Notes under the pieces: model-generated
The model's database searches: none
What the model was told of the DNA's origin: nothing
Seen by the model: the letters and a program-made list of their open reading frames with translations, nothing else
Position numbers and translations under genes: made by a program
Assembly (NCBI RefSeq): GCF_005239225.2
Contig: NC_133301.1
Location: 4,179,157 to 4,243,156, forward strand
DNA: 64,000 bases
Direction: 5' to 3'
Source: Populus alba
Taxonomy: Eukaryota; Streptophyta; Magnoliopsida; Malpighiales; Salicaceae
Shown here: in pieces, positions 1 through 64,000 of the stretch
Position numbering within the stretch: position 1 is the first letter of the stretch
How the letters are laid out: each line of letters opens with the position of its first letter

Positions 1-425
1 GCTGTAACTGCTGTTCTACCTAGTGTTTCTCTTGCTTTATTTATGCTCTGGATTGTCCTTCCTTATATATATATATATATATATATCCATGTGATAATGA
101 TAAGAACATTTGATAAACATTATCTTTAAGCTTTTTAGTCTGTTATGCTTTTAATAGATTCCTATTCATGTTTCATAAAAACACTTCTTTGATAGTTATC
201 TTTTGATAACTTGTATTTATCTTCTTTTAATAAAATCTATATGAACTTCCTAAATAATTTATCTAAACAAACTATATAATTACAGAAACTAATCAAGTTA
301 AATCCTATAAGATAAACTTGACTAATTCTTTATATAATTTGGATAAACTACCAATCTAAATAAATTAATCTTTAATAATGCAAATAGTCCTTTACTGATC
401 AAAGCCAAATATTTTAAGATTTATA
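1..425 (-). repeat. 3' LTR of the copia-type element, partial
   Basis: Aligns by eye with 7751-8163 along its whole length, for example shared stretches at 171-188 and 7911-7928. The minus-strand 5' end is at 425, where the right copy begins TGTAAATGC at 8163; here the first bases have mutated. The remaining roughly 560 bases of the LTR lie left of the window. A (TA)n microsatellite at about 64-87 is specific to this copy. Confidence 0.75.
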
Positions 426-426
426 A

Positions 427-440
427 CCTCCCCTTTTGGT
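427..440 (-). other. Polypurine tract of the copia-type element
   Basis: On the minus strand this reads AAAAGGGGAGG immediately before the 3' LTR. That is the expected position and composition of the plus-strand primer in an LTR retrotransposon. Confidence 0.6.
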
Positions 441-1327
441 TGATTTGTGACAAAACATAATAACGATGAATTTGCATGTAAGTAGTTTAGATAATTTGAT
501 TATAAACATAATCTTTATTAAAGTATTCTTGCAAGCATAATTGGAATAATGTTATATAGCATGAAAACAATTAATAATATATATGTAATAATATTCTATT
601 AGTTCCTAACATGTTTCATGCAATTAGTTCATAACCTTTTCAAAGAACTTCACATGTTGCATCCTAATAGTTCATAATTTGTTAAAAATATTATTATGCA
701 ACTACATGCATCAAGTATCATTATAGAGATTCTTATGCTAACAAAACATTCTAATTATTACAGAACAAAATATTTAATATTCATTAATGATTACAAAATC
801 AGTAAAATTCCAAAAACAGTAAAAAATAATAATTAATAGGGTTGTTGGCTTGGTTGTATGTTTGTTTGATTGCTCTCCCTTGTATATACAACATTGTCTC
901 CCTCTTGGTTTGGCACCAATCCTATTTCTCATCTTCACCAACAACATACTGATGCACCTGCTCAACATCCAAATAAAGTTGAACAAGTTTGTCATTAACT
1001 TGCATAATATCTTGTTGCATATCTATTAGCAACTTATCAATTAAATCAATCCTCTATTCCCATTTACCACTACAACTATAAAACTTGTCTGATAATACTT
1101 ATAATTGTTCTATAATAACAAGGAGTAGGGGGTTGATTTGAGGAGTTTTGAACTGAGAGGAGATAGACTCTTTATCCTATGACTGCTTTTTACTAATCAC
1201 AACTTCAGATTTAACAAAAGTCATAGCTGAGATCTTTCCATACATCTTGATTATTAACTCACTATCACTTAAAGGTATTTTGATCATGATAGATATCCTA
1301 GTTATCAAATCACCAAAAGGTAGACTC
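441..1327 (-). pseudogene. Internal relic of the LTR element, possible putative plant transposon protein (Transposase_32-like) fragment
   Basis: A minus-strand open stretch ending at 1177 reads LPFGDLITRISIMIKIPLSD from about 1325. It resembles the C-terminal end of the putative plant transposon protein domain (PF20167), which often contains LP[FY]G.LIT. Downstream (about 780-1170) the frame is broken by several stops, with polar Gln/Asp-rich text and no recognisable domain. The coding similarity begins right beside the poly-T at 1328, so the LINE probably cut this reading frame. The family assignment rests on one short motif and is weak. Confidence 0.3.
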
Positions 1328-2607
1328 TTTTTTTTTTTTTTTTGGAGTAAGTTAAGATGTATATAAAGAAAAATATAAACAGGGATACAATGGGCCCCAG
1401 GAAATACGATGAATTTATTATTCAGATTCAAAATTCATGAAGCCTATAAAATTAGGGGAAATAGATTACAAGAAAGCTCAAAAAGCTAAACAACATCAAA
1501 TCAAAATTAAACAACATAAATAAATAAAGAAATTAAAGCTGCCAAGTAGATTTGATTTCTACAAATATCTGGTACTAGGATTCTATGTCTAGAAGTCATA
1601 ATCTCAATAAGTTGAATATCTCTTCCACCACATCATGCTATGATCAATAACGCTGATTGAAGACATGATTATTCCTCTCATTCCATATGAGGTAAATTGT
1701 GACAAAGAGTGACAATCATGTTAGAATATACATGAAGTCCTTCCTCTCCTAAAACATAAGGGAAGCCTACTGAAGAAAAGGGTGTCACGACATAGAAGGC
1801 CAAGGTAATAAAGTCTTGTATGAGATCTCTCTCCATACTAAAGCTGAGAAGGAGCACTTAGAAAATAGATGATCATGGGTCTCCATATGTGAACCACATA
1901 AGATACATATCGTAGATGTGATGATCTGAAAAATCTATAATCTATCCATAACATGAAGAAAACCTAAAGAGGCAAGCCATAAGATGAAGGAGTGTTATGG
2001 GATATGTTTTGAAAACTAGAGAAGATGGAGCATAATATTCTTGGGCTTGGTATATCTCTAAGTGCCTAATAAGCTGAATCGTCAGTGAACCTCCCCATAG
2101 AATGACATGTCCAGACGTAGTGATCCGGAGAGCTAACTCGGGATGGAATTTAATGCAATCCTTAATCTACTAGAGGTCCTAACTACTTGAAAGAAAGTCC
2201 CAACCACCATCCTCAATAATGTCTATAACCTTTGCATCCTAAGATATATAATCTAGTAGATGATAAGGTCTTGAAAGGCAAAAGGTCACATAAACAATGT
2301 TCATTTAGCAACCAAAAATCTAGCCATAGAGAAGTCAGAGAGCTATCAAAGACAAACATACCCTTACACCAATTGAATCTAAAGAATCTTCCTCCATGAC
2401 CAAGAAGATACTAAAGGTAGCCTGACATGCCAAAATGATTTACCTTTGAGTAGTACAAAATGTATCCAAGTTGACCAAATTGAGAATTTTTCTAAAAGTA
2501 ACCTCCAAACATGCTTGAGGATAGCTGCTCTATTCCAAGTCTCGACCCTTTTAATCCCCGTACCCTCCTACAAAGGATAACAAATTGAAGCCCAAGCCAT
2601 ATTTGCC

Positions 2608-2631
2608 CTTGAAGGCAAGGGTGGAACTAAG
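2608..2631. repeat. Left target-site duplication and terminal inverted repeat of the hAT element
   Basis: CTTGAAGG at 2608-2615 is the 8-bp target duplication, identical to 6140-6147. The element then starts CAAGGGTGGAACTAAG. Read inward from the right end, the other terminus is CAGTGGTAGAATTAAG, 12 of 16 positions alike. Both ends then run into a G7C stretch, on the left after an extra 11 bases or so. Confidence 0.85.
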
Positions 2632-5600
2632 ATTATTTGACAGGGGGGGCTGAAACTAATATAAAAAGATATAATTGTACATAAATTATAAAAAAAACTA
2701 TATAATTTAGATTTATTCAAAGAACTTACTACAAATACATGATTATTTTTATATAAGGTAAGAGGTTTAAAGCAATACCAACCTGAGTCAAAGTTATGAA
2801 GTTAATTACATCTTCATAATGTATTCATCACTTTAATTTTGTTAGTCTTTGTACCTATCAAATATAAACATACATAATATATAAGAAACATTAGCTAAAG
2901 TGATGCATTATTTATGTTTGATAAAAATTTAAAATAAAGTAAAAAATAATTCTTACATATTTATTTTAATTGTGCTCACCGTTCTTTCATAGAATAGAAA
3001 TCATCAATTATCATATCAATTGTGAATCTTTCAGCAATTTCTTTTTGTATATAGACAATCAAATAATTTGCAAGAAAATCATCTTCCATCCGATTGCAAA
3101 GTCTTGTTTTAACAATCTTCATCGCTGAGAAAGCTCGCTCAGTAGTTTCTGTCGAAACAGGAAGAGTCAAAATAAGTTGAATCAACCTGTCAATGAGTGG
3201 ATAAATTGTTGATTTTTCTGTTTCTACCAATCCTTGACATAAATCAGCAATCGATGATATATTCTTTAACTTTGGATGATTGGGTACATCAAGCTCATAA
3301 TGCTGCAACTGATATCTCAAATGAGTTTTTTCTTGATGAGAAAAGTATTCAAGATAGAACTTGTCAACAAGTAAGCATATATCTTTAACACTAAATAATT
3401 TATAGTTATTTTTAGGATCTAAAGCTGTGCTCAACTTAAGAAGCTCGATCGTCTGCTCATTGAATCTATTATTTAGCTCTTGTAATTGTTGATCAATGAT
3501 AGCTGTAAATATATCAACTTGGTAGTGATGCTCAGCTATTATTGATTTTGTTTTACATCGAGATCATCCCATACTAAAAAAACAAGCATCCATATCAGGA
3601 ACTTCAATGTCTTGATGCTTACAAAATGATGTCACTTCTTCTAAAAGAGTCTCCTAACCATCATCTCTTAATTTCTGAATTAAAGTCTTTATGGTAGTCA
3701 CCAAATGCATAGCATTTAAAATGTCTTGAGACTTCTGTTGCAAAGCTTGACAAAGCACATTAGTAATTCCCATAACATTCTTCATTATATGCAAAATAAA
3801 TGCAAAATCAAATGACATTAGCAACTTAAATGAAAAGGCCACATCACCACGTTGAGAATAAGTAGATCCATCTAAAGCGATGCTTTCAAGAACCAAGCAA
3901 GTTGCCTCATACATTTTTATCAAGCTGTAAATTGATTTGAAGTGTGAACTCCATCTGCTATCTCCAGGTCATTGCAAACCACCAACTTGATTAGCTCCTT
4001 TACCCATTTCAATCTCACCAATATCAATTAAATGTTCAATTGTAGCTGCTTGAAAAGCTCGTAATTCATCATTACGCTTGCAAGAAGTACTAACAATGTT
4101 AACAACAAAAATCAAAATTTGAAAGAAAGTGTGAACATCAGATATTTCTCTAGTTGCAACAATAAGAGCCAATTGTAATTGATGAGCTAAACAATGTACA
4201 TAATATGCATAAGGGCAATCATTAATGAATAAAGCTTGCAATCCATTCCACTCTCCACGTATATTATTAGCACCATCATACCCTTGGCCCCTAATATTTT
4301 GAACATCAAGATTGTGATTAGATAAAACAAAGGAAATCTCTTTCTTAAGAGTTGAAGCAGTTGTATCTTTGACATGAACTATATCCAAAAATCATTCTCG
4401 TATAAATCCACTTTTATCAACAAATCTAATAACAAGGGCCATTTGCTCTCTTCTGGATTCATCTAGAGCTTCATCAACAATTAAACAAAATCTTGCATCA
4501 CCAATCTCATGACGAATTGAAGACTGAACATTTCTAGCAAAGACATGCAAAATTTCTTTTTGAATTTGATGTGAGGTGTATTTAGCATTTTGTGGAACAT
4601 TATCCAAAACAAGAGCACCTACTTGTTCATTATATGATGCTAAAAGTTCCAACATTTCAAGAAAATTACCTTGGTTTTTTTATTCTGGATGTTCATCATG
4701 CCCTTTAAAAGCACATGCTTGAAATGTAAGCCAATGAACAATATCTATTGAAGCTTTAATACGCAATCGATTATTTAGAATTTCTTGAGTAATTTGCCTC
4801 TTAACTGCCTTCTTAATATGACATGACTGATTTTTCAAATTTTCCAAGCACTTGGTAGCAAATCTATGAGCTGAATTCGGACCTTTACCCATATGAGTAA
4901 AAAAAGCACACCGTTCCCCATCATTAACTTTCTTCCAACAATTGAATCCTTTAACAGTAAATGTGTCTGATCCTGGCTTTCCAGATGACTTACTTGAAAA
5001 TAGATAGCAAGAGAAACAAAATACAGTATTTTTCTTTGAATATTCAAGCCATGGATAACTTTTGAACCAATGAGACTGGAATTGACGAGGATGTTTTTCA
5101 CCAGTCATCGGATATTCAGACATCAAAGGTTGATATGGCCCTATATTAATGTATGCCCTTCGAATTTCATCTTGTTGATTAATCGGGTATTCCTAAATTT
5201 GAGGATGATTACTTGGATCTTGGATCTCTAATTAAATGAGCAATGTCTCTAGTAGGAGGTTGCTCACTAATCAATGAAGGTTCTTCGTAAACTGAAGCAC
5301 ATTGGGGCTGCTAAACCATAACTTCAATATTACACATTGGAGTTGGTTCACTAGGCTGTGAGTTATCAATATTTTTTCTTTTTTTCTTAAAAAAAGAATC
5401 AATTCTTCTTATTTTGTTCATGGTTCAACCTAAAATCAAAACATCATAAATTTTTATTATTTTCTATTTTAAAAATGAATACAAATAACGATGTGTTGAA
5501 GCAATAATAAAAAAACTTACACTGAATCAAAGCTAGGTAGGTGTTATTCAAAGAACTCAATTTGGTTAGAAAGATTGTGTCGAATTGTATATTGGACCTA

Positions 5601-6139
5601 GTGATAATAATGTACACATGAGAAAAAATTGATAATTTTGGTTGCTATGCTAAAAACAAAACATATAAAAAATCCAAGCGTAATCGAAACAAACCCATAA
5701 AATATATCTAATTAATTAAAAAAAAACAGTCACTATAACAACAATAATAAAAAAAGTAAAACTAGTGGATCTAGAAAAAAAATAGCAGAATTATATAAAA
5801 ATAAACCTCATCAAAGTAAAGTGGAAAGTTTTACTTGGTAGCTTTGTTAATTTCCTAGAAGCTTTGCTTTAGCCTGGCCGTGTTACTTTATATTATTATA
5901 TTTTTAGGTTAGGGTTGCTGGTTGCAAAGGGCTACAAAGCCTTTTCTTTTTCACTTTCACGTGAGCAACCAGTATATTTGTAAAATGGAGAGTTTTAATA
6001 GCTTAAGGAAATAATAATTTATTATTAGAAGGGCCCATCTCTTTAAAAGATTACAGTCATGCATTTAAATACTATATATATAAAAAAATTGTTTGTAGGA
6101 GCCTGGGCCTCTGCCTGCCCCCCCTTAATTCTACCACTG
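2616..6139 (-). mobile_element. hAT-superfamily DNA transposon (zf-MYM1-like transposase), inactive
   Basis: The element is 3524 bp with short imperfect terminal inverted repeats and a perfect 8-bp target duplication, the size expected of hAT transposons. It holds one transposase pseudogene on the minus strand, about 360 bp of 3' flank and about 720 bp of AT-rich 5' flank. Removing the element and one copy of CTTGAAGG rejoins the LINE reverse-transcriptase reading frame, which fixes the insertion site and the relative age. Confidence 0.88.
2976..5421 (-). pseudogene. hAT-type transposase (TTF zinc finger, DUF4371, hAT dimerisation), pseudogene
   Basis: The likely start is at 5421 (MNKIRRIDSFFKKKRKN, a basic N-terminus typical of the zf-MYM1-like family). 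Domains in order: TTF-type zinc finger at about 5110-4850 (HPRQFQSHWFKSYPWLEYS, then VFCFSCYLF), DUF4371 around 4655-3970 (CLIVDEALDESRREQMALVI; NIRGQGYDGANNIRGEW), and the hAT C-terminal dimerisation domain at about 3240-2990 (LPVSTETTERAFSAMKIVKT). From 5126 to 2976 everything lies in one frame, broken by stops at 4680, 4392, 3969, 3654 and 3564. Two further stops lie upstream (near 5310 and 5190), and a 7-bp tandem duplication (TTGGATC twice, 5213-5226) shifts the frame. Several stops are TGA where relatives carry Arg, consistent with CGA to TGA decay. It cannot make a full-length transposase. Confidence 0.88.
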
Positions 6140-6147
6140 CTTGAAGG
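6124..6147. repeat. Right terminal inverted repeat and target-site duplication of the hAT element
   Basis: The element ends ...TACCACTG at 6139, followed by CTTGAAGG (6140-6147), the exact repeat of the left flank. The C7 tract at 6118-6124 mirrors the G7 tract at 2643-2649. Confidence 0.85.
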
Positions 6148-6349
6148 GGAAATAAATGAACCATTCCAAAGGAAAGCACCTAATAAGCTCTCAATCTTTC
6201 TAATAATAGAACAAGGAAGGATAAACATAGTAGACCAATATACAGTGAAAAAGAGAACAAATTTGATTAGTTATAAACAACCAACATGTGTAAGAGGTCC
6301 ACAACTTGATCTTAGAGAGAATCTACTCAACCAAATCCATGCAGTCTTT

Positions 6350-7129
6350 TTTGACTCATTTCTTTTTGCAAAGTCTTTGCCCCTTTTATCTTTAATATTG
6401 TTCTTTTTCTTAAACATGAATTTTTTGAATTTCCTATCTACAAGAGCAATATCTTAACTATTAAAATCATTATCAAAAGAATAAACATGTTATTTATTAA
6501 CATATTTAAGTGCAATGAACTTACCTTTCTTTTGATAAGACAATGTAAATTTATAAGCTTATAAGGAACCTACCAATTCTTCGACATGTATATTGTCTAG
6601 ATCCTTGCTTCTTTTTATGGTTATTGCCTTTGGTTAAAATCTTTTTGGCAAGGATTGTATAATCTTCCTTATAATTCACAAGTCCTCTATTTTTTTTTTC
6701 CTTTTAGATTGAACTTGGAATTTACAATATTGTTAAATTTTGCATATAACTCATTAAAAAATTCATCTTCCAACATTTTTATCTCCTCAAATCTTGAGGT
6801 TGACATTTGGAATCTTTCACTATCTTGCTTCCCTCGTAAGTAGCTTAAAGAATATCCCATGCTTTCTTGGCTATCTCACACAAGGAGATTCTTTTGAATT
6901 CACCAAGAGATATTTCCATGAATATAGCATTTAGGCTTTTATTATTCCAATTACCATTAATGGATTTGTCAATGCTCTAGTTGCTAAAAAGTGTTTTAGG
7001 CATGGTCCATCCATGCTCAACTGAGTGCTAGACTTTCTCATCTAGCGATTTAAAGAAAGCTTTCATCCTCACCTTCTAGTAGACATAATTCTCACCATTA
7101 AGTTACAGTGGTGAAGTTAGTGTTAACAT
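6350..7129 (-). pseudogene. Copia-type Gag (UBN2 / retrotran_gag) pseudogene
   Basis: A plausible start ATG lies at 7129-7127 on the minus strand. In broken frames the text follows plant copia Gag: LNGENYVY*KVRMKAFFKSL with a stop where Trp is usual, KSLNAIFMEISLGEFKRISL, CEIAKKAWDIL then ATYEGSKIVKDSK, and basic residues such as KDFAKRNESKK near 6390-6360. There are many stops and several frameshifts. The zinc-knuckle region is not clear. The sequence stops at about 6350, where the LINE begins. Confidence 0.75.
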
Positions 7130-7172
7130 GTTCAACAAGAAAAATAGATCTCACTTTAAATTGAGTGACCTT

Positions 7173-7183
7173 GTACTAATACA
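7173..7183 (-). other. Degenerate primer-binding site of the copia-type element
   Basis: The minus strand reads TGTATTAGTAC followed by AAGGTCACTC. This resembles TGGTATCAGAGC plus AAGGTCACTC, the initiator-methionine tRNA primer site common in plant copia elements. It lies directly inside the 5' LTR. Confidence 0.5.
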
Positions 7184-7184
7184 A

Positions 7185-8163
7185 CTTGATTGTCCTTCTC
7201 TCTCTCTCTATATATATATATGTGTGTGTGTGTGTGGGGGTGGGTGGGTGTGTTAAGAAGCACTTTGCTAACACTTTACAACTATTAATCAGTAACCAAA
7301 TAAATTTAAGTATGAAAAACTTAAATGAACAAGTTAGTTGGTTAGGAAGGGAAAACCTTTTGAATAATTTTTCAAAAGATAAAAAACCCTTTGGGGCAAC
7401 CAAAATTAGGACAAATAACTTTAACTAGATTAGAAGATTACAAAAGAATGATTTTTTTACTACAAATCCTTTGTAACTATACTACTGTACTCGTCAAGAT
7501 AAACACCATGTTTTGTCTTCTACCATAGTAGCTTGCCAAAACACCTGGCAATCTTTAAACTATTTTCATCATAACTGGAACATCCAATTGCTAACAATTA
7601 ACACATGAACTCCCCTTAAGAGTCGGCAAGCTCTCCAACTCTTTAGTGAATAATTCTCATTAAGCATTTTCTTTGCACTTCACTCGTGTGTCAAGAGTTT
7701 ATGCTACAAAACTCTATGTAACTCCTTAGCTGGTTAAGCACTCTTGCTCCGCTGTAAGTGCCACTCTACCTAGTGTTGCTCTCTCTTTATTTATGATTTT
7801 AAATTGTCCTTCTTTATATACTTATATGTGTGATAATAATAAGAACCTTTTAGAAGCATTATCTTCAAGCTTCCTAGTCTTTTACAATCTCAACAGATTT
7901 TTATTTGTGTTTCATAAAAACACTTCTTTAATAGTTATCTTTGGATAACTTGTATTTATCTTCTTTTGATGAAACCTATCTGAACTTCCTAAATAATTTA
8001 TCCAAATAAACTACATAATTACTTAAATAACAATGCTATATCCTATGGGATAAACTTGACTAATTATTTATCTAATTTAGATACACTATCAATCTAAATA
8101 AACTCATCTTTAATAACACAAATAGTTCTTCACTAATCAAAGCCAAATACTTTAGCATTTACA
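7185..8163 (-). repeat. 5' LTR of the copia-type element
   Basis: About 980 bp. The minus-strand 5' end is TGTAAATGC at 8163 and the inner end abuts the primer-binding site near 7184. The part from 7751 to 8163 matches 1-425. A compound microsatellite (CT)n(TA)n(TG)n at about 7194-7236 lies near the inner end. Confidence 0.7.
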
Positions 8164-8400
8164 CAATCTTCCTTTTTTTATTTCTTTCGATTGAATTCTT
8201 TATGGCTTTGTTTTTCCAATTTATCCTTTAATATTTGAGTGATTTTAAGTTGGTCATCATAATTTATTTCAGTCTGTTTCTATGAATTTATTGCAGTCTC
8301 AAACAAACATCATAGTATTTGATTGGTGCTTAATTTCGTGAGTGTTTACTTTTGTTATTATATCAATAAGTTAAAAATAGTTTTTAAAAGAAATGTTGTT
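8164..8400. other. AT-rich flank, no gene seen
   Basis: Low-complexity T-rich DNA outside the 5' LTR. No open frame, RNA gene or repeat boundary could be supported. Confidence 0.5.
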
Positions 8401-8710
8401 AAATCAATTGAGTCCATGATTTAGGTCACGGGTTTAATGGGTTAAGCCACGAAGCCGTAGTCAATCCAACTTGTCATGGTTTTAATATTAAAAAAATATG
8501 TCTTCTTGAAAATTTTTAAAGTCAACCCACACTTTTTACTGATAATTCAGGTTATTTTTGAACCGACCAAGTCGATGAGGTCATGTCAAGAAACTCCCAT
8601 GTGAAGTAATTTTAAACCCGATATAAACAAGAATTAGGTTGGGCGGTTTCAAAGTTAACCTACTGGATCATATTTAATAACAATATTAAATAATTATTAG
8701 TGAACCAGAT
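8401..8710. repeat. Dispersed repeat resembling a common Salicaceae interspersed element
   Basis: Contains phrases such as GGGTTTAATGGGTTAAGCC, AAAGTCAACCCAC and GGTTATTTTTGAACCGACC, which resemble a repeat abundant in poplar genomes. No terminal repeats or target duplication could be defined. The assignment is from memory of the phrase pattern. Confidence 0.3.
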
Positions 8711-11040
8711 TTTTTTTTTCACATTCTTTTTTTTTATTATTCTAATGCAGTGCAGGTTGTAAACTAGTATATACTAATTCCTCAAGAGAGTTGCATAATC
8801 GCATATATAAACTTCTGATGATTTAAGATAATTCCTTGAGTGATTAACTTTTAATTTTTTGATTATTGATGCTATGAACTTTATACCTAATGGACTAAAA
8901 AATCGAGAAGGGAGCTAATTAGGGAGACATTGCACCTCTAAAATTTAAAATAGTTATCTATGTTTAATGAATTTTTCAATTTAGTTATGCTCAATCCATC
9001 ACCTAACATAAAATTTCTTATTTAGTGACTAGCTTATTCAAATTCTCAATCCACAACATGACTATGCAAATGTCAAGATATCAATTGTATCTACAACATT
9101 TATCACCTTTAAAAAGCACTATGACTGCCATGTTAAGTGGGCTGTTCTTGTGCTATTTAATGGGACACACGTGTGTTTAATTATTAATATTATAAAATGA
9201 TGCAAAATTCAAAAAACAAAACCAATTGTCATGAGCTAAAGAAACATTCAATAACTATATTTGGCATGAACACTTTTTGCCCCATTGAATCAAAGAGCAA
9301 TTTTTGCGAAAGAATATTTTAAAAGGAGCTTTTTTAATAGAAAGAAAGAAGCAAAAGGGGCTTGTTCATGGTCTCCAAGGACTATAATTGATATTTTGAG
9401 GCTTTTAAGATAAAAACACTACCAATATCATATCCATGCCAGCAAAACTTAGCTGGTCTGATGCTTGTAATGTTAACGAGTTTAAATTTATATGTTTAGG
9501 CTGATCTTTAGTGGTGGAATCTTCCAACCATAGAAGCTCTCCATTTGTTCTGATTGAGCAAAAGAAAAAAAGGGTTCTAATGTCAATCAATACCATCATT
9601 GCTACAAAGAAGTAGAAAAGAAAAACCTTAGGGACCATCATTATGACGTAGAAGCAAAAGCAGGTCAGAAGAAAGCTTGGGAAATTTGGCATGGCATGGC
9701 ATAGCTTGGTGGGAAAAAGTTTCATCTAGACATTGTTTTCCTTTTTGACCTAACCAAGAATATGAACTCTAGTTATTAAGAACACGAAAAATAAGAGAAA
9801 AGTTTCGAATCACACCAAGTTATTGCTCTTCCAATTATCCTATGCCATTTCCTCTCTATGAAATCGAAACATGTTTGATTCAAATCCTAAGAATATCCAA
9901 GAGTCTGGATGTCTTAATCAAATCTTGATATGGATGGATGATAATTCAAGAAAGTCCAACTCCCTAAGATTCTTCTTCTTTATTATTTATAAGAAAGAAG
10001 AAAATCATGTATCTTAAAGTGAGAAGGATTTGAAGTTAACTAATCAGACCAACAACCTATTACCTATTACCTAGTACATTTAAGGAAAGATCAATATTGA
10101 ATTTGAGTAGGTAGGTTCCACATATTAATGAAACAAAGTAAGCTAAAATATTTTGTCAAATTGTTAAAAAAGAAGTAATTATGTTAACTCAAACACCAGC
10201 CCTATATATAATTAATGCAAAGATTTATTGCTTGTTATTGTGAAGCCATCATGCATGGGATCAAAATTTATCATGACCTAAAAGGATAAATTCTCCAAAA
10301 AGGAAGAACTATAATTATTCAATTTAGATACTCCAACTGAGATATATAGTTATAATTGCAACCCACAAGTCTGGGATTGCATTGATGGATGGCATCTAAA
10401 CAATTAATTATTAAAAAACCACAAATTCATTACAACCAAACTGTACTCATCGACTTAAATTCATTTTTACACCGTTTTAGCAGTTTTCAAGTACCTCTTG
10501 AAGGAGAATAACACTTGAAATATTCTACAAGACCATCTCTTCATTTGACCATGCCATTGTCTGTCAGACAACAGAAGTCTTGAAATGATAGGTTAAACAC
10601 ATAAAGGCATCTTTATCTCTACCTCCCTCAGCTTTCTTTTTTTTTAGTATTTTCTCACATTAATACAGTGAAAAAATTAATTTACTAGTTGGGCATATAA
10701 TTCTCACTATAACACAAATAGTGGTGGCGCATGTCTTCTATGTACAATCACTAGTCACACATATAAAAAATACATGATTTATTAAAATACTAGACGCTCT
10801 CAGTCTCAACCATCTTAGTTCTCTATCCAACAAAAATACAGTTACACCTAGTAACAAAAACAACAACAATAGTTTAAGCCAACATTTCACAGAATCACAA
10901 AAAACAACAATAATAGACAACAACCAACAACCACTAGAATCATCTAATTTCTATAGCATGTAAACTTATAATGAAAAAAATCATAATCTTAGCACCAAAA
11001 TAATTCATTACATTAAAGAATATCACTTCAATTACAAATT
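8711..11040. other. Intergenic AT-rich DNA, no gene supported
   Basis: Only short chance open frames. The longest (9405-9725, minus) has no domain-like composition. Homopolymer T runs occur at 8711 and 10630. Confidence 0.5.
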
Positions 11041-11049
11041 AATTAAATT

Positions 11050-12230
11050 ACATAGTTAAACATCTAACAAATTAACTTGTCGATGAGCTTGCACCATTAG
11101 ATCCACAAGCATGTCATCGTCGTGCATGATAAACATGGGCATCCTCCTCTAGTGCATTGTCCAAACGCTGAGCCTCCCCAACCTCATCAAATGAAAAACA
11201 ACACGATGAGAATCAAGTATTGAAAGCATCGTGCACAACATTGTTAGTAGCATCACAAACGACGGTCATAACTTTCTAACCCTTACGTATTAAAAAAAAT
11301 CATGTAATATATTAGAAATGATTATATTATCATTTTTAAGATATAAATAAGAACTTTATTACATTTTAAAAAAACTATTCCATACATACCAATATATTAT
11401 ATCTCGATGCACAGGCTCATAATTATCTGGATTACATGTCGGTTGATGTGGAGTGTCACGTGGATGTCTTGTAACACACTCTTATGGTGGTATTATGAAT
11501 CATCTTGTTATGTTCATATACCAAGATATGTAGAGATCTAACTCAATAGGCGGACACATCTCTGTAACTATATGATCTCTCCTAGCATGCCAAAAATTGA
11601 TATATTATGCTTGAACCATCGGCTAATCATATTCTTCTTTACCTCGATGATTAACAACAAGCAGGTCATCAAGTGTGTTAACATCATCAGGTATATGCTG
11701 ATGCAATCCAAACTAGCACATTACTCAATTAGGATAATGCACCTCAACTATGGTAAAACAGTGCATCGAAATCACTTCCTTTCATGGATAATAGAGATGC
11801 TCTTCAAATCAAATCATCCATGTACAATGTGCATATCATGTATAAAACCATAAAACATACATATTTAAAAATTCAATTACAATGGAATTTATGGAAAGAT
11901 ATAATGATTACGGGAGCATATAATTTGATATTATATTCTATTAAATGTAGTTAATTTAAATATGTGATATTTAAATTACATTCAATTACATTATATTAAA
12001 GACATATCATGTCAGTTTCATCTCTCCAACATAAAAATAAAATTTATAGGTTTCTTGCCTCCACAACTCAACTAATGTTGCGATCAAGTCGTGATCAATA
12101 TTTATGCCTCTTAGATGATTGATCTTGAAAAATCCAACCTCGATGGCACAAGGACAAACACGATCATTTAGGTCCATCGGGGCATGATGACAAGGTTTAA
12201 CCGCAACACCCTGAGATTTTCATAAAAATA
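11050..12230 (-). pseudogene. Plant mobile domain (MAIN-like / protein phosphatase 7 long-form-like) pseudogene
   Basis: Minus-strand text in at least two exon-like blocks. About 12215-12015 gives DLNDRVCPCAIEVGFFKINH, then LATLVELW-like text (actual: LIATLVELWRQETYKF and the final residues GEM), the N-terminal signature of the plant mobile domain. About 11800-11430 gives FGLHQHIPDDVNTLDDL, VVNHRGKEEYD, and DLYISWYMNITR ending FI, the C-terminal signature. A tail follows at 11290-11050 (DEVGEAQRLDNALEEDAHVY). In-frame stops, for example TAG for Trp in KEEYD*P and stops inside VMC*FGL, show decay. AT-rich stretches at 11870-12005 and 11290-11390 look like introns. Such domains occur in host MAIN genes and in transposon-captured copies; I cannot tell which. 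Confidence 0.65.
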
Positions 12231-13244
12231 TGAAAATAAGTATTCAATTACATTTATAATTTATCATGTAACCATGTTATATATTAAAAATTAACTTACT
12301 CATCAAGCCCAAATATCTTAGGAGTGATGCTTGTACTATAATTGCAATACCAATAAATCATCAAGACTTGAAAATAATAAGGATTTGTCCTCTCAGATGC
12401 CACAATATCCCGTCGTAGATCCACCTCCCTTAGTTTGTACTATGATGTCTACCTATGAAAAAAATGTTAAAGAATATAGAATAAAATGATAAAAATAAAA
12501 ACATAACATAAAGATTTGAAATAAAAGTCTCAATTTAAAACAAAAGTCTTCACATAAGTTGTCCACTTTGACATGTTTTTTTCTAGTATGACCAGGTACA
12601 TCACATAACCACATCTTTTTTATATGTGCCCCTCTCTAGCATCCCTCTCATTATGCAGATGAATGGATTTACATTGACCCTTTTTAACTCTCCATCTAAT
12701 TAGACATCCTTCAACTTGTGGCCTAGTATAATCAAGCTATGATGGAATATGAAGTAAGGTTCAAAATAAAAACCATATGAATTTCTATAAATGATGTTAG
12801 AAAATAAAGGGTTAACAAATTTTTCAAAGTCAAAATACCATAATGTACAACATGTAATAAGGTGTGAACATGATCGATGACATAACTGTCATTTGTCACA
12901 TGTACATGTTCTTTGATTAAATCAAACCATTGTTGAACCTCTCTTTTACCACCAATTACCGGGGGGTTTCAACATGAAAAATACCATCTAAGATATTAAA
13001 TATACTCAAATCATGTGATCTTGATTTTGATGCATCGATAATAAGTTTAGGAAGCACTTACGGAGGCCACAATACACCATGACTAATGCAATTATTAACT
13101 ATAGATCTTTAATCAACAAAATATTGATTAGTCCTAAAAAGTTTAATTACAAACAAACCATGAATACTTTTCAAGACATTATTAAAAATATCAAAAACAT
13201 TAGTGGTCATAATTCTATAACGATAACCACCCTTATTGTCTATT
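12231..13244 (-). other. Possible upstream exons of the mobile-domain relic, otherwise unassigned
   Basis: Short minus-strand open stretches at about 12440-12300 (LRREV-like text: LREVDLRRDIVASERTNPYY) and 12960-12830 (KREVQQWFDLIKEHVHVTND) look protein-like but match no family I recognise. They may belong to the same decayed gene as 11050-12230. Confidence 0.3.
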
Positions 13245-13305
13245 TTAATAAACTAAAACACATCAATATTTTACTATGCAAACAAATTATATAAAACATT
13301 GTTCA
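13245..13305 (+). repeat. Diverged fragment of the 2.1-kb array unit, left of the array
   Basis: Resembles unit positions such as 16232-16296: TAATAAACTAAAACACATC here against TAATAAACCAAAGCACACC in the array, then ACTATGCAAAC against ACCGTGCAAAA. Homology stops at about 13306 and resumes near 14165, so foreign DNA seems to separate the two parts. Confidence 0.5.
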
Positions 13306-14160
13306 TTAATACTCTTTTAAATATTTGCACACTGTTCATAAATTTTTTTTCTTTTTTGGTCACTGATTTATTTTATCAATTCCATTATCAAACTTTGTTT
13401 CTTCCAATTTCATCCTCAAAATTTCAATTAACATAGTTTCATATGTTGATAATTTCTATCCTTTGCATGCCTCAAATATGGAATTTTTCAAAGAATATTA
13501 TGATGTTATATTTTTCTTAAAAAAAAAAATTCTTGCATGGATGATGTGTCATCCACACTTTTTTTTTTTTTAAATAACAAAACTAGAAGTGTTTCCCTAG
13601 ACTTCGAGTTTTAGGCACGCCTGAATTTTTTTTCCAGGCCTAATGCACGAGCTTGACCTACTAAGCCAAGCAACACATGACTTGTTTTTTTTTTTTTTTT
13701 ATATACTATTTTTTAAGTTTAATTTTTAATTAATATCCTCTCTTATTTTTAAATTTTTAGTTTAACTTCTTTTTAAATAGCAATTAGTCTTTTGGATTGT
13801 TTCTATAATTTTATAATATCTCAAAGAGATTATTCTAGTTTATCTTTATTTTTTTTTTCTTGTTAAATTTTATACAGGTAAGTTGTGTTTGTATGATGTA
13901 TTTATATATAAAAAACAGAGATGTTTTTTTTTAGATATGTACTTAGGGAGGGAATCATATATGTAAAAAACATCTCTTCCTTTGTTCGAATTTAGGTTTT
14001 TGGCCAATGTCTTTGGTTTCGAGTTGGTTTTCCATGTCTTAAGTTGCTCTCAAAGATGTATGAATCATATGCAAAAAAACCTTATCCCCTTAACAACACC
14101 AACATATATGAAAAATAATAACCTTTCATATAAGAGCACGAATTTATGTGTTAGCATATT
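13306..14160. other. T-rich intervening DNA, no gene supported
   Basis: Contains long T runs (13557-13571, 13685-13700, 13849-13858) and no credible coding sequence. It interrupts the diverged array-unit homology on either side and may be an old insertion. No terminal repeats were identified. Confidence 0.4.
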
Positions 14161-14375
14161 GTTTCCTTCGTTATACCCAATCTGGAATTTCCTTCACATA
14201 TTAACAGTTGTTGGCACCTTTTACCTATTTACCGTTAATTATTTTTTCTTACGGATCTTGCCTTTACATAATACTTTTTATATACTTTACTATTCTATTA
14301 TATATTTCAATAAGATTTCTACATTGCCTTTAAATTATGTTAAATCATCTGACATATTTTAACAATTCATATATA
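14161..14375 (+). repeat. Diverged left edge of the array (older unit)
   Basis: Aligns by eye with 16300-16485: CACATATTAACAGTTGTTGG here against TACATATTAAAGGTTGGTGG there, then the shared TTTTGCC-like and CATAAT-like blocks with many substitutions. From 14376 onward the match to the other units becomes essentially exact, an abrupt boundary. Confidence 0.65.
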
Positions 14376-14754
14376 ATGACTAATAAGATCAATACTATAT
14401 GAAAGATAAAAAAGACATAAAAATAATAATAAAAAAAAATGAATAAAGAAACCCGAACCAATGAAACTTTATTTGAAAGTAAGATAAAGTGAATTAGCAT
14501 CTAACAAAAAACTTTACAGGGGAGTTAACTTAAGAGATTCAATAACAATGTGTTGTTACTAACTCACATTGAATAAATATATATTTTAGCTTCATTTAAT
14601 GAATAATTTAATGAATGTATAATAAAAACCGAAAAAAATGTTATGCATCATTGAAAATCCCTACCTCCTCTCTAGGTCTATATATTAACCTTGCATGATC
14701 CTCATTTTTGAAAATATCTTTAAAAACATTTATCCATATCTGGCATCCATTATC

Positions 14755-15181
14755 ATGGCAGGTGGAAATAACCTTTTCATTTTTGTGGCCACGCTCTTCC
14801 GCAGTTGGAGTAATGCTAAACTCTCCAAAACACACAAATGCTTTCTGGAACCCGTCAAAGTATCCCGAACCAGTTCCGGGGTATTTTAAGGTTTTGGATC
14901 GATGTGAAAAGCCTCTAGCAACAAAATTTCCATCTTGTAGTAACGCAACCCTGGCAGCAATATTCAAGAAAAAACGCATTCCCAGCAAGTGCTGTCCCGA
15001 AGTCACCAAGTTTTCAAAATTTTGCTACCATGCTTTGGGGTTGTTTGTTGCCACCACACCGAATTTCGTATTGACCGTGCCGGAGTTTTTTGAACGGACT
15101 GAAAAGGTTTATGATCACTGTCTTCGAGTAGTTCGATCACCTTCAAAGCCTCGTCGTGGTCGTAAGAGAGGAACTCAATAG
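14755..15181 (+). pseudogene. Array copy 1, prolamin-like secreted protein, frameshifted
   Basis: Same gene as copy 5, but an extra C in the signal-peptide part (CTTCCGC at about 14796-14802, against CTTCGC elsewhere) moves the start out of frame with the cysteine domain. From the normal ATG the product ends early at 14889. The mature six-cysteine domain remains open in the shifted frame to the TAG at 15179-15181. TATA box at 14679-14688. The extra C may be real or a consensus error. Confidence 0.85.
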
Positions 15182-16864
15182 GGGGTGCATTTGTATTCAG
15201 TGTTCCGCACATACAATTATGTATTTTTTTATCGACCACCAACACGTGAATAAAATATATAATTAATTATAAATACCTCAGGCTTTTTTTATACCGTCAA
15301 TTTTAATTCATTTTAGATGGTTTAGTGAGGAGCAATTGGTTTATGTTGTTTATAAGACAGTCGTTGATAGGAATGCACTTCAATACCTCATGTCCGGTGG
15401 GATTGTAGAGTTAAATTGGCCACATTTAAAATTGGTTTCGGAAACTTGCACTTTTGTATTTGTGTTTGTAATTTGCACCGAGAAAGCTGGCATGGTAATT
15501 GGCTAAGGTTGAGGCTGGCCTTATGCAATCACATCACAATATATTTATGTGAGTATCTAACCTGGCCATGAGCTTTTTTCTGTTAGACTACTTGGAGATT
15601 AGGGTCTTGTTGTGATTTTATGGGTAAATATAAAAATGTATGCTTTAGCGTAATTACCATTATTTAGAAGTCCATGGAGCTGAATTGGGTTGATTGTCTA
15701 GTCCTATAAAAAAAAAACAAGAGAAGTTAAATAATAGTAATGAGTCATAATAAATAAGAATGTTGATACCATCAGTCGATAAGGACAGTAAATTTTTATT
15801 TTTTGTTTCGATGGTTGGGGCACCCCTCCATGGCAATCCTTTCTAGTAATATTGATGGTACAATTAGCAGAGCGTTGCTAATAGGCGCCTTCTTAAGAGT
15901 TATTTGATACAATATTAAGGGGGTGCCACGGTTGGCAATAGACTCGTGTTTACGACTTATTTAGATTTATTAGGCTCAATCATTGGATACTCTCGAGATT
16001 GACTAGTTTGAATTGTTTAGTAAACATATAAACAAGCTAGTCTTAAACTTTGACATATGCATAATTTTATGAACTAATCCCCTGTTCATATAATGTTAAA
16101 AGATCGAAGATGATAGAATATGTAAAATAAATATAAAACATGTTTATTTTTCTTCATCATAGATTCTGTGATATATTAAATATGTGTTTCAGCTTAAAGA
16201 CAAATTGATAAATAACTCTGTTATATCTAATAAACCAAAGCACACCATTGTTTTACCGTGCAAAATAAGTTATACCGAGCATCGTTGCATCCGTGGTGGC
16301 CATGGCTGCAGATCTGGAGTTTCCTTTACATATTAAAGGTTGGTGGCACCTTTTGCCCCAATACCCTTAGTAACTTTTCTTCTTATGGATTTTGCCCTTG
16401 CATAATTTTTATTTTTTCATTTTACCATTCCAGTGAACATTTTGATAATATTTCCATTGTGAGACACATGTTAAAAATTTGTATATTGACTAATAAGATC
16501 AATACTATATGAAAGATAAAAAAGACATAAAAAATAATAATAAAAAAAATGAATAAAGAAACCCGAACCAATGAAACTTTATTTGAAAGTAAGATAAAGT
16601 GAATTAGCATCTAACAAAAAACTTTACAGGGGAGTTAACTTAAGAGATTCAATAACAATGTGTTGTTACTAACTCACATTGAATAAATATATATTTTAGC
16701 TTCATTTAATGAATAATTTAATGAATGTATAATAAAAACCGAAAAAAAATGTTATGCATCATTGAAAATCCCTACCTCCTCTCTAGGTCTATATATTAAC
16801 CTTGCATGATCCTCATTTTTGAAAATATCTTTAAAACATTTATCCATATCTGGCATCCATTATC

Positions 16865-17291
16865 ATGGCAGGTGGAAATAACCTTTTCATTTTTGTGGCC
16901 ACGCTCTTCGCAGTTGGAGTAATGCTAAACTCTCCAAAACACACAAATGCTTTCTGGAACCCGTCAAAGTATCCCGAACCAGTTCCGGGGTATTTTAAGG
17001 TTTTGGATCGATGTGAAAAGCCTCTAGCAACAAAATTTCCATCTTGTAGTAACGCAACCCTGGCAGCAATATTCAAGAAAAAACGCATTCCCAGCAAGTG
17101 CTGTCCCGAAGTCACCAAGTTTTTCAAAATTTTGCTACCATGCTTTGGGGTTGTTTGTTGCCACCACACCGAATTTCGTATTGACCGTGCCGGAGTTTTT
17201 TGAACGGACTGAAAAGGTTTATGATCACTGTCTTCGAGTAGTTCGATCACCTTCAAAGCCTCGTCGTGGTCGTAAGAGAGGAACTCAATAG
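16865..17291 (+). pseudogene. Array copy 2, prolamin-like secreted protein, frameshifted C-terminus
   Basis: Start and signal peptide are normal and C50, C61, C79 and C80 are present. A fifth T at about 17119-17124 shifts the frame before the fifth cysteine. The shifted frame ends at 17203 after 112 residues with a different tail (ending DRAGVF). The original stop position is 17289-17291. Without the fifth and sixth conserved cysteines in place, the usual disulfide pattern cannot form. Confidence 0.85.
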
Positions 17292-18971
17292 GGGGTGCAT
17301 TTGTATTCAGTGTTCCGCACATACAATTATGTATTTTTTTATCGACCACCAACACGTGAATAAAATATATAATTAATTATAAATACCTCAGGCTTTTTTT
17401 ATACCGTCAATTTTAATTCATTTTAGATGGTTTAGTGAGGAGCAATTGGTTTATGTTGTTTATAAGACAGTCGTTGATAGGAATGCACTTCAATACCTCA
17501 TGTCCGGTGGGATTGTAGAGTTAAATTGGCCACATTTAAAATTGGTTTCGGAAACTTGCACTTTTGTATTTGTGTTTGTAATTTGCACCGAGAAAGCTGG
17601 CATGGTAATTGGCTAAGGTTGAGGCTGGCCTTATGCAATCACATCACAATATATTTATGTGAGTATCTAACCTGGCCATGAGCTTTTTTCTGTTAGACTA
17701 CTTGGAGATTAGGGTCTTGTTGTGATTTTATGGGTAAATATAAAAATGTATGCTTTAGCGTAATTACCATTATTTAGAAGTCCATGGAGCTGAATTGGGT
17801 TGATTGTCTAGTCCTATAAAAAAAAACAAGAGAAGTTAAATAATAGTAATGAGTCATAATAAATAAGAATGTTGATACCATCAGTCGATAAGGACAGTAA
17901 ATTTTTATTTTTGTTTCGATGGTTGGGGCACCCCTCCATGGCAATCCTTTCTAGTAATATTGATGGTACAATTAGCAGAGCGTTGCTAATAGGCGCCTTC
18001 TTAAGAGTTATTTGATACAATATTAAGGGGGTGCCACGGTTGGCAATAGACTCGTGTTTACGACTTATTTAGATTTATTAGGCTCAATCATTGGATACTC
18101 TCGAGATTGACTAGTTTGAATTGTTTAGTAAACATATAAACAAGCTAGTCTTAAACTTTGACATATGCATAATTTTATGAACTAATCCCCTGTTCATATA
18201 ATGTTAAAAGATCGAAGATGATAGAATATGTAAAATAAATATAAAACATGTTTATTTTTCTTCATCATAGATTCTGTGATATATTAAATATGTGTTTCAG
18301 CTTAAAGACAAATTGATAAATAACTCTGTTATATCTAATAAACCAAAGCACACCATTGTTTTACCGTGCAAAATAAGTTATACCGAGCATCGTTGCATCC
18401 GTGGTGGCCATGGCTGCAGATCTGGAGTTTCCTTTACATATTAAAGGTTGGTGGCACCTTTTGCCCCAATACCCTTAGTAACTTTTCTTCTTATGGATTT
18501 TGCCCTTGCATAATTTTTATTTTTTCATTTTTACCATTCCAGTGAACATTTTGATAATATTTCCATTGTGAGACACATGTTAAAAATTTGTATATTGACT
18601 AATAAGATCAATACTATATGAAAGATAAAAAAGACATAAAAAATAATAATAAAAAAAATGAATAAAGAAACCCGAACCAATGAAACTTTATTTGAAAGTA
18701 AGATAAAGTGAATTAGCATCTAACAAAAACTTTACAGGGGAGTTAACTTAAGAGATTCAATAACAATGTGTTGTTACTAACTCACATTGAATAAATATAT
18801 ATTTTAGCTTCATTTAATGAATAATTTAATGAATGTATAATAAAAACCGAAAAAAATGTTATGCATCATTGAAAATCCCTACCTCCTCTCTAGGTCTATA
18901 TATTAACCTTGCATGATCCTCATTTTTGAAAATATCTTTAAAACATTTATCCATATCTGGCATCCATTATC

Positions 18972-19398
18972 ATGGCAGGTGGAAATAACCTTTTCATTTT
19001 TTGTGGCCACGCTCTTCGCAGTTGGAGTAATGCTAAACTCTCCAAAACACACAAATGCTTTCTGGAACCCGTCAAAGTATCCCGAACCAGTTCCGGGGTA
19101 TTTTAAGGTTTTGGATCGATGTGAAAAGCCTCTAGCAACAAAATTTCCATCTTGTAGTAACGCAACCCTGGCAGCAATATTCAAGAAAAAACGCATTCCC
19201 AGCAAGTGCTGTCCCGAAGTCACCAAGTTTTCAAAATTTTGCTACCATGCTTTGGGGTTGTTTGTTGCCACCACACCGAATTTCGTATTGACCGTGCCGG
19301 AGTTTTTTGAACGGACTGAAAAGGTTTATGATCACTGTCTTCGAGTAGTTCGATCACCTTCAAAGCCTCGTCGTGGTCGTAAGAGAGGAACTCAATAG
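18972..19398 (+). pseudogene. Array copy 3, prolamin-like secreted protein, frameshifted signal peptide
   Basis: A sixth T at about 18998-19003 (five in intact copies) puts the normal ATG out of frame. An ATG at 18913 is in frame with the cysteine domain and would give 161 residues. However, it lies only a few bases after the TATA box and would lack the normal signal peptide, so it is an unlikely start. The cysteine domain itself is unchanged. Confidence 0.85.
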
Positions 19399-21078
19399 GG
19401 GGTGCATTTGTATTCAGTGTTCCGCACATACAATTATGTATTTTTTTTATCGACCACCAACACGTGAATAAAATATATAATTAATTATAAATACCTCAGG
19501 CTTTTTTTATACCGTCAATTTTAATTCATTTTAGATGGTTTAGTGAGGAGCAATTGGTTTATGTTGTTTATAAGACAGTCGTTGATAGGAATGCACTTCA
19601 ATACCTCATGTCCGGTGGGATTGTAGAGTTAAATTGGCCACATTTAAAATTGGTTTCGGAAACTTGCACTTTTGTATTTGTGTTTGTAATTTGCACCGAG
19701 AAAGCTGGCATGGTAATTGGCTAAGGTTGAGGCTGGCCTTATGCAATCACATCACAATATATTTATGTGAGTATCTAACCTGGCCATGAGCTTTTTTCTG
19801 TTAGACTACTTGGAGATTAGGGTCTTGTTGTGATTTTATGGGTAAATATAAAAATGTATGCTTTAGCGTAATTACCATTATTTAGAAGTCCATGGAGCTG
19901 AATTGGGTTGATTGTCTAGTCCTATAAAAAAAAACAAGAGAAGTTAAATAATAGTAATGAGTCATAATAAATAAGAATGTTGATACCATCAGTCGATAAG
20001 GACAGTAAATTTTTATTTTTGTTTCGATGGTTGGGGCACCCCTCCATGGCAATCCTTTCTAGTAATATTGATGGTACAATTAGCAGAGCGTTGCTAATAG
20101 GCGCCTTCTTAAGAGTTATTTGATACAATATTAAGGGGGTGCCACGGTTGGCAATAGACTCGTGTTTACGACTTATTTAGATTTATTAGGCTCAATCATT
20201 GGATACTCTCGAGATTGACTAGTTTGAATTGTTTAGTAAACATATAAACAAGCTAGTCTTAAACTTTGACATATGCATAATTTTATGAACTAATCCCCTG
20301 TTCATATAATGTTAAAAGATCGAAGATGATAGAATATGTAAAATAAATATAAAACATGTTTATTTTTCTTCATCATAGATTCTGTGATATATTAAATATG
20401 TGTTTCAGCTTAAAGACAAATTGATAAATAACTCTGTTATATCTAATAAACCAAAGCACACCATTGTTTTACCGTGCAAAATAAGTTATACCGAGCATCG
20501 TTGCATCCGTGGTGGCCATGGCTGCAGATCTGGAGTTTCCTTTACATATTAAAGGTTGGTGGCACCTTTTGCCCCAATACCCTTAGTAACTTTTCTTCTT
20601 ATGGATTTTGCCCTTGCATAATTTTTATTTTTTCATTTTACCATTCCAGTGAACATTTTGATAATATTTCCATTGTGAGACACATGTTAAAAATTTGTAT
20701 ATTGACTAATAAGATCAATACTATATGAAAGATAAAAAAGACATAAAAAATAATAATAAAAAAAATGAATAAAGAAACCCGAACCAATGAAACTTTATTT
20801 GAAAGTAAGATAAAGTGAATTAGCATCTAACAAAAACTTTACAGGGGAGTTAACTTAAGAGATTCAATAACAATGTGTTGTTACTAACTCACATTGAATA
20901 AATATATATTTTAGCTTCATTTAATGAATAATTTAATGAATGTATAATAAAAACCGAAAAAAATGTTATGCATCATTGAAAATCCCTACCTCCTCTCTAG
21001 GTCTATATATTAACCTTGCATGATCCTCATTTTTGAAAATATCTTTAAAACATTTATCCATATCTGGCATCCATTATC

Positions 21079-21505
21079 ATGGCAGGTGGAAATAACCTTT
21101 TCATTTTTGTGGCCACGCTCTTCGCAGTTGGAGTAATGCTAAACTCTCCAAAACACACAAATGCTTTCTGGAACCCGTCAAAGTATCCCGAACCAGTTCC
21201 GGGGTATTTTAAGGTTTTGGATCGATGTGAAAAGCCTCTAGCAACAAAATTTCCATCTTGTAGTAACGCAACCCTGGCAGCAATATTCAAGAAAAAACGC
21301 ATTCCCAGCAAGTGCTGTCCCGAAGTCACCAAGTTTTCAAAAATTTTGCTACCATGCTTTGGGGTTGTTTGTTGCCACCACACCGAATTTCGTATTGACC
21401 GTGCCGGAGTTTTTTGAACGGACTGAAAAGGTTTATGATCACTGTCTTCGAGTAGTTCGATCACCTTCAAAGCCTCGTCGTGGTCGTAAGAGAGGAACTC
21501 AATAG
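21079..21505 (+). pseudogene. Array copy 4, prolamin-like secreted protein, frameshifted C-terminus
   Basis: Normal start and first four cysteines. A fifth A at about 21339-21343 shifts the frame just before the fifth cysteine. The shifted frame ends at 21417 (112 residues), at the same stop used by copy 2 although the causal base is different. Original stop position 21503-21505. Confidence 0.85.
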
Positions 21506-23112
21506 GGGGTGCATTTGTATTCAGTGTTCCGCACATACAATTATGTATTTTTTTTATCGACCACCAACACGTGAATAAAATATATAATTAATTATAAATA
21601 CCTCAGGCTTTTTTTATACCGTCAATTTTAATTCATTTTAGATGGTTTTAGTGAGGAGCAATTGGTTTATGTTGTTTATAAGACAGTCGTTGATAGGAAT
21701 GCACTTCAATACCTCATGTCCGGTGGGATTGTAGAGTTAAATTGGCCACATTTAAAATTGGTTTCGGAAACTTGCACTTTTGTATTTGTGTTTGTAATTT
21801 GCACCGAGAAAGCTGGCATGGTAATTGGCTAAGGTTGAGGCTGGCCTTATGCAATCACATCACAATATATTTATGTGAGTATCTAACCTGGCCATGAGCT
21901 TTTTTCTGTTAGACTACTTGGAGATTAGGGTCTTGTTGTGATTTTATGGGTAAATATAAAAATGTATGCTTTAGCGTAATTACCATTATTTAGAAGTCCA
22001 TGGAGCTGAATTGGGTTGATTGTCTAGTCCTATAAAAAAAAACAAGAGAAGTTAAATAATAGTAATGAGTCATAATAAATAAGAATGTTGATACCATCAG
22101 TCGATAAGGACAGTAAATTTTTATTTTTGTTTCGATGGTTGGGGCACCCCTCCATGGCAATCCTTTCTAGTAATATTGATGGTACAATTAGCAGAGCGTT
22201 GCTAATAGGCGCCTTCTTAAGAGTTATTTGATACAATATTAAGGGGGTGCCACGGTTGGCAATAGACTCGTGTTTACGACTTATTTAGATTTATTAGGCT
22301 CAATCATTGGATACTCTCGAGATTGACTAGTTTGAATTGTTTAGTAAACATATAAACAAGCTAGTCTTAAACTTTGACATATGCATAATTTTATGAACTA
22401 ATCCCCTGTTCATATAATGTTAAAAGATCGAAGATGATAGAATATGTAAAATAAATATAAAACATGTTTATTTTTCTTCATCATAGATTCTGTGATATAT
22501 TAAATATGTGTTTCAGCTTAAAGACAAATTGATAAATAACTCTGTTATATCTAATAAACCAAAGCACACCATTGTTTTACCGTGCAAAATAAGTTATACC
22601 GAGCATCGTTGCATCCGTGGTGGCCATGGCTGCAGATCTGGAGTTTCCTTTACATATTAAAGGTTGGTGGCACCTTTTGCCCCAATACCCTTAGTAACTT
22701 TTCTTCTTATGGATTTTGCCCTTGCATAATTTTTATTTTTTCATTTTACCATTCCAGTGAACATTTTGATAATATTTCCATTGTGAGACACATGTTAAAA
22801 ATTTGTATATTGACTAATAAGATCAATACTATATGAAAGATAAAAAAGACATAAAAAATAATAATAAAAAAAATGAATAAAGAAACCCGAACCAATGAAA
22901 CTTTATTTGAAAGTAAGATAAAGTGAATTAGCATCTAACAAAAACTTTACAGGGGAGTTAACTTAAGAGATTCAATAACAATGTGTTGTTACTAACTCAC
23001 ATTGAATAAATATATATTTTTAGCTTCATTTAATGAATAATTTAATGAATGTATAATAAAAACCGAAAAAAATGTTATGCATCATTGAAAATCCCTACCT
23101 CCTCTCTAGGTC

Positions 23113-23122
23113 TATATATTAA
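23113..23122 (+). promoter_or_regulatory. TATA box of the array genes (shown for copy 5)
   Basis: TATATATTAA lies 75 bp upstream of the ATG, giving an expected 5' leader of about 45 nt. The same box precedes every copy, for example at 14679, 16788, 18897, 25219, 29434 and 31539 (approximate where not counted base by base). All copies therefore share the same core promoter. Confidence 0.7.
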
Positions 23123-23187
23123 CCTTGCATGATCCTCATTTTTGAAAATATCTTTAAAACATTTATCCATATCTGGCATCCATTATC

Positions 23188-23613
23188 ATGGCAGGTGGAA
23201 ATAACCTTTTCATTTTTGTGGCCACGCTCTTCGCAGTTGGAGTAATGCTAAACTCTCCAAAACACACAAATGCTTTCTGGAACCCGTCAAAGTATCCCGA
23301 ACCAGTTCCGGGGTATTTTAAGGTTTTGGATCGATGTGAAAAGCCTCTAGCAACAAAATTTCCATCTTGTAGTAACGCAACCCTGGCAGCAATATTCAAG
23401 AAAAAACGCATTCCCAGCAAGTGCTGTCCCGAAGTCACCAAGTTTTCAAAATTTTGCTACCATGCTTTGGGGTTGTTTGTTGCCACCACACCGAATTTCG
23501 TATTGACCGTGCCGGAGTTTTTTGAACGGACTGAAAAGGTTTATGATCACTGTCTTCGAGTAGTTCGATCACCTTCAAAGCCTCGTCGTGGTCGTAAGAG
23601 AGGAACTCAATAG
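23188..23613 (+). CDS. Array copy 5, secreted prolamin-like (ECA1/EC1/DD11-type) six-cysteine protein, intact
   Basis: 141 residues, no intron. Residues 1-29 form a signal peptide (MAGGNNLF, then the hydrophobic core IFVATLFAVGVML), with a plausible cleavage after HTNA. The mature part has six cysteines at 50, 61, 79, 80, 90 and 122 (C-x10-C-x17-CC-x9-C-x31-C). The core text RCEKPL...C, AAIFKKKRIPSKCC and FCYHAL fits the prolamin-like domain (PF05617) of the ECA1 gametogenesis-related, EC1 and DD11 groups. Those proteins are secreted, mainly in ovules, egg or central cells and endosperm; EC1 acts in gamete fusion. The tail is basic (SKPRRGRKRGTQ), an unusual extension. A TATA box lies 75 bp upstream and AATAAA about 75 bp after the stop. 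The function of this member is unknown; the family call is from the pattern, not a search. Confidence 0.88.
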   Translation: MAGGNNLFIFVATLFAVGVMLNSPKHTNAFWNPSKYPEPVPGYFKVLDRCEKPLATKFPSCSNATLAAIFKKKRIPSKCCPEVTKFSKFCYHALGLFVATTPNFVLTVPEFFERTEKVYDHCLRVVRSPSKPRRGRKRGTQ

Positions 23614-25293
23614 GGGGTGCATTTGTATTCAGTGTTCCGCACATACAATTATGTATTTTTTTATCGACCACCAACACGTGAATAAAATATATAATTAATT
23701 ATAAATACCTCAGGCTTTTTTTTATACCGTCAATTTTAATTCATTTTAGATGGTTTAGTGAGGAGCAATTGGTTTATGTTGTTTATAAGACAGTCGTTGA
23801 TAGGAATGCACTTCAATACCTCATGTCCGGTGGGATTGTAGAGTTAAATTGGCCACATTTAAAATTGGTTTCGGAAACTTGCACTTTTGTATTTGTGTTT
23901 GTAATTTGCACCGAGAAAGCTGGCATGGTAATTGGCTAAGGTTGAGGCTGGCCTTATGCAATCACATCACAATATATTTATGTGAGTATCTAACCTGGCC
24001 ATGAGCTTTTTTCTGTTAGACTACTTGGAGATTAGGGTCTTGTTGTGATTTTATGGGTAAATATAAAAATGTATGCTTTAGCGTAATTACCATTATTTAG
24101 AAGTCCATGGAGCTGAATTGGGTTGATTGTCTAGTCCTATAAAAAAAAACAAGAGAAGTTAAATAATAGTAATGAGTCATAATAAATAAGAATGTTGATA
24201 CCATCAGTCGATAAGGACAGTAAATTTTTATTTTTGTTTCGATGGTTGGGGCACCCCTCCATGGCAATCCTTTCTAGTAATATTGATGGTACAATTAGCA
24301 GAGCGTTGCTAATAGGCGCCTTCTTAAGAGTTATTTGATACAATATTAAGGGGGTGCCACGGTTGGCAATAGACTCGTGTTTACGACTTATTTAGATTTA
24401 TTAGGCTCAATCATTGGATACTCTCGAGATTGACTAGTTTGAATTGTTTAGTAAACATATAAACAAGCTAGTCTTAAACTTTGACATATGCATAATTTTA
24501 TGAACTAATCCCCTGTTCATATAATGTTAAAAGATCGAAGATGATAGAATATGTAAAATAAATATAAAACATGTTTATTTTTCTTCATCATAGATTCTGT
24601 GATATATTAAATATGTGTTTCAGCTTAAAGACAAATTGATAAATAACTCTGTTATATCTAATAAACCAAAGCACACCATTGTTTTACCGTGCAAAATAAG
24701 TTATACCGAGCATCGTTGCATCCGTGGTGGCCATGGCTGCAGATCTGGAGTTTCCTTTACATATTAAAGGTTGGTGGCACCTTTTGCCCCAATACCCTTA
24801 GTAACTTTTCTTCTTATGGATTTTGCCCTTGCATAATTTTTATTTTTTCATTTTACCATTCCAGTGAACATTTTGATAATATTTCCATTGTGAGACACAT
24901 GTTAAAAATTTGTATATTGACTAATAAGATCAATACTATATGAAAGATAAAAAAGACATAAAAAATAATAATAAAAAAAATGAATAAAGAAACCCGAACC
25001 AATGAAACTTTATTTGAAAGTAAGATAAAGTGAATTAGCATCTAACAAAAACTTTACAGGGGAGTTAACTTAAGAGATTCAATAACAATGTGTTGTTACT
25101 AACTCACATTGAATAAATATATATTTTAGCTTCATTTAATGAATAATTTAATGAATGTATAATAAAAACCGAAAAAAATGTTATGCATCATTGAAAATCC
25201 CTACCTCCTCTCTAGGTCTATATATTAACCTTGCATGATCCTCATTTTTGAAAATATCTTTAAAACATTTATCCATATCTGGCATCCATTATC

Positions 25294-25719
25294 ATGGCAG
25301 GTGGAAATAACCTTTTCATTTTTGTGGCCACGCTCTTCGCAGTTGGAGTAATGCTAAACTCTCCAAAACACACAAATGCTTTCTGGAACCCGTCAAAGTA
25401 TCCCGAACCAGTTCCGGGGTATTTTAAGGTTTTGGATCGATGTGAAAAGCCTCTAGCAACAAAATTTCCATCTTGTAGTAACGCAACCCTGGCAGCAATA
25501 TTCAAGAAAAAACGCATTCCCAGCAAGTGCTGTCCCGAAGTCACCAAGTTTTCAAAATTTTGCTACCATGCTTTGGGGTTGTTTGTTGCCACCACACCGA
25601 ATTTCGTATTGACCGTGCCGGAGTTTTTTGAACGGACTGAAAAGGTTTATGATCACTGTCTTCGAGTAGTTCGATCACCTTCAAAGCCTCGTCGTGGTCG
25701 TAAGAGAGGAACTCAATAG
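25294..25719 (+). CDS. Array copy 6, secreted prolamin-like six-cysteine protein, intact
   Basis: The predicted 141-residue protein is identical by eye to copy 5, with the same signal peptide, cysteine spacing and basic tail. The promoter and 3' region also match. The gene lies 2106 bp downstream of copy 5 in the same orientation. Confidence 0.88.
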   Translation: MAGGNNLFIFVATLFAVGVMLNSPKHTNAFWNPSKYPEPVPGYFKVLDRCEKPLATKFPSCSNATLAAIFKKKRIPSKCCPEVTKFSKFCYHALGLFVATTPNFVLTVPEFFERTEKVYDHCLRVVRSPSKPRRGRKRGTQ

Positions 25720-27401
25720 GGGGTGCATTTGTATTCAGTGTTCCGCACATACAATTATGTATTTTTTTTATCGACCACCAACACGTGAATAAAATATATA
25801 ATTAATTATAAATACCTCAGGCTTTTTTTATACCGTCAATTTTAATTCATTTTAGATGGTTTAGTGAGGAGCAATTGGTTTATGTTGTTTATAAGACAGT
25901 CGTTGATAGGAATGCACTTCAATACCTCATGTCCGGTGGGATTGTAGAGTTAAATTGGCCACATTTAAAATTGGTTTCGGAAACTTGCACTTTTGTATTT
26001 GTGTTTGTAATTTGCACCGAGAAAGCTGGCATGGTAATTGGCTAAGGTTGAGGCTGGCCTTATGCAATCACATCACAATATATTTATGTGAGTATCTAAC
26101 CTGGCCATGAGCTTTTTTCTGTTAGACTACTTGGAGATTAGGGTCTTGTTGTGATTTTATGGGTAAATATAAAAATGTATGCTTTAGCGTAATTACCATT
26201 ATTTAGAAGTCCATGGAGCTGAATTGGGTTGATTGTCTAGTCCTATAAAAAAAAAACAAGAGAAGTTAAATAATAGTAATGAGTCATAATAAATAAGAAT
26301 GTTGATACCATCAGTCGATAAGGACAGTAAATTTTTATTTTTGTTTCGATGGTTGGGGCACCCCTCCATGGCAATCCTTTCTAGTAATATTGATGGTACA
26401 ATTAGCAGAGCGTTGCTAATAGGCGCCTTCTTAAGAGTTATTTGATACAATATTAAGGGGGTGCCACGGTTGGCAATAGACTCGTGTTTACGACTTATTT
26501 AGATTTATTAGGCTCAATCATTGGATACTCTCGAGATTGACTAGTTTGAATTGTTTAGTAAACATATAAACAAGCTAGTCTTAAACTTTGACATATGCAT
26601 AATTTTATGAACTAATCCCCTGTTCATATAATGTTAAAAGATCGAAGATGATAGAATATGTAAAATAAATATAAAACATGTTTATTTTTCTTCATCATAG
26701 ATTCTGTGATATATTAAATATGTGTTTCAGCTTAAAGACAAATTGATAAATAACTCTGTTATATCTAATAAACCAAAGCACACCATTGTTTTACCGTGCA
26801 AAATAAGTTATACCGAGCATCGTTGCATCCGTGGTGGCCATGGCTGCAGATCTGGAGTTTCCTTTACATATTAAAGGTTGGTGGCACCTTTTGCCCCAAT
26901 ACCCTTAGTAACTTTTCTTCTTATGGATTTTGCCCTTGCATAATTTTTATTTTTTCATTTTACCATTCCAGTGAACATTTTGATAATATTTCCATTGTGA
27001 GACACATGTTAAAAATTTGTATATTGACTAATAAGATCAATACTATATGAAAGATAAAAAAGACATAAAAAATAATAATAAAAAAAATGAATAAAGAAAC
27101 CCGAACCAATGAAACTTTATTTGAAAGTAAGATAAAGTGAATTAGCATCTAACAAAAACTTTACAGGGGAGTTAACTTAAGAGATTCAATAACAATGTGT
27201 TGTTACTAACTCACATTGAATAAATATATATTTTAGCTTCATTTAATGAATAATTTAATGAATGTATAATAAAAACCGAAAAAAATGTTATGCATCATTG
27301 AAAATCCCTACCTCCTCTCTAGGTCTATATATTAACCTTGCATGATCCTCATTTTTGAAAAATATCTTTAAAACATTTATCCATATCTGGCATCCATTAT
27401 C

Positions 27402-27828
27402 ATGGCAGGTGGAAATAACCTTTTCATTTTTGTGGCCACGCTCTTCGCAGTTGGAGTAATGCTAAACTCTCCAAAACACACAAATGCTTTCTGGAACCCG
27501 TCAAAGTATCCCGAACCAGTTCCGGGGTATTTTAAGGTTTTGGATCGATGTGAAAAGCCTCTAGCAACAAAATTTCCATCTTGTAGTAACGCAACCCTGG
27601 CAGCAATATTCAAGAAAAAACGCATTCCCAGCAAGTGCTGTCCCGAAGTCACCAAGTTTTCAAAATTTTGCTACCATGCTTTGGGGTTGTTTGTTGCCAC
27701 CACACCCGAATTTCGTATTGACCGTGCCGGAGTTTTTTGAACGGACTGAAAAGGTTTATGATCACTGTCTTCGAGTAGTTCGATCACCTTCAAAGCCTCG
27801 TCGTGGTCGTAAGAGAGGAACTCAATAG
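27402..27828 (+). pseudogene. Array copy 7, prolamin-like secreted protein, frameshifted near the C-terminus
   Basis: Normal start, signal peptide and first five cysteines. An extra C at about 27704-27708 (CACACCCGAA against CACACCGAA) shifts the frame after residue 102. The product ends at 27740 (112 residues, tail ending DRAGVF) and loses the sixth cysteine and the basic tail. Of the five frameshifted copies it keeps the most of the domain from the normal ATG. Confidence 0.85.
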
Positions 27829-29508
27829 GGGGTGCATTTGTATTCAGTGTTCCGCACATACAATTATGTATTTTTTTATCGACCACCAACACGTGAATAA
27901 AATATATAATTAATTATAAATACCTCAGGCTTTTTTTATACCGTCAATTTTAATTCATTTTAGATGGTTTAGTGAGGAGCAATTGGTTTATGTTGTTTAT
28001 AAGACAGTCGTTGATAGGAATGCACTTCAATACCTCATGTCCGGTGGGATTGTAGAGTTAAATTGGCCACATTTAAAATTGGTTTCGGAAACTTGCACTT
28101 TTGTATTTGTGTTTGTAATTTGCACCGAGAAAGCTGGCATGGTAATTGGCTAAGGTTGAGGCTGGCCTTATGCAATCACATCACAATATATTTATGTGAG
28201 TATCTAACCTGGCCATGAGCTTTTTTCTGTTAGACTACTTGGAGATTAGGGTCTTGTTGTGATTTTATGGGTAAATATAAAAATGTATGCTTTAGCGTAA
28301 TTACCATTATTTAGAAGTCCATGGAGCTGAATTGGGTTGATTGTCTAGTCCTATAAAAAAAAACAAGAGAAGTTAAATAATAGTAATGAGTCATAATAAA
28401 TAAGAATGTTGATACCATCAGTCGATAAGGACAGTAAATTTTTATTTTTGTTTCGATGGTTGGGGCACCCCTCCATGGCAATCCTTTCTAGTAATATTGA
28501 TGGTACAATTAGCAGAGCGTTGCTAATAGGCGCCTTCTTAAGAGTTATTTGATACAATATTAAGGGGGTGCCACGGTTGGCAATAGACTCGTGTTTACGA
28601 CTTATTTAGATTTATTAGGCTCAATCATTGGATACTCTCGAGATTGACTAGTTTGAATTGTTTAGTAAACATATAAACAAGCTAGTCTTAAACTTTGACA
28701 TATGCATAATTTTATGAACTAATCCCCTGTTCATATAATGTTAAAAGATCGAAGATGATAGAATATGTAAAATAAATATAAAACATGTTTATTTTTCTTC
28801 ATCATAGATTCTGTGATATATTAAATATGTGTTTCAGCTTAAAGACAAATTGATAAATAACTCTGTTATATCTAATAAACCAAAAGCACACCATTGTTTT
28901 ACCGTGCAAAATAAGTTATACCGAGCATCGTTGCATCCGTGGTGGCCATGGCTGCAGATCTGGAGTTTCCTTTACATATTAAAGGTTGGTGGCACCTTTT
29001 GCCCCAATACCCTTAGTAACTTTTCTTCTTATGGATTTTGCCCTTGCATAATTTTTATTTTTTCATTTTACCATTCCAGTGAACATTTTGATAATATTTC
29101 CATTGTGAGACACATGTTAAAAATTTGTATATTGACTAATAAGATCAATACTATATGAAAGATAAAAAAGACATAAAAAATAATAATAAAAAAAATGAAT
29201 AAAGAAACCCGAACCAATGAAACTTTATTTGAAAGTAAGATAAAGTGAATTAGCATCTAACAAAAACTTTACAGGGGAGTTAACTTAAGAGATTCAATAA
29301 CAATGTGTTGTTACTAACTCACATTGAATAAATATATATTTTAGCTTCATTTAATGAATAATTTAATGAATGTATAATAAAAACCGAAAAAAATGTTATG
29401 CATCATTGAAAATCCCTACCTCCTCTCTAGGTCTATATATTAACCTTGCATGATCCTCATTTTTGAAAATATCTTTAAAACATTTATCCATATCTGGCAT
29501 CCATTATC

Positions 29509-29934
29509 ATGGCAGGTGGAAATAACCTTTTCATTTTTGTGGCCACGCTCTTCGCAGTTGGAGTAATGCTAAACTCTCCAAAACACACAAATGCTTTCTG
29601 GAACCCGTCAAAGTATCCCGAACCAGTTCCGGGGTATTTTAAGGTTTTGGATCGATGTGAAAAGCCTCTAGCAACAAAATTTCCATCTTGTAGTAACGCA
29701 ACCCTGGCAGCAATATTCAAGAAAAAACGCATTCCCAGCAAGTGCTGTCCCGAAGTCACCAAGTTTTCAAAATTTTGCTACCATGCTTTGGGGTTGTTTG
29801 TTGCCACCACACCGAATTTCGTATTGACCGTGCCGGAGTTTTTTGAACGGACTGAAAAGGTTTATGATCACTGTCTTCGAGTAGTTCGATCACCTTCAAA
29901 GCCTCGTCGTGGTCGTAAGAGAGGAACTCAATAG
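29509..29934 (+). CDS. Array copy 8, secreted prolamin-like six-cysteine protein, intact
   Basis: 141 residues, identical by eye to copies 5, 6 and 9. The upstream spacer carries one extra A near 28883 relative to the other units, outside the coding sequence. Confidence 0.88.
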   Translation: MAGGNNLFIFVATLFAVGVMLNSPKHTNAFWNPSKYPEPVPGYFKVLDRCEKPLATKFPSCSNATLAAIFKKKRIPSKCCPEVTKFSKFCYHALGLFVATTPNFVLTVPEFFERTEKVYDHCLRVVRSPSKPRRGRKRGTQ

Positions 29935-31613
29935 GGGGTGCATTTGTATTCAGTGTTCCGCACATACAATTATGTATTTTTTTATCGACCACCAACACGT
30001 GAATAAAATATATAATTAATTATAAATACCTCAGGCTTTTTTTATACCGTCAATTTTAATTCATTTTAGATGGTTTAGTGAGGAGCAATTGGTTTATGTT
30101 GTTTATAAGACAGTCGTTGATAGGAATGCACTTCAATACCTCATGTCCGGTGGGATTGTAGAGTTAAATTGGCCACATTTAAAATTGGTTTCGGAAACTT
30201 GCACTTTTGTATTTGTGTTTGTAATTTGCACCGAGAAAGCTGGCATGGTAATTGGCTAAGGTTGAGGCTGGCCTTATGCAATCACATCACAATATATTTA
30301 TGTGAGTATCTAACCTGGCCATGAGCTTTTTTCTGTTAGACTACTTGGAGATTAGGGTCTTGTTGTGATTTTATGGGTAAATATAAAAATGTATGCTTTA
30401 GCGTAATTACCATTATTTAGAAGTCCATGGAGCTGAATTGGGTTGATTGTCTAGTCCTATAAAAAAAAACAAGAGAAGTTAAATAATAGTAATGAGTCAT
30501 AATAAATAAGAATGTTGATACCATCAGTCGATAAGGACAGTAAATTTTTATTTTTGTTTCGATGGTTGGGGCACCCCTCCATGGCAATCCTTTCTAGTAA
30601 TATTGATGGTACAATTAGCAGAGCGTTGCTAATAGGCGCCTTCTTAAGAGTTATTTGATACAATATTAAGGGGGTGCCACGGTTGGCAATAGACTCGTGT
30701 TTACGACTTATTTAGATTTATTAGGCTCAATCATTGGATACTCTCGAGATTGACTAGTTTGAATTGTTTAGTAAACATATAAACAAGCTAGTCTTAAACT
30801 TTGACATATGCATAATTTTATGAACTAATCCCCTGTTCATATAATGTTAAAAGATCGAAGATGATAGAATATGTAAAATAAATATAAAACATGTTTATTT
30901 TTCTTCATCATAGATTCTGTGATATATTAAATATGTGTTTCAGCTTAAAGACAAATTGATAAATAACTCTGTTATATCTAATAAACCAAAGCACACCATT
31001 GTTTTACCGTGCAAAATAAGTTATACCGAGCATCGTTGCATCCGTGGTGGCCATGGCTGCAGATCTGGAGTTTCCTTTACATATTAAAGGTTGGTGGCAC
31101 CTTTTGCCCCAATACCCTTAGTAACTTTTCTTCTTATGGATTTTGCCCTTGCATAATTTTTATTTTTTCATTTTACCATTCCAGTGAACATTTTGATAAT
31201 ATTTCCATTGTGAGACACATGTTAAAAATTTGTATATTGACTAATAAGATCAATACTATATGAAAGATAAAAAAGACATAAAAAATAATAATAAAAAAAA
31301 TGAATAAAGAAACCCGAACCAATGAAACTTTATTTGAAAGTAAGATAAAGTGAATTAGCATCTAACAAAAACTTTACAGGGGAGTTAACTTAAGAGATTC
31401 AATAACAATGTGTTGTTACTAACTCACATTGAATAAATATATATTTTAGCTTCATTTAATGAATAATTTAATGAATGTATAATAAAAACCGAAAAAAATG
31501 TTATGCATCATTGAAAATCCCTACCTCCTCTCTAGGTCTATATATTAACCTTGCATGATCCTCATTTTTGAAAATATCTTTAAAACATTTATCCATATCT
31601 GGCATCCATTATC

Positions 31614-32039
31614 ATGGCAGGTGGAAATAACCTTTTCATTTTTGTGGCCACGCTCTTCGCAGTTGGAGTAATGCTAAACTCTCCAAAACACACAAATGCT
31701 TTCTGGAACCCGTCAAAGTATCCCGAACCAGTTCCGGGGTATTTTAAGGTTTTGGATCGATGTGAAAAGCCTCTAGCAACAAAATTTCCATCTTGTAGTA
31801 ACGCAACCCTGGCAGCAATATTCAAGAAAAAACGCATTCCCAGCAAGTGCTGTCCCGAAGTCACCAAGTTTTCAAAATTTTGCTACCATGCTTTGGGGTT
31901 GTTTGTTGCCACCACACCGAATTTCGTATTGACCGTGCCGGAGTTTTTTGAACGGACTGAAAAGGTTTATGATCACTGTCTTCGAGTAGTTCGATCACCT
32001 TCAAAGCCTCGTCGTGGTCGTAAGAGAGGAACTCAATAG
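31614..32039 (+). CDS. Array copy 9, secreted prolamin-like six-cysteine protein, intact
   Basis: 141 residues, identical by eye to copy 5. It is the last complete gene. Its 3' flank matches the array to about 32490, then part of the unit is missing, so any control element in the lost 3' spacer would be absent here. Confidence 0.88.
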   Translation: MAGGNNLFIFVATLFAVGVMLNSPKHTNAFWNPSKYPEPVPGYFKVLDRCEKPLATKFPSCSNATLAAIFKKKRIPSKCCPEVTKFSKFCYHALGLFVATTPNFVLTVPEFFERTEKVYDHCLRVVRSPSKPRRGRKRGTQ

Positions 32040-32489
32040 GGGGTGCATTTGTATTCAGTGTTCCGCACATACAATTATGTATTTTTTTATCGACCACCAA
32101 CACGTGAATAAAATATATAATTAATTATAAATACCTCAGGCTTTTTTTATACCGTCAATTTTAATTCATTTTAGATGGTTTAGTGAGGAGCAATTGGTTT
32201 ATGTTGTTTATAAGACAGTCGTTGATAGGAATGCACTTCAATACCTCATGTCCGGTGGGATTGTAGAGTTAAATTGGCCACATTTAAAATTGGTTTCGGA
32301 AACTTGCACTTTTGTATTTGTGTTTGTAATTTGCACCGAGAAAGCTGGCATGGTAATTGGCTAAGGTTGAGGCTGGCCTTATGCAATCACATCACAATAT
32401 ATTTATGTGAGTATCTAACCTGGCCATGAGCTTTTTTCTGTTAGACTACTTGGAGATTAGGGTCTTATTGTGATTTTATGGGTAAATTT

Positions 32490-32725
32490 AAATATAAAAA
32501 TATAATAAACCAAAGCACATCATTGTTTTAACGTGCAAAATAAGTTATACCGAACATTGTTACATCCGTGGTGGCAATGGCTGCAGATTTGCAGTGTCGC
32601 TAACATATTAAAGGTTGGTGGCACCTTTTGCTCCAATACCTTTAGTAACTTTTCTTCTTATGGATTTTGGCCTTTCATAATTTTTATTTATTGATGTTAC
32701 CTCTCCACTGTATATTTTGAAAATA
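32490..32725 (+). repeat. Diverged right edge of the array, after an internal deletion
   Basis: At about 32490 the sequence skips roughly 600 bp of the unit (equivalent to about 15640-16230) and continues with a diverged copy of the part around 16230-16445. Example: CATCCGTGGTGGCAATGG here against CATCCGTGGTGGCCATGG in the array. Homology fades near 32725. Confidence 0.75.
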
Positions 32726-33640
32726 TTAGATGGCCTTTTCATAGTAGAAACAATAACATGCCATGATATATATATCTTCATCTTATGGTGTGATTTTATT
32801 ATATCTCCATTGATCATTATAGGAAGTGTTAGTTGGTGGAATATATTGCTATTAAGGATATATAAACTTGGTTGAAAAAGGCCAATATGATGAGGCATTT
32901 AATTTTTCTCCAATTCGGCCAAAGTTCTTATAGGTTTGAAGTCCTCAAAGAGAAGTTTCCAAAAATACATTGGTCTAGTTTATCTTTATAATACTAAAAA
33001 AAAACAAATAAAAACTTTAACAAATAGCATACTTGCATAATCAATTGGAATTTTTATACACTGAATTTTGCATTGCATTTTTTTTAAAAAATTACCAATA
33101 GGTTCATCGTCAAAAGTCCAATCTCTCTGAGAATTCATAATACAAGAGTTGGAAAACAAAGATAGAACACAAATAAAGAATATAGTTAGAGATGAATTAT
33201 AAGAAGGAAATCGAAAGTTCTAAAAGAGAGTTTGCAAAACCCACAAGCCTTTTTGAGATAGTCTTAGCTGAAGAGGTAACTTCTAGTCGTAGTCAAGGTC
33301 TTATTGAAAACAATGCCAAAAATGATACAAGTCTTGATCAAACCTTTGAAATCATTTTGGTATAGTTGGACATATCATTGACAATTGCTAAGCTTTTTGG
33401 GAAAAGCTCGTCTATTTAATTGCATTTGATGAAAGCTATAACACCCTATTCTCATCACTAATGCTAGAGTTAAATGAGTCAACTTTAAAAGCCTTAAATG
33501 TTAGAGATGGGAGATCTGATGTAAAGATAAGATATATGCTGCAACATTACTTTGCCATTTGAGTTTTTTGAACAAGGTCTTTGAGACCACAATTTTTGTA
33601 TTTTTTTTTCCACATGTTTTGGAATCTGCACTGCATTTTT
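32726..33640. other. AT-rich spacer, no gene supported
   Basis: A plus-strand stretch near 33390-33560 (FWEKLVYLIAFDESYNTLFS) is protein-like but short, interrupted and unrecognised. Otherwise only low-complexity DNA was seen. Confidence 0.4.
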
Positions 33641-34582
33641 CATAAAATATATTTTCAAGGTTAGAGGATCCACTAAAGGTATTTTAAATAAGTATAATAT
33701 AAGTTATTTTTATTACTCAATTGGAAACCACACACAAAGAAGGTTCCAGTTGGATTATAAATTATTAACATGATTATATTGATTATCTTATTTGAGTAAT
33801 GCCGATAATTGTAAATGTGGTCACATATTCATGGTGTAACTTATATTAACAACAAATCAAGTTTCTTTTATAGCATAAGTGTCGGTTATACCATATAGCA
33901 CGCTATGAAAGTGCCAAGTATTTGTTGTACCAAGGGTTGTACAACACAAATCTAGATTAACCATCTAACAAGCAGGGTATTAAAAGTGAGTAAGATAACA
34001 AATACAAAACATGTGAGTATCAAACATTAAAGTCCATGTTGAGTTTATATTATACTTATTCTTACAATATTAGTGTACTCTTTTCACCTTGAGAAAATTA
34101 ACTTAGCTAAACATAATGAAGGAAAAAAACATAAATAAACAATATAAGAACATAAACATGATATAAGTTAAGTATAGTAAAGAAAATGAAAAGCATAAGC
34201 AAGAGATTAATGCAACATAAAATAAAACTTGAACATTATAAAATACAAAGAAAGTGAGTGATCTTGATCTGAACACCAAGATATCTAAATGTATGGCAAA
34301 TGCCTCGTTTTATAGGCTAAAATTCAGAACTATTGATTTGATGAGTAATTATTGAATGGGTGACCATCTCTTGACTTAGTGGCAACCATTATCTTCTTAT
34401 CTAAACAAAACATCATTTCTAAGATCATAATTTAAACAAATAGTCTTATGAATGTTCTGGGCATTTATCTTAGCTTTCCAACAAAACAAGAATGAGTTCA
34501 TTTGGACTTTTAGAACTCAAGATATGGGCTGAAAACTGAATAGTGTCAAGGCTGCAGAATAGATTCTGACTTCTTTTTTGTT
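33641..34582 (-). repeat. Truncated 3' LTR of the gag-only gypsy element
   Basis: Matches 36575-36753 and then 54381-55195 in order, which shows that the right LTR was split. It lacks the first roughly 400 bp of the LTR (55196-55603 equivalent) and the last roughly 180 bp (36391-36575 equivalent). At 34582 it joins gag sequence directly. Confidence 0.8.
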
Positions 34583-36204
34583 GCAAACATTTAGCATAAA
34601 AAGGTACATGTTTAATAGCTTCCAACAAATGTATTTTAATCCTTACCTGCTTGAAAGTTTTAAAGATTTCAGAATTATCATTGACTTTCCTTTGTTTGGT
34701 CATGGCATGAGAAAATGGAAGTGCTGGTGAGGAATCAGTCTTTTCTTTGCAATGTTCAGGTTTAACCATTCCCTTACCCGTAGAGATTAACTCATCATCT
34801 TTCTTACAAGGTTCAAGAATAGGTTTTTCAATAACCTTATCACTATTGAGAGTAGTGACTGATTTGACTTGATCCATATGTTGGCTTTCAGAGCTACTCG
34901 CACTTAAATTGTATTTCCTTTTAGGATTTTGCTGTGGTTAAGATGGAAACTTACATTTCTCCTTAAAACTGAGAGTAGATGTGAACTTTTCAATATTGTC
35001 TTTCTAATCTACCATAGTTTGAGCATTTTAAGTGTTGATTGTCTCTTGCTTTTCAATGAATGCATGCAATGTTTCCTCAAGATTTCTTTAAGAGAAGAAG
35101 CATAAGGAGGTGCATATCCATGAGAATTTTAAAAATTATGGTGTGCTTGAAACAGTGGCTGTGAAGTTTGTGCATTATTGTTACCACTCTTCCACCTGAA
35201 ATTTGGGTGATTTCTCCAACCAGGGTTCTATGTTTGTAAGTATGGATTCTGATTTAGCCTTTGGAAACTGTTTAAAGCATTGGCTTATTCATGGAGACAT
35301 TATTTGAAAGAAGGAAAAGTTGGACAATCATTGGTTGAGTGTTCATTAGTTTCATAGATTTGACATACAATTTCTTGAACAGATTTCAATTGATCACTCC
35401 CTTTCAATTCTAGTGCCTTGACTTTTCTAGCTAAAAATACAAATTTGGCTTGGAGGTCATGATCTTCCCTAAGGTTGTACATACCTCCACTAGATGTATG
35501 AGGTTGAGTTTTACATGATGCCTCACAAGTACCTATAATGTCCTATTTTTTAGCATTTTAGCTAACAAGTCTAGGGACTCCATTGCTTCATCAGGTTCTT
35601 TATCTTCAAAAGTTTCATTGCACATCAATTCCACCATTTACCTATCTTTAGGTGTTAACCCTTCATAAAAGTATGAAACTAATCTCTATGTTTCAAAACC
35701 ATGATGAGGACATGTATTAAGCAAGTCTTTATACCTATCTTAACACTGGTAAAATGTTTCTCCTGGCTTTTGAGTGAATGTGGTAATTTGTCTCTTGAAA
35801 GAGTTTGTTCTATGAAAAGGGAAAAACTTCTTTAAAAATTGTTGTTGCATTTCATCCCAAGCACAAAATGATCATGACCTTAGATTTTATAGCCATGTTT
35901 TAGCTTTATCTTTTAATAAAAATGGAAAAAGCTTTAATTTGATGGTGTTCATGCTACAATTTAAGTCATTATAAGTGTTACAAACTTCTTCAAATTCTCT
36001 CAAATACAAGTATGGATTTTCTAGTTCTAAGCCATGAAAAGAAGGTAAAAGTTGAATCATCTCTGGCTTAAAATTGAAGTGAGATGCATCAGGAGGGAAA
36101 ACTACACATGATGGTGCACTTATTCTTGTTGGATTCATGTGATCTCCAAGTGTTCTAACTCGATTATTCTCATTATGAAGCGATTGATTATCCTCTTCGG
36201 CCAT
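34583..36204 (-). pseudogene. Ty3/gypsy Gag pseudogene
   Basis: Start at 36204 (MAEEDNQSLHNENN). The capsid part includes NFKPEMIQLLPSFHGLELEN, REFEEVCNTYNDLNCSMNTI and KLKLFPFLLKDKAKTW up to a stop at 35887. It continues in the relic text KKFFPFHRTN, CPHHGFET and FYEGLTPKDR to about 35630. The nucleocapsid part at 35300-35482 reads CQIYETNEHSTNDC, a zinc knuckle with the second Cys replaced by Tyr. A further region (34877-34583) ends IKHVPFYAKCL, the segment that usually precedes the protease in this lineage, and breaks off at the LTR. There are several in-frame stops. Confidence 0.82.
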
Positions 36205-36370
36205 GTTTTCTAAAGAGGATGAAGATTTTCTACAAAGTCTAGCACTTAATGTGCGTGACCAAACTCTCGTACAAGTGCAGAAGGAAAGAAAAATAAAAAG
36301 AAAAAAAATTAGAAAAACAATAAAAGTGAAAAGAAAAATAAAATAAAATATATAGTTTATAAAGTAACTT

Positions 36371-36390
36371 ACCTCTCCAGCAATGGCACC
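36371..36390 (-). other. Primer-binding site of the gag-only gypsy element
   Basis: The minus strand reads TGGTGCCATTGCTGGAGAGG, close to TGGCGCCGTTGCCGGGGAG, the site widely seen in plant Athila/Tat-type elements and usually assigned to tRNA-Asp. It directly follows the end of the 5' LTR. Confidence 0.65.
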
Positions 36391-36753
36391 AAACACTTGA
36401 CATGATCAAAAGATTAATGTCTTATCCAAATACAAAAGTGTCGAAGTAATAAATAACCTAGAAAAACCGAGGTTGAACCATAGGGAGGTGAACTATATAA
36501 AATTATAAATAACAAATGAAAGGGAGTTGAAGATAACTTTTGAGATGTGATATTGATGTAAGGATTAAACAAGGATAAAAAATTTGTCAAGGTTAGAGGA
36601 TCCAATAATGGTATTTCATGGTATATAAACTATTTTTACTACTCAACTAGAAATCACACATAATAGGCTATAGTATAAACTCTTTTTATTACTCAACTGG
36701 AAACCACACATAAAGGAGGTTCCAATCGGGTTATAAATTATTAACATGATTAT
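36391..36753 (-). repeat. 5' LTR of the gag-only gypsy element, inner part
   Basis: Continues at 54381 after the Ogre-type insertion. Contains a small imperfect tandem duplication of about 57 bp at 36620-36715 (TACTCAACTAGAAATCACAC and TACTCAACTGGAAACCACAC). ATTAT at 36749-36753 is the target duplication of the inserted element. Confidence 0.8.
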
Positions 36754-39090
36754 TGTCGCACGTGTACGACGCTGCGGTGATCACCCACCACCAACCTTTC
36801 ATGAAGGTGTGGTATGTATCTATCTATTGTGGAAAATATGGTGAGACAAGGAATTCTTTGTCTCTTAGCAGTAAAAAAAATGGATCGGGAGTCACCACCT
36901 AGTATTCTAGTTACTAGGAACCCTAACTGATCTTTAAAGATCAGGTGCAGAGACTGATTGCGTAAAGGGAAGGTGTTAGCACCCCAACTACGCCCTACCT
37001 AAGGTAGGCTGCATTGTTTTGTCTAATAAAATCTAAGTCATGTTGTAGTTTCTTATTGTTCAGAATATGCATTACGTGTAATCTCATACCCTGGGTTCTA
37101 TTGTCTGAAAAAAGAATTAAATATCCCACAGACGCATTACGTGTAATGTCATGCCCCGGATACTAAGAGATAAACAAAATAAAATTTTTGTTTGTTTTTG
37201 AAATTTTGGCCAATGTTCTCTTGACTTTAATAAATTGGTTATTAAAGCTGAAATGTATGCTAAGCATTGATTTTTGGTGTATATATAAAAAAAACACAAT
37301 ATGATTTTTTTAACTTGGAGACACTTGGCCGTATGCACAAAAACATTTTTTTGTATTTTTTGAAGCTTTGATGAAAACCGGGTATTTTAATATCAGATTT
37401 TTATATTTTTAGCAACGTAAAAACATTGTAAAATTTATAAAAAAATACACGAGAAACTTGTAAAATTACAAACAAATATTTTTTTATTTTTTTATTTAAC
37501 AAAAAATAAAAAAACAGGGCCGGATCTGGCCCACCCATCCTGGGCTGAGCCTGACCCGGCCCATATACTGTGGGCTGGGCTGATGTTCCAGCCCGTAATT
37601 AATGGGGGTTTGGTTACTGTGCGCTGCACAGTAACCAGCAAAAATATAATTAGCTAGTTACTGTGCGCAGCACAGTAACTAGCTAATTAAATTTTCATTT
37701 GCTGCAAAACATAAACGTTCTGCATGCAAATGACACTGAAGCGAACAACAGACAAGGGAGGGGGAGAAGATTACCTGGAGTAGTGGCGACACTGGCAGCG
37801 GCGGAGGCGGTAGAGATGGTGGAGTAGGTGGCGACTGTTTCCCTTCCTTCTCTCCTCTGTTTCTCTCCTCAACTCCCCCTCTGTTTTTGCGTTATCTTCT
37901 CTTTCCCTCTCTCTGTTATGTTCCTCTTCTTCTTCTCTGGTTCTGCTGTGGCGGTGGCAGTGTTGATGGTGCAGGATGGCGGTGGCAGCTGCTGGGAAGC
38001 CCAGTGACTACTGTTGTGCTTCTCCTCCGTGGCGCAGCAACACTAACGTCTGTGTCTTCCTCTTCTAGTCTCCCTTTTCTCTCCTCTGCCGTCCCCAAAA
38101 ATCACTCCCGGCTCCCTCCCTCTTTCTCTTTTCTTTCTCTCTTTCAGTCTCTTAAACAAAACTCTTGGTTCTCTCTCTCGGTTTTCACTTGGAAATCATG
38201 CCAGCCCTCACCCTTTTTTCTTTCCTTTCTTTTTTTTTTTCCTTCGATGCACTCCCTCCTCTGGTATTTATAGGCAGAGGAGGGAAGGGCCACCTTACCC
38301 CTGCCATGGTGCAGGGTAAGGTGAGCCGGGGATTACTCGCAACTTTCGACGTGCCTGACTTTTCCATCATGATGGCGTGGTGGTAGGGTCCGTGTAGGCA
38401 TGGGTTGTGGCAGGGGAAAGCTGCCTCTTCTTCCCCTGTTCCCTGCGTGTGCAGGGGAAGAAGAAGAACTTATGGTGCAGTTCAAAACGGCACCGTAAGC
38501 TTCTTTTTTTTTTAAAAACATTACATGAAATGGCGTTGTTTTGCCCAAAACGCGCAAACAACGCCGTTTCATTTAAAAGGAAATGGCACCAAAATGCATC
38601 AATTTCAGATCAGCCCTTCAATTTGCGCGCCTTTTTCATTGTAGTCCTTAGTTTTGGATTTCTTCAATTAAGTCCTTAATTGGCCACCAGACTTCAACAT
38701 CCATGCAACTAAACCCCTGATTTGAACCAATCAACTTTAAAAAAATATAATTTAACCCCAGAACTTCAATTTCTTTCAATTAAAACCCAAATTGACTTAA
38801 AAATCAAATTTTCTTGCAATCAAACCCTCCAATAATTCAATTAAACCTTCAATAAAATTTAATTGAGTCCAAAAACATCTGATTTGTACTTTCCTTCCTC
38901 AAATAAAATTTCCTTAATCAATAGGGCTCTCACTGGTCAATGATATACTGTCAAATTTCGACATTTATATCTTTGAACTTCCTCAATCAATTTATTTATT
39001 TATTTATTATTTATATATTTTTTACTCTTTTTTTAATAAATTTTTATTTTTCTCTTTTTTTATGCAGGGACCCAAAAATAGGTTACGACA
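36754..39090 (-). repeat. 3' LTR of the Tat/Ogre element
   Basis: Begins TGTCGCACG on the plus strand and ends GGTTACGACA. It matches 52018-54380 closely, with small indels and one clearly different palindromic segment (see 37611-37689). A TATAAATA box (minus) lies at 38265-38272. The AATTAAGTCC/CAATTTGG-type text at 38640-38890 is typical of this LTR family. Confidence 0.92.
37611..37689. repeat. Twin perfect palindromes in the 3' LTR
   Basis: The first has 12-bp arms around a 3-bp loop (37611-37622 and 37626-37637; core GTTACTGTGC / GCACAGTAAC). The second has 20-bp arms around a 3-bp loop (37647-37666 and 37670-37689) and the same core. Either could form a hairpin in single-stranded DNA or RNA. 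Confidence 0.85.
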
Positions 39091-39104
39091 GATGCCCCAT
39101 CTTT
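39091..39104 (-). other. Polypurine tract of the Tat/Ogre element
   Basis: The minus strand reads AAAGATGGGGCATC directly before the 3' LTR start TGTCGTAACC, the expected position. Confidence 0.55.
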
Positions 39105-39223
39105 ACAATGCTTACGGAGCAAAGATTTTGCAAAGTAAGTTTTGTAAAGATAAACAAAAGTGAACTTCCGAAACTGATCTTCTCACAACTTGGTTGATCT
39201 AAAACTCTACTTTTACAACAATT

Positions 39224-40195
39224 CTCTTCAACCAGAACAAAAACTTTGCGTGGCTAGGCTAAACTGAGATTTGTTCGTCGATCCCCTTTAAGTAGAACCA
39301 AAATCTGTGGTTAAGCTAAACTAAGACCCCTTCGCTGATCCCCTTCAACCAGAACCAAAATCCTTTGCAGTTAGGTTAAACTGAGATCCTTCGTCAATCC
39401 CCTTTAACTATAACCAAAGTCTCTTTGTGGCTAGGCTAAACTGAGATCCCTTCGCCGATCCCCTTTAACCATAGCCAAAATCTTTGTGGTTGGGCTGAAT
39501 TGAGATCCATTCGCCGGTCCCCTTCAACCAGAACTAAAATCCTTTGCAGTTAGGCTAAACTGAGATCCCTTCACTGATCCCCTTTAACCATAACCAAATT
39601 CTATGTGTGGTTAAGCTAAACTGAGATCCCTTCGCCGATCCCCTTTAACAAGAACCAACATCTTTGTGGTTGGACTGAACTGAGATCCCTTCGCCGATCC
39701 CCTTCAACCAGAACCAAAATCCTTTGCAGTTAGGTTAAACTGAGATCCCTTCACCGATCCCCTTTAACCATAACCAAAGTCTATTCGTGGCTAGGCTAAA
39801 TTGAGATCCCTTCGCTGATCCCCTTTAACCAGAGCCAAAATCTTTGTGGTTGGGCTGAACTGAGATCCCTTTGTCGATCCCCTTCAACCAGAACCAAAAT
39901 CTTTGTGGTTGGGCTAAACTGAGATCCCTTCGCCGATCCCCTTCAACCAGAACCAAAATCTACGTGGTTGGGCTGAACGAAGATCCCTTCGCCGATCCCC
40001 TTCAACCAGAACCAAAAATCCTGTGTGGTTAGAATAAACTGAGATCTCTTCGTCGATCCCCTTTAACCAAAACCATAATCTATGTGTAGCTGGGTCAACC
40101 TCGAATCCCATCTGGCGACTCCCTTCAACCACAGCTAAAATCTTCATGTTGTGGTTAACCTGAGATTCCTTCTGGCAATCTCCTTTAACCAAAAA
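39224..40195. repeat. 3'-UTR minisatellite, about 16 units of 59-61 bp with 180-bp higher-order period
   Basis: Each unit follows the plan AAAATC, TTTGTGGTT, GGGCTAAACTGAGATCC, TTCGCCGATCCCC, TTCAACCAGAACC. The variant CCTTTGCAGTT recurs at 39361, 39540 and 39720, every third unit, so a trimer of about 180 bp was itself duplicated. Unit lengths are not multiples of three and the open frames across it are not conserved, so it is non-coding. Confidence 0.93.
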
Positions 40196-42144
40196 TATGT
40201 TCCTTCTTCAAGATGATAGGGTTTGAATTGAAGACTCTTCTTCGTTGATCTTCTTATTTCTTTGAGATTTCCTTAATGTTAGGGTTTATCTCATCTTCCT
40301 CCCGTTCCAGGGTCAAAACCTTGATTCTTTGTTGTTCTTCAAATCAACAATTCTTTCTTTGTCCCTAATCTTGCTGCAACAAATCAAAAATATATGCTAT
40401 GCTTCAATGTTAGATGACATGCATGCATCCTTACCTGTTTTGGAAACATAGGTCCCATCACTTCCTTTAATTTCTGAAACTTTCTTGATACGACCTGGTT
40501 CACGTGCTTGAAATGGCATGTTGGATCCATTTCTCATTGTGTCTCCTTTATCCATCACATCTCAAGGGAGAAGATCCCCAACCTTTTCATTAAGTGACCC
40601 TTTTGCAAAAATGTATGATTTGATTGCTTTTTATCATGCTCTTATCAGTGCTTTAATTTGGCTTTCTCAAATTAAGGGCCTTTTTTTTTTCCAGCACGCA
40701 ACAAAATCTTTTCCAAATAAAAAAATCTTTAACAAGACTTGAATTTGTTTATGACAACTAGATCTTTCAATATATGCGTCAAAAACCCTTTTAAGCAATT
40801 CCCATTGATGTTTTTATCGGTTTCTGGTATGCAGATTGTCTTTAAGCCAAGGATTGGTTTCTGGTATGCTATTTGTCTATAAGCCAGGGCTTTTATCCAA
40901 GGTGACCTTTTATTTAACCTTTACGTATCTACATCTAATGCGAAAAGGTTGTGTAAAAAGGAAATGTCTCATATTAGCCAAAAGCGGATTATCACTCATG
41001 TGTTAAATCCTGTGAGTTATAAGACCACCGTTTATTAACCCAAGTTACGTGCGCTTGATTAGAAAGGACTTCTAAAGGCTTGTAATGTAGGCTACGTCTA
41101 TGGGCTATGAAAGAAAAGGATGTTTTAAGGCTCAACAGTGTTTGAGGGTTTAAAGACTTAAGACCACTCTTGTTCTATCTTCCTCTTCCTCTTCTTCTTT
41201 TTTCTTTTTCTTTTTCTTTTCCCCCTTTTTTTTGAAACTGCCTCATAGGTTGCATTTGGAGAAGCTTGCTTAAGGATCCTTATCTTAGTCTTCAAGCATT
41301 ATCAAACCATCATTTCTTCATTTATTCCCCCTTTTGTTTTTCATAGGAATGCCCCCAATTTTGGGGTTCTGACTTTCAAAGATCCAAGTCCTCTTCTCCT
41401 TCTCTCTTCTTTTTTTTTTTTTGTGTTTTTTTGTTGTTGTCTATTTTTCCATAATTTGCTCTAATTCCTTCTCCCTTTTTTTTTTTTTTTCTTATCCTCT
41501 TCTTAATTGTTGGGGCTTCCATTTCTTACCCCTTTATTTTTGTGCCATTGTCTTCATCCTTTCTAACAAAAGATCTCTCATCGCCCCCAGTGCGGGGTGT
41601 GGTCTTAGTCGGGTTTTCATAAACAAGAAACTCAGATCAACTCAAATGGGGACTTCAAAGGATAAAATCTTTAGAAAGTGAGGGGATGACAAAGATGGTC
41701 TTTCCTCATTTCAAGACGCACATTGTTAGGGTTGATAAACCTTGTTCTTATCTCAAAAGAAAAAAAACATGCGAGTGATTACAAATATGATTACCTAACC
41801 ATTTAGCCATACAATTCAAAATGCTATCAGGGACGAGGTTTTATCATAGGGTTAGCTTTAGGGTTTGTTTGGTTCGGTCACCTATTTACTAGGAAGAGCT
41901 TAAATTTGTTTTTGAGCATTTTATGATATGTTCCTTGTAATCATGCGCCAAACCAATTCTTTCAATATTTTTCTTTTTTTTGAAAATAAACAAATTAAGT
42001 GATGTGAGATCCATGCAATGAAGGAAAAAAAAAAGGTTATTTACACCAAGAAATCATGTCCAAACTTTGCTTTATTGATTATACGAGAAAGCTGAACACA
42101 TTATACATAATATCTCTTTACAGAATCAGAATTCACGGGTCTGG
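40196..42144. other. 3' untranslated region of the Tat/Ogre element, no gene
   Basis: T- and CT-rich DNA with long homopolymers (41225, 41410, 41475). A short imperfect direct repeat is visible at 40820-40885 (GGTTTCTGGTATGC twice). No open frame is supported. Confidence 0.55.
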
Positions 42145-43274
42145 CTAGATCTTCTCATCCATTCTAGACAACTTTAAAGCTCCTCCTGAGAAAGCCTTCT
42201 TCACTACATAAGGTCCTTCATAATTTAGGGCCCATTTGCTTTGATCTTCTCCTGGTAAAGACAATAATTTCTTCAGCACTAGATCTTCTTCTTGGAACAT
42301 GCGAGGTCTAACCTTCTTGTCATATGTCTTGGCCATCCTTTTATGGTAGAGTTGATGATGACAGATTGCAGTCAACCTCTTTTCACTGATCAGGTTTAAC
42401 TATTCATATCTTACTTTGGCCCATTCAGCCTCTTCTAATCTTGAATCCATCAACACCCTCAACGAAGGTATTTCTACTTCCAAAGGCATCACCGCCTCCA
42501 TTCCGTATACCAGAGCATACAAAGTAGTCCCTGTCGAGGTCCTTACTACAGTGTGATATGCATAGAGAGCAAACGGCAACATCTCATGCCAATCCTTGTA
42601 AGTGACTACCATTTTCTGCATAATTTTCTTGATGTTCTTGTTGAATGCTTGATTTTTCATTTGGTACAAAGCTCCACGATCATTTTGCTATTGAAATTCT
42701 ATGCATTATCAGTCACTATCTTTTTTGACGGACCATAGCGATAAATCAAGTTTTTTTCTATAAACCTCTTCACCACTTTCTGTGTTACGTGGGCGTATGA
42801 ACTGGCTTCTACCCATTTTGTGAAGTAGTCAATAGCTACGAGGATGAATCTATGCCCATTGCTGGTTTTTGGGTTAACCGGTCCAATCACATCAATTCCC
42901 CACATCGCAAACGGCCAGGGCGATGCTAAATTAATCAGAGGAGTCGGAGGCGCATTGGCCTTATTGCTATGCTCTTGACACTTGTGACATTTCCTGACGT
43001 AGTCGATGCAGTCTTTTTCTAATGTCATCCAGAAATAACCAGCCCTTTGTATCTTCCTTGCTATCATATGCCCGTTAGCATGAGTTGAGCAAATCCCTTC
43101 ATGTACCTCCCGTAAAGCATTTTTAGCATCTATCTCATTCAAACACCTTAGCAAGGTACCGTCAAATGATCTTTTATACAGAATCTCTCCGTCCAGGTAG
43201 AAATCCATGGCCAGCCTTCTTAGGGTTTTCTTATCCATCTTTGAAGCTTCCACTGGATATTCCTGATTTTGCAT
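42145..43274 (-). pseudogene. Integrase of the Tat/Ogre element, catalytic region deleted
   Basis: The zinc-binding HHCC region reads VHEGICSTHANGHMIARKI and CIDYVRKCHKCQEH. The catalytic core shows Asp in WGIDVIGPVNPKTSNGHRF and in KKIVTDNA. After KIKHS the sequence jumps, with a change of frame, to NKNIKKIMQKMVVTYKDWHE (junction near 42641). The stretch that normally carries the third catalytic residue, Glu, is missing. The C-terminal part (YHKRMAKTYDKKVRPRMF, then EGPYVVKKAFSGGALKL) is present to 42145. Stops at 42699 and 42400. It cannot integrate DNA. Confidence 0.9.
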
Positions 43275-43280
43275 AAAATT

Positions 43281-43990
43281 CTAGATATCATAGTACCAAG
43301 GCTTTCCATCTACCTCCCCTTCAACTGAGCAACAGTGATCTGGGTTATTTCTGATGTCTATGTGTACAGGATGTACCTTATGCCCAAGATCAATCGTAGC
43401 CATAACAGCCAACGTGGCCAAGGCATCCGCAAAATGGTTCCCTTCTCTTCCTAGATGGGTGAATCTTATCTCCTCTAATTCTTCTGACAGTGCAGCTAAA
43501 TATTCCTGGTACGACCTCAATTTTTCTTCCTCTGTTTGCCATTCTCCTTTCACCTGAAAAATAATCAACATTGAATCACCATATACATCTATCTTTCAGA
43601 CCTTCAACTCTAGTGCGGCTTCTAAACCCAAGATACAAGCCTCATATTTAGCTGTATTATTGGTGCATTCAAAATACAATTTAACTGAAACCGGATACTG
43701 TTTCTGTTCAGGAGAGATGATCACTGCGCTGGCCCCATTACCATAAACATTCACTGCTCCGTCAAAAAACATGGTCCACCAATCCGTCTTTTCTTCTTCT
43801 CCCGCTATTGATAATACATTTTCATCTGGGAAATCAAAATCCAATGGCTCATAATCTTCAACAGCATTATCAGCTAGGTGGTCGGTAATCGCGCTCCCCT
43901 TCACGACTTTCTTTGTCATATATACTATGTCATATTCTGACAACAAAACCTGCCACCTTGCAATTCGGCTTGAGAGATAGGGCTTGTCGC
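43281..43990 (-). pseudogene. Second (archaeal-type) RNase H of the Tat/Ogre element
   Basis: MFFDGAVNVYGNGASAVII carries the first catalytic Asp, NNTAKYEACILGLEAAL the Glu, IDVYGDSMLIIFQVKGEW the second Asp, and GNHFADALATLA the last Asp. So all four expected acidic residues can be seen. A TGA at 43596 lies between the second and third. An additional RNase H between RT/RNase H and integrase is characteristic of Tat-lineage elements. Confidence 0.85.
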
Positions 43991-45550
43991 AGATGTACCT
44001 AGTGGATCCACTTTTGAAATCAACAAAGTGGTGTGATACAACATATAATGTCGTAATCTTTTTGTTGCCCTAACCAATGCACAACAGAGCTTTTCTATCA
44101 CAGTGTATCTAGTCTCACATTCAGTGAACTTCTTACTTAGGTAATAAATAGCCATTTCTTTCCTTTCGGTTTCATCATGTTGACCCAATACACATCCCAT
44201 AGTTGTTTCAGTCACCGTCAGATATAGTATTAAAGGCCTTCCTGATACAGGAGGAACAAGCAAAGGTGGACTTTGTAAGTATTGCTTGATTTTATTGAAT
44301 GCCTCATCACACTCCTCATTCCAAATCCCAGGATTCTTTTTCCTTAGTAGCTGGAAGACATGTTCACATGTTGTGGTTAGTTGAGCTATGAATTTGCCAA
44401 TATAGTTCAATCTTCCCAAGAATCCCCTCACCTCCTTCTCCGTCTTTGGGGATGGCATGGATTAGATAGCCTTCACTTTATTAGGATCCACCTCTATACC
44501 TTTGTTGCTTACCACAAATCCCAGCAGCTTTCCAGATTTAACTCCAAACAAACATTTTGTAGGGTTGAGCTTTAGTTTGTACTTCCTCAAACGCTCAAAT
44601 AACTTCCTTAGAACTTTTACATGATCTTCTCCCTTATTGGACTTGGCAATCATGTCATCTACATACACCTCAATTTCCTTGTGTATCATATCATGGAACA
44701 GAGTCATCATGGCTCTCTGATAGGTGGCTCCTGCATTCTTCAGACCAAATGGCATAACCTTGTAGCAATAGGTTCCCCATGGTGTAACAAAAGTTGTTTT
44801 TGCCTTATCTTCTATAGCCATCTTTATCTAGTTGTAACAAAAGTTGTTTTTGCCTTATCTTCTATAGCCATCTTTATCTGGTTGTATCCTGAGAAACCAT
44901 CCATAAAGGAATACGTGGAACTACGTGCAGCATTGTCCACTAAAACATCTATATGCGGCAGCGGAAAATCATCTTTAGGGCTAGCTTTGTTCAAATTTCG
45001 AAAGTCCACACAAACTCTAATCTTTCCTTATTTCTTTAGTACGACAACAATGTTGGATACCCATTGCGGATATTTGACTACTTCTAGAAAGCCTGCATTC
45101 CACTGTTTTTCGAGTTCTATCTTAACTTTGATCCAAATATCCGGGTGGGCTCTCCTCAACTTGTGTTTGACTGGCTTACAACCTTCCTCGAGTGGTATCT
45201 TATACAAGATGATATTTCTATCCAAACCAGGCATATCCTCGTAAGACCAAGCAAAAACATCTGTATATTCTTGTAATAGGGCTATTATCTTTACTCTTTC
45301 CTCGGGAGTGATTAAGGTCCCTATTTTCAACTCTTTTTTAATCTGATCATTACCCAAGTTTATGGTTTCTAGTTTTTCTATAGTTGGTTCCCAGGTTTGT
45401 TCATGTTGCTCTACTAACTTCATAAATTCCTTAACATCGCTTTCATCCCATTCTTCTTCTTCCATGGTGATAACATGTTTGTTAAAGTTTGGCCATTCAT
45501 TCTCGATGCTAAGTGTATGTGATGTTATGGAAGATCCGCTTTCAGGGTTC
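43925..45550 (-). pseudogene. Reverse transcriptase and RNase H of the Tat/Ogre element
   Basis: Begins after the intron. RT text: GKIRVCVDFRNLNKASPKDD, SFMDGFSGYNQIKMAIEDKA, VMPFGLKNAGATYQRAM and the catalytic YVDD at about 44654-44665. The RNase H part follows (YLTVTETTMGCVLGQHDETE, AIYYLSKKFTECETRYTVIE) to about 44010. Breaks: TAA at 45028, a 50-bp tandem duplication (44783-44832 and 44833-44882) that shifts the frame between YNQIKM and the VMPFG region, TAA at 44462, and a one-base loss near 44005. Confidence 0.92.
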
Positions 45551-45748
45551 CTGAAAGCGAAAAGTGTTTATTTTAAATGCACAAATAGAGAGACAAATTT
45601 GGAAAACGCATGATCTCATTAACAAAAGGTGGGCTCAATGACAACGACAAAATCTAATTGACATCTTGAGCCTTGACTGTCAATTAGGGATAATAAAGCA
45701 AACAAAAGCAACGACAAAAGCATGCTAAAGCAAACAAAGTTGGTTTAC
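45551..45748 (-). other. Putative Ogre-type intron between protease and reverse transcriptase
   Basis: 198 bp on the minus strand, from GTAAAC (45748) to TTTCGCTTTCAG (ending 45551). Joining 45749 to 45550 forms the codon ATG and continues NPESGSSITSHTLSIENEWP into the RT frame, avoiding the TAA at 45745. Introns at this position are a published hallmark of Ogre elements. The splice call is mine from the sequence. Confidence 0.7.
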
Positions 45749-48700
45749 ATTTTAAACACTACTGGAGCTTCTTGAGTCACCCAGTTTTGGAACTTCTCGC
45801 CCTCGGCCAGCTTTCGTACGAAGGTCTTAGCTGAGACTTCTTTCATGGTGTGGATAGTCAGTTGTGGCAGGGCTTCATCTTCCCCTCCCGCTACCGTCTT
45901 CATGTCACCTCCTTCCATGTTATCCTCCTCCAAGGTGTTTATGCTTATATTTGACAGTTCTTGACTAAGGCTTTCTGCTCCTTTATCGGGTTGCATTACA
46001 TATACAGCCTTCGGGAATGTCACTCTAAGGGGAGGGATTTCCAGCTTTTCTTCTTTAGGCTCTTTTCCTTCAATCCTGGCCATTCTTCTTTCCCTTCTCC
46101 AACTGGCAGCCCACCGATGATCCTTTTTTTTAGGTTTATACCACAACCCAAATCTTTGATCAACACCTTTCATCTTTATCGGGTTTGCCCTTTTTGGTAC
46201 CTTAGTGATAGGATTATACTGAAAGGGGATCCCTCGTTCCAAGAAGCATTGAGCCACCATCCCTGTCGCTTCTGAGATCCTTGGCCTTCTTAGTACTGTG
46301 TTTTCAGGCACCCAGTCAGTGTTTACAATCTCAAAAGCATGGATATTGTTATTCTTGCAATCCTCCACCTCAATGAAAGGTATGGCCACATTTTTTATCA
46401 TGGACACAGTCTCCTCAGCTTTGACAGTCACCAACATCCCGTTTATGATATACTTCAGGCACTGGTGTAATGATGAAGTTACCACCCCAGCCGCATGGAT
46501 CCACGCTCTTCCTAACAACATATTATAGGAAGGGTGGATATCTATAACTTGAAATGTCACTAAAAACATTTGTGGCCCCACATATAGCTCCACTTCTAAA
46601 GTCCCTATTATTGGTCTAGGTGAACCGTCATAGGCTCTGGCCATCATGGTACTTGGTTTCATATGAGATTCATCGATCGACATTTCTTCTAGAATATGCT
46701 TTGGCAACACGTTAAGAGCCGAACCATTATCGACAAGCACCTTTCCTATGAGGCAGTCCTTGCACCTAACAATAATGTATAAGGGCTTGTTGTGTCCAGT
46801 ACCTTCAGCATCAAGCTCATCGGTGGTGAAATACAGGTAATTAGTTGCATGGATTCTCCCCACCAAATGCTCCATGGTTTTCTATTCAATGTCTTGGGGG
46901 ATGTACGCCTCATTCAAAACCTTTTGCAACGCGTTTTGATGTGGCTAAGAGCTGAGTATCAAGGACATAAGGGAGATCCTAGCTGGAGTCTTTTTTAGTT
47001 GATCTACTATGCAATACTCACTATGCTTTGTTACTAGCTTATTAACTTCTGTTGCTTTGTCAAGATCTACCACTTCTTTGCCTTTTGCCTTCCTTAACTC
47101 TTCGGGAGTAAAGCACCGGCCACTCCGAGTTAACCCACTGATTTCAGTTTGGAACAAAGGAAGAGAAGCTTGAATGTTGGCAGCAAAACCATAATTATAA
47201 GGCATTGCATTGTGATTTCCTTTGGTGTGGGAAGGTATAGCCAAGATTAACTTTGGTGGCCCATTAGTTGTTGGTTGGACCCTACATACTCTTGACATCT
47301 TATCTTGACCTTCCATCATACTCACCTCATGACTGCCCTCTGCGGGTTCGATCCTCAACTTTCCCAATGTCATCATTTTCGCCATTTTCTTGCGAAACTC
47401 GATGCAATCATTAATATGATGTCCCTCTCTCTCATGGAACTCACAATAGTCACCTCCCTCAAATTGGCCTTCAATATTTATCTCAAAAAATCATGATTTT
47501 ACCAACATGCCATACAACTTCTTCATGGATACCTTCAACACCTTGCTTTGATTCCCAACTTTTATCATGCCTACTCCATTATTACTTGCGGCATGATTAG
47601 GCAAGGGATTTGAATTGATGTTGGGCATGTCTTCGAAAGAAACCCACCCCCTTTTGATAAGCTCTAACAATCTCCTTTTAAAGGCGTAGCAGGTTTCAAT
47701 TCCGTGCCCCAGATTACCAGCATGGTATTCGTAAGTTAATTCGGGCTTGTACCATATGGGAAAAGGCGGTTGTATTGGTGGTAGAAGGACTGGAGCTATC
47801 TGTCCAATGCTCAACAGTTTCACGTACAAGTCTTTTAAAGGCATGGGTAGTGGAGGCAGTTTCTCCGAAGTGTATCCTATATATGGCCTTTGGTTGTTTT
47901 GGTTGTTTGGCTAGGGATTTGCTCGATTGGTGTTAAAAGGTTTGGGAAAGTTCATGTTGGCGAATTGATGGGCAGGAATTTATGGGTTTTGGTAATTCAC
48001 TTTTTTGCCCTTGTACTCGCCTTCTAAGTTGTTAACGTCACCTTTCCTTTTTCTTCCAACAAAACCTTTCTTCTCTAAAGGCTCCGTTATAGGCCCAGCT
48101 TTAATCCCTTGATCTATTCTTTCTACCACACGTATAGCATCATAGAAATACTGAGATGAGCTTCCCATTAAATGCTCGTAGTAAGGTGCCTTGAAGGTAT
48201 TAGCGAACAAAGTCACCATCTCCGTCTCTATCAATGGGGGTTGCACATGTGTTGCCTCATCCCTCTATCTTTGTGCGTAAACCCTTACTGACTCCTGGCT
48301 TCTCTTTTCCATTGACATAAGGCTCGTTCGGTCCAGAGCAATTTCCAAGTTGAACTTGTACTGCTTAAGGAAAGCCTCCACTAAATCCTTCCATTTCTTG
48401 ATTTTGGCATTATCCAACCTCATGTACCAGCTTAGTGCAGACCCTGCTAGACTATCTTGAAAAAAATAGATCAACAACTTATCATCATGGATCACCTCAG
48501 CCATCTTGTTGCAATAGGATCGAAGGTGAGTGTTTGGGCATTCTAATCCAGTGTACTTTATAAACTCCGGTATCCTAAAATCTTTTGGCACCATGATGTT
48601 TGGTACCAAGCATACTTCGGAAGCTCGCATGGGATCGAACCAATCATTTCCCTCAACTGCTCTTAACCTTTCTTCCAAAGCGGATATCTTGTCGTCGTTC

Positions 48701-49011
48701 ATAAAACCCATGGACCTATTATCGGGAGGGCCATCCGCTGTTAAATCTACAATGACGTGAGCTTGAGGGGGCTGGGTGGGAATGACAGGTGTAAAGTGTT
48801 GTTCCATTACTGAATCTGCCCCCAAGTTTTGAGATACCCCAGGGACATGAGCTGGGGATGCTCCTATCGGTGGTTGGGTGGACGTTCCCTCCCCGTTCTT
48901 GGCTCTTAGAAGTTGCTCAAGCATATTGGTCATCCGGGAAACTTCATTTCTCACGGATTCCAGTTCACTTTGGTAGCAGGATTCTAGGGCGGCCCTCTCT
49001 TCGTTCTCCAT
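45749..49011 (-). pseudogene. Gag-protease of the Tat/Ogre element
   Basis: A single frame from 49011 to the intron, broken by stops at 48265, 47980, 47911, 47491, 46945 and 46882. The N-terminus is Glu-rich coiled-coil-like. The capsid region has FRIPEFIKYTGLECPNTHLR, GSALSWYMRLDNAKIKKWKD and FLKQYKFN. A Pro-rich segment (LLPPIQPPFPIWYKP) and a Cys/His stretch (YCEFHEREGHHINDCIEFRK) follow. The retropepsin motif is IGKVLVDNGSALNVLP at about 46720-46745, then the flap/C-terminal part NMLLGRAWIHAAG. The stops fit C-to-T changes (CAA/CAG/CGA). No active polyprotein is possible. Confidence 0.9.
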
Positions 49012-49363
49012 TCTTGATCTCAGCCTGGTGTAATGGACCTTGGATGGGGGACCTATGTTTCACGATCTGGAGTAGTGCATGAAAAATATGTAAATGAATG
49101 TATGATAAAGAATGATGCACGATGCATATGTAATTTTTTTTTATTTTCAAAAACGATCGATGGCCAATATTTCGCTTGCATGATGGGTATAGTCTCCTTT
49201 TGTCACGTTCCTTATTAGGGGCAGTTTTCTCAAGTTGTTGCTTCAGTAGACTTAACTCTAATAAGAGATATTTTACAAAAGACGGGTCAAAGCCCTTTTC
49301 ATTAATAATATTAGTTAATACATCTCTTAAAAAGAGGATACAAAAGCAAAGAAGAAAAATACA

Positions 49364-51499
49364 TCAATCTTCCTCTTCATCCCTATTTCTAGCCACTGGC
49401 AGGAAAGCAAGGCCTCGATTCTCAATTTTTTCTAAGAATGCATCAGTCTCAGCCAAGCTTTGTCGATAACGAAGGATGTCCCTCCCCACCGGTCGAGCAT
49501 TGGTTCTAATAATTTGTGCATGAATGGCAGCTTCATCCATTTGCTCATCTGCTGTGGCCATCTTCTCCATAAGTAACATGTTGTTCCGATTCAGGGTATT
49601 GTTGTTGGTGTCGATCTATTCCTTATGTTTCTCTGAAGCTTCCCACTTTTTGGTCAATTGTCTTACCTTTTCCTGCTCTTTGTCAAGTTTTGCTTTCAGC
49701 ATCCTAATTTCATTTTTCTTAGTTGCCAACTCTGTCTTAACAACCTCCTATTCCTTCCCCTTTCTTTTGCAATACTACAATTCGGCTAGCTGACTTTCTA
49801 TCATCACATATTTCTTGTTTAACTCATCATACTTCTCAATTCGGTCCAACAACTCTGCTTGAACATGTAGGAATTTGTCTTGATTGTATTCCGCACTCTC
49901 TTGATAGTCATTGAAGTCAGCCTTTAATGCTTCCAATTCAGAACTGCTCTGCATCCAATCCAAAATCAGTACTCCCTTTTCTTTCTTAGACTCTTCCATT
50001 ACAGCCTTTCCTTTGCTCAGTTACAGCTCCAACATCATTATCTTTGCATCTCTAGATTCAAGATGTTCGTTTAGAAATACTCTGCTTTTGTCTCCTTCCA
50101 TCATCATCATTTCTAATGTTGCTTTGTCTCTCTTGCTTTTTCCCAATTCTATTTGGAGCCTTTCTAATTACCCCCTAAGGTCCTCCTCATTACTGACCTT
50201 CTTCCTTTTTAGTGACCCTTCTATAATACGTGAAGGTTTGTCTTCAGAACATGGCATACTAGGAGCAGCAGTCAGGGTCGAATTCCTCCACTTTTCATAT
50301 CCTTCATTTGAGATGGGGTCTCTTAACCTTTTAGACTCCTTTTGAATTAAAGTCAAGTGGCTCCAATCTTGTTTAATAGTTTCAAGAACTTCTAGCGCAG
50401 ATTGATCCCTGAAAAACCCAGAAAATTCAGCAAGTCCCACAGTCTTTGGGATGTGTTGTATGCCGCCTAACTGTCTTATCACCAGGGCTGGAGCATAACT
50501 GACATAACCAGTGATCCCAACTAAAGGTACCCAGCATTTTTGTCCACAACAGACTAGGACATCAACCGATTTGACCCAAGGGGCTTTCCAACTAAAGTGG
50601 CTACTAGGTAACTCTTGCAGCTTTTTCATCCAACCTTGATCACCCAGGCTTCCCCATTCTTCTTCTGCTACTATCTTCAAGGGTTTTTGGTTAAACCACC
50701 AAAAATTATTAAAGATCGGCCTTTTGGTTTCAATATGGCTTACCATCCAGATGTATAATAACTAAGTACAACATCTCATTGCGCCTTTCCCAGTCTTTTT
50801 AAAATGGTTGAGGGTCAGGAATGTCTCGGCTAATATGGCAGTTATAGGGTTGAAATGAGTATTTTCATATTCCACAAATGCAGTAGCAGCAACTTATAGA
50901 CTTATAACTCCTGTTAAGCTTGGAAATAACACGAGACCATATATCCCTAAAGTGATTAACCTGTCTCTTTCAAGCATCAATCCATATTGCAATTTTTTTC
51001 TTTCTAACTCAACCTCCACAAATTTCCTCTTTAAACCGCTGGCATTCTTCTCTAAAAATCTACTCAAATACGGAATTTTCAGTAATTTTGACAATTCAGG
51101 GATTATCTTGTCATTTCTCAAAGGGAAATAAACCCTATGCAAGTGTTTGGGAAACTCCATCAACATTCCATACTCCTCTACAGTGGGACACAAATCCACA
51201 TTTCCAAAGGAAAAGCATTTGTAATCAGGATCCCAAAAGTTAATCAGGGCTTTGATTGCTGGGTTCAATACTTCTATCTTTGTAATTTCTAACAGTCGCC
51301 CATACTTCTCAGAAAATGCTGCCTCATCAATGTTCTGACTATGAACCAATATTCTATTCATCTCATTTATCTTGCAATTCAGGTCTTTGACTACTAGAAG
51401 CTTCCTTGCATTACATCTAGAGACACCTCCCTCTGATAGTTGTGATAATTCAGAAATCTGTCCATATTCCACCGTAGTAAATTTTGTAATGATGGCCAT
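49364..51499 (-). pseudogene. Ogre-type ORF1 upstream of gag (DUF7745-like), pseudogene
   Basis: One frame of about 711 codons with seven in-frame stops (50894, 50762, 50168, 50021, 49775, 49748, 49616), all TAA or TAG. The first 60 percent resembles the DUF7745-type protein of plant Ogre ORF1 (INFWDPDYKCFSFGNVDLCP, TVEEYGMLMEFPKHLHRVYF). The rest is a coiled coil rich in Glu, Lys, Leu and Gln (SSELEALKADFNDYQESAEY). Its role in the element is unknown; an ORF before gag is one of the features that define Ogre. Confidence 0.8.
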
Positions 51500-51994
51500 C
51501 TTATCGTTTTAAAAGACCTGAAAACCAATATGTTTTATGGTTAGTTTTATGTATTATGCAAAAACATGTACTGTGGAGCATACACCCTAAAGACCGATTC
51601 TAATTCTTTTATGCTTGACAAAGGTAGGTTGGCTATTTAGTCTCTAAAAGGGTCTCTTGTTGTCCTATTGATCGCCCTCGTAAAGGCAAAATGGGGGCTC
51701 AGAAGGGTAATGGGATGGCACATGTACCAATCATTACCAGTCTAAGCACTCAGCAAAAAGTTGGGGTTTACACAAACTTAAACCTTGACTAAAAGTCATA
51801 AGGTAAGCTGTTAGTCCCCCACTTAACCTAAAGTTTGTAATACAAACTCTCAAAAAAGAATGATGCATGAAACAGATCTAACAATACATGAACAAAATAT
51901 GTACAGAAATTAAAGCGTGTAAATAAAAATCATCATCTTAATGACAAACATAGACAAAACCAAAAAATCAGACAAAATAATGCTTAGTCCACAA

Positions 51995-52014
51995 GATCCC
52001 TAGTGGAGTCGTCA
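51995..52014 (-). other. Primer-binding site of the Tat/Ogre element
   Basis: The minus strand reads TGACGACTCCACTAGGGATC three bases inside the 5' LTR. It resembles TGGCGACTCCRCTGGGGA, the Ogre-type site usually assigned to tRNA-Arg, with G-to-A changes at two positions. Confidence 0.6.
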
Positions 52015-52918
52015 TTCTGTCGCACATGTACGACGCTGCGGCGATCGCCTACCACCAACCTTTCATGAAAGTGTGGTATGTATCTATCTATTATGGAAAA
52101 TATGGTGAGACAAGGAATTCTTTGTCTCTTAGCAGTAAAAAAATGGATCGGGAGTCGCCACCTAATATTCTGGTTACTAGGAACCCTAACTGGTCTTTAA
52201 AGATCAGGTACGGAGACTGATTGCGTAAAGGGAAGGTGTTAGCACCCCAACTACGCCCTACCTAAGGTAGGTTGCATTGTTTTGTCTAATAAAATCTAAG
52301 TCATGATGTAGTTTCTTATTATTCAGAATATGCATTACGTGTAATGTCATACCCCGGGTTCTATTGTCCAAAAAAAGAATTAAATATCCCGAAGACGCAT
52401 TACGTGTAATGTCATGCCCCGGATACTAAGAGATAAACAAAATAAAATTTTTGTTTGTTTTTGAAATTTTGGTCAATGTTCTCTTAAACTGGTTATTAAA
52501 GCCGAAATGTATGCTAAGCATTGATTTTTGGTGTATATATAAAAAAAACACAATATGATTTTTTTAACTTGGAGACACTTGGCCGTATGGACAAAAACAT
52601 TTTTTTTTTGTATTTTTTGAAGCTTTGACGAAAACCGGGTATTTTAATATCAGATTTTTGTATTTTAAGCAACGTAAAAACATTGCTTGAAATTTATAAA
52701 AAATACACGGGAAACTTGTAAAATTACAAACAAATATTTTTTGATTTTTTTATTTAACAAAAAATTAAAAAAAAAAACTAGGCTGGATCTGGCCCAACCA
52801 TTCTGGGTTGGGCCTGACCCGGCCCATATACTATGGGTTGGGCTGATGTTCCAGCCCGTAATTAATGAGGGTTTGGTTACTGTGCGCTGCACAGTAACCA
52901 GCAAAAATATAATTACCC

Positions 52919-53037
52919 TCCCTTGTTTGTTGTTCGCTTTAGTGTCATTTGCTGCAGAATGTAACTTCAGTGTCATTTGCATGCAGAACATTTACATTCT
53001 GCAGCAAATGACACTGAAGCAAACAATAGACAAGGGA
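52919..53037. repeat. Foldback specific to the 5' LTR
   Basis: Arms of 46 bp at 52919-52964 and 52992-53037 are near-perfect inverted copies (core GTCATTTGCTGCAGAATGTAA and its complement), separated by 27 bp. The 3' LTR has only the right-arm sequence here, so the left arm is an added inverted copy. Confidence 0.85.
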
Positions 53038-53528
53038 AGGGGAGAAGATTACCTAGAGCAGTGGCGACGCTAGCAGCAGCGGAGGCAGCAAAGATTGGAG
53101 TTTGTTTCCCTTCCTTCTCTCTTATGTTTCTCTCCTCAACCCCCCCTCTGTTTTTGCGTTATCTTCTCTTTCCCTCTCTCTGTTATGTTCCTCTTCTTCT
53201 TCTCTGGTTCTGCTGTGGCGGTGGCAGTGTTGATGGTGTAGGATGGCAGTGGCAGCTGCTGGGAAGCCCAGTGACTGCGGTTGTGCTTCTCCTCCATGGC
53301 GCAGCAACACTAACGTCCGTGTCTTCCTCTTCTAGTCTCCCTTTTCTCTCCTCTGTCGTCCCCAAAAATCACTCTCGGCTCCCTCCCTCTTTCTCTTTTC
53401 TTTCTCTCTTTCAGTCTCTTAAACAAAACTCTTGGTTCTCTCTCTCGGTTTCACTTGGAAATCATGCCAGCCCTCACCCTTTTTTCTTTCCTTTCTTTTT
53501 TTTTCCTTCGTTGCACTCCCTCCTCTGG

Positions 53529-53536
53529 TATTTATA
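53529..53536 (-). promoter_or_regulatory. TATA box of the Tat/Ogre 5' LTR
   Basis: TATAAATA on the minus strand, conserved in the other LTR at 38265-38272. Transcription would start around 53500 and read through ORF1 and gag-pol. Upstream (plus side) lies a GC-richer stretch with CACCGTAAGC-type elements. Confidence 0.5.
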
Positions 53537-54380
53537 GGCAGAGGAGGGAAGGGCCACCTTACCCCTGCCATGGTGCAGGGTAAGGTGAGCCGGGGATTAC
53601 TCGCAGCTTTCGGCGCGCCTGACTTTTCCATCATGATGGCGTGGTGGCAGGGTCTGTGTAGGCATGGGTCATGGCCGGCTTTTCTAGTTTTAGGAGAGAG
53701 GGAGAGGACCAAAAGGCAGGGGAAAGCTGCCTCTTCTTCCCCTGTTCCCTGCGTGTGCAGGGGAAGAAGAAGAACTTATGGTGCAGTTCAAAACGACACC
53801 GTAAGCTTTTTTTTTTTTTTTTTAACATTACATGAAACGGCGTCGTTTTGCCCAAGTTTCATTTAAAAGGAAATGGCGCCAAAATGCATCAATTTCAAAT
53901 CAGCCCTTCAATTTGCGCGCCTTTTTCATTGTAGTCCTTGGTTTTGGATTTCTTCAATTAAGTCCTTAATTGGCCACCAGACTTCAACATGCATGCATTT
54001 AAGCCCCTGATTTGACCCAATCAACTTTTAAAAAATATAATTTGACCTCAGAACTTCAATTTCTTCCAATTAAAACCCAAATTGACTAAAAAATCAAATT
54101 TTCTTGCAATCAAACCCTCCAATAATTCAATTAAACCTTCAATAAAATTTAATTGAGTCCAAAAACATCTTATTTGTACTTTCCTTCCTCAAATAAAATT
54201 TCCTTAATCAATAGGGCTCTCACTGGTCAATGATATACTGTCAAATTTCGACATTTATATCTTTGAACCTCCTCAATCAATTTATTTATTTATTATTTAT
54301 ATATTTTTTACTTTCTTTTTTTTTAATAAATTTTTATTTTTCTCTTGTCTTATGCAAGGACCCAAAAATAGGTTACGACA

Positions 54381-55603
54381 ATTATATTAATTATCTTATT
54401 TGAGTAATGCCAATACTTGTAAATGTGGTCAAGTATTAATGGTGTAACTTATGTTAACAACAAATCAAGTACCTTTCATAGCACAAGTGTCGGTTATACC
54501 ATACAGTAGGCTATGAAAGTGTCAAGTATTTGTTGTCCCAAGGTTTGTACAACACAAATATAGATTAACCATTTAAAAGGCAGGGAATTAAGTGTGAGGA
54601 AGATAACAAATACAAAACATGTTAGTATTAAACATTAAAGTCCATGTTGAGTTTATATTATAGTTATTCTTACACCGTTAGTATACCCTTTTCACCTTGA
54701 CAAAATTAACTTAGTTAAACATAATGAAGAAGATAAACATAAATAAAAAATACAAGAACATAAACATGATATAAGTTAACTAAGTATAGTAAAAGAAATG
54801 AAAAGCATAAACAATAGATTAATATAACATAAAATAAAACTTGAACATTACAAAATACAAAGAAAGAGAGTGATATTGATCTGAACACCAAGATGTCTAA
54901 ATGTATGGAAAATGTCTCCTTTTATAGGTTAAAATTCAGAACTATTGATTTGATAACTAATTATTGAGTGGGTGGCCACCTCTTGACTTGGTGACAACCA
55001 TTATTTTCTTGTCTGAACAAAACAGCAATGGTAATATCATAATTTGAACAGATAGTCTTATAACAATTCTGGGAATTTGTCTCATCTTTCTAACAAAATA
55101 AGAATGAGCTCATTTGGATTTTTAGAACTCAAGACATGGGCTAAACACTGAACAGTGTCTAGGTTGCAGGACAAATTCTGACTTCTCTTTTGTTACTACA
55201 ATTTGAACTTGTAAATGACCGTTTTGAATCTTGGACTCTAATAAAAGTTTTAGGCCTATGTCTTAGCTTTCCATCCATATAAACCAGACCTAAATACAAG
55301 TTCTACAACTCCAGTTATAAACCAATAACTGAATGGTGTTCCAGTTTGAATTGAATCAGCATCTGTTCTTTAAGCTTAGCCCTATCTTTGTCTTCTCGAT
55401 TTCAATAGTTAAACAAATCAAGCAACCATTTCAATTGTGAAACATGCCTCCATTTGAAATGAACATTTACCATAAATTAAAGATATTTTATATTATCATA
55501 CTTGCTATTATAAAACATGCTTAAGTTAGGAAATTTAATGATACTTTAAATGCAATACGATGATATAAAACATTAATAAAAATATACTTTTAAGTATTAA
55601 TCA
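54381..55603 (-). repeat. 5' LTR of the gag-only gypsy element, outer part
   Basis: Starts on the minus strand with TGATTAATACTTAAAAGTAT at 55603. It matches 33790-34582 over 54381-55195; the remaining 400 bp have no partner because the 3' LTR is truncated. Begins with ATTAT, the second copy of the Ogre-type target duplication. Confidence 0.8.
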
Positions 55604-56829
55604 GCAATCCCACCTTTCTGAAAACCAAAAAAAGTCCTTATACACCCCTAATAAATATAAGGAAACAAAGCTTCATGCTTATCCATATCAAAACAAAACA
55701 AAAAAATCCTTTTCAAGCCTCATAAAAAGGAAAAATCTTTCTTGAAATAATAAAATTGTGTTCAAAATGAAATTGAATGATTTGATGACATAAATGGTGA
55801 TAAATGGTGTGCAATTGGTTTATGGTCCTACCTGTCCTACCGCATCTTCTCTAAGGTTAACCATTTAGTTGTTCTAATAAGTATAAATAAGGCTAATACT
55901 TATCAATAAAAGCAAGTTTGGATATGAGATAAAGAAAGGCCATCTTGGATAAACCTTTAACATTTCTAAAAATTACCCCTTTTTTTCCAGTTTAAGCCAT
56001 AAATGATTTATTTTTATAATAGCCCTCGACTAGGATCACCTATACACTAAAGGCAATTTTTGAAATTCTCCAAGTACAAACTGTCAAAAGCGGCATAAAT
56101 ACCACAAAAGAGAGAAAAACAAAATAGACAAAATAAAAGGGTGAGAAGGGGGGGAGAGAGAGAGATCTAAAAAGTTTTTTATTTGAAAGACAAATGTCAA
56201 ATGAAAAAAAAAACATGGAGAATAAAGATCATAATGAGATCAATAAACAAAATAGAAAAGCTAGGAAAAGATCTCTACATAAAACAAGTGATACTGTGTC
56301 TTTTAACCCGGGTAACATCATTTGAGCCGCATGATTATCCATTTTTTTATAGTCGTGAGTCATAACCTATATTGAGTGCCTTAAAAAGTCTTTTATGGTA
56401 AGAAACAACTTATTTGCACTAAAAGGTGTCAGCCTTTATAAATAGAAGAAAAATCATTGCTTGAATGTGCACCATAAGTCATTTTCATGTCATTAAATAG
56501 AGTCTTTACCAATAAATGAACAAGCTTAATGCAACATAAGCAAGATGTTTTCCTTTTTGAAAACCGAAAATTAACTTTGAAACCTTTTCTGACCAAATTT
56601 GGCATATATTCAGTAAAATTTCATTTGATCTATATCATTTTTTTTTCTCAAACCTAATTAACTCTCGCCTATTACAATGAAAAATACTTCCAATTAAAAT
56701 TTATGAATCTTTAGAATAACTATAAGAATTTTATGATCAACTTTTGATATTTATAGATCCAAAGTTCTATACCAGAATATTAACCATTAATTCTCATGAA
56801 TTAAAATTTTAGTTATTGAAATATTGGTC
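55604..56829. other. AT-rich DNA, no gene supported
   Basis: Contains a (GA)n tract near 56148-56165 and many A runs. One chance open frame (56183-56365, plus) has Lys/Ile-rich low-complexity composition. The right part may belong to the LTR relic that follows. Confidence 0.45.
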
Positions 56830-59345
56830 AAATTCTCATGGATTTAGTAAACTGATTATTAAATCCTAAAATGCTTGTAAATACGTATTTTGAATTTTTG
56901 TCTGGAAATATAAACAGTATGATTTTTTTATATTTTTCAGAGACTTGGCCATATGCAACACACAAAAGACTTTTTTGTTTATTTGTAGGCTTCTTAGAAC
57001 AAAAACCACCCTAAAAAATTAAAAGAGGTTTTCCTAAACATATCCTTAAACTTAAACTTCAATAAAAACATCCAAACAAAGCCTAACAACAAATTGTTGT
57101 TTTTTTATTTATTATTATTTTATATTTATATCCAGTTGGGTCAATCCGATCAAGTTGATCCGGTTGGACGGACTCAACCGAGTTGACACAGTAGGGTTCA
57201 CTCAACTGAGCTTACTAAAAACAAACAAATAGAAGAAATCAAAACCAAGACATATCAAATGTTACAAAAACATAAAAACTGAACAAACTTTCAATCAAAA
57301 CGGATCAAATGCACTAAAGATTAAAAAAAAAATGAAGAACATTTATCTCCATTTCATAAAACACAACTCTTAATCCAAACTAGATCTCTAATAAAAAGGG
57401 GGATGGTTTTGTTCACATTCATACGCAAAGCAAGAATCAGGGATTCATTTGCTTTAATGATTAACAAATCAACATGATTTTTGCCAAAATTAATTTTAGT
57501 TCAAAACCAAAATTCTAGGATTAAAATCCACTAAAACCTGTTATTAGTGCAAAAAACTCCTAGATTGCTTGCTAAGAGCGATAGGCGAACTTGTGTAAAC
57601 TAGAATTTAAACCAAATGAGCTATAAAATTAGCACCTAAGGCAAGATTCAACATATGAATCTACTAAAACCTAGAATACCTAGAATGCCAATATAAACCT
57701 AAAAGCAAATGCTATTCTTTCATTAATAGAAGGTGCCTTCCCTTTTTGGTGCCACTTCTGGCATCCATTAAATCAAAGTGCCATGCAATATAATGGAAAA
57801 AAGAAGAAGTAATCAATAGTATATCAAGATATTCAAAACTTCATATTGAACACAAGAAAATGATCTAGCAGGCCTCATAGACTCCACTTTCAAGATTTGA
57901 ATGTATATACCTTTTTAGCTTAGAAATTCCTAAATCTAAATCAATTTTAGGTATTGCCTTCATTCCTTCTTATTTTTAGGCATCTCTAGACAAGTTTGAA
58001 GCTTCCAAATCCTTCTAGATGGAATCCTTGCACCTTAAACAAAGTTTCTTTCTTCTTCTCTCTTTTACTCTTTTCTTTCCCCCTTTTCTCTTTTCTTTTC
58101 TCCTTATTTTCTCTTTTCTTTTCTCCCTTCTTTGATGCTTTTAGATTCCGTTTTTTATAAGCTGATTTAGGTATTCTAGATAGGTTGTTAGGGTTCTAAT
58201 AGACTAAAACCTAGTTGGTTTGTAGGAAACTTGAAGACCAAAATGAAGTGTTTTCTGCCTTTGGATCTAAATAAAAGGGTTTAAAACCTTTGATGGGAAC
58301 CTTTTGAGGGTTTCGAAGTGGGAGCACACAAAAAAGTTAAGTGGTTTTCTGCAAATGGTTGTCCCTGTCCAAGCTAACTGGGTTGGTCACTTTCGTGGCT
58401 TTGCCAGAGCAACTCCAACGTCAACATTGCTTGAGACCACTTGGACTTAGTAAATGGGGTGCATACCTTTCAATCAGATCCATTCTTACTTGATTTGAAA
58501 GTTTATTGGTTCATATTCAAACATTTGAAAGTGTCCGCTCAAATAGTGTGATAACTGAAATTGTAATGCTAGCTAACTAGAGATAAGATGTTGTGGAGAT
58601 TAATGGAGAATATTGGATACAAATGTTTGATTTTAAAGACATGAGGGTTTAACGGGGGTGTTTCTTAATTGAATGGTGATGGTTGCAGCCTTTGAGGCGA
58701 TTAGAAACGTCATATTCATTCGCCTAAAAGTTTCCACCTGATCAGCCAAAAACTAAAAAAGAAGAAGAAAAGGCACATGACCTTGAACAGTGGCGTTGTT
58801 TTGACTAATTCCTACATATTAGGGTATTTTTTATTTAGGATCTGTTAATTTTCAATTTAATCCCTATTCTTGTTATTTCATTCTATTTTACCCGTAATTT
58901 CCCTATAACTTTCTAATTTCATGTAATTATGTCTCTACCAGATTCATTGGCACCCCTAATTTTTAACGTCTTTTACAAATTAATTCTTGGTATTTGATTT
59001 TTTTAATTAGATCCTCAAATGACCATTAAACTTCTAAATTGTTTTTTTATTTGACCCCTAATTTATTTGGATTCTAGTCCCTAAAGTTGTGCATGTTTTG
59101 CATGTTGATCTTTGGTTAATAAAATGTTCAATTAAGTCCTTATTTGCTCACCAGACTTCAAATTTTACACAATTAAACCCCTATTTGACTTATTAAACTT
59201 TCCAAGATTCCATTTGATATCAAAATTAACTCCCAAAAGTTGATTTTGCTTATGATTAAATCCTTAATAAAATTAATTAAACAAATTTCAATTGAGTCTT
59301 TAAACACCTAAAAAAATATTTACTAATGAGCCCTGTCAATCAAAA
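56830..59345 (-). repeat. Diverged Tat/Ogre-type LTR relic
   Basis: Two parts align by eye with the LTR at 36754-39090. About 56850-56980 (GATTTTTTTATAT, CTTGGCCATATGCA) corresponds to about 37210-37345. About 59105-59340 (AATTAAGTCCTTATTTGCTC, AATTAAACCCC, AATTGAGTC) corresponds to 38660-38880. The middle has CT-rich blocks like the LTR but low similarity. No coding region of such an element is nearby, so it may be a solo LTR or fragment. Confidence 0.6.
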
Positions 59346-60535
59346 CCCTAGGTTGCTATTTTTTCTACCAACTTTCACTTGGCGTTTTGGTCTTTAATCA
59401 TTGGATTTGGGAAGTCCTTTGTAAGTTTGCTTAAGGTGTATTTCCTTTCATGTATTTTTTATTTTATTTTTTTTGGTGATAAAATGGGTAGCAATAAAAA
59501 GTCATAACCACCAACCTCCCTTTCTCTCATCATCAACTCAAACCCAAGTACACTGGTGGAAACCCACGAGACCAAGGTTGAAGTTCAATCACCATCCATC
59601 AACCCTATTGAATCAACCACAAGGAAAAATCACAAGCATCAACCACCATAAAATCTCTCACTCACAGCAGGTCCCCAAATTAAGAAACCTTAAACCACCA
59701 GTAAAGAAAAATCCCAAATCAATTTGATTTCATCTTTTTTGGCTTGTATGTTTATTTCATTCATAATATATATATATAAAGAAAGGATTATAAGGATGGT
59801 GATTGGTGTATTTTGTTAATCAATTAAATTCATACCGTAGTATCCTTGTTAAACAGGCATCCCTCGGTAATAATAGACCAAAAAAATAAATCAAAACGTC
59901 TATAACTTGGAACGTCAAAGTTGAGAAAAGCCGAAGAAGAATATCCTTGTAAAGTCCAAAACTACATGCTACTTTCTAGCTTGAAGGACAAAAAGGAAGA
60001 GAACGAGCAGAAAAGAAGGGGGGAAACCAAAGGACTCACAGCCTGATCATAGGCATATAGTGAAAAGAACAGCTCCATCGATCTACTTGTAACTCACTCC
60101 CTTTCTCACATAAAAGTACTCTTGATTGTCACTTAAAAATGGAAGCTGGGGATAGTTTTGGATGCTGGCCAACAAAACAATCCACCCACCCAGCTGCCAT
60201 CCAACCACAAAGAAGAGTTTTCCAGTGGGATATCCACTTACTTGGTACTGTAGGAGATAGCAAGCATGGACTCTTCCCACTGAGACATTCTAGGTCATAC
60301 GCATCATACCAGTGTGAAAGAAGATGTTCACAAATACTTAAATTATATTATCCATATGCAGATTTATTAGTGATTGCGCGCATACATTCTTTGATTTGGC
60401 CTCTTATTGATTTTATTTCTTTTTAACCTCGAGATTCGTAGATCAGAAGAGTTATATAACAGGACAGATGCAAATAGGCCTACTAAAAAAAAGCTGGATG
60501 TCGAGCACCCCAGTTGCTCGATAAAGCGGTTTAAT
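59346..60535. other. Intergenic DNA, no gene supported
   Basis: Two plus-strand open frames (59473-59727 and 60139-60426) show no family resemblance and no start context. An imperfect inverted repeat near 60223-60282 is noted under rejected items. Confidence 0.45.
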
Positions 60536-60539
60536 TAGG

Positions 60540-60770
60540 AGTACACTCAGGGTGTGTTAGGCTATTGTATTTTAAGAGTATTTTTAAAAAAAATTAAATT
60601 TTTTTTATTTTAAATTAATATATTTTTGATGTTTTCAAATTATGTGCTCATCTTAAAAATAATTTTTAAAAAATAAAAAAAATATTACTAATATACTTTT
60701 ATGAGTGAAAAACATTTTGAAAAAAAATCATAATTACATTTCTATATACACTCTAAATATTACTTGTATC
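60540..60770. repeat. Salicaceae-type dispersed repeat
   Basis: GGGTGTGTTAGGC, then AATATATTTTTGATGTTTTC, a run of AAAAATAATTTTTAAAAAAT, and GAGTGAAAAACATTTTGAAA are phrases I associate with a very common poplar/willow interspersed repeat. Ends not defined. Confidence 0.45.
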
Positions 60771-62693
60771 TGGAGATTTAAAAACAAATAAACTTAATAA
60801 GATAAGAAGGATATCCAAAATCTCTGGGCAACGATCTTTGGATCCAAGCATTTCTACATTGGTGTAGATTACTTTATGTTTGCAATAAGGTGTAGTAGTT
60901 CTGTTAAGATTACTAAGCTCCATACCCCTAAAAGATTTTCGTTTGAACCTTTTTTTAAAAAAGAAAATAAAAATTACTGTATGTTATTTTCACTAAAAAA
61001 TAAATTAGTGCTGAATTGGGATAAAGTACAAGAATTATATGATCTTTCTTATGAAGAATTATATGTTTTTGCAATAAAAGTTTTTATCAATAATTCAATT
61101 GAAATCATCATTTTGAGTTTTCTTTTTTTTTACCATTTCTCCCGTAATTGTCCTTGCAATTCTTTAAGCAACATCATGTTATCGAAGAATTTTTCCCTTA
61201 AAGGTGCTTTCGATAAACTATATTTTAGTCTACGTACTTTCATAATGTTTCACTTCAATCTAGGACTACTTTTTCTTTGTTTTAATTGGATAAATTGAAA
61301 AATTAGCATTTAAAATGCAAATAAATGGCCAAATGAAACAGAATAAAAAAAGGTTTTTGTAAAATAATATACTTATAGATTTTGCTTTTGCGATTGGAAA
61401 GCGCAATAAAATTTTTAATTGATATCGCGATTCACAACCACAATAATTATTTAAATTTAGGCTCAACCAGTCAACCGTTCATTAAACTAGTAGACCAGTT
61501 CATAAGTAAAGTTACAAAATTATCAAACTAGGCACCAAGGAAAGATTTTAAAAATCTAAAAATCCAACGATCTAAAAATAGTCTTCAAAAACACGTGTAA
61601 ATATTTAAGTGCGATCTAACAATTAGATCAAAAGTTATGGTTATTTTGGGCCATCATTTTGGTTTGTATAACTAAACCTCTTCCAAAACCTAAACTTGTT
61701 CTATTAGTTCATAAATATATCTGTTAGGCTATCCACATAATTTATTTGGAAACAAATTTTATCTAATTATAGTATACTCACATCTGACTGCTCAAAATTA
61801 TCTATAAGAAGTGAGAACTAATATGTTGTTAAGATTTTAATTGGAGTATGTTTTATGTCTACAAGTTGAATAAAGATATATATTTTTTATTTATAAAACA
61901 TATTTGAAAGATTTAAGAATAATGGAATGGCTTATATTTTCTCTTAACCAATCTTTTACACACACACATATATATATATATAATAGAAAGAATAAATTAT
62001 AAAATTATAGTTTTTGTATTAAAATATTAACTAGTTATACAACTATATCAAATCGGTTAATCAATTGATAGTTATCACACTTCAAAAACATAATATATTT
62101 AAATATTATTATTTTAAAACATAATAATTATCCTGGGCCTCTTAAAAATAACAATATTTAAGTAAATATTACATTTTAAAAATGTGATAAGATGGAAGTG
62201 CACTTTAGTATTATTGTGGCAAAACTTCTAATTTATTTTTCAAATCCGTTTTAATTGGAAAAATTCCTCCCTTTTTATACGTTCTGTTCCTCTCTCTTTC
62301 TTTTGTGGTCAATCAATTGTATCGCACCCTCGGGAATCGGTACCAGTGCTGCGGTCGCAACGGAGGGTTGCGTCATAATCATTAGTCATAAAGTACTGCA
62401 TGCCATGATGTTGAAGGTGACAAAAAAAGAAGATAATTGAATCAAAAGACACTTTATTAGTTGGCCTGTGAAAGAAATTAAAAAGACCCTTTATAAAGAG
62501 GTTACAGTTCATCAATTCATATAATGGGATTTATTATTTGTACACTTTTACACTCATAGTAGCACGAAGTGCCCGTCAAACATACCGTCAAACAAAACAT
62601 CTGAGTAGCAATCATATTAGAAATCGCAGAAAGAAAAAAAGAAGAAGAAGAAACCTGAACAGAAATTAATCAGGAGGTAAATTAATTAAAATA
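60771..62693. other. AT-rich intergenic DNA with a microsatellite at 61959-61982
   Basis: A (CA)n(TA)n microsatellite lies at about 61959-61982. Open frames at 60876-61298 (plus) and 62255-62440 (plus) have no recognisable domain and no conserved motif, so I do not call them genes. The last part is the 3' flank of the kinase gene. Confidence 0.45.
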
Positions 62694-64000
62694 CTAAAAA
62701 GGGGAAGAAAACTCCAGACCTAATACACAAGAACTCGTCTTCAAAACAGACTCTAGGGTTTTCGATACTTCATTTGCACATGGTCGAGCAGTGGGCTCAG
62801 TCGCTGTGCATTGTAGAGCCAAATTCATCGTCTCGACCATCTCATTCTCATTAATCGATGCATTCCTTCTTATCGTTGGATCAATCCACATATCTAGATG
62901 ACAATCCGAGTAGCAATAACGGGCCCACTTGACGATGCTCTCGTGCACGCCAAATTCAGCATCCGCCGGGCCTTTTCCGGTTAATAATTCAATAAGGACG
63001 AGACCAAATCCATACATGTCGCTCTTCTCAGATATGTCTTTAGTGTCTCTGGTTTCTACAAGACGGAAGTAATATAACCTAATGTTAAGTTTATGGTGTA
63101 CATGCATGGACATAAAGCAAGACCATGCATTAGCCAAGGTATTATGGATTACACATGCAAATTGATTTTTTTTTTCTTTTGAAGATATATAAGCATGCGG
63201 ATTCTTTTAATATTATCACATCTTTGCCAAAGAAGAATGGCTAGCATTTTTCATATATATTAATTAGAAGGTCCCGAAGTGCCCCACATTTTCATAAACA
63301 ATCCAATTAATCTGATAAGTTTTGAGAAGTGTAGGCTTAGAAAATAGTAAACTAGTACTAATAATGTAGTTTTACCTGACGACACTAATAATTTAAGGTT
63401 GACGCGTGCATGGACAGAACCTTTTAGCATGCCCATAGCGCATAATTGGACTTTTGTTTACATCCCTATGACTGCTAGATTCTTATTGGTCAACTAAAGT
63501 AATTAAAACAAAGAAGTAAAACTTACTATTTTTCTGACAAATGTATACCTCTTTAATTATTCCTAATGTTTGGATTACCATTCAGATACAGTTTATTACC
63601 GTTGGTAGCAAGGAGAGAAATAGACCAGTTACCTGGGGCAGCATAAGCTGAAGAAATGAAGCTCTTGGTACTGTTGTCGATGGAAAACGAGCCGGGAAGG
63701 CTTACTATGAGATGCGGTTCATATTTTCCATCAACGATAATTTTTCCTGGTGACAAGTAACCAACAAGAACTCTCGGCGAACAATAACAATGCAAGAATC
63801 GGAGGGCTTTTGCGATCCCGATTGCAATTTGTTGCCGTCGTTGCCAACTTAAACTCCGAAGAACTTCACTCAATTGTTTTCCATCTATGTATTCATGCAC
63901 AACATATGCACCCTTGTTGGACCGGCATAGTCCAAATAACTTGACAATGTTAGGATGCTGGAGCTTGCCAAGTTCAGCAACTTCGGACGGCGGAACTGAG
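62694..64000 (-). CDS. SKM1: SKM1-like LRR receptor pseudokinase, 3' part (gene continues past the window)
   Basis: Two exons. Exon A runs from beyond 64000 to 63633; exon B is 63055-62694 (TAG at 62694). The intron is 63632-63056 (577 bp), with CCAG|GTAACT and CTTGTAG|AAACC, and the join gives the codons for PETRDTKDISEKSDMYGFGL. The visible part is the kinase-like domain: LGKLQHPNIVKLFGLCRSNK, AYVVHEYIDGKQLSEVLRSL, IAIGIAKALRFLHCYCS, ELLTGKGPADAEFG and ARPCANEVSKTLESVL. The catalytic HRD is VGY (RVLVGYLSPGKIIVDG), its Asn is Lys, and DFG is VSL (HLIVSLPG), so it should not be an active kinase; APE is kept. This matches Arabidopsis SKM1 (At2g25790), a receptor for CLE45 in pollen tubes. No damage is visible. 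LRR and membrane parts lie outside the window. Confidence 0.88.

What the first reader, a model, noticed from the sequence alone, without database searches (positions are those of the whole stretch)
14376..32490. Nine-copy, near-identical tandem array of a secreted six-cysteine prolamin-like (ECA1/EC1/DD11-type) gene
Seen: units of about 2107 bp in one orientation, each with the same TATA box, a 141-residue signal-peptide protein with C-x10-C-x17-CC-x9-C-x31-C, and AATAAA. Known: prolamin-like/ECA1 proteins are secreted and enriched in female gametophyte and seed tissues, and they form large, fast-evolving families. Inference: whole-unit amplification with recent homogenisation points to gene-dosage selection or very recent expansion of one reproductive peptide. 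The basic tail RRGRKR is unusual and might be a processing or binding signal.
Basis: partly seen in the sequence, partly recalled or inferred. Interest (0 to 1): 0.92.

Follow-up and report, generated by a model that had tools for sequence, protein, structure and literature searches.

The report
Nine-copy poplar secreted-protein gene array
A probable poplar genome carries nine back-to-back, essentially identical copies of a small secreted cysteine-rich protein gene that is related to, but distinct from, the egg-cell protein EC1; five of the nine copies are broken as assembled, most likely by sequencing errors.

Summary
The array is in the sequence: nine same-strand gene copies, start codons 2105-2110 bp apart, 14351-32492. 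With homopolymer length ignored, the seven complete units are identical, as are the cores of the two edge units. Inside the array there is no substitution; all 23 differences are one-base run-length changes, 22 longer and 1 shorter, no rarer in coding sequence. Long-read consensus error is the likeliest cause (inference). The protein is a Prolamin_like member (PF05617, 37.3 bits, cut-off 22) with a hydrophobic leader and six cysteines. It is not EC1: the cysteines align, but most EC1 signature residues are missing and the C5-C6 gap is 31, not 21. Six relatives were found: two named (both Populus), four from unnamed sources. The diverged edges (80-88%) look like relics of an older repeat that one unit type overran. 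A role in poplar reproduction is plausible but inferred; no expression data could be examined. Ordinary in kind: recent tandem amplification of a possibly lineage-restricted cysteine-rich protein gene.

The parts
14180..14376 (+). left edge relic: 80% identical to the inner unit boundary over 14180-14272, diverged up to 14376; from 14377 only two run-length differences before the identical core
14351..16376 (+). unit 1 (gene copy 14755-15181, frameshifted by one extra C)
16377..18484 (+). unit 2 (gene copy 16865-17291, frameshifted by one extra T)
18485..20592 (+). unit 3 (gene copy 18972-19398, frameshifted near the start by one extra T)
20593..22700 (+). unit 4 (gene copy 21079-21505, frameshifted by one extra A)
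22701..24807 (+). unit 5, used as reference unit
23188..23613 (+). intact 141-aa Prolamin_like gene, copy 5; TATA-like string at 23113, AATAAA context at 23678
24808..26914 (+). unit 6 (intact gene 25294-25719)
26915..29022 (+). unit 7 (gene copy 27402-27828, frameshifted by one extra C)
29023..31127 (+). unit 8 (intact gene 29509-29934)
31128..32492 (+). unit 9, cut short at unit position 1367 (intact gene 31614-32039); two substitutions at 32467 and 32488
32500..32727 (+). right edge relic: 88% identical to the inner unit boundary (unit position 1956 through the end to 76); about 588 bp that precede this stretch in complete units are missing here

Best explanation
This is a recently homogenised tandem array of one Prolamin_like (PF05617) gene, probably in a poplar. 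Shown: nine gene copies, no substitution among the seven complete units, diverged edges, PF05617 match, hydrophobic N-terminus, six cysteines. Inferred: (1) an older, diverged repeat at this locus was overrun by one 2.1-kb unit type through unequal exchange and/or conversion, leaving relics at both edges with switch points near 14376 and 32467; (2) the five frameshifts are long-read consensus errors that polishing could not remove in identical repeats, so probably all nine copies encode the same protein; (3) the protein is secreted, folds as a small disulphide-bonded helical domain and acts outside the cell in flower, ovule or seed, as a ligand or surface protein between tissues, with the array raising its dose. 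Step 1 is about 85% likely, step 2 about 80%, step 3 about 50%.
For: Units. Column-by-column differences. Homopolymer-compressed identity of 7 of 7 complete units and of both edge cores. In the 18,012 bases, 21 of 21 differences lengthen a run by one base, 5 of 21 in coding sequence against 4.5 expected; the 63-base stretch 14377-14439, left out of that count, adds one longer and one shorter run. Edges at 80-88%. PF05617 at 3.1e-9, 37.3 bits against a cut-off of 22; relatives P0001 and P0002 likewise. Hydropathy peak 2.89 for the 11 residues from residue 7, six cysteines, pI about 9.9. Named Populus relatives. P0003 from Populus alba x berolinensis also carries a stretch 80% identical over 56 residues to the translated 3' part of the unit, so that part of the unit is older than the array. 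Two prolamin-like genes rise between 12 and 24 h after pollination in poplar female flowers (PMC5519698, passages seen); the paper does not say that they are this gene.
Against: No reads, expression data or second assembly were available, so copy number and sequencing error are not proved. Consensus mixing of noisy reads could itself have erased real differences between copies. One of the 23 run-length differences is a shortening, and at one T run 3 of 7 complete units have 8 and 4 have 7, so the direction there is a close vote. The differences fall from 5 in unit 1 (7 with the stretch) to 0 in units 8 and 9, an uneven spread that I do not explain. The structure models are weak (mean pLDDT 54.8 and 64.9). 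Secretion was not tested with a predictor. Reproductive function rests on family resemblance alone.
Confidence: 0.6

Rival explanations
1. The number or the perfection of the copies is an assembly product: the true array has a different copy number, or diverged copies that were flattened into one consensus.
For: No substitutions among seven 2.1-kb units, but one-base run-length changes throughout most of the array, is what an incompletely polished noisy-read region would look like; such regions are also where copy counts go wrong (my inference).
Against: The copies carry different insertions, so they are not one stretch printed repeatedly, and real differences survive at both edges.
Confidence: 0.25
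2. The frameshifts are real and the array is decaying into pseudogenes, with 4 of 9 copies functional.
For: 5 of 9 open frames are broken in the given sequence, and changes are not depleted in coding sequence.
Against: 22 of 23 differences are one-base lengthenings, 1 is a shortening and none is a substitution; natural decay should give substitutions too.
Confidence: 0.12
3. The protein acts on the male side (pollen or pollen coat), in seed storage or in defence, rather than in the female gametophyte.
For: ECA1-like and prolamin-like proteins are also reported from pollen coats of Arabidopsis and Brassica (PMC9856046, one passage seen). The basic, six-cysteine form fits several roles.
Against: The relatives whose function is described in the passages I saw are the egg-cell EC1 proteins (PMC8702097; PMC4160995), but this protein is not EC1, so the argument is weak.
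Confidence: 0.3
4. It is a poplar EC1 gene that activates sperm.
For: Same Pfam domain and six alignable cysteines; Leu, Ser and Asn positions near C2 that are also common in EC1.
Against: Missing EC1-invariant Trp, Asn-Gly, Trp-Pro and Gly-Phe; C5-C6 spacing 31 against 21 in 15 of 15 EC1-type proteins compared; weak profile comparison, E = 0.055.
Confidence: 0.03

Closest known systems
EC1 (egg cell-secreted protein 1), Prolamin_like family
   Same: PF05617 domain, hydrophobic N-terminus, six alignable cysteines with a CC pair and the CC-C gap of 9; one uninterrupted reading frame (cotton EC1 genes have a single exon, PMC8702097, passage)
   Different: besides the cysteines, only one Leu and one Thr are invariant across all 18 aligned rows; C-x10-C-x17-CC-x9-C-x31-C against C-x9-C-x18-CC-x9-C-x21-C in 14 of 15 EC1-type proteins, the fifteenth having x19; 13-22% identity; basic RRGRKR tail
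Populus alba x berolinensis hypothetical proteins NC651_007215 and NC652_039461 (P0003, P0005)
   Same: 89% and 86% identical over 72% and 51% of the query; P0003 shares the unit's downstream region
   Different: one protein record each, on two contigs of 30.1 and 20.4 Mb, with gene models that differ at the ends; whether they sit in arrays cannot be seen from the protein records
Near-identical tandem gene arrays in poplar, such as seven NRX1 genes over about 100 kb (PMC10460964, start of abstract seen in the listing)
   Same: closely linked, highly similar tandem genes in Populus
   Different: other gene family and a much longer spacing

Membership tests
Prolamin_like (PF05617) | profile match above the curated cut-off | tested here: met
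   37.3 bits against 22, residues 50-122, profile 2-66 of 67
Prolamin_like (PF05617) | six conserved cysteines with a CC pair | tested here: met
   Cys 50, 61, 79, 80, 90, 122; invariant in the alignment with 15 EC1-type proteins
Prolamin_like (PF05617) | secreted (signal peptide) | tested here: inconclusive
   hydrophobic stretch from residue 7 and a plausible TNA|F cleavage by eye; no signal-peptide predictor available
EC1 | EC1-type residues (Trp after C1, Asn-Gly between C2 and C3, Trp-Pro after C5, Gly-Phe) and C5-C6 spacing of 21 | tested here: not met
   with 15 of the 120 listed hits (187 found)
EC1 | egg-cell expression and sperm activation | not testable with these tools
   no expression or functional data held
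ECA1 proper / DD11 | closer similarity to these than to EC1 | not tested
   no reference sequence of either was fetched

The most novel reading that the evidence does not exclude
A poplar-restricted, non-EC1 branch of secreted Prolamin_like ligands, one member of which took over its locus very recently: nine copies and no substitution in 18 kb compared, a star-tree upper limit of 1.7e-4 substitutions per site, that is, within some tens of thousands of years at a recalled 2.5e-9 per site per year. Copy number would differ between poplars or sexes and set the dose of a pollination or ovule signal.
Probability: 0.2. Interest if true: 0.55.

Novelty: new member of a known kind. Interest (0 to 1): 0.33.

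Why it matters
If the copies are real and expressed, the locus is a compact natural case for testing whether copy number of a reproductive-type cysteine-rich protein matters for pollination or species barriers in poplars. It is also a warning: gene callers may report five pseudogenes here where probably none exists.

Tried and rejected
EC1 identity: rejected on sequence signatures. The profile comparison (E = 0.055) had little power, because the poplar alignment counted as one effective sequence.

Simple one-step recent duplication between flanking repeats: rejected, because the right edge would then have to match the inner junction exactly, and it is 88% identical and lacks about 588 bp.

Structure: two models, mean pLDDT 54.8 and 64.9. 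Foldseek gave 0 PDB matches at E <= 0.001 for either. VIA-align's best Z, 6.1 (rmsd 3.8, 79 residues) among 344 chains, is within the range its own notes call common for helical models. I draw nothing from the fold beyond 'mostly helical'. No PDB chain matched the window protein by sequence at E <= 1; a profile of the 15 EC1-type proteins found one chain at E 0.59, a kinetochore subunit.

NCBIfam: no match. Literature: 4 papers hold 'prolamin-like' and 'Populus' and 1 paper holds 'PF05617'. The listings of these and show no title or abstract start about this array; some searches listed only the best 20 of 58, 15 of 15,708, 12 of 853 and 10 of 33 papers.

Dropped before a count: one search left out the 63 bases 14377-14439 of unit 1 and the 15 bases of unit 9 before its first substitution. 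One search shows one shorter and one longer A run in the first stretch and none in the second; the report counts them as 23 in all.

Full report
Observation. A 2107-base unit taken at 22701-24807 finds eight further copies in the window, in one orientation and without spacers, from 14351 to 32492. Seven units (2 to 8) are complete; unit 1 starts at unit position 87 and unit 9 ends at 1367. The start of the gene recurs at nine places 2105-2110 bases apart, with the same TATA-like and AATAAA contexts in 9 of 9. In one search four copies give the 141-residue frame from the common ATG; one search confirms 4 of 9 intact and 5 of 9 broken.

Nature of the differences. Aligning the nine units and comparing run lengths shows that, with homopolymer length ignored, units 2-8 are identical over 1420 runs, and the cores of units 1 and 9 are identical to them. 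In the 18,012 bases there are 21 differences, each of which makes a run one base longer (in one case a single C becomes CC). Five are in coding sequence where 4.5 are expected (binomial p = 0.79), 16 elsewhere. Per unit they number 5, 3, 3, 3, 2, 2, 3, 0, 0. The base of comparison is the commonest run length among units 2-8; at one T run that is a 4-to-3 vote. The 63 bases 14377-14439 of unit 1, outside that count, hold one shorter and one longer A run, making 23 differences, 22 longer and 1 shorter. Natural mutation would bring substitutions as well, and selection would thin out frameshifts in a working gene; neither is seen. I therefore read the differences as consensus errors. This is inference: I had no reads.

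Edges. The sequence left of unit 1 (14180 onward) is recognisably the same as the inner unit boundary but diverged: BLAST gives 80% over 14180-14272, and the longer alignment, which runs into the identical core, averages 89%. Substitutions stop at 14376. On the right, unit 9 has substitutions at 32467 and 32488, lacks about 588 bases that follow in complete units, and continues into a stretch 88% identical to the inner boundary up to 32727. A single recent duplication would not give this. An older diverged repeat, later overrun by one unit type through unequal exchange or conversion that stopped short of both ends, would.

The protein. It matches Pfam Prolamin_like (PF05617) with 37.3 bits against a cut-off of 22. 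It has a hydrophobic N-terminus, cysteines at 50, 61, 79, 80, 90 and 122, one N-glycosylation motif and pI about 9.9. Two of the three protein searches used it or its relatives: 5 proteins at E <= 1e-3 from 26 candidates and 6 at E <= 10 from 1439 candidates. Of the six, two are named and both are Populus alba x berolinensis; four come from unnamed JGI or ENA sources, one of them (P0006, 61 residues) matching the N-terminal part only. The same database returned 187 proteins at E <= 1e-3 for an EC1-like bait, the 120 listed coming from many flowering plants, so plants are well represented. The search needs shared five-residue words, so distant relatives are missed, and 'poplar-only' is a lead, not a result. 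P0003 also carries a stretch that matches the translated unit 1134-1301 at 80%.

EC1 comparison. I aligned the window protein, P0001 and P0002 with 15 EC1-type hits chosen from the 120 listed; the 15 alone share 27 invariant columns. Eight columns are invariant in all 18 rows: the six cysteines, one Leu and one Thr; three more (Leu 54, Ser 60, Asn 63) are nearly so. The EC1 Trp after C1, Asn-Gly, Trp-Pro after C5 and Gly-Phe are absent. The gaps between cysteines are 10, 17, 9 and 31 in the window protein, P0001 and P0002, against 9, 18, 9 and 21 in 14 of 15 EC1-type proteins (9, 19, 9 and 21 in the other). A profile comparison was weak (E = 0.055), though the poplar profile counted as one sequence only. 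It is a Prolamin_like protein but not EC1.

Function. EC1 proteins are secreted by the egg cell and lead HAP2/GCS1 to the sperm surface (PMC4160995, passages seen). Two prolamin-like genes rise between 12 and 24 h after pollination in poplar female flowers (PMC5519698, passages seen), while ECA1-like and prolamin-like proteins have been found in pollen coats (PMC9856046, passage seen). A reproductive, extracellular role is therefore the best guess, at about even odds, with the cell type open. Dosage selection is possible but untested.

Host. The two named relatives are from Populus, and two plant microRNA families match (MIR2912, MIR480). MIR480 is, from recall, a poplar family. The own-genome search did not complete, so position, sex linkage and further copies are unknown.

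Age. With no substitution in 18,012 bases the 95% star-tree limit is 1.7e-4 per site. At a recalled poplar rate of 2.5e-9 per site per year that is under about 70,000 years, if the assembly has not flattened real differences.

Verdict. A tidy array, ordinary in kind. It deserves some attention because it looks very young and because I found no description of this branch of the family in the searches named under Tried and rejected.

Noticed in passing
36754-54380: LTR retrotransposon of 17.6 kb with coding pieces on the minus strand (reverse transcriptase 44462-44827, integrase zinc-binding domain 42699-43280, DUF7745 50894-51508), LTRs 36754-39090 and 52018-54380, 5-base target duplication ATTAT. 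It sits inside a second copy of the segment 33642-34582, so the empty site is preserved nearby.
   Followed up: partly
39226-40080: Tandem array with a 59-60 base period, about 14 copies, in the interior of that element next to its left LTR.
   Followed up: no
2976-5192: Remains of a hAT-type transposase (Dimer_Tnp_hAT, DUF4371) in separate minus-strand reading frames.
   Followed up: no
55121-55275 and 61738-61847: Rfam matches MIR2912 (135.2 bits) and MIR480 (51.8 bits), both on the + strand. The first overlaps the end of the duplicated segment that hosts the LTR element.
   Followed up: no
62694-63206: Fragment of a protein kinase on the minus strand (PF07714, 25.2 bits against a cut-off of 23.1).
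   Followed up: no
14351-32492: The one-base run-length differences fall from 5 in unit 1 to 0 in units 8 and 9; the cause of this gradient is unknown.
   Followed up: partly
unit positions 1368-1955 (for example 24068-24655): A stretch of 588 bases present in complete units but absent from the last one; whether it was inserted in the units or deleted at the edge is open.
   Followed up: no
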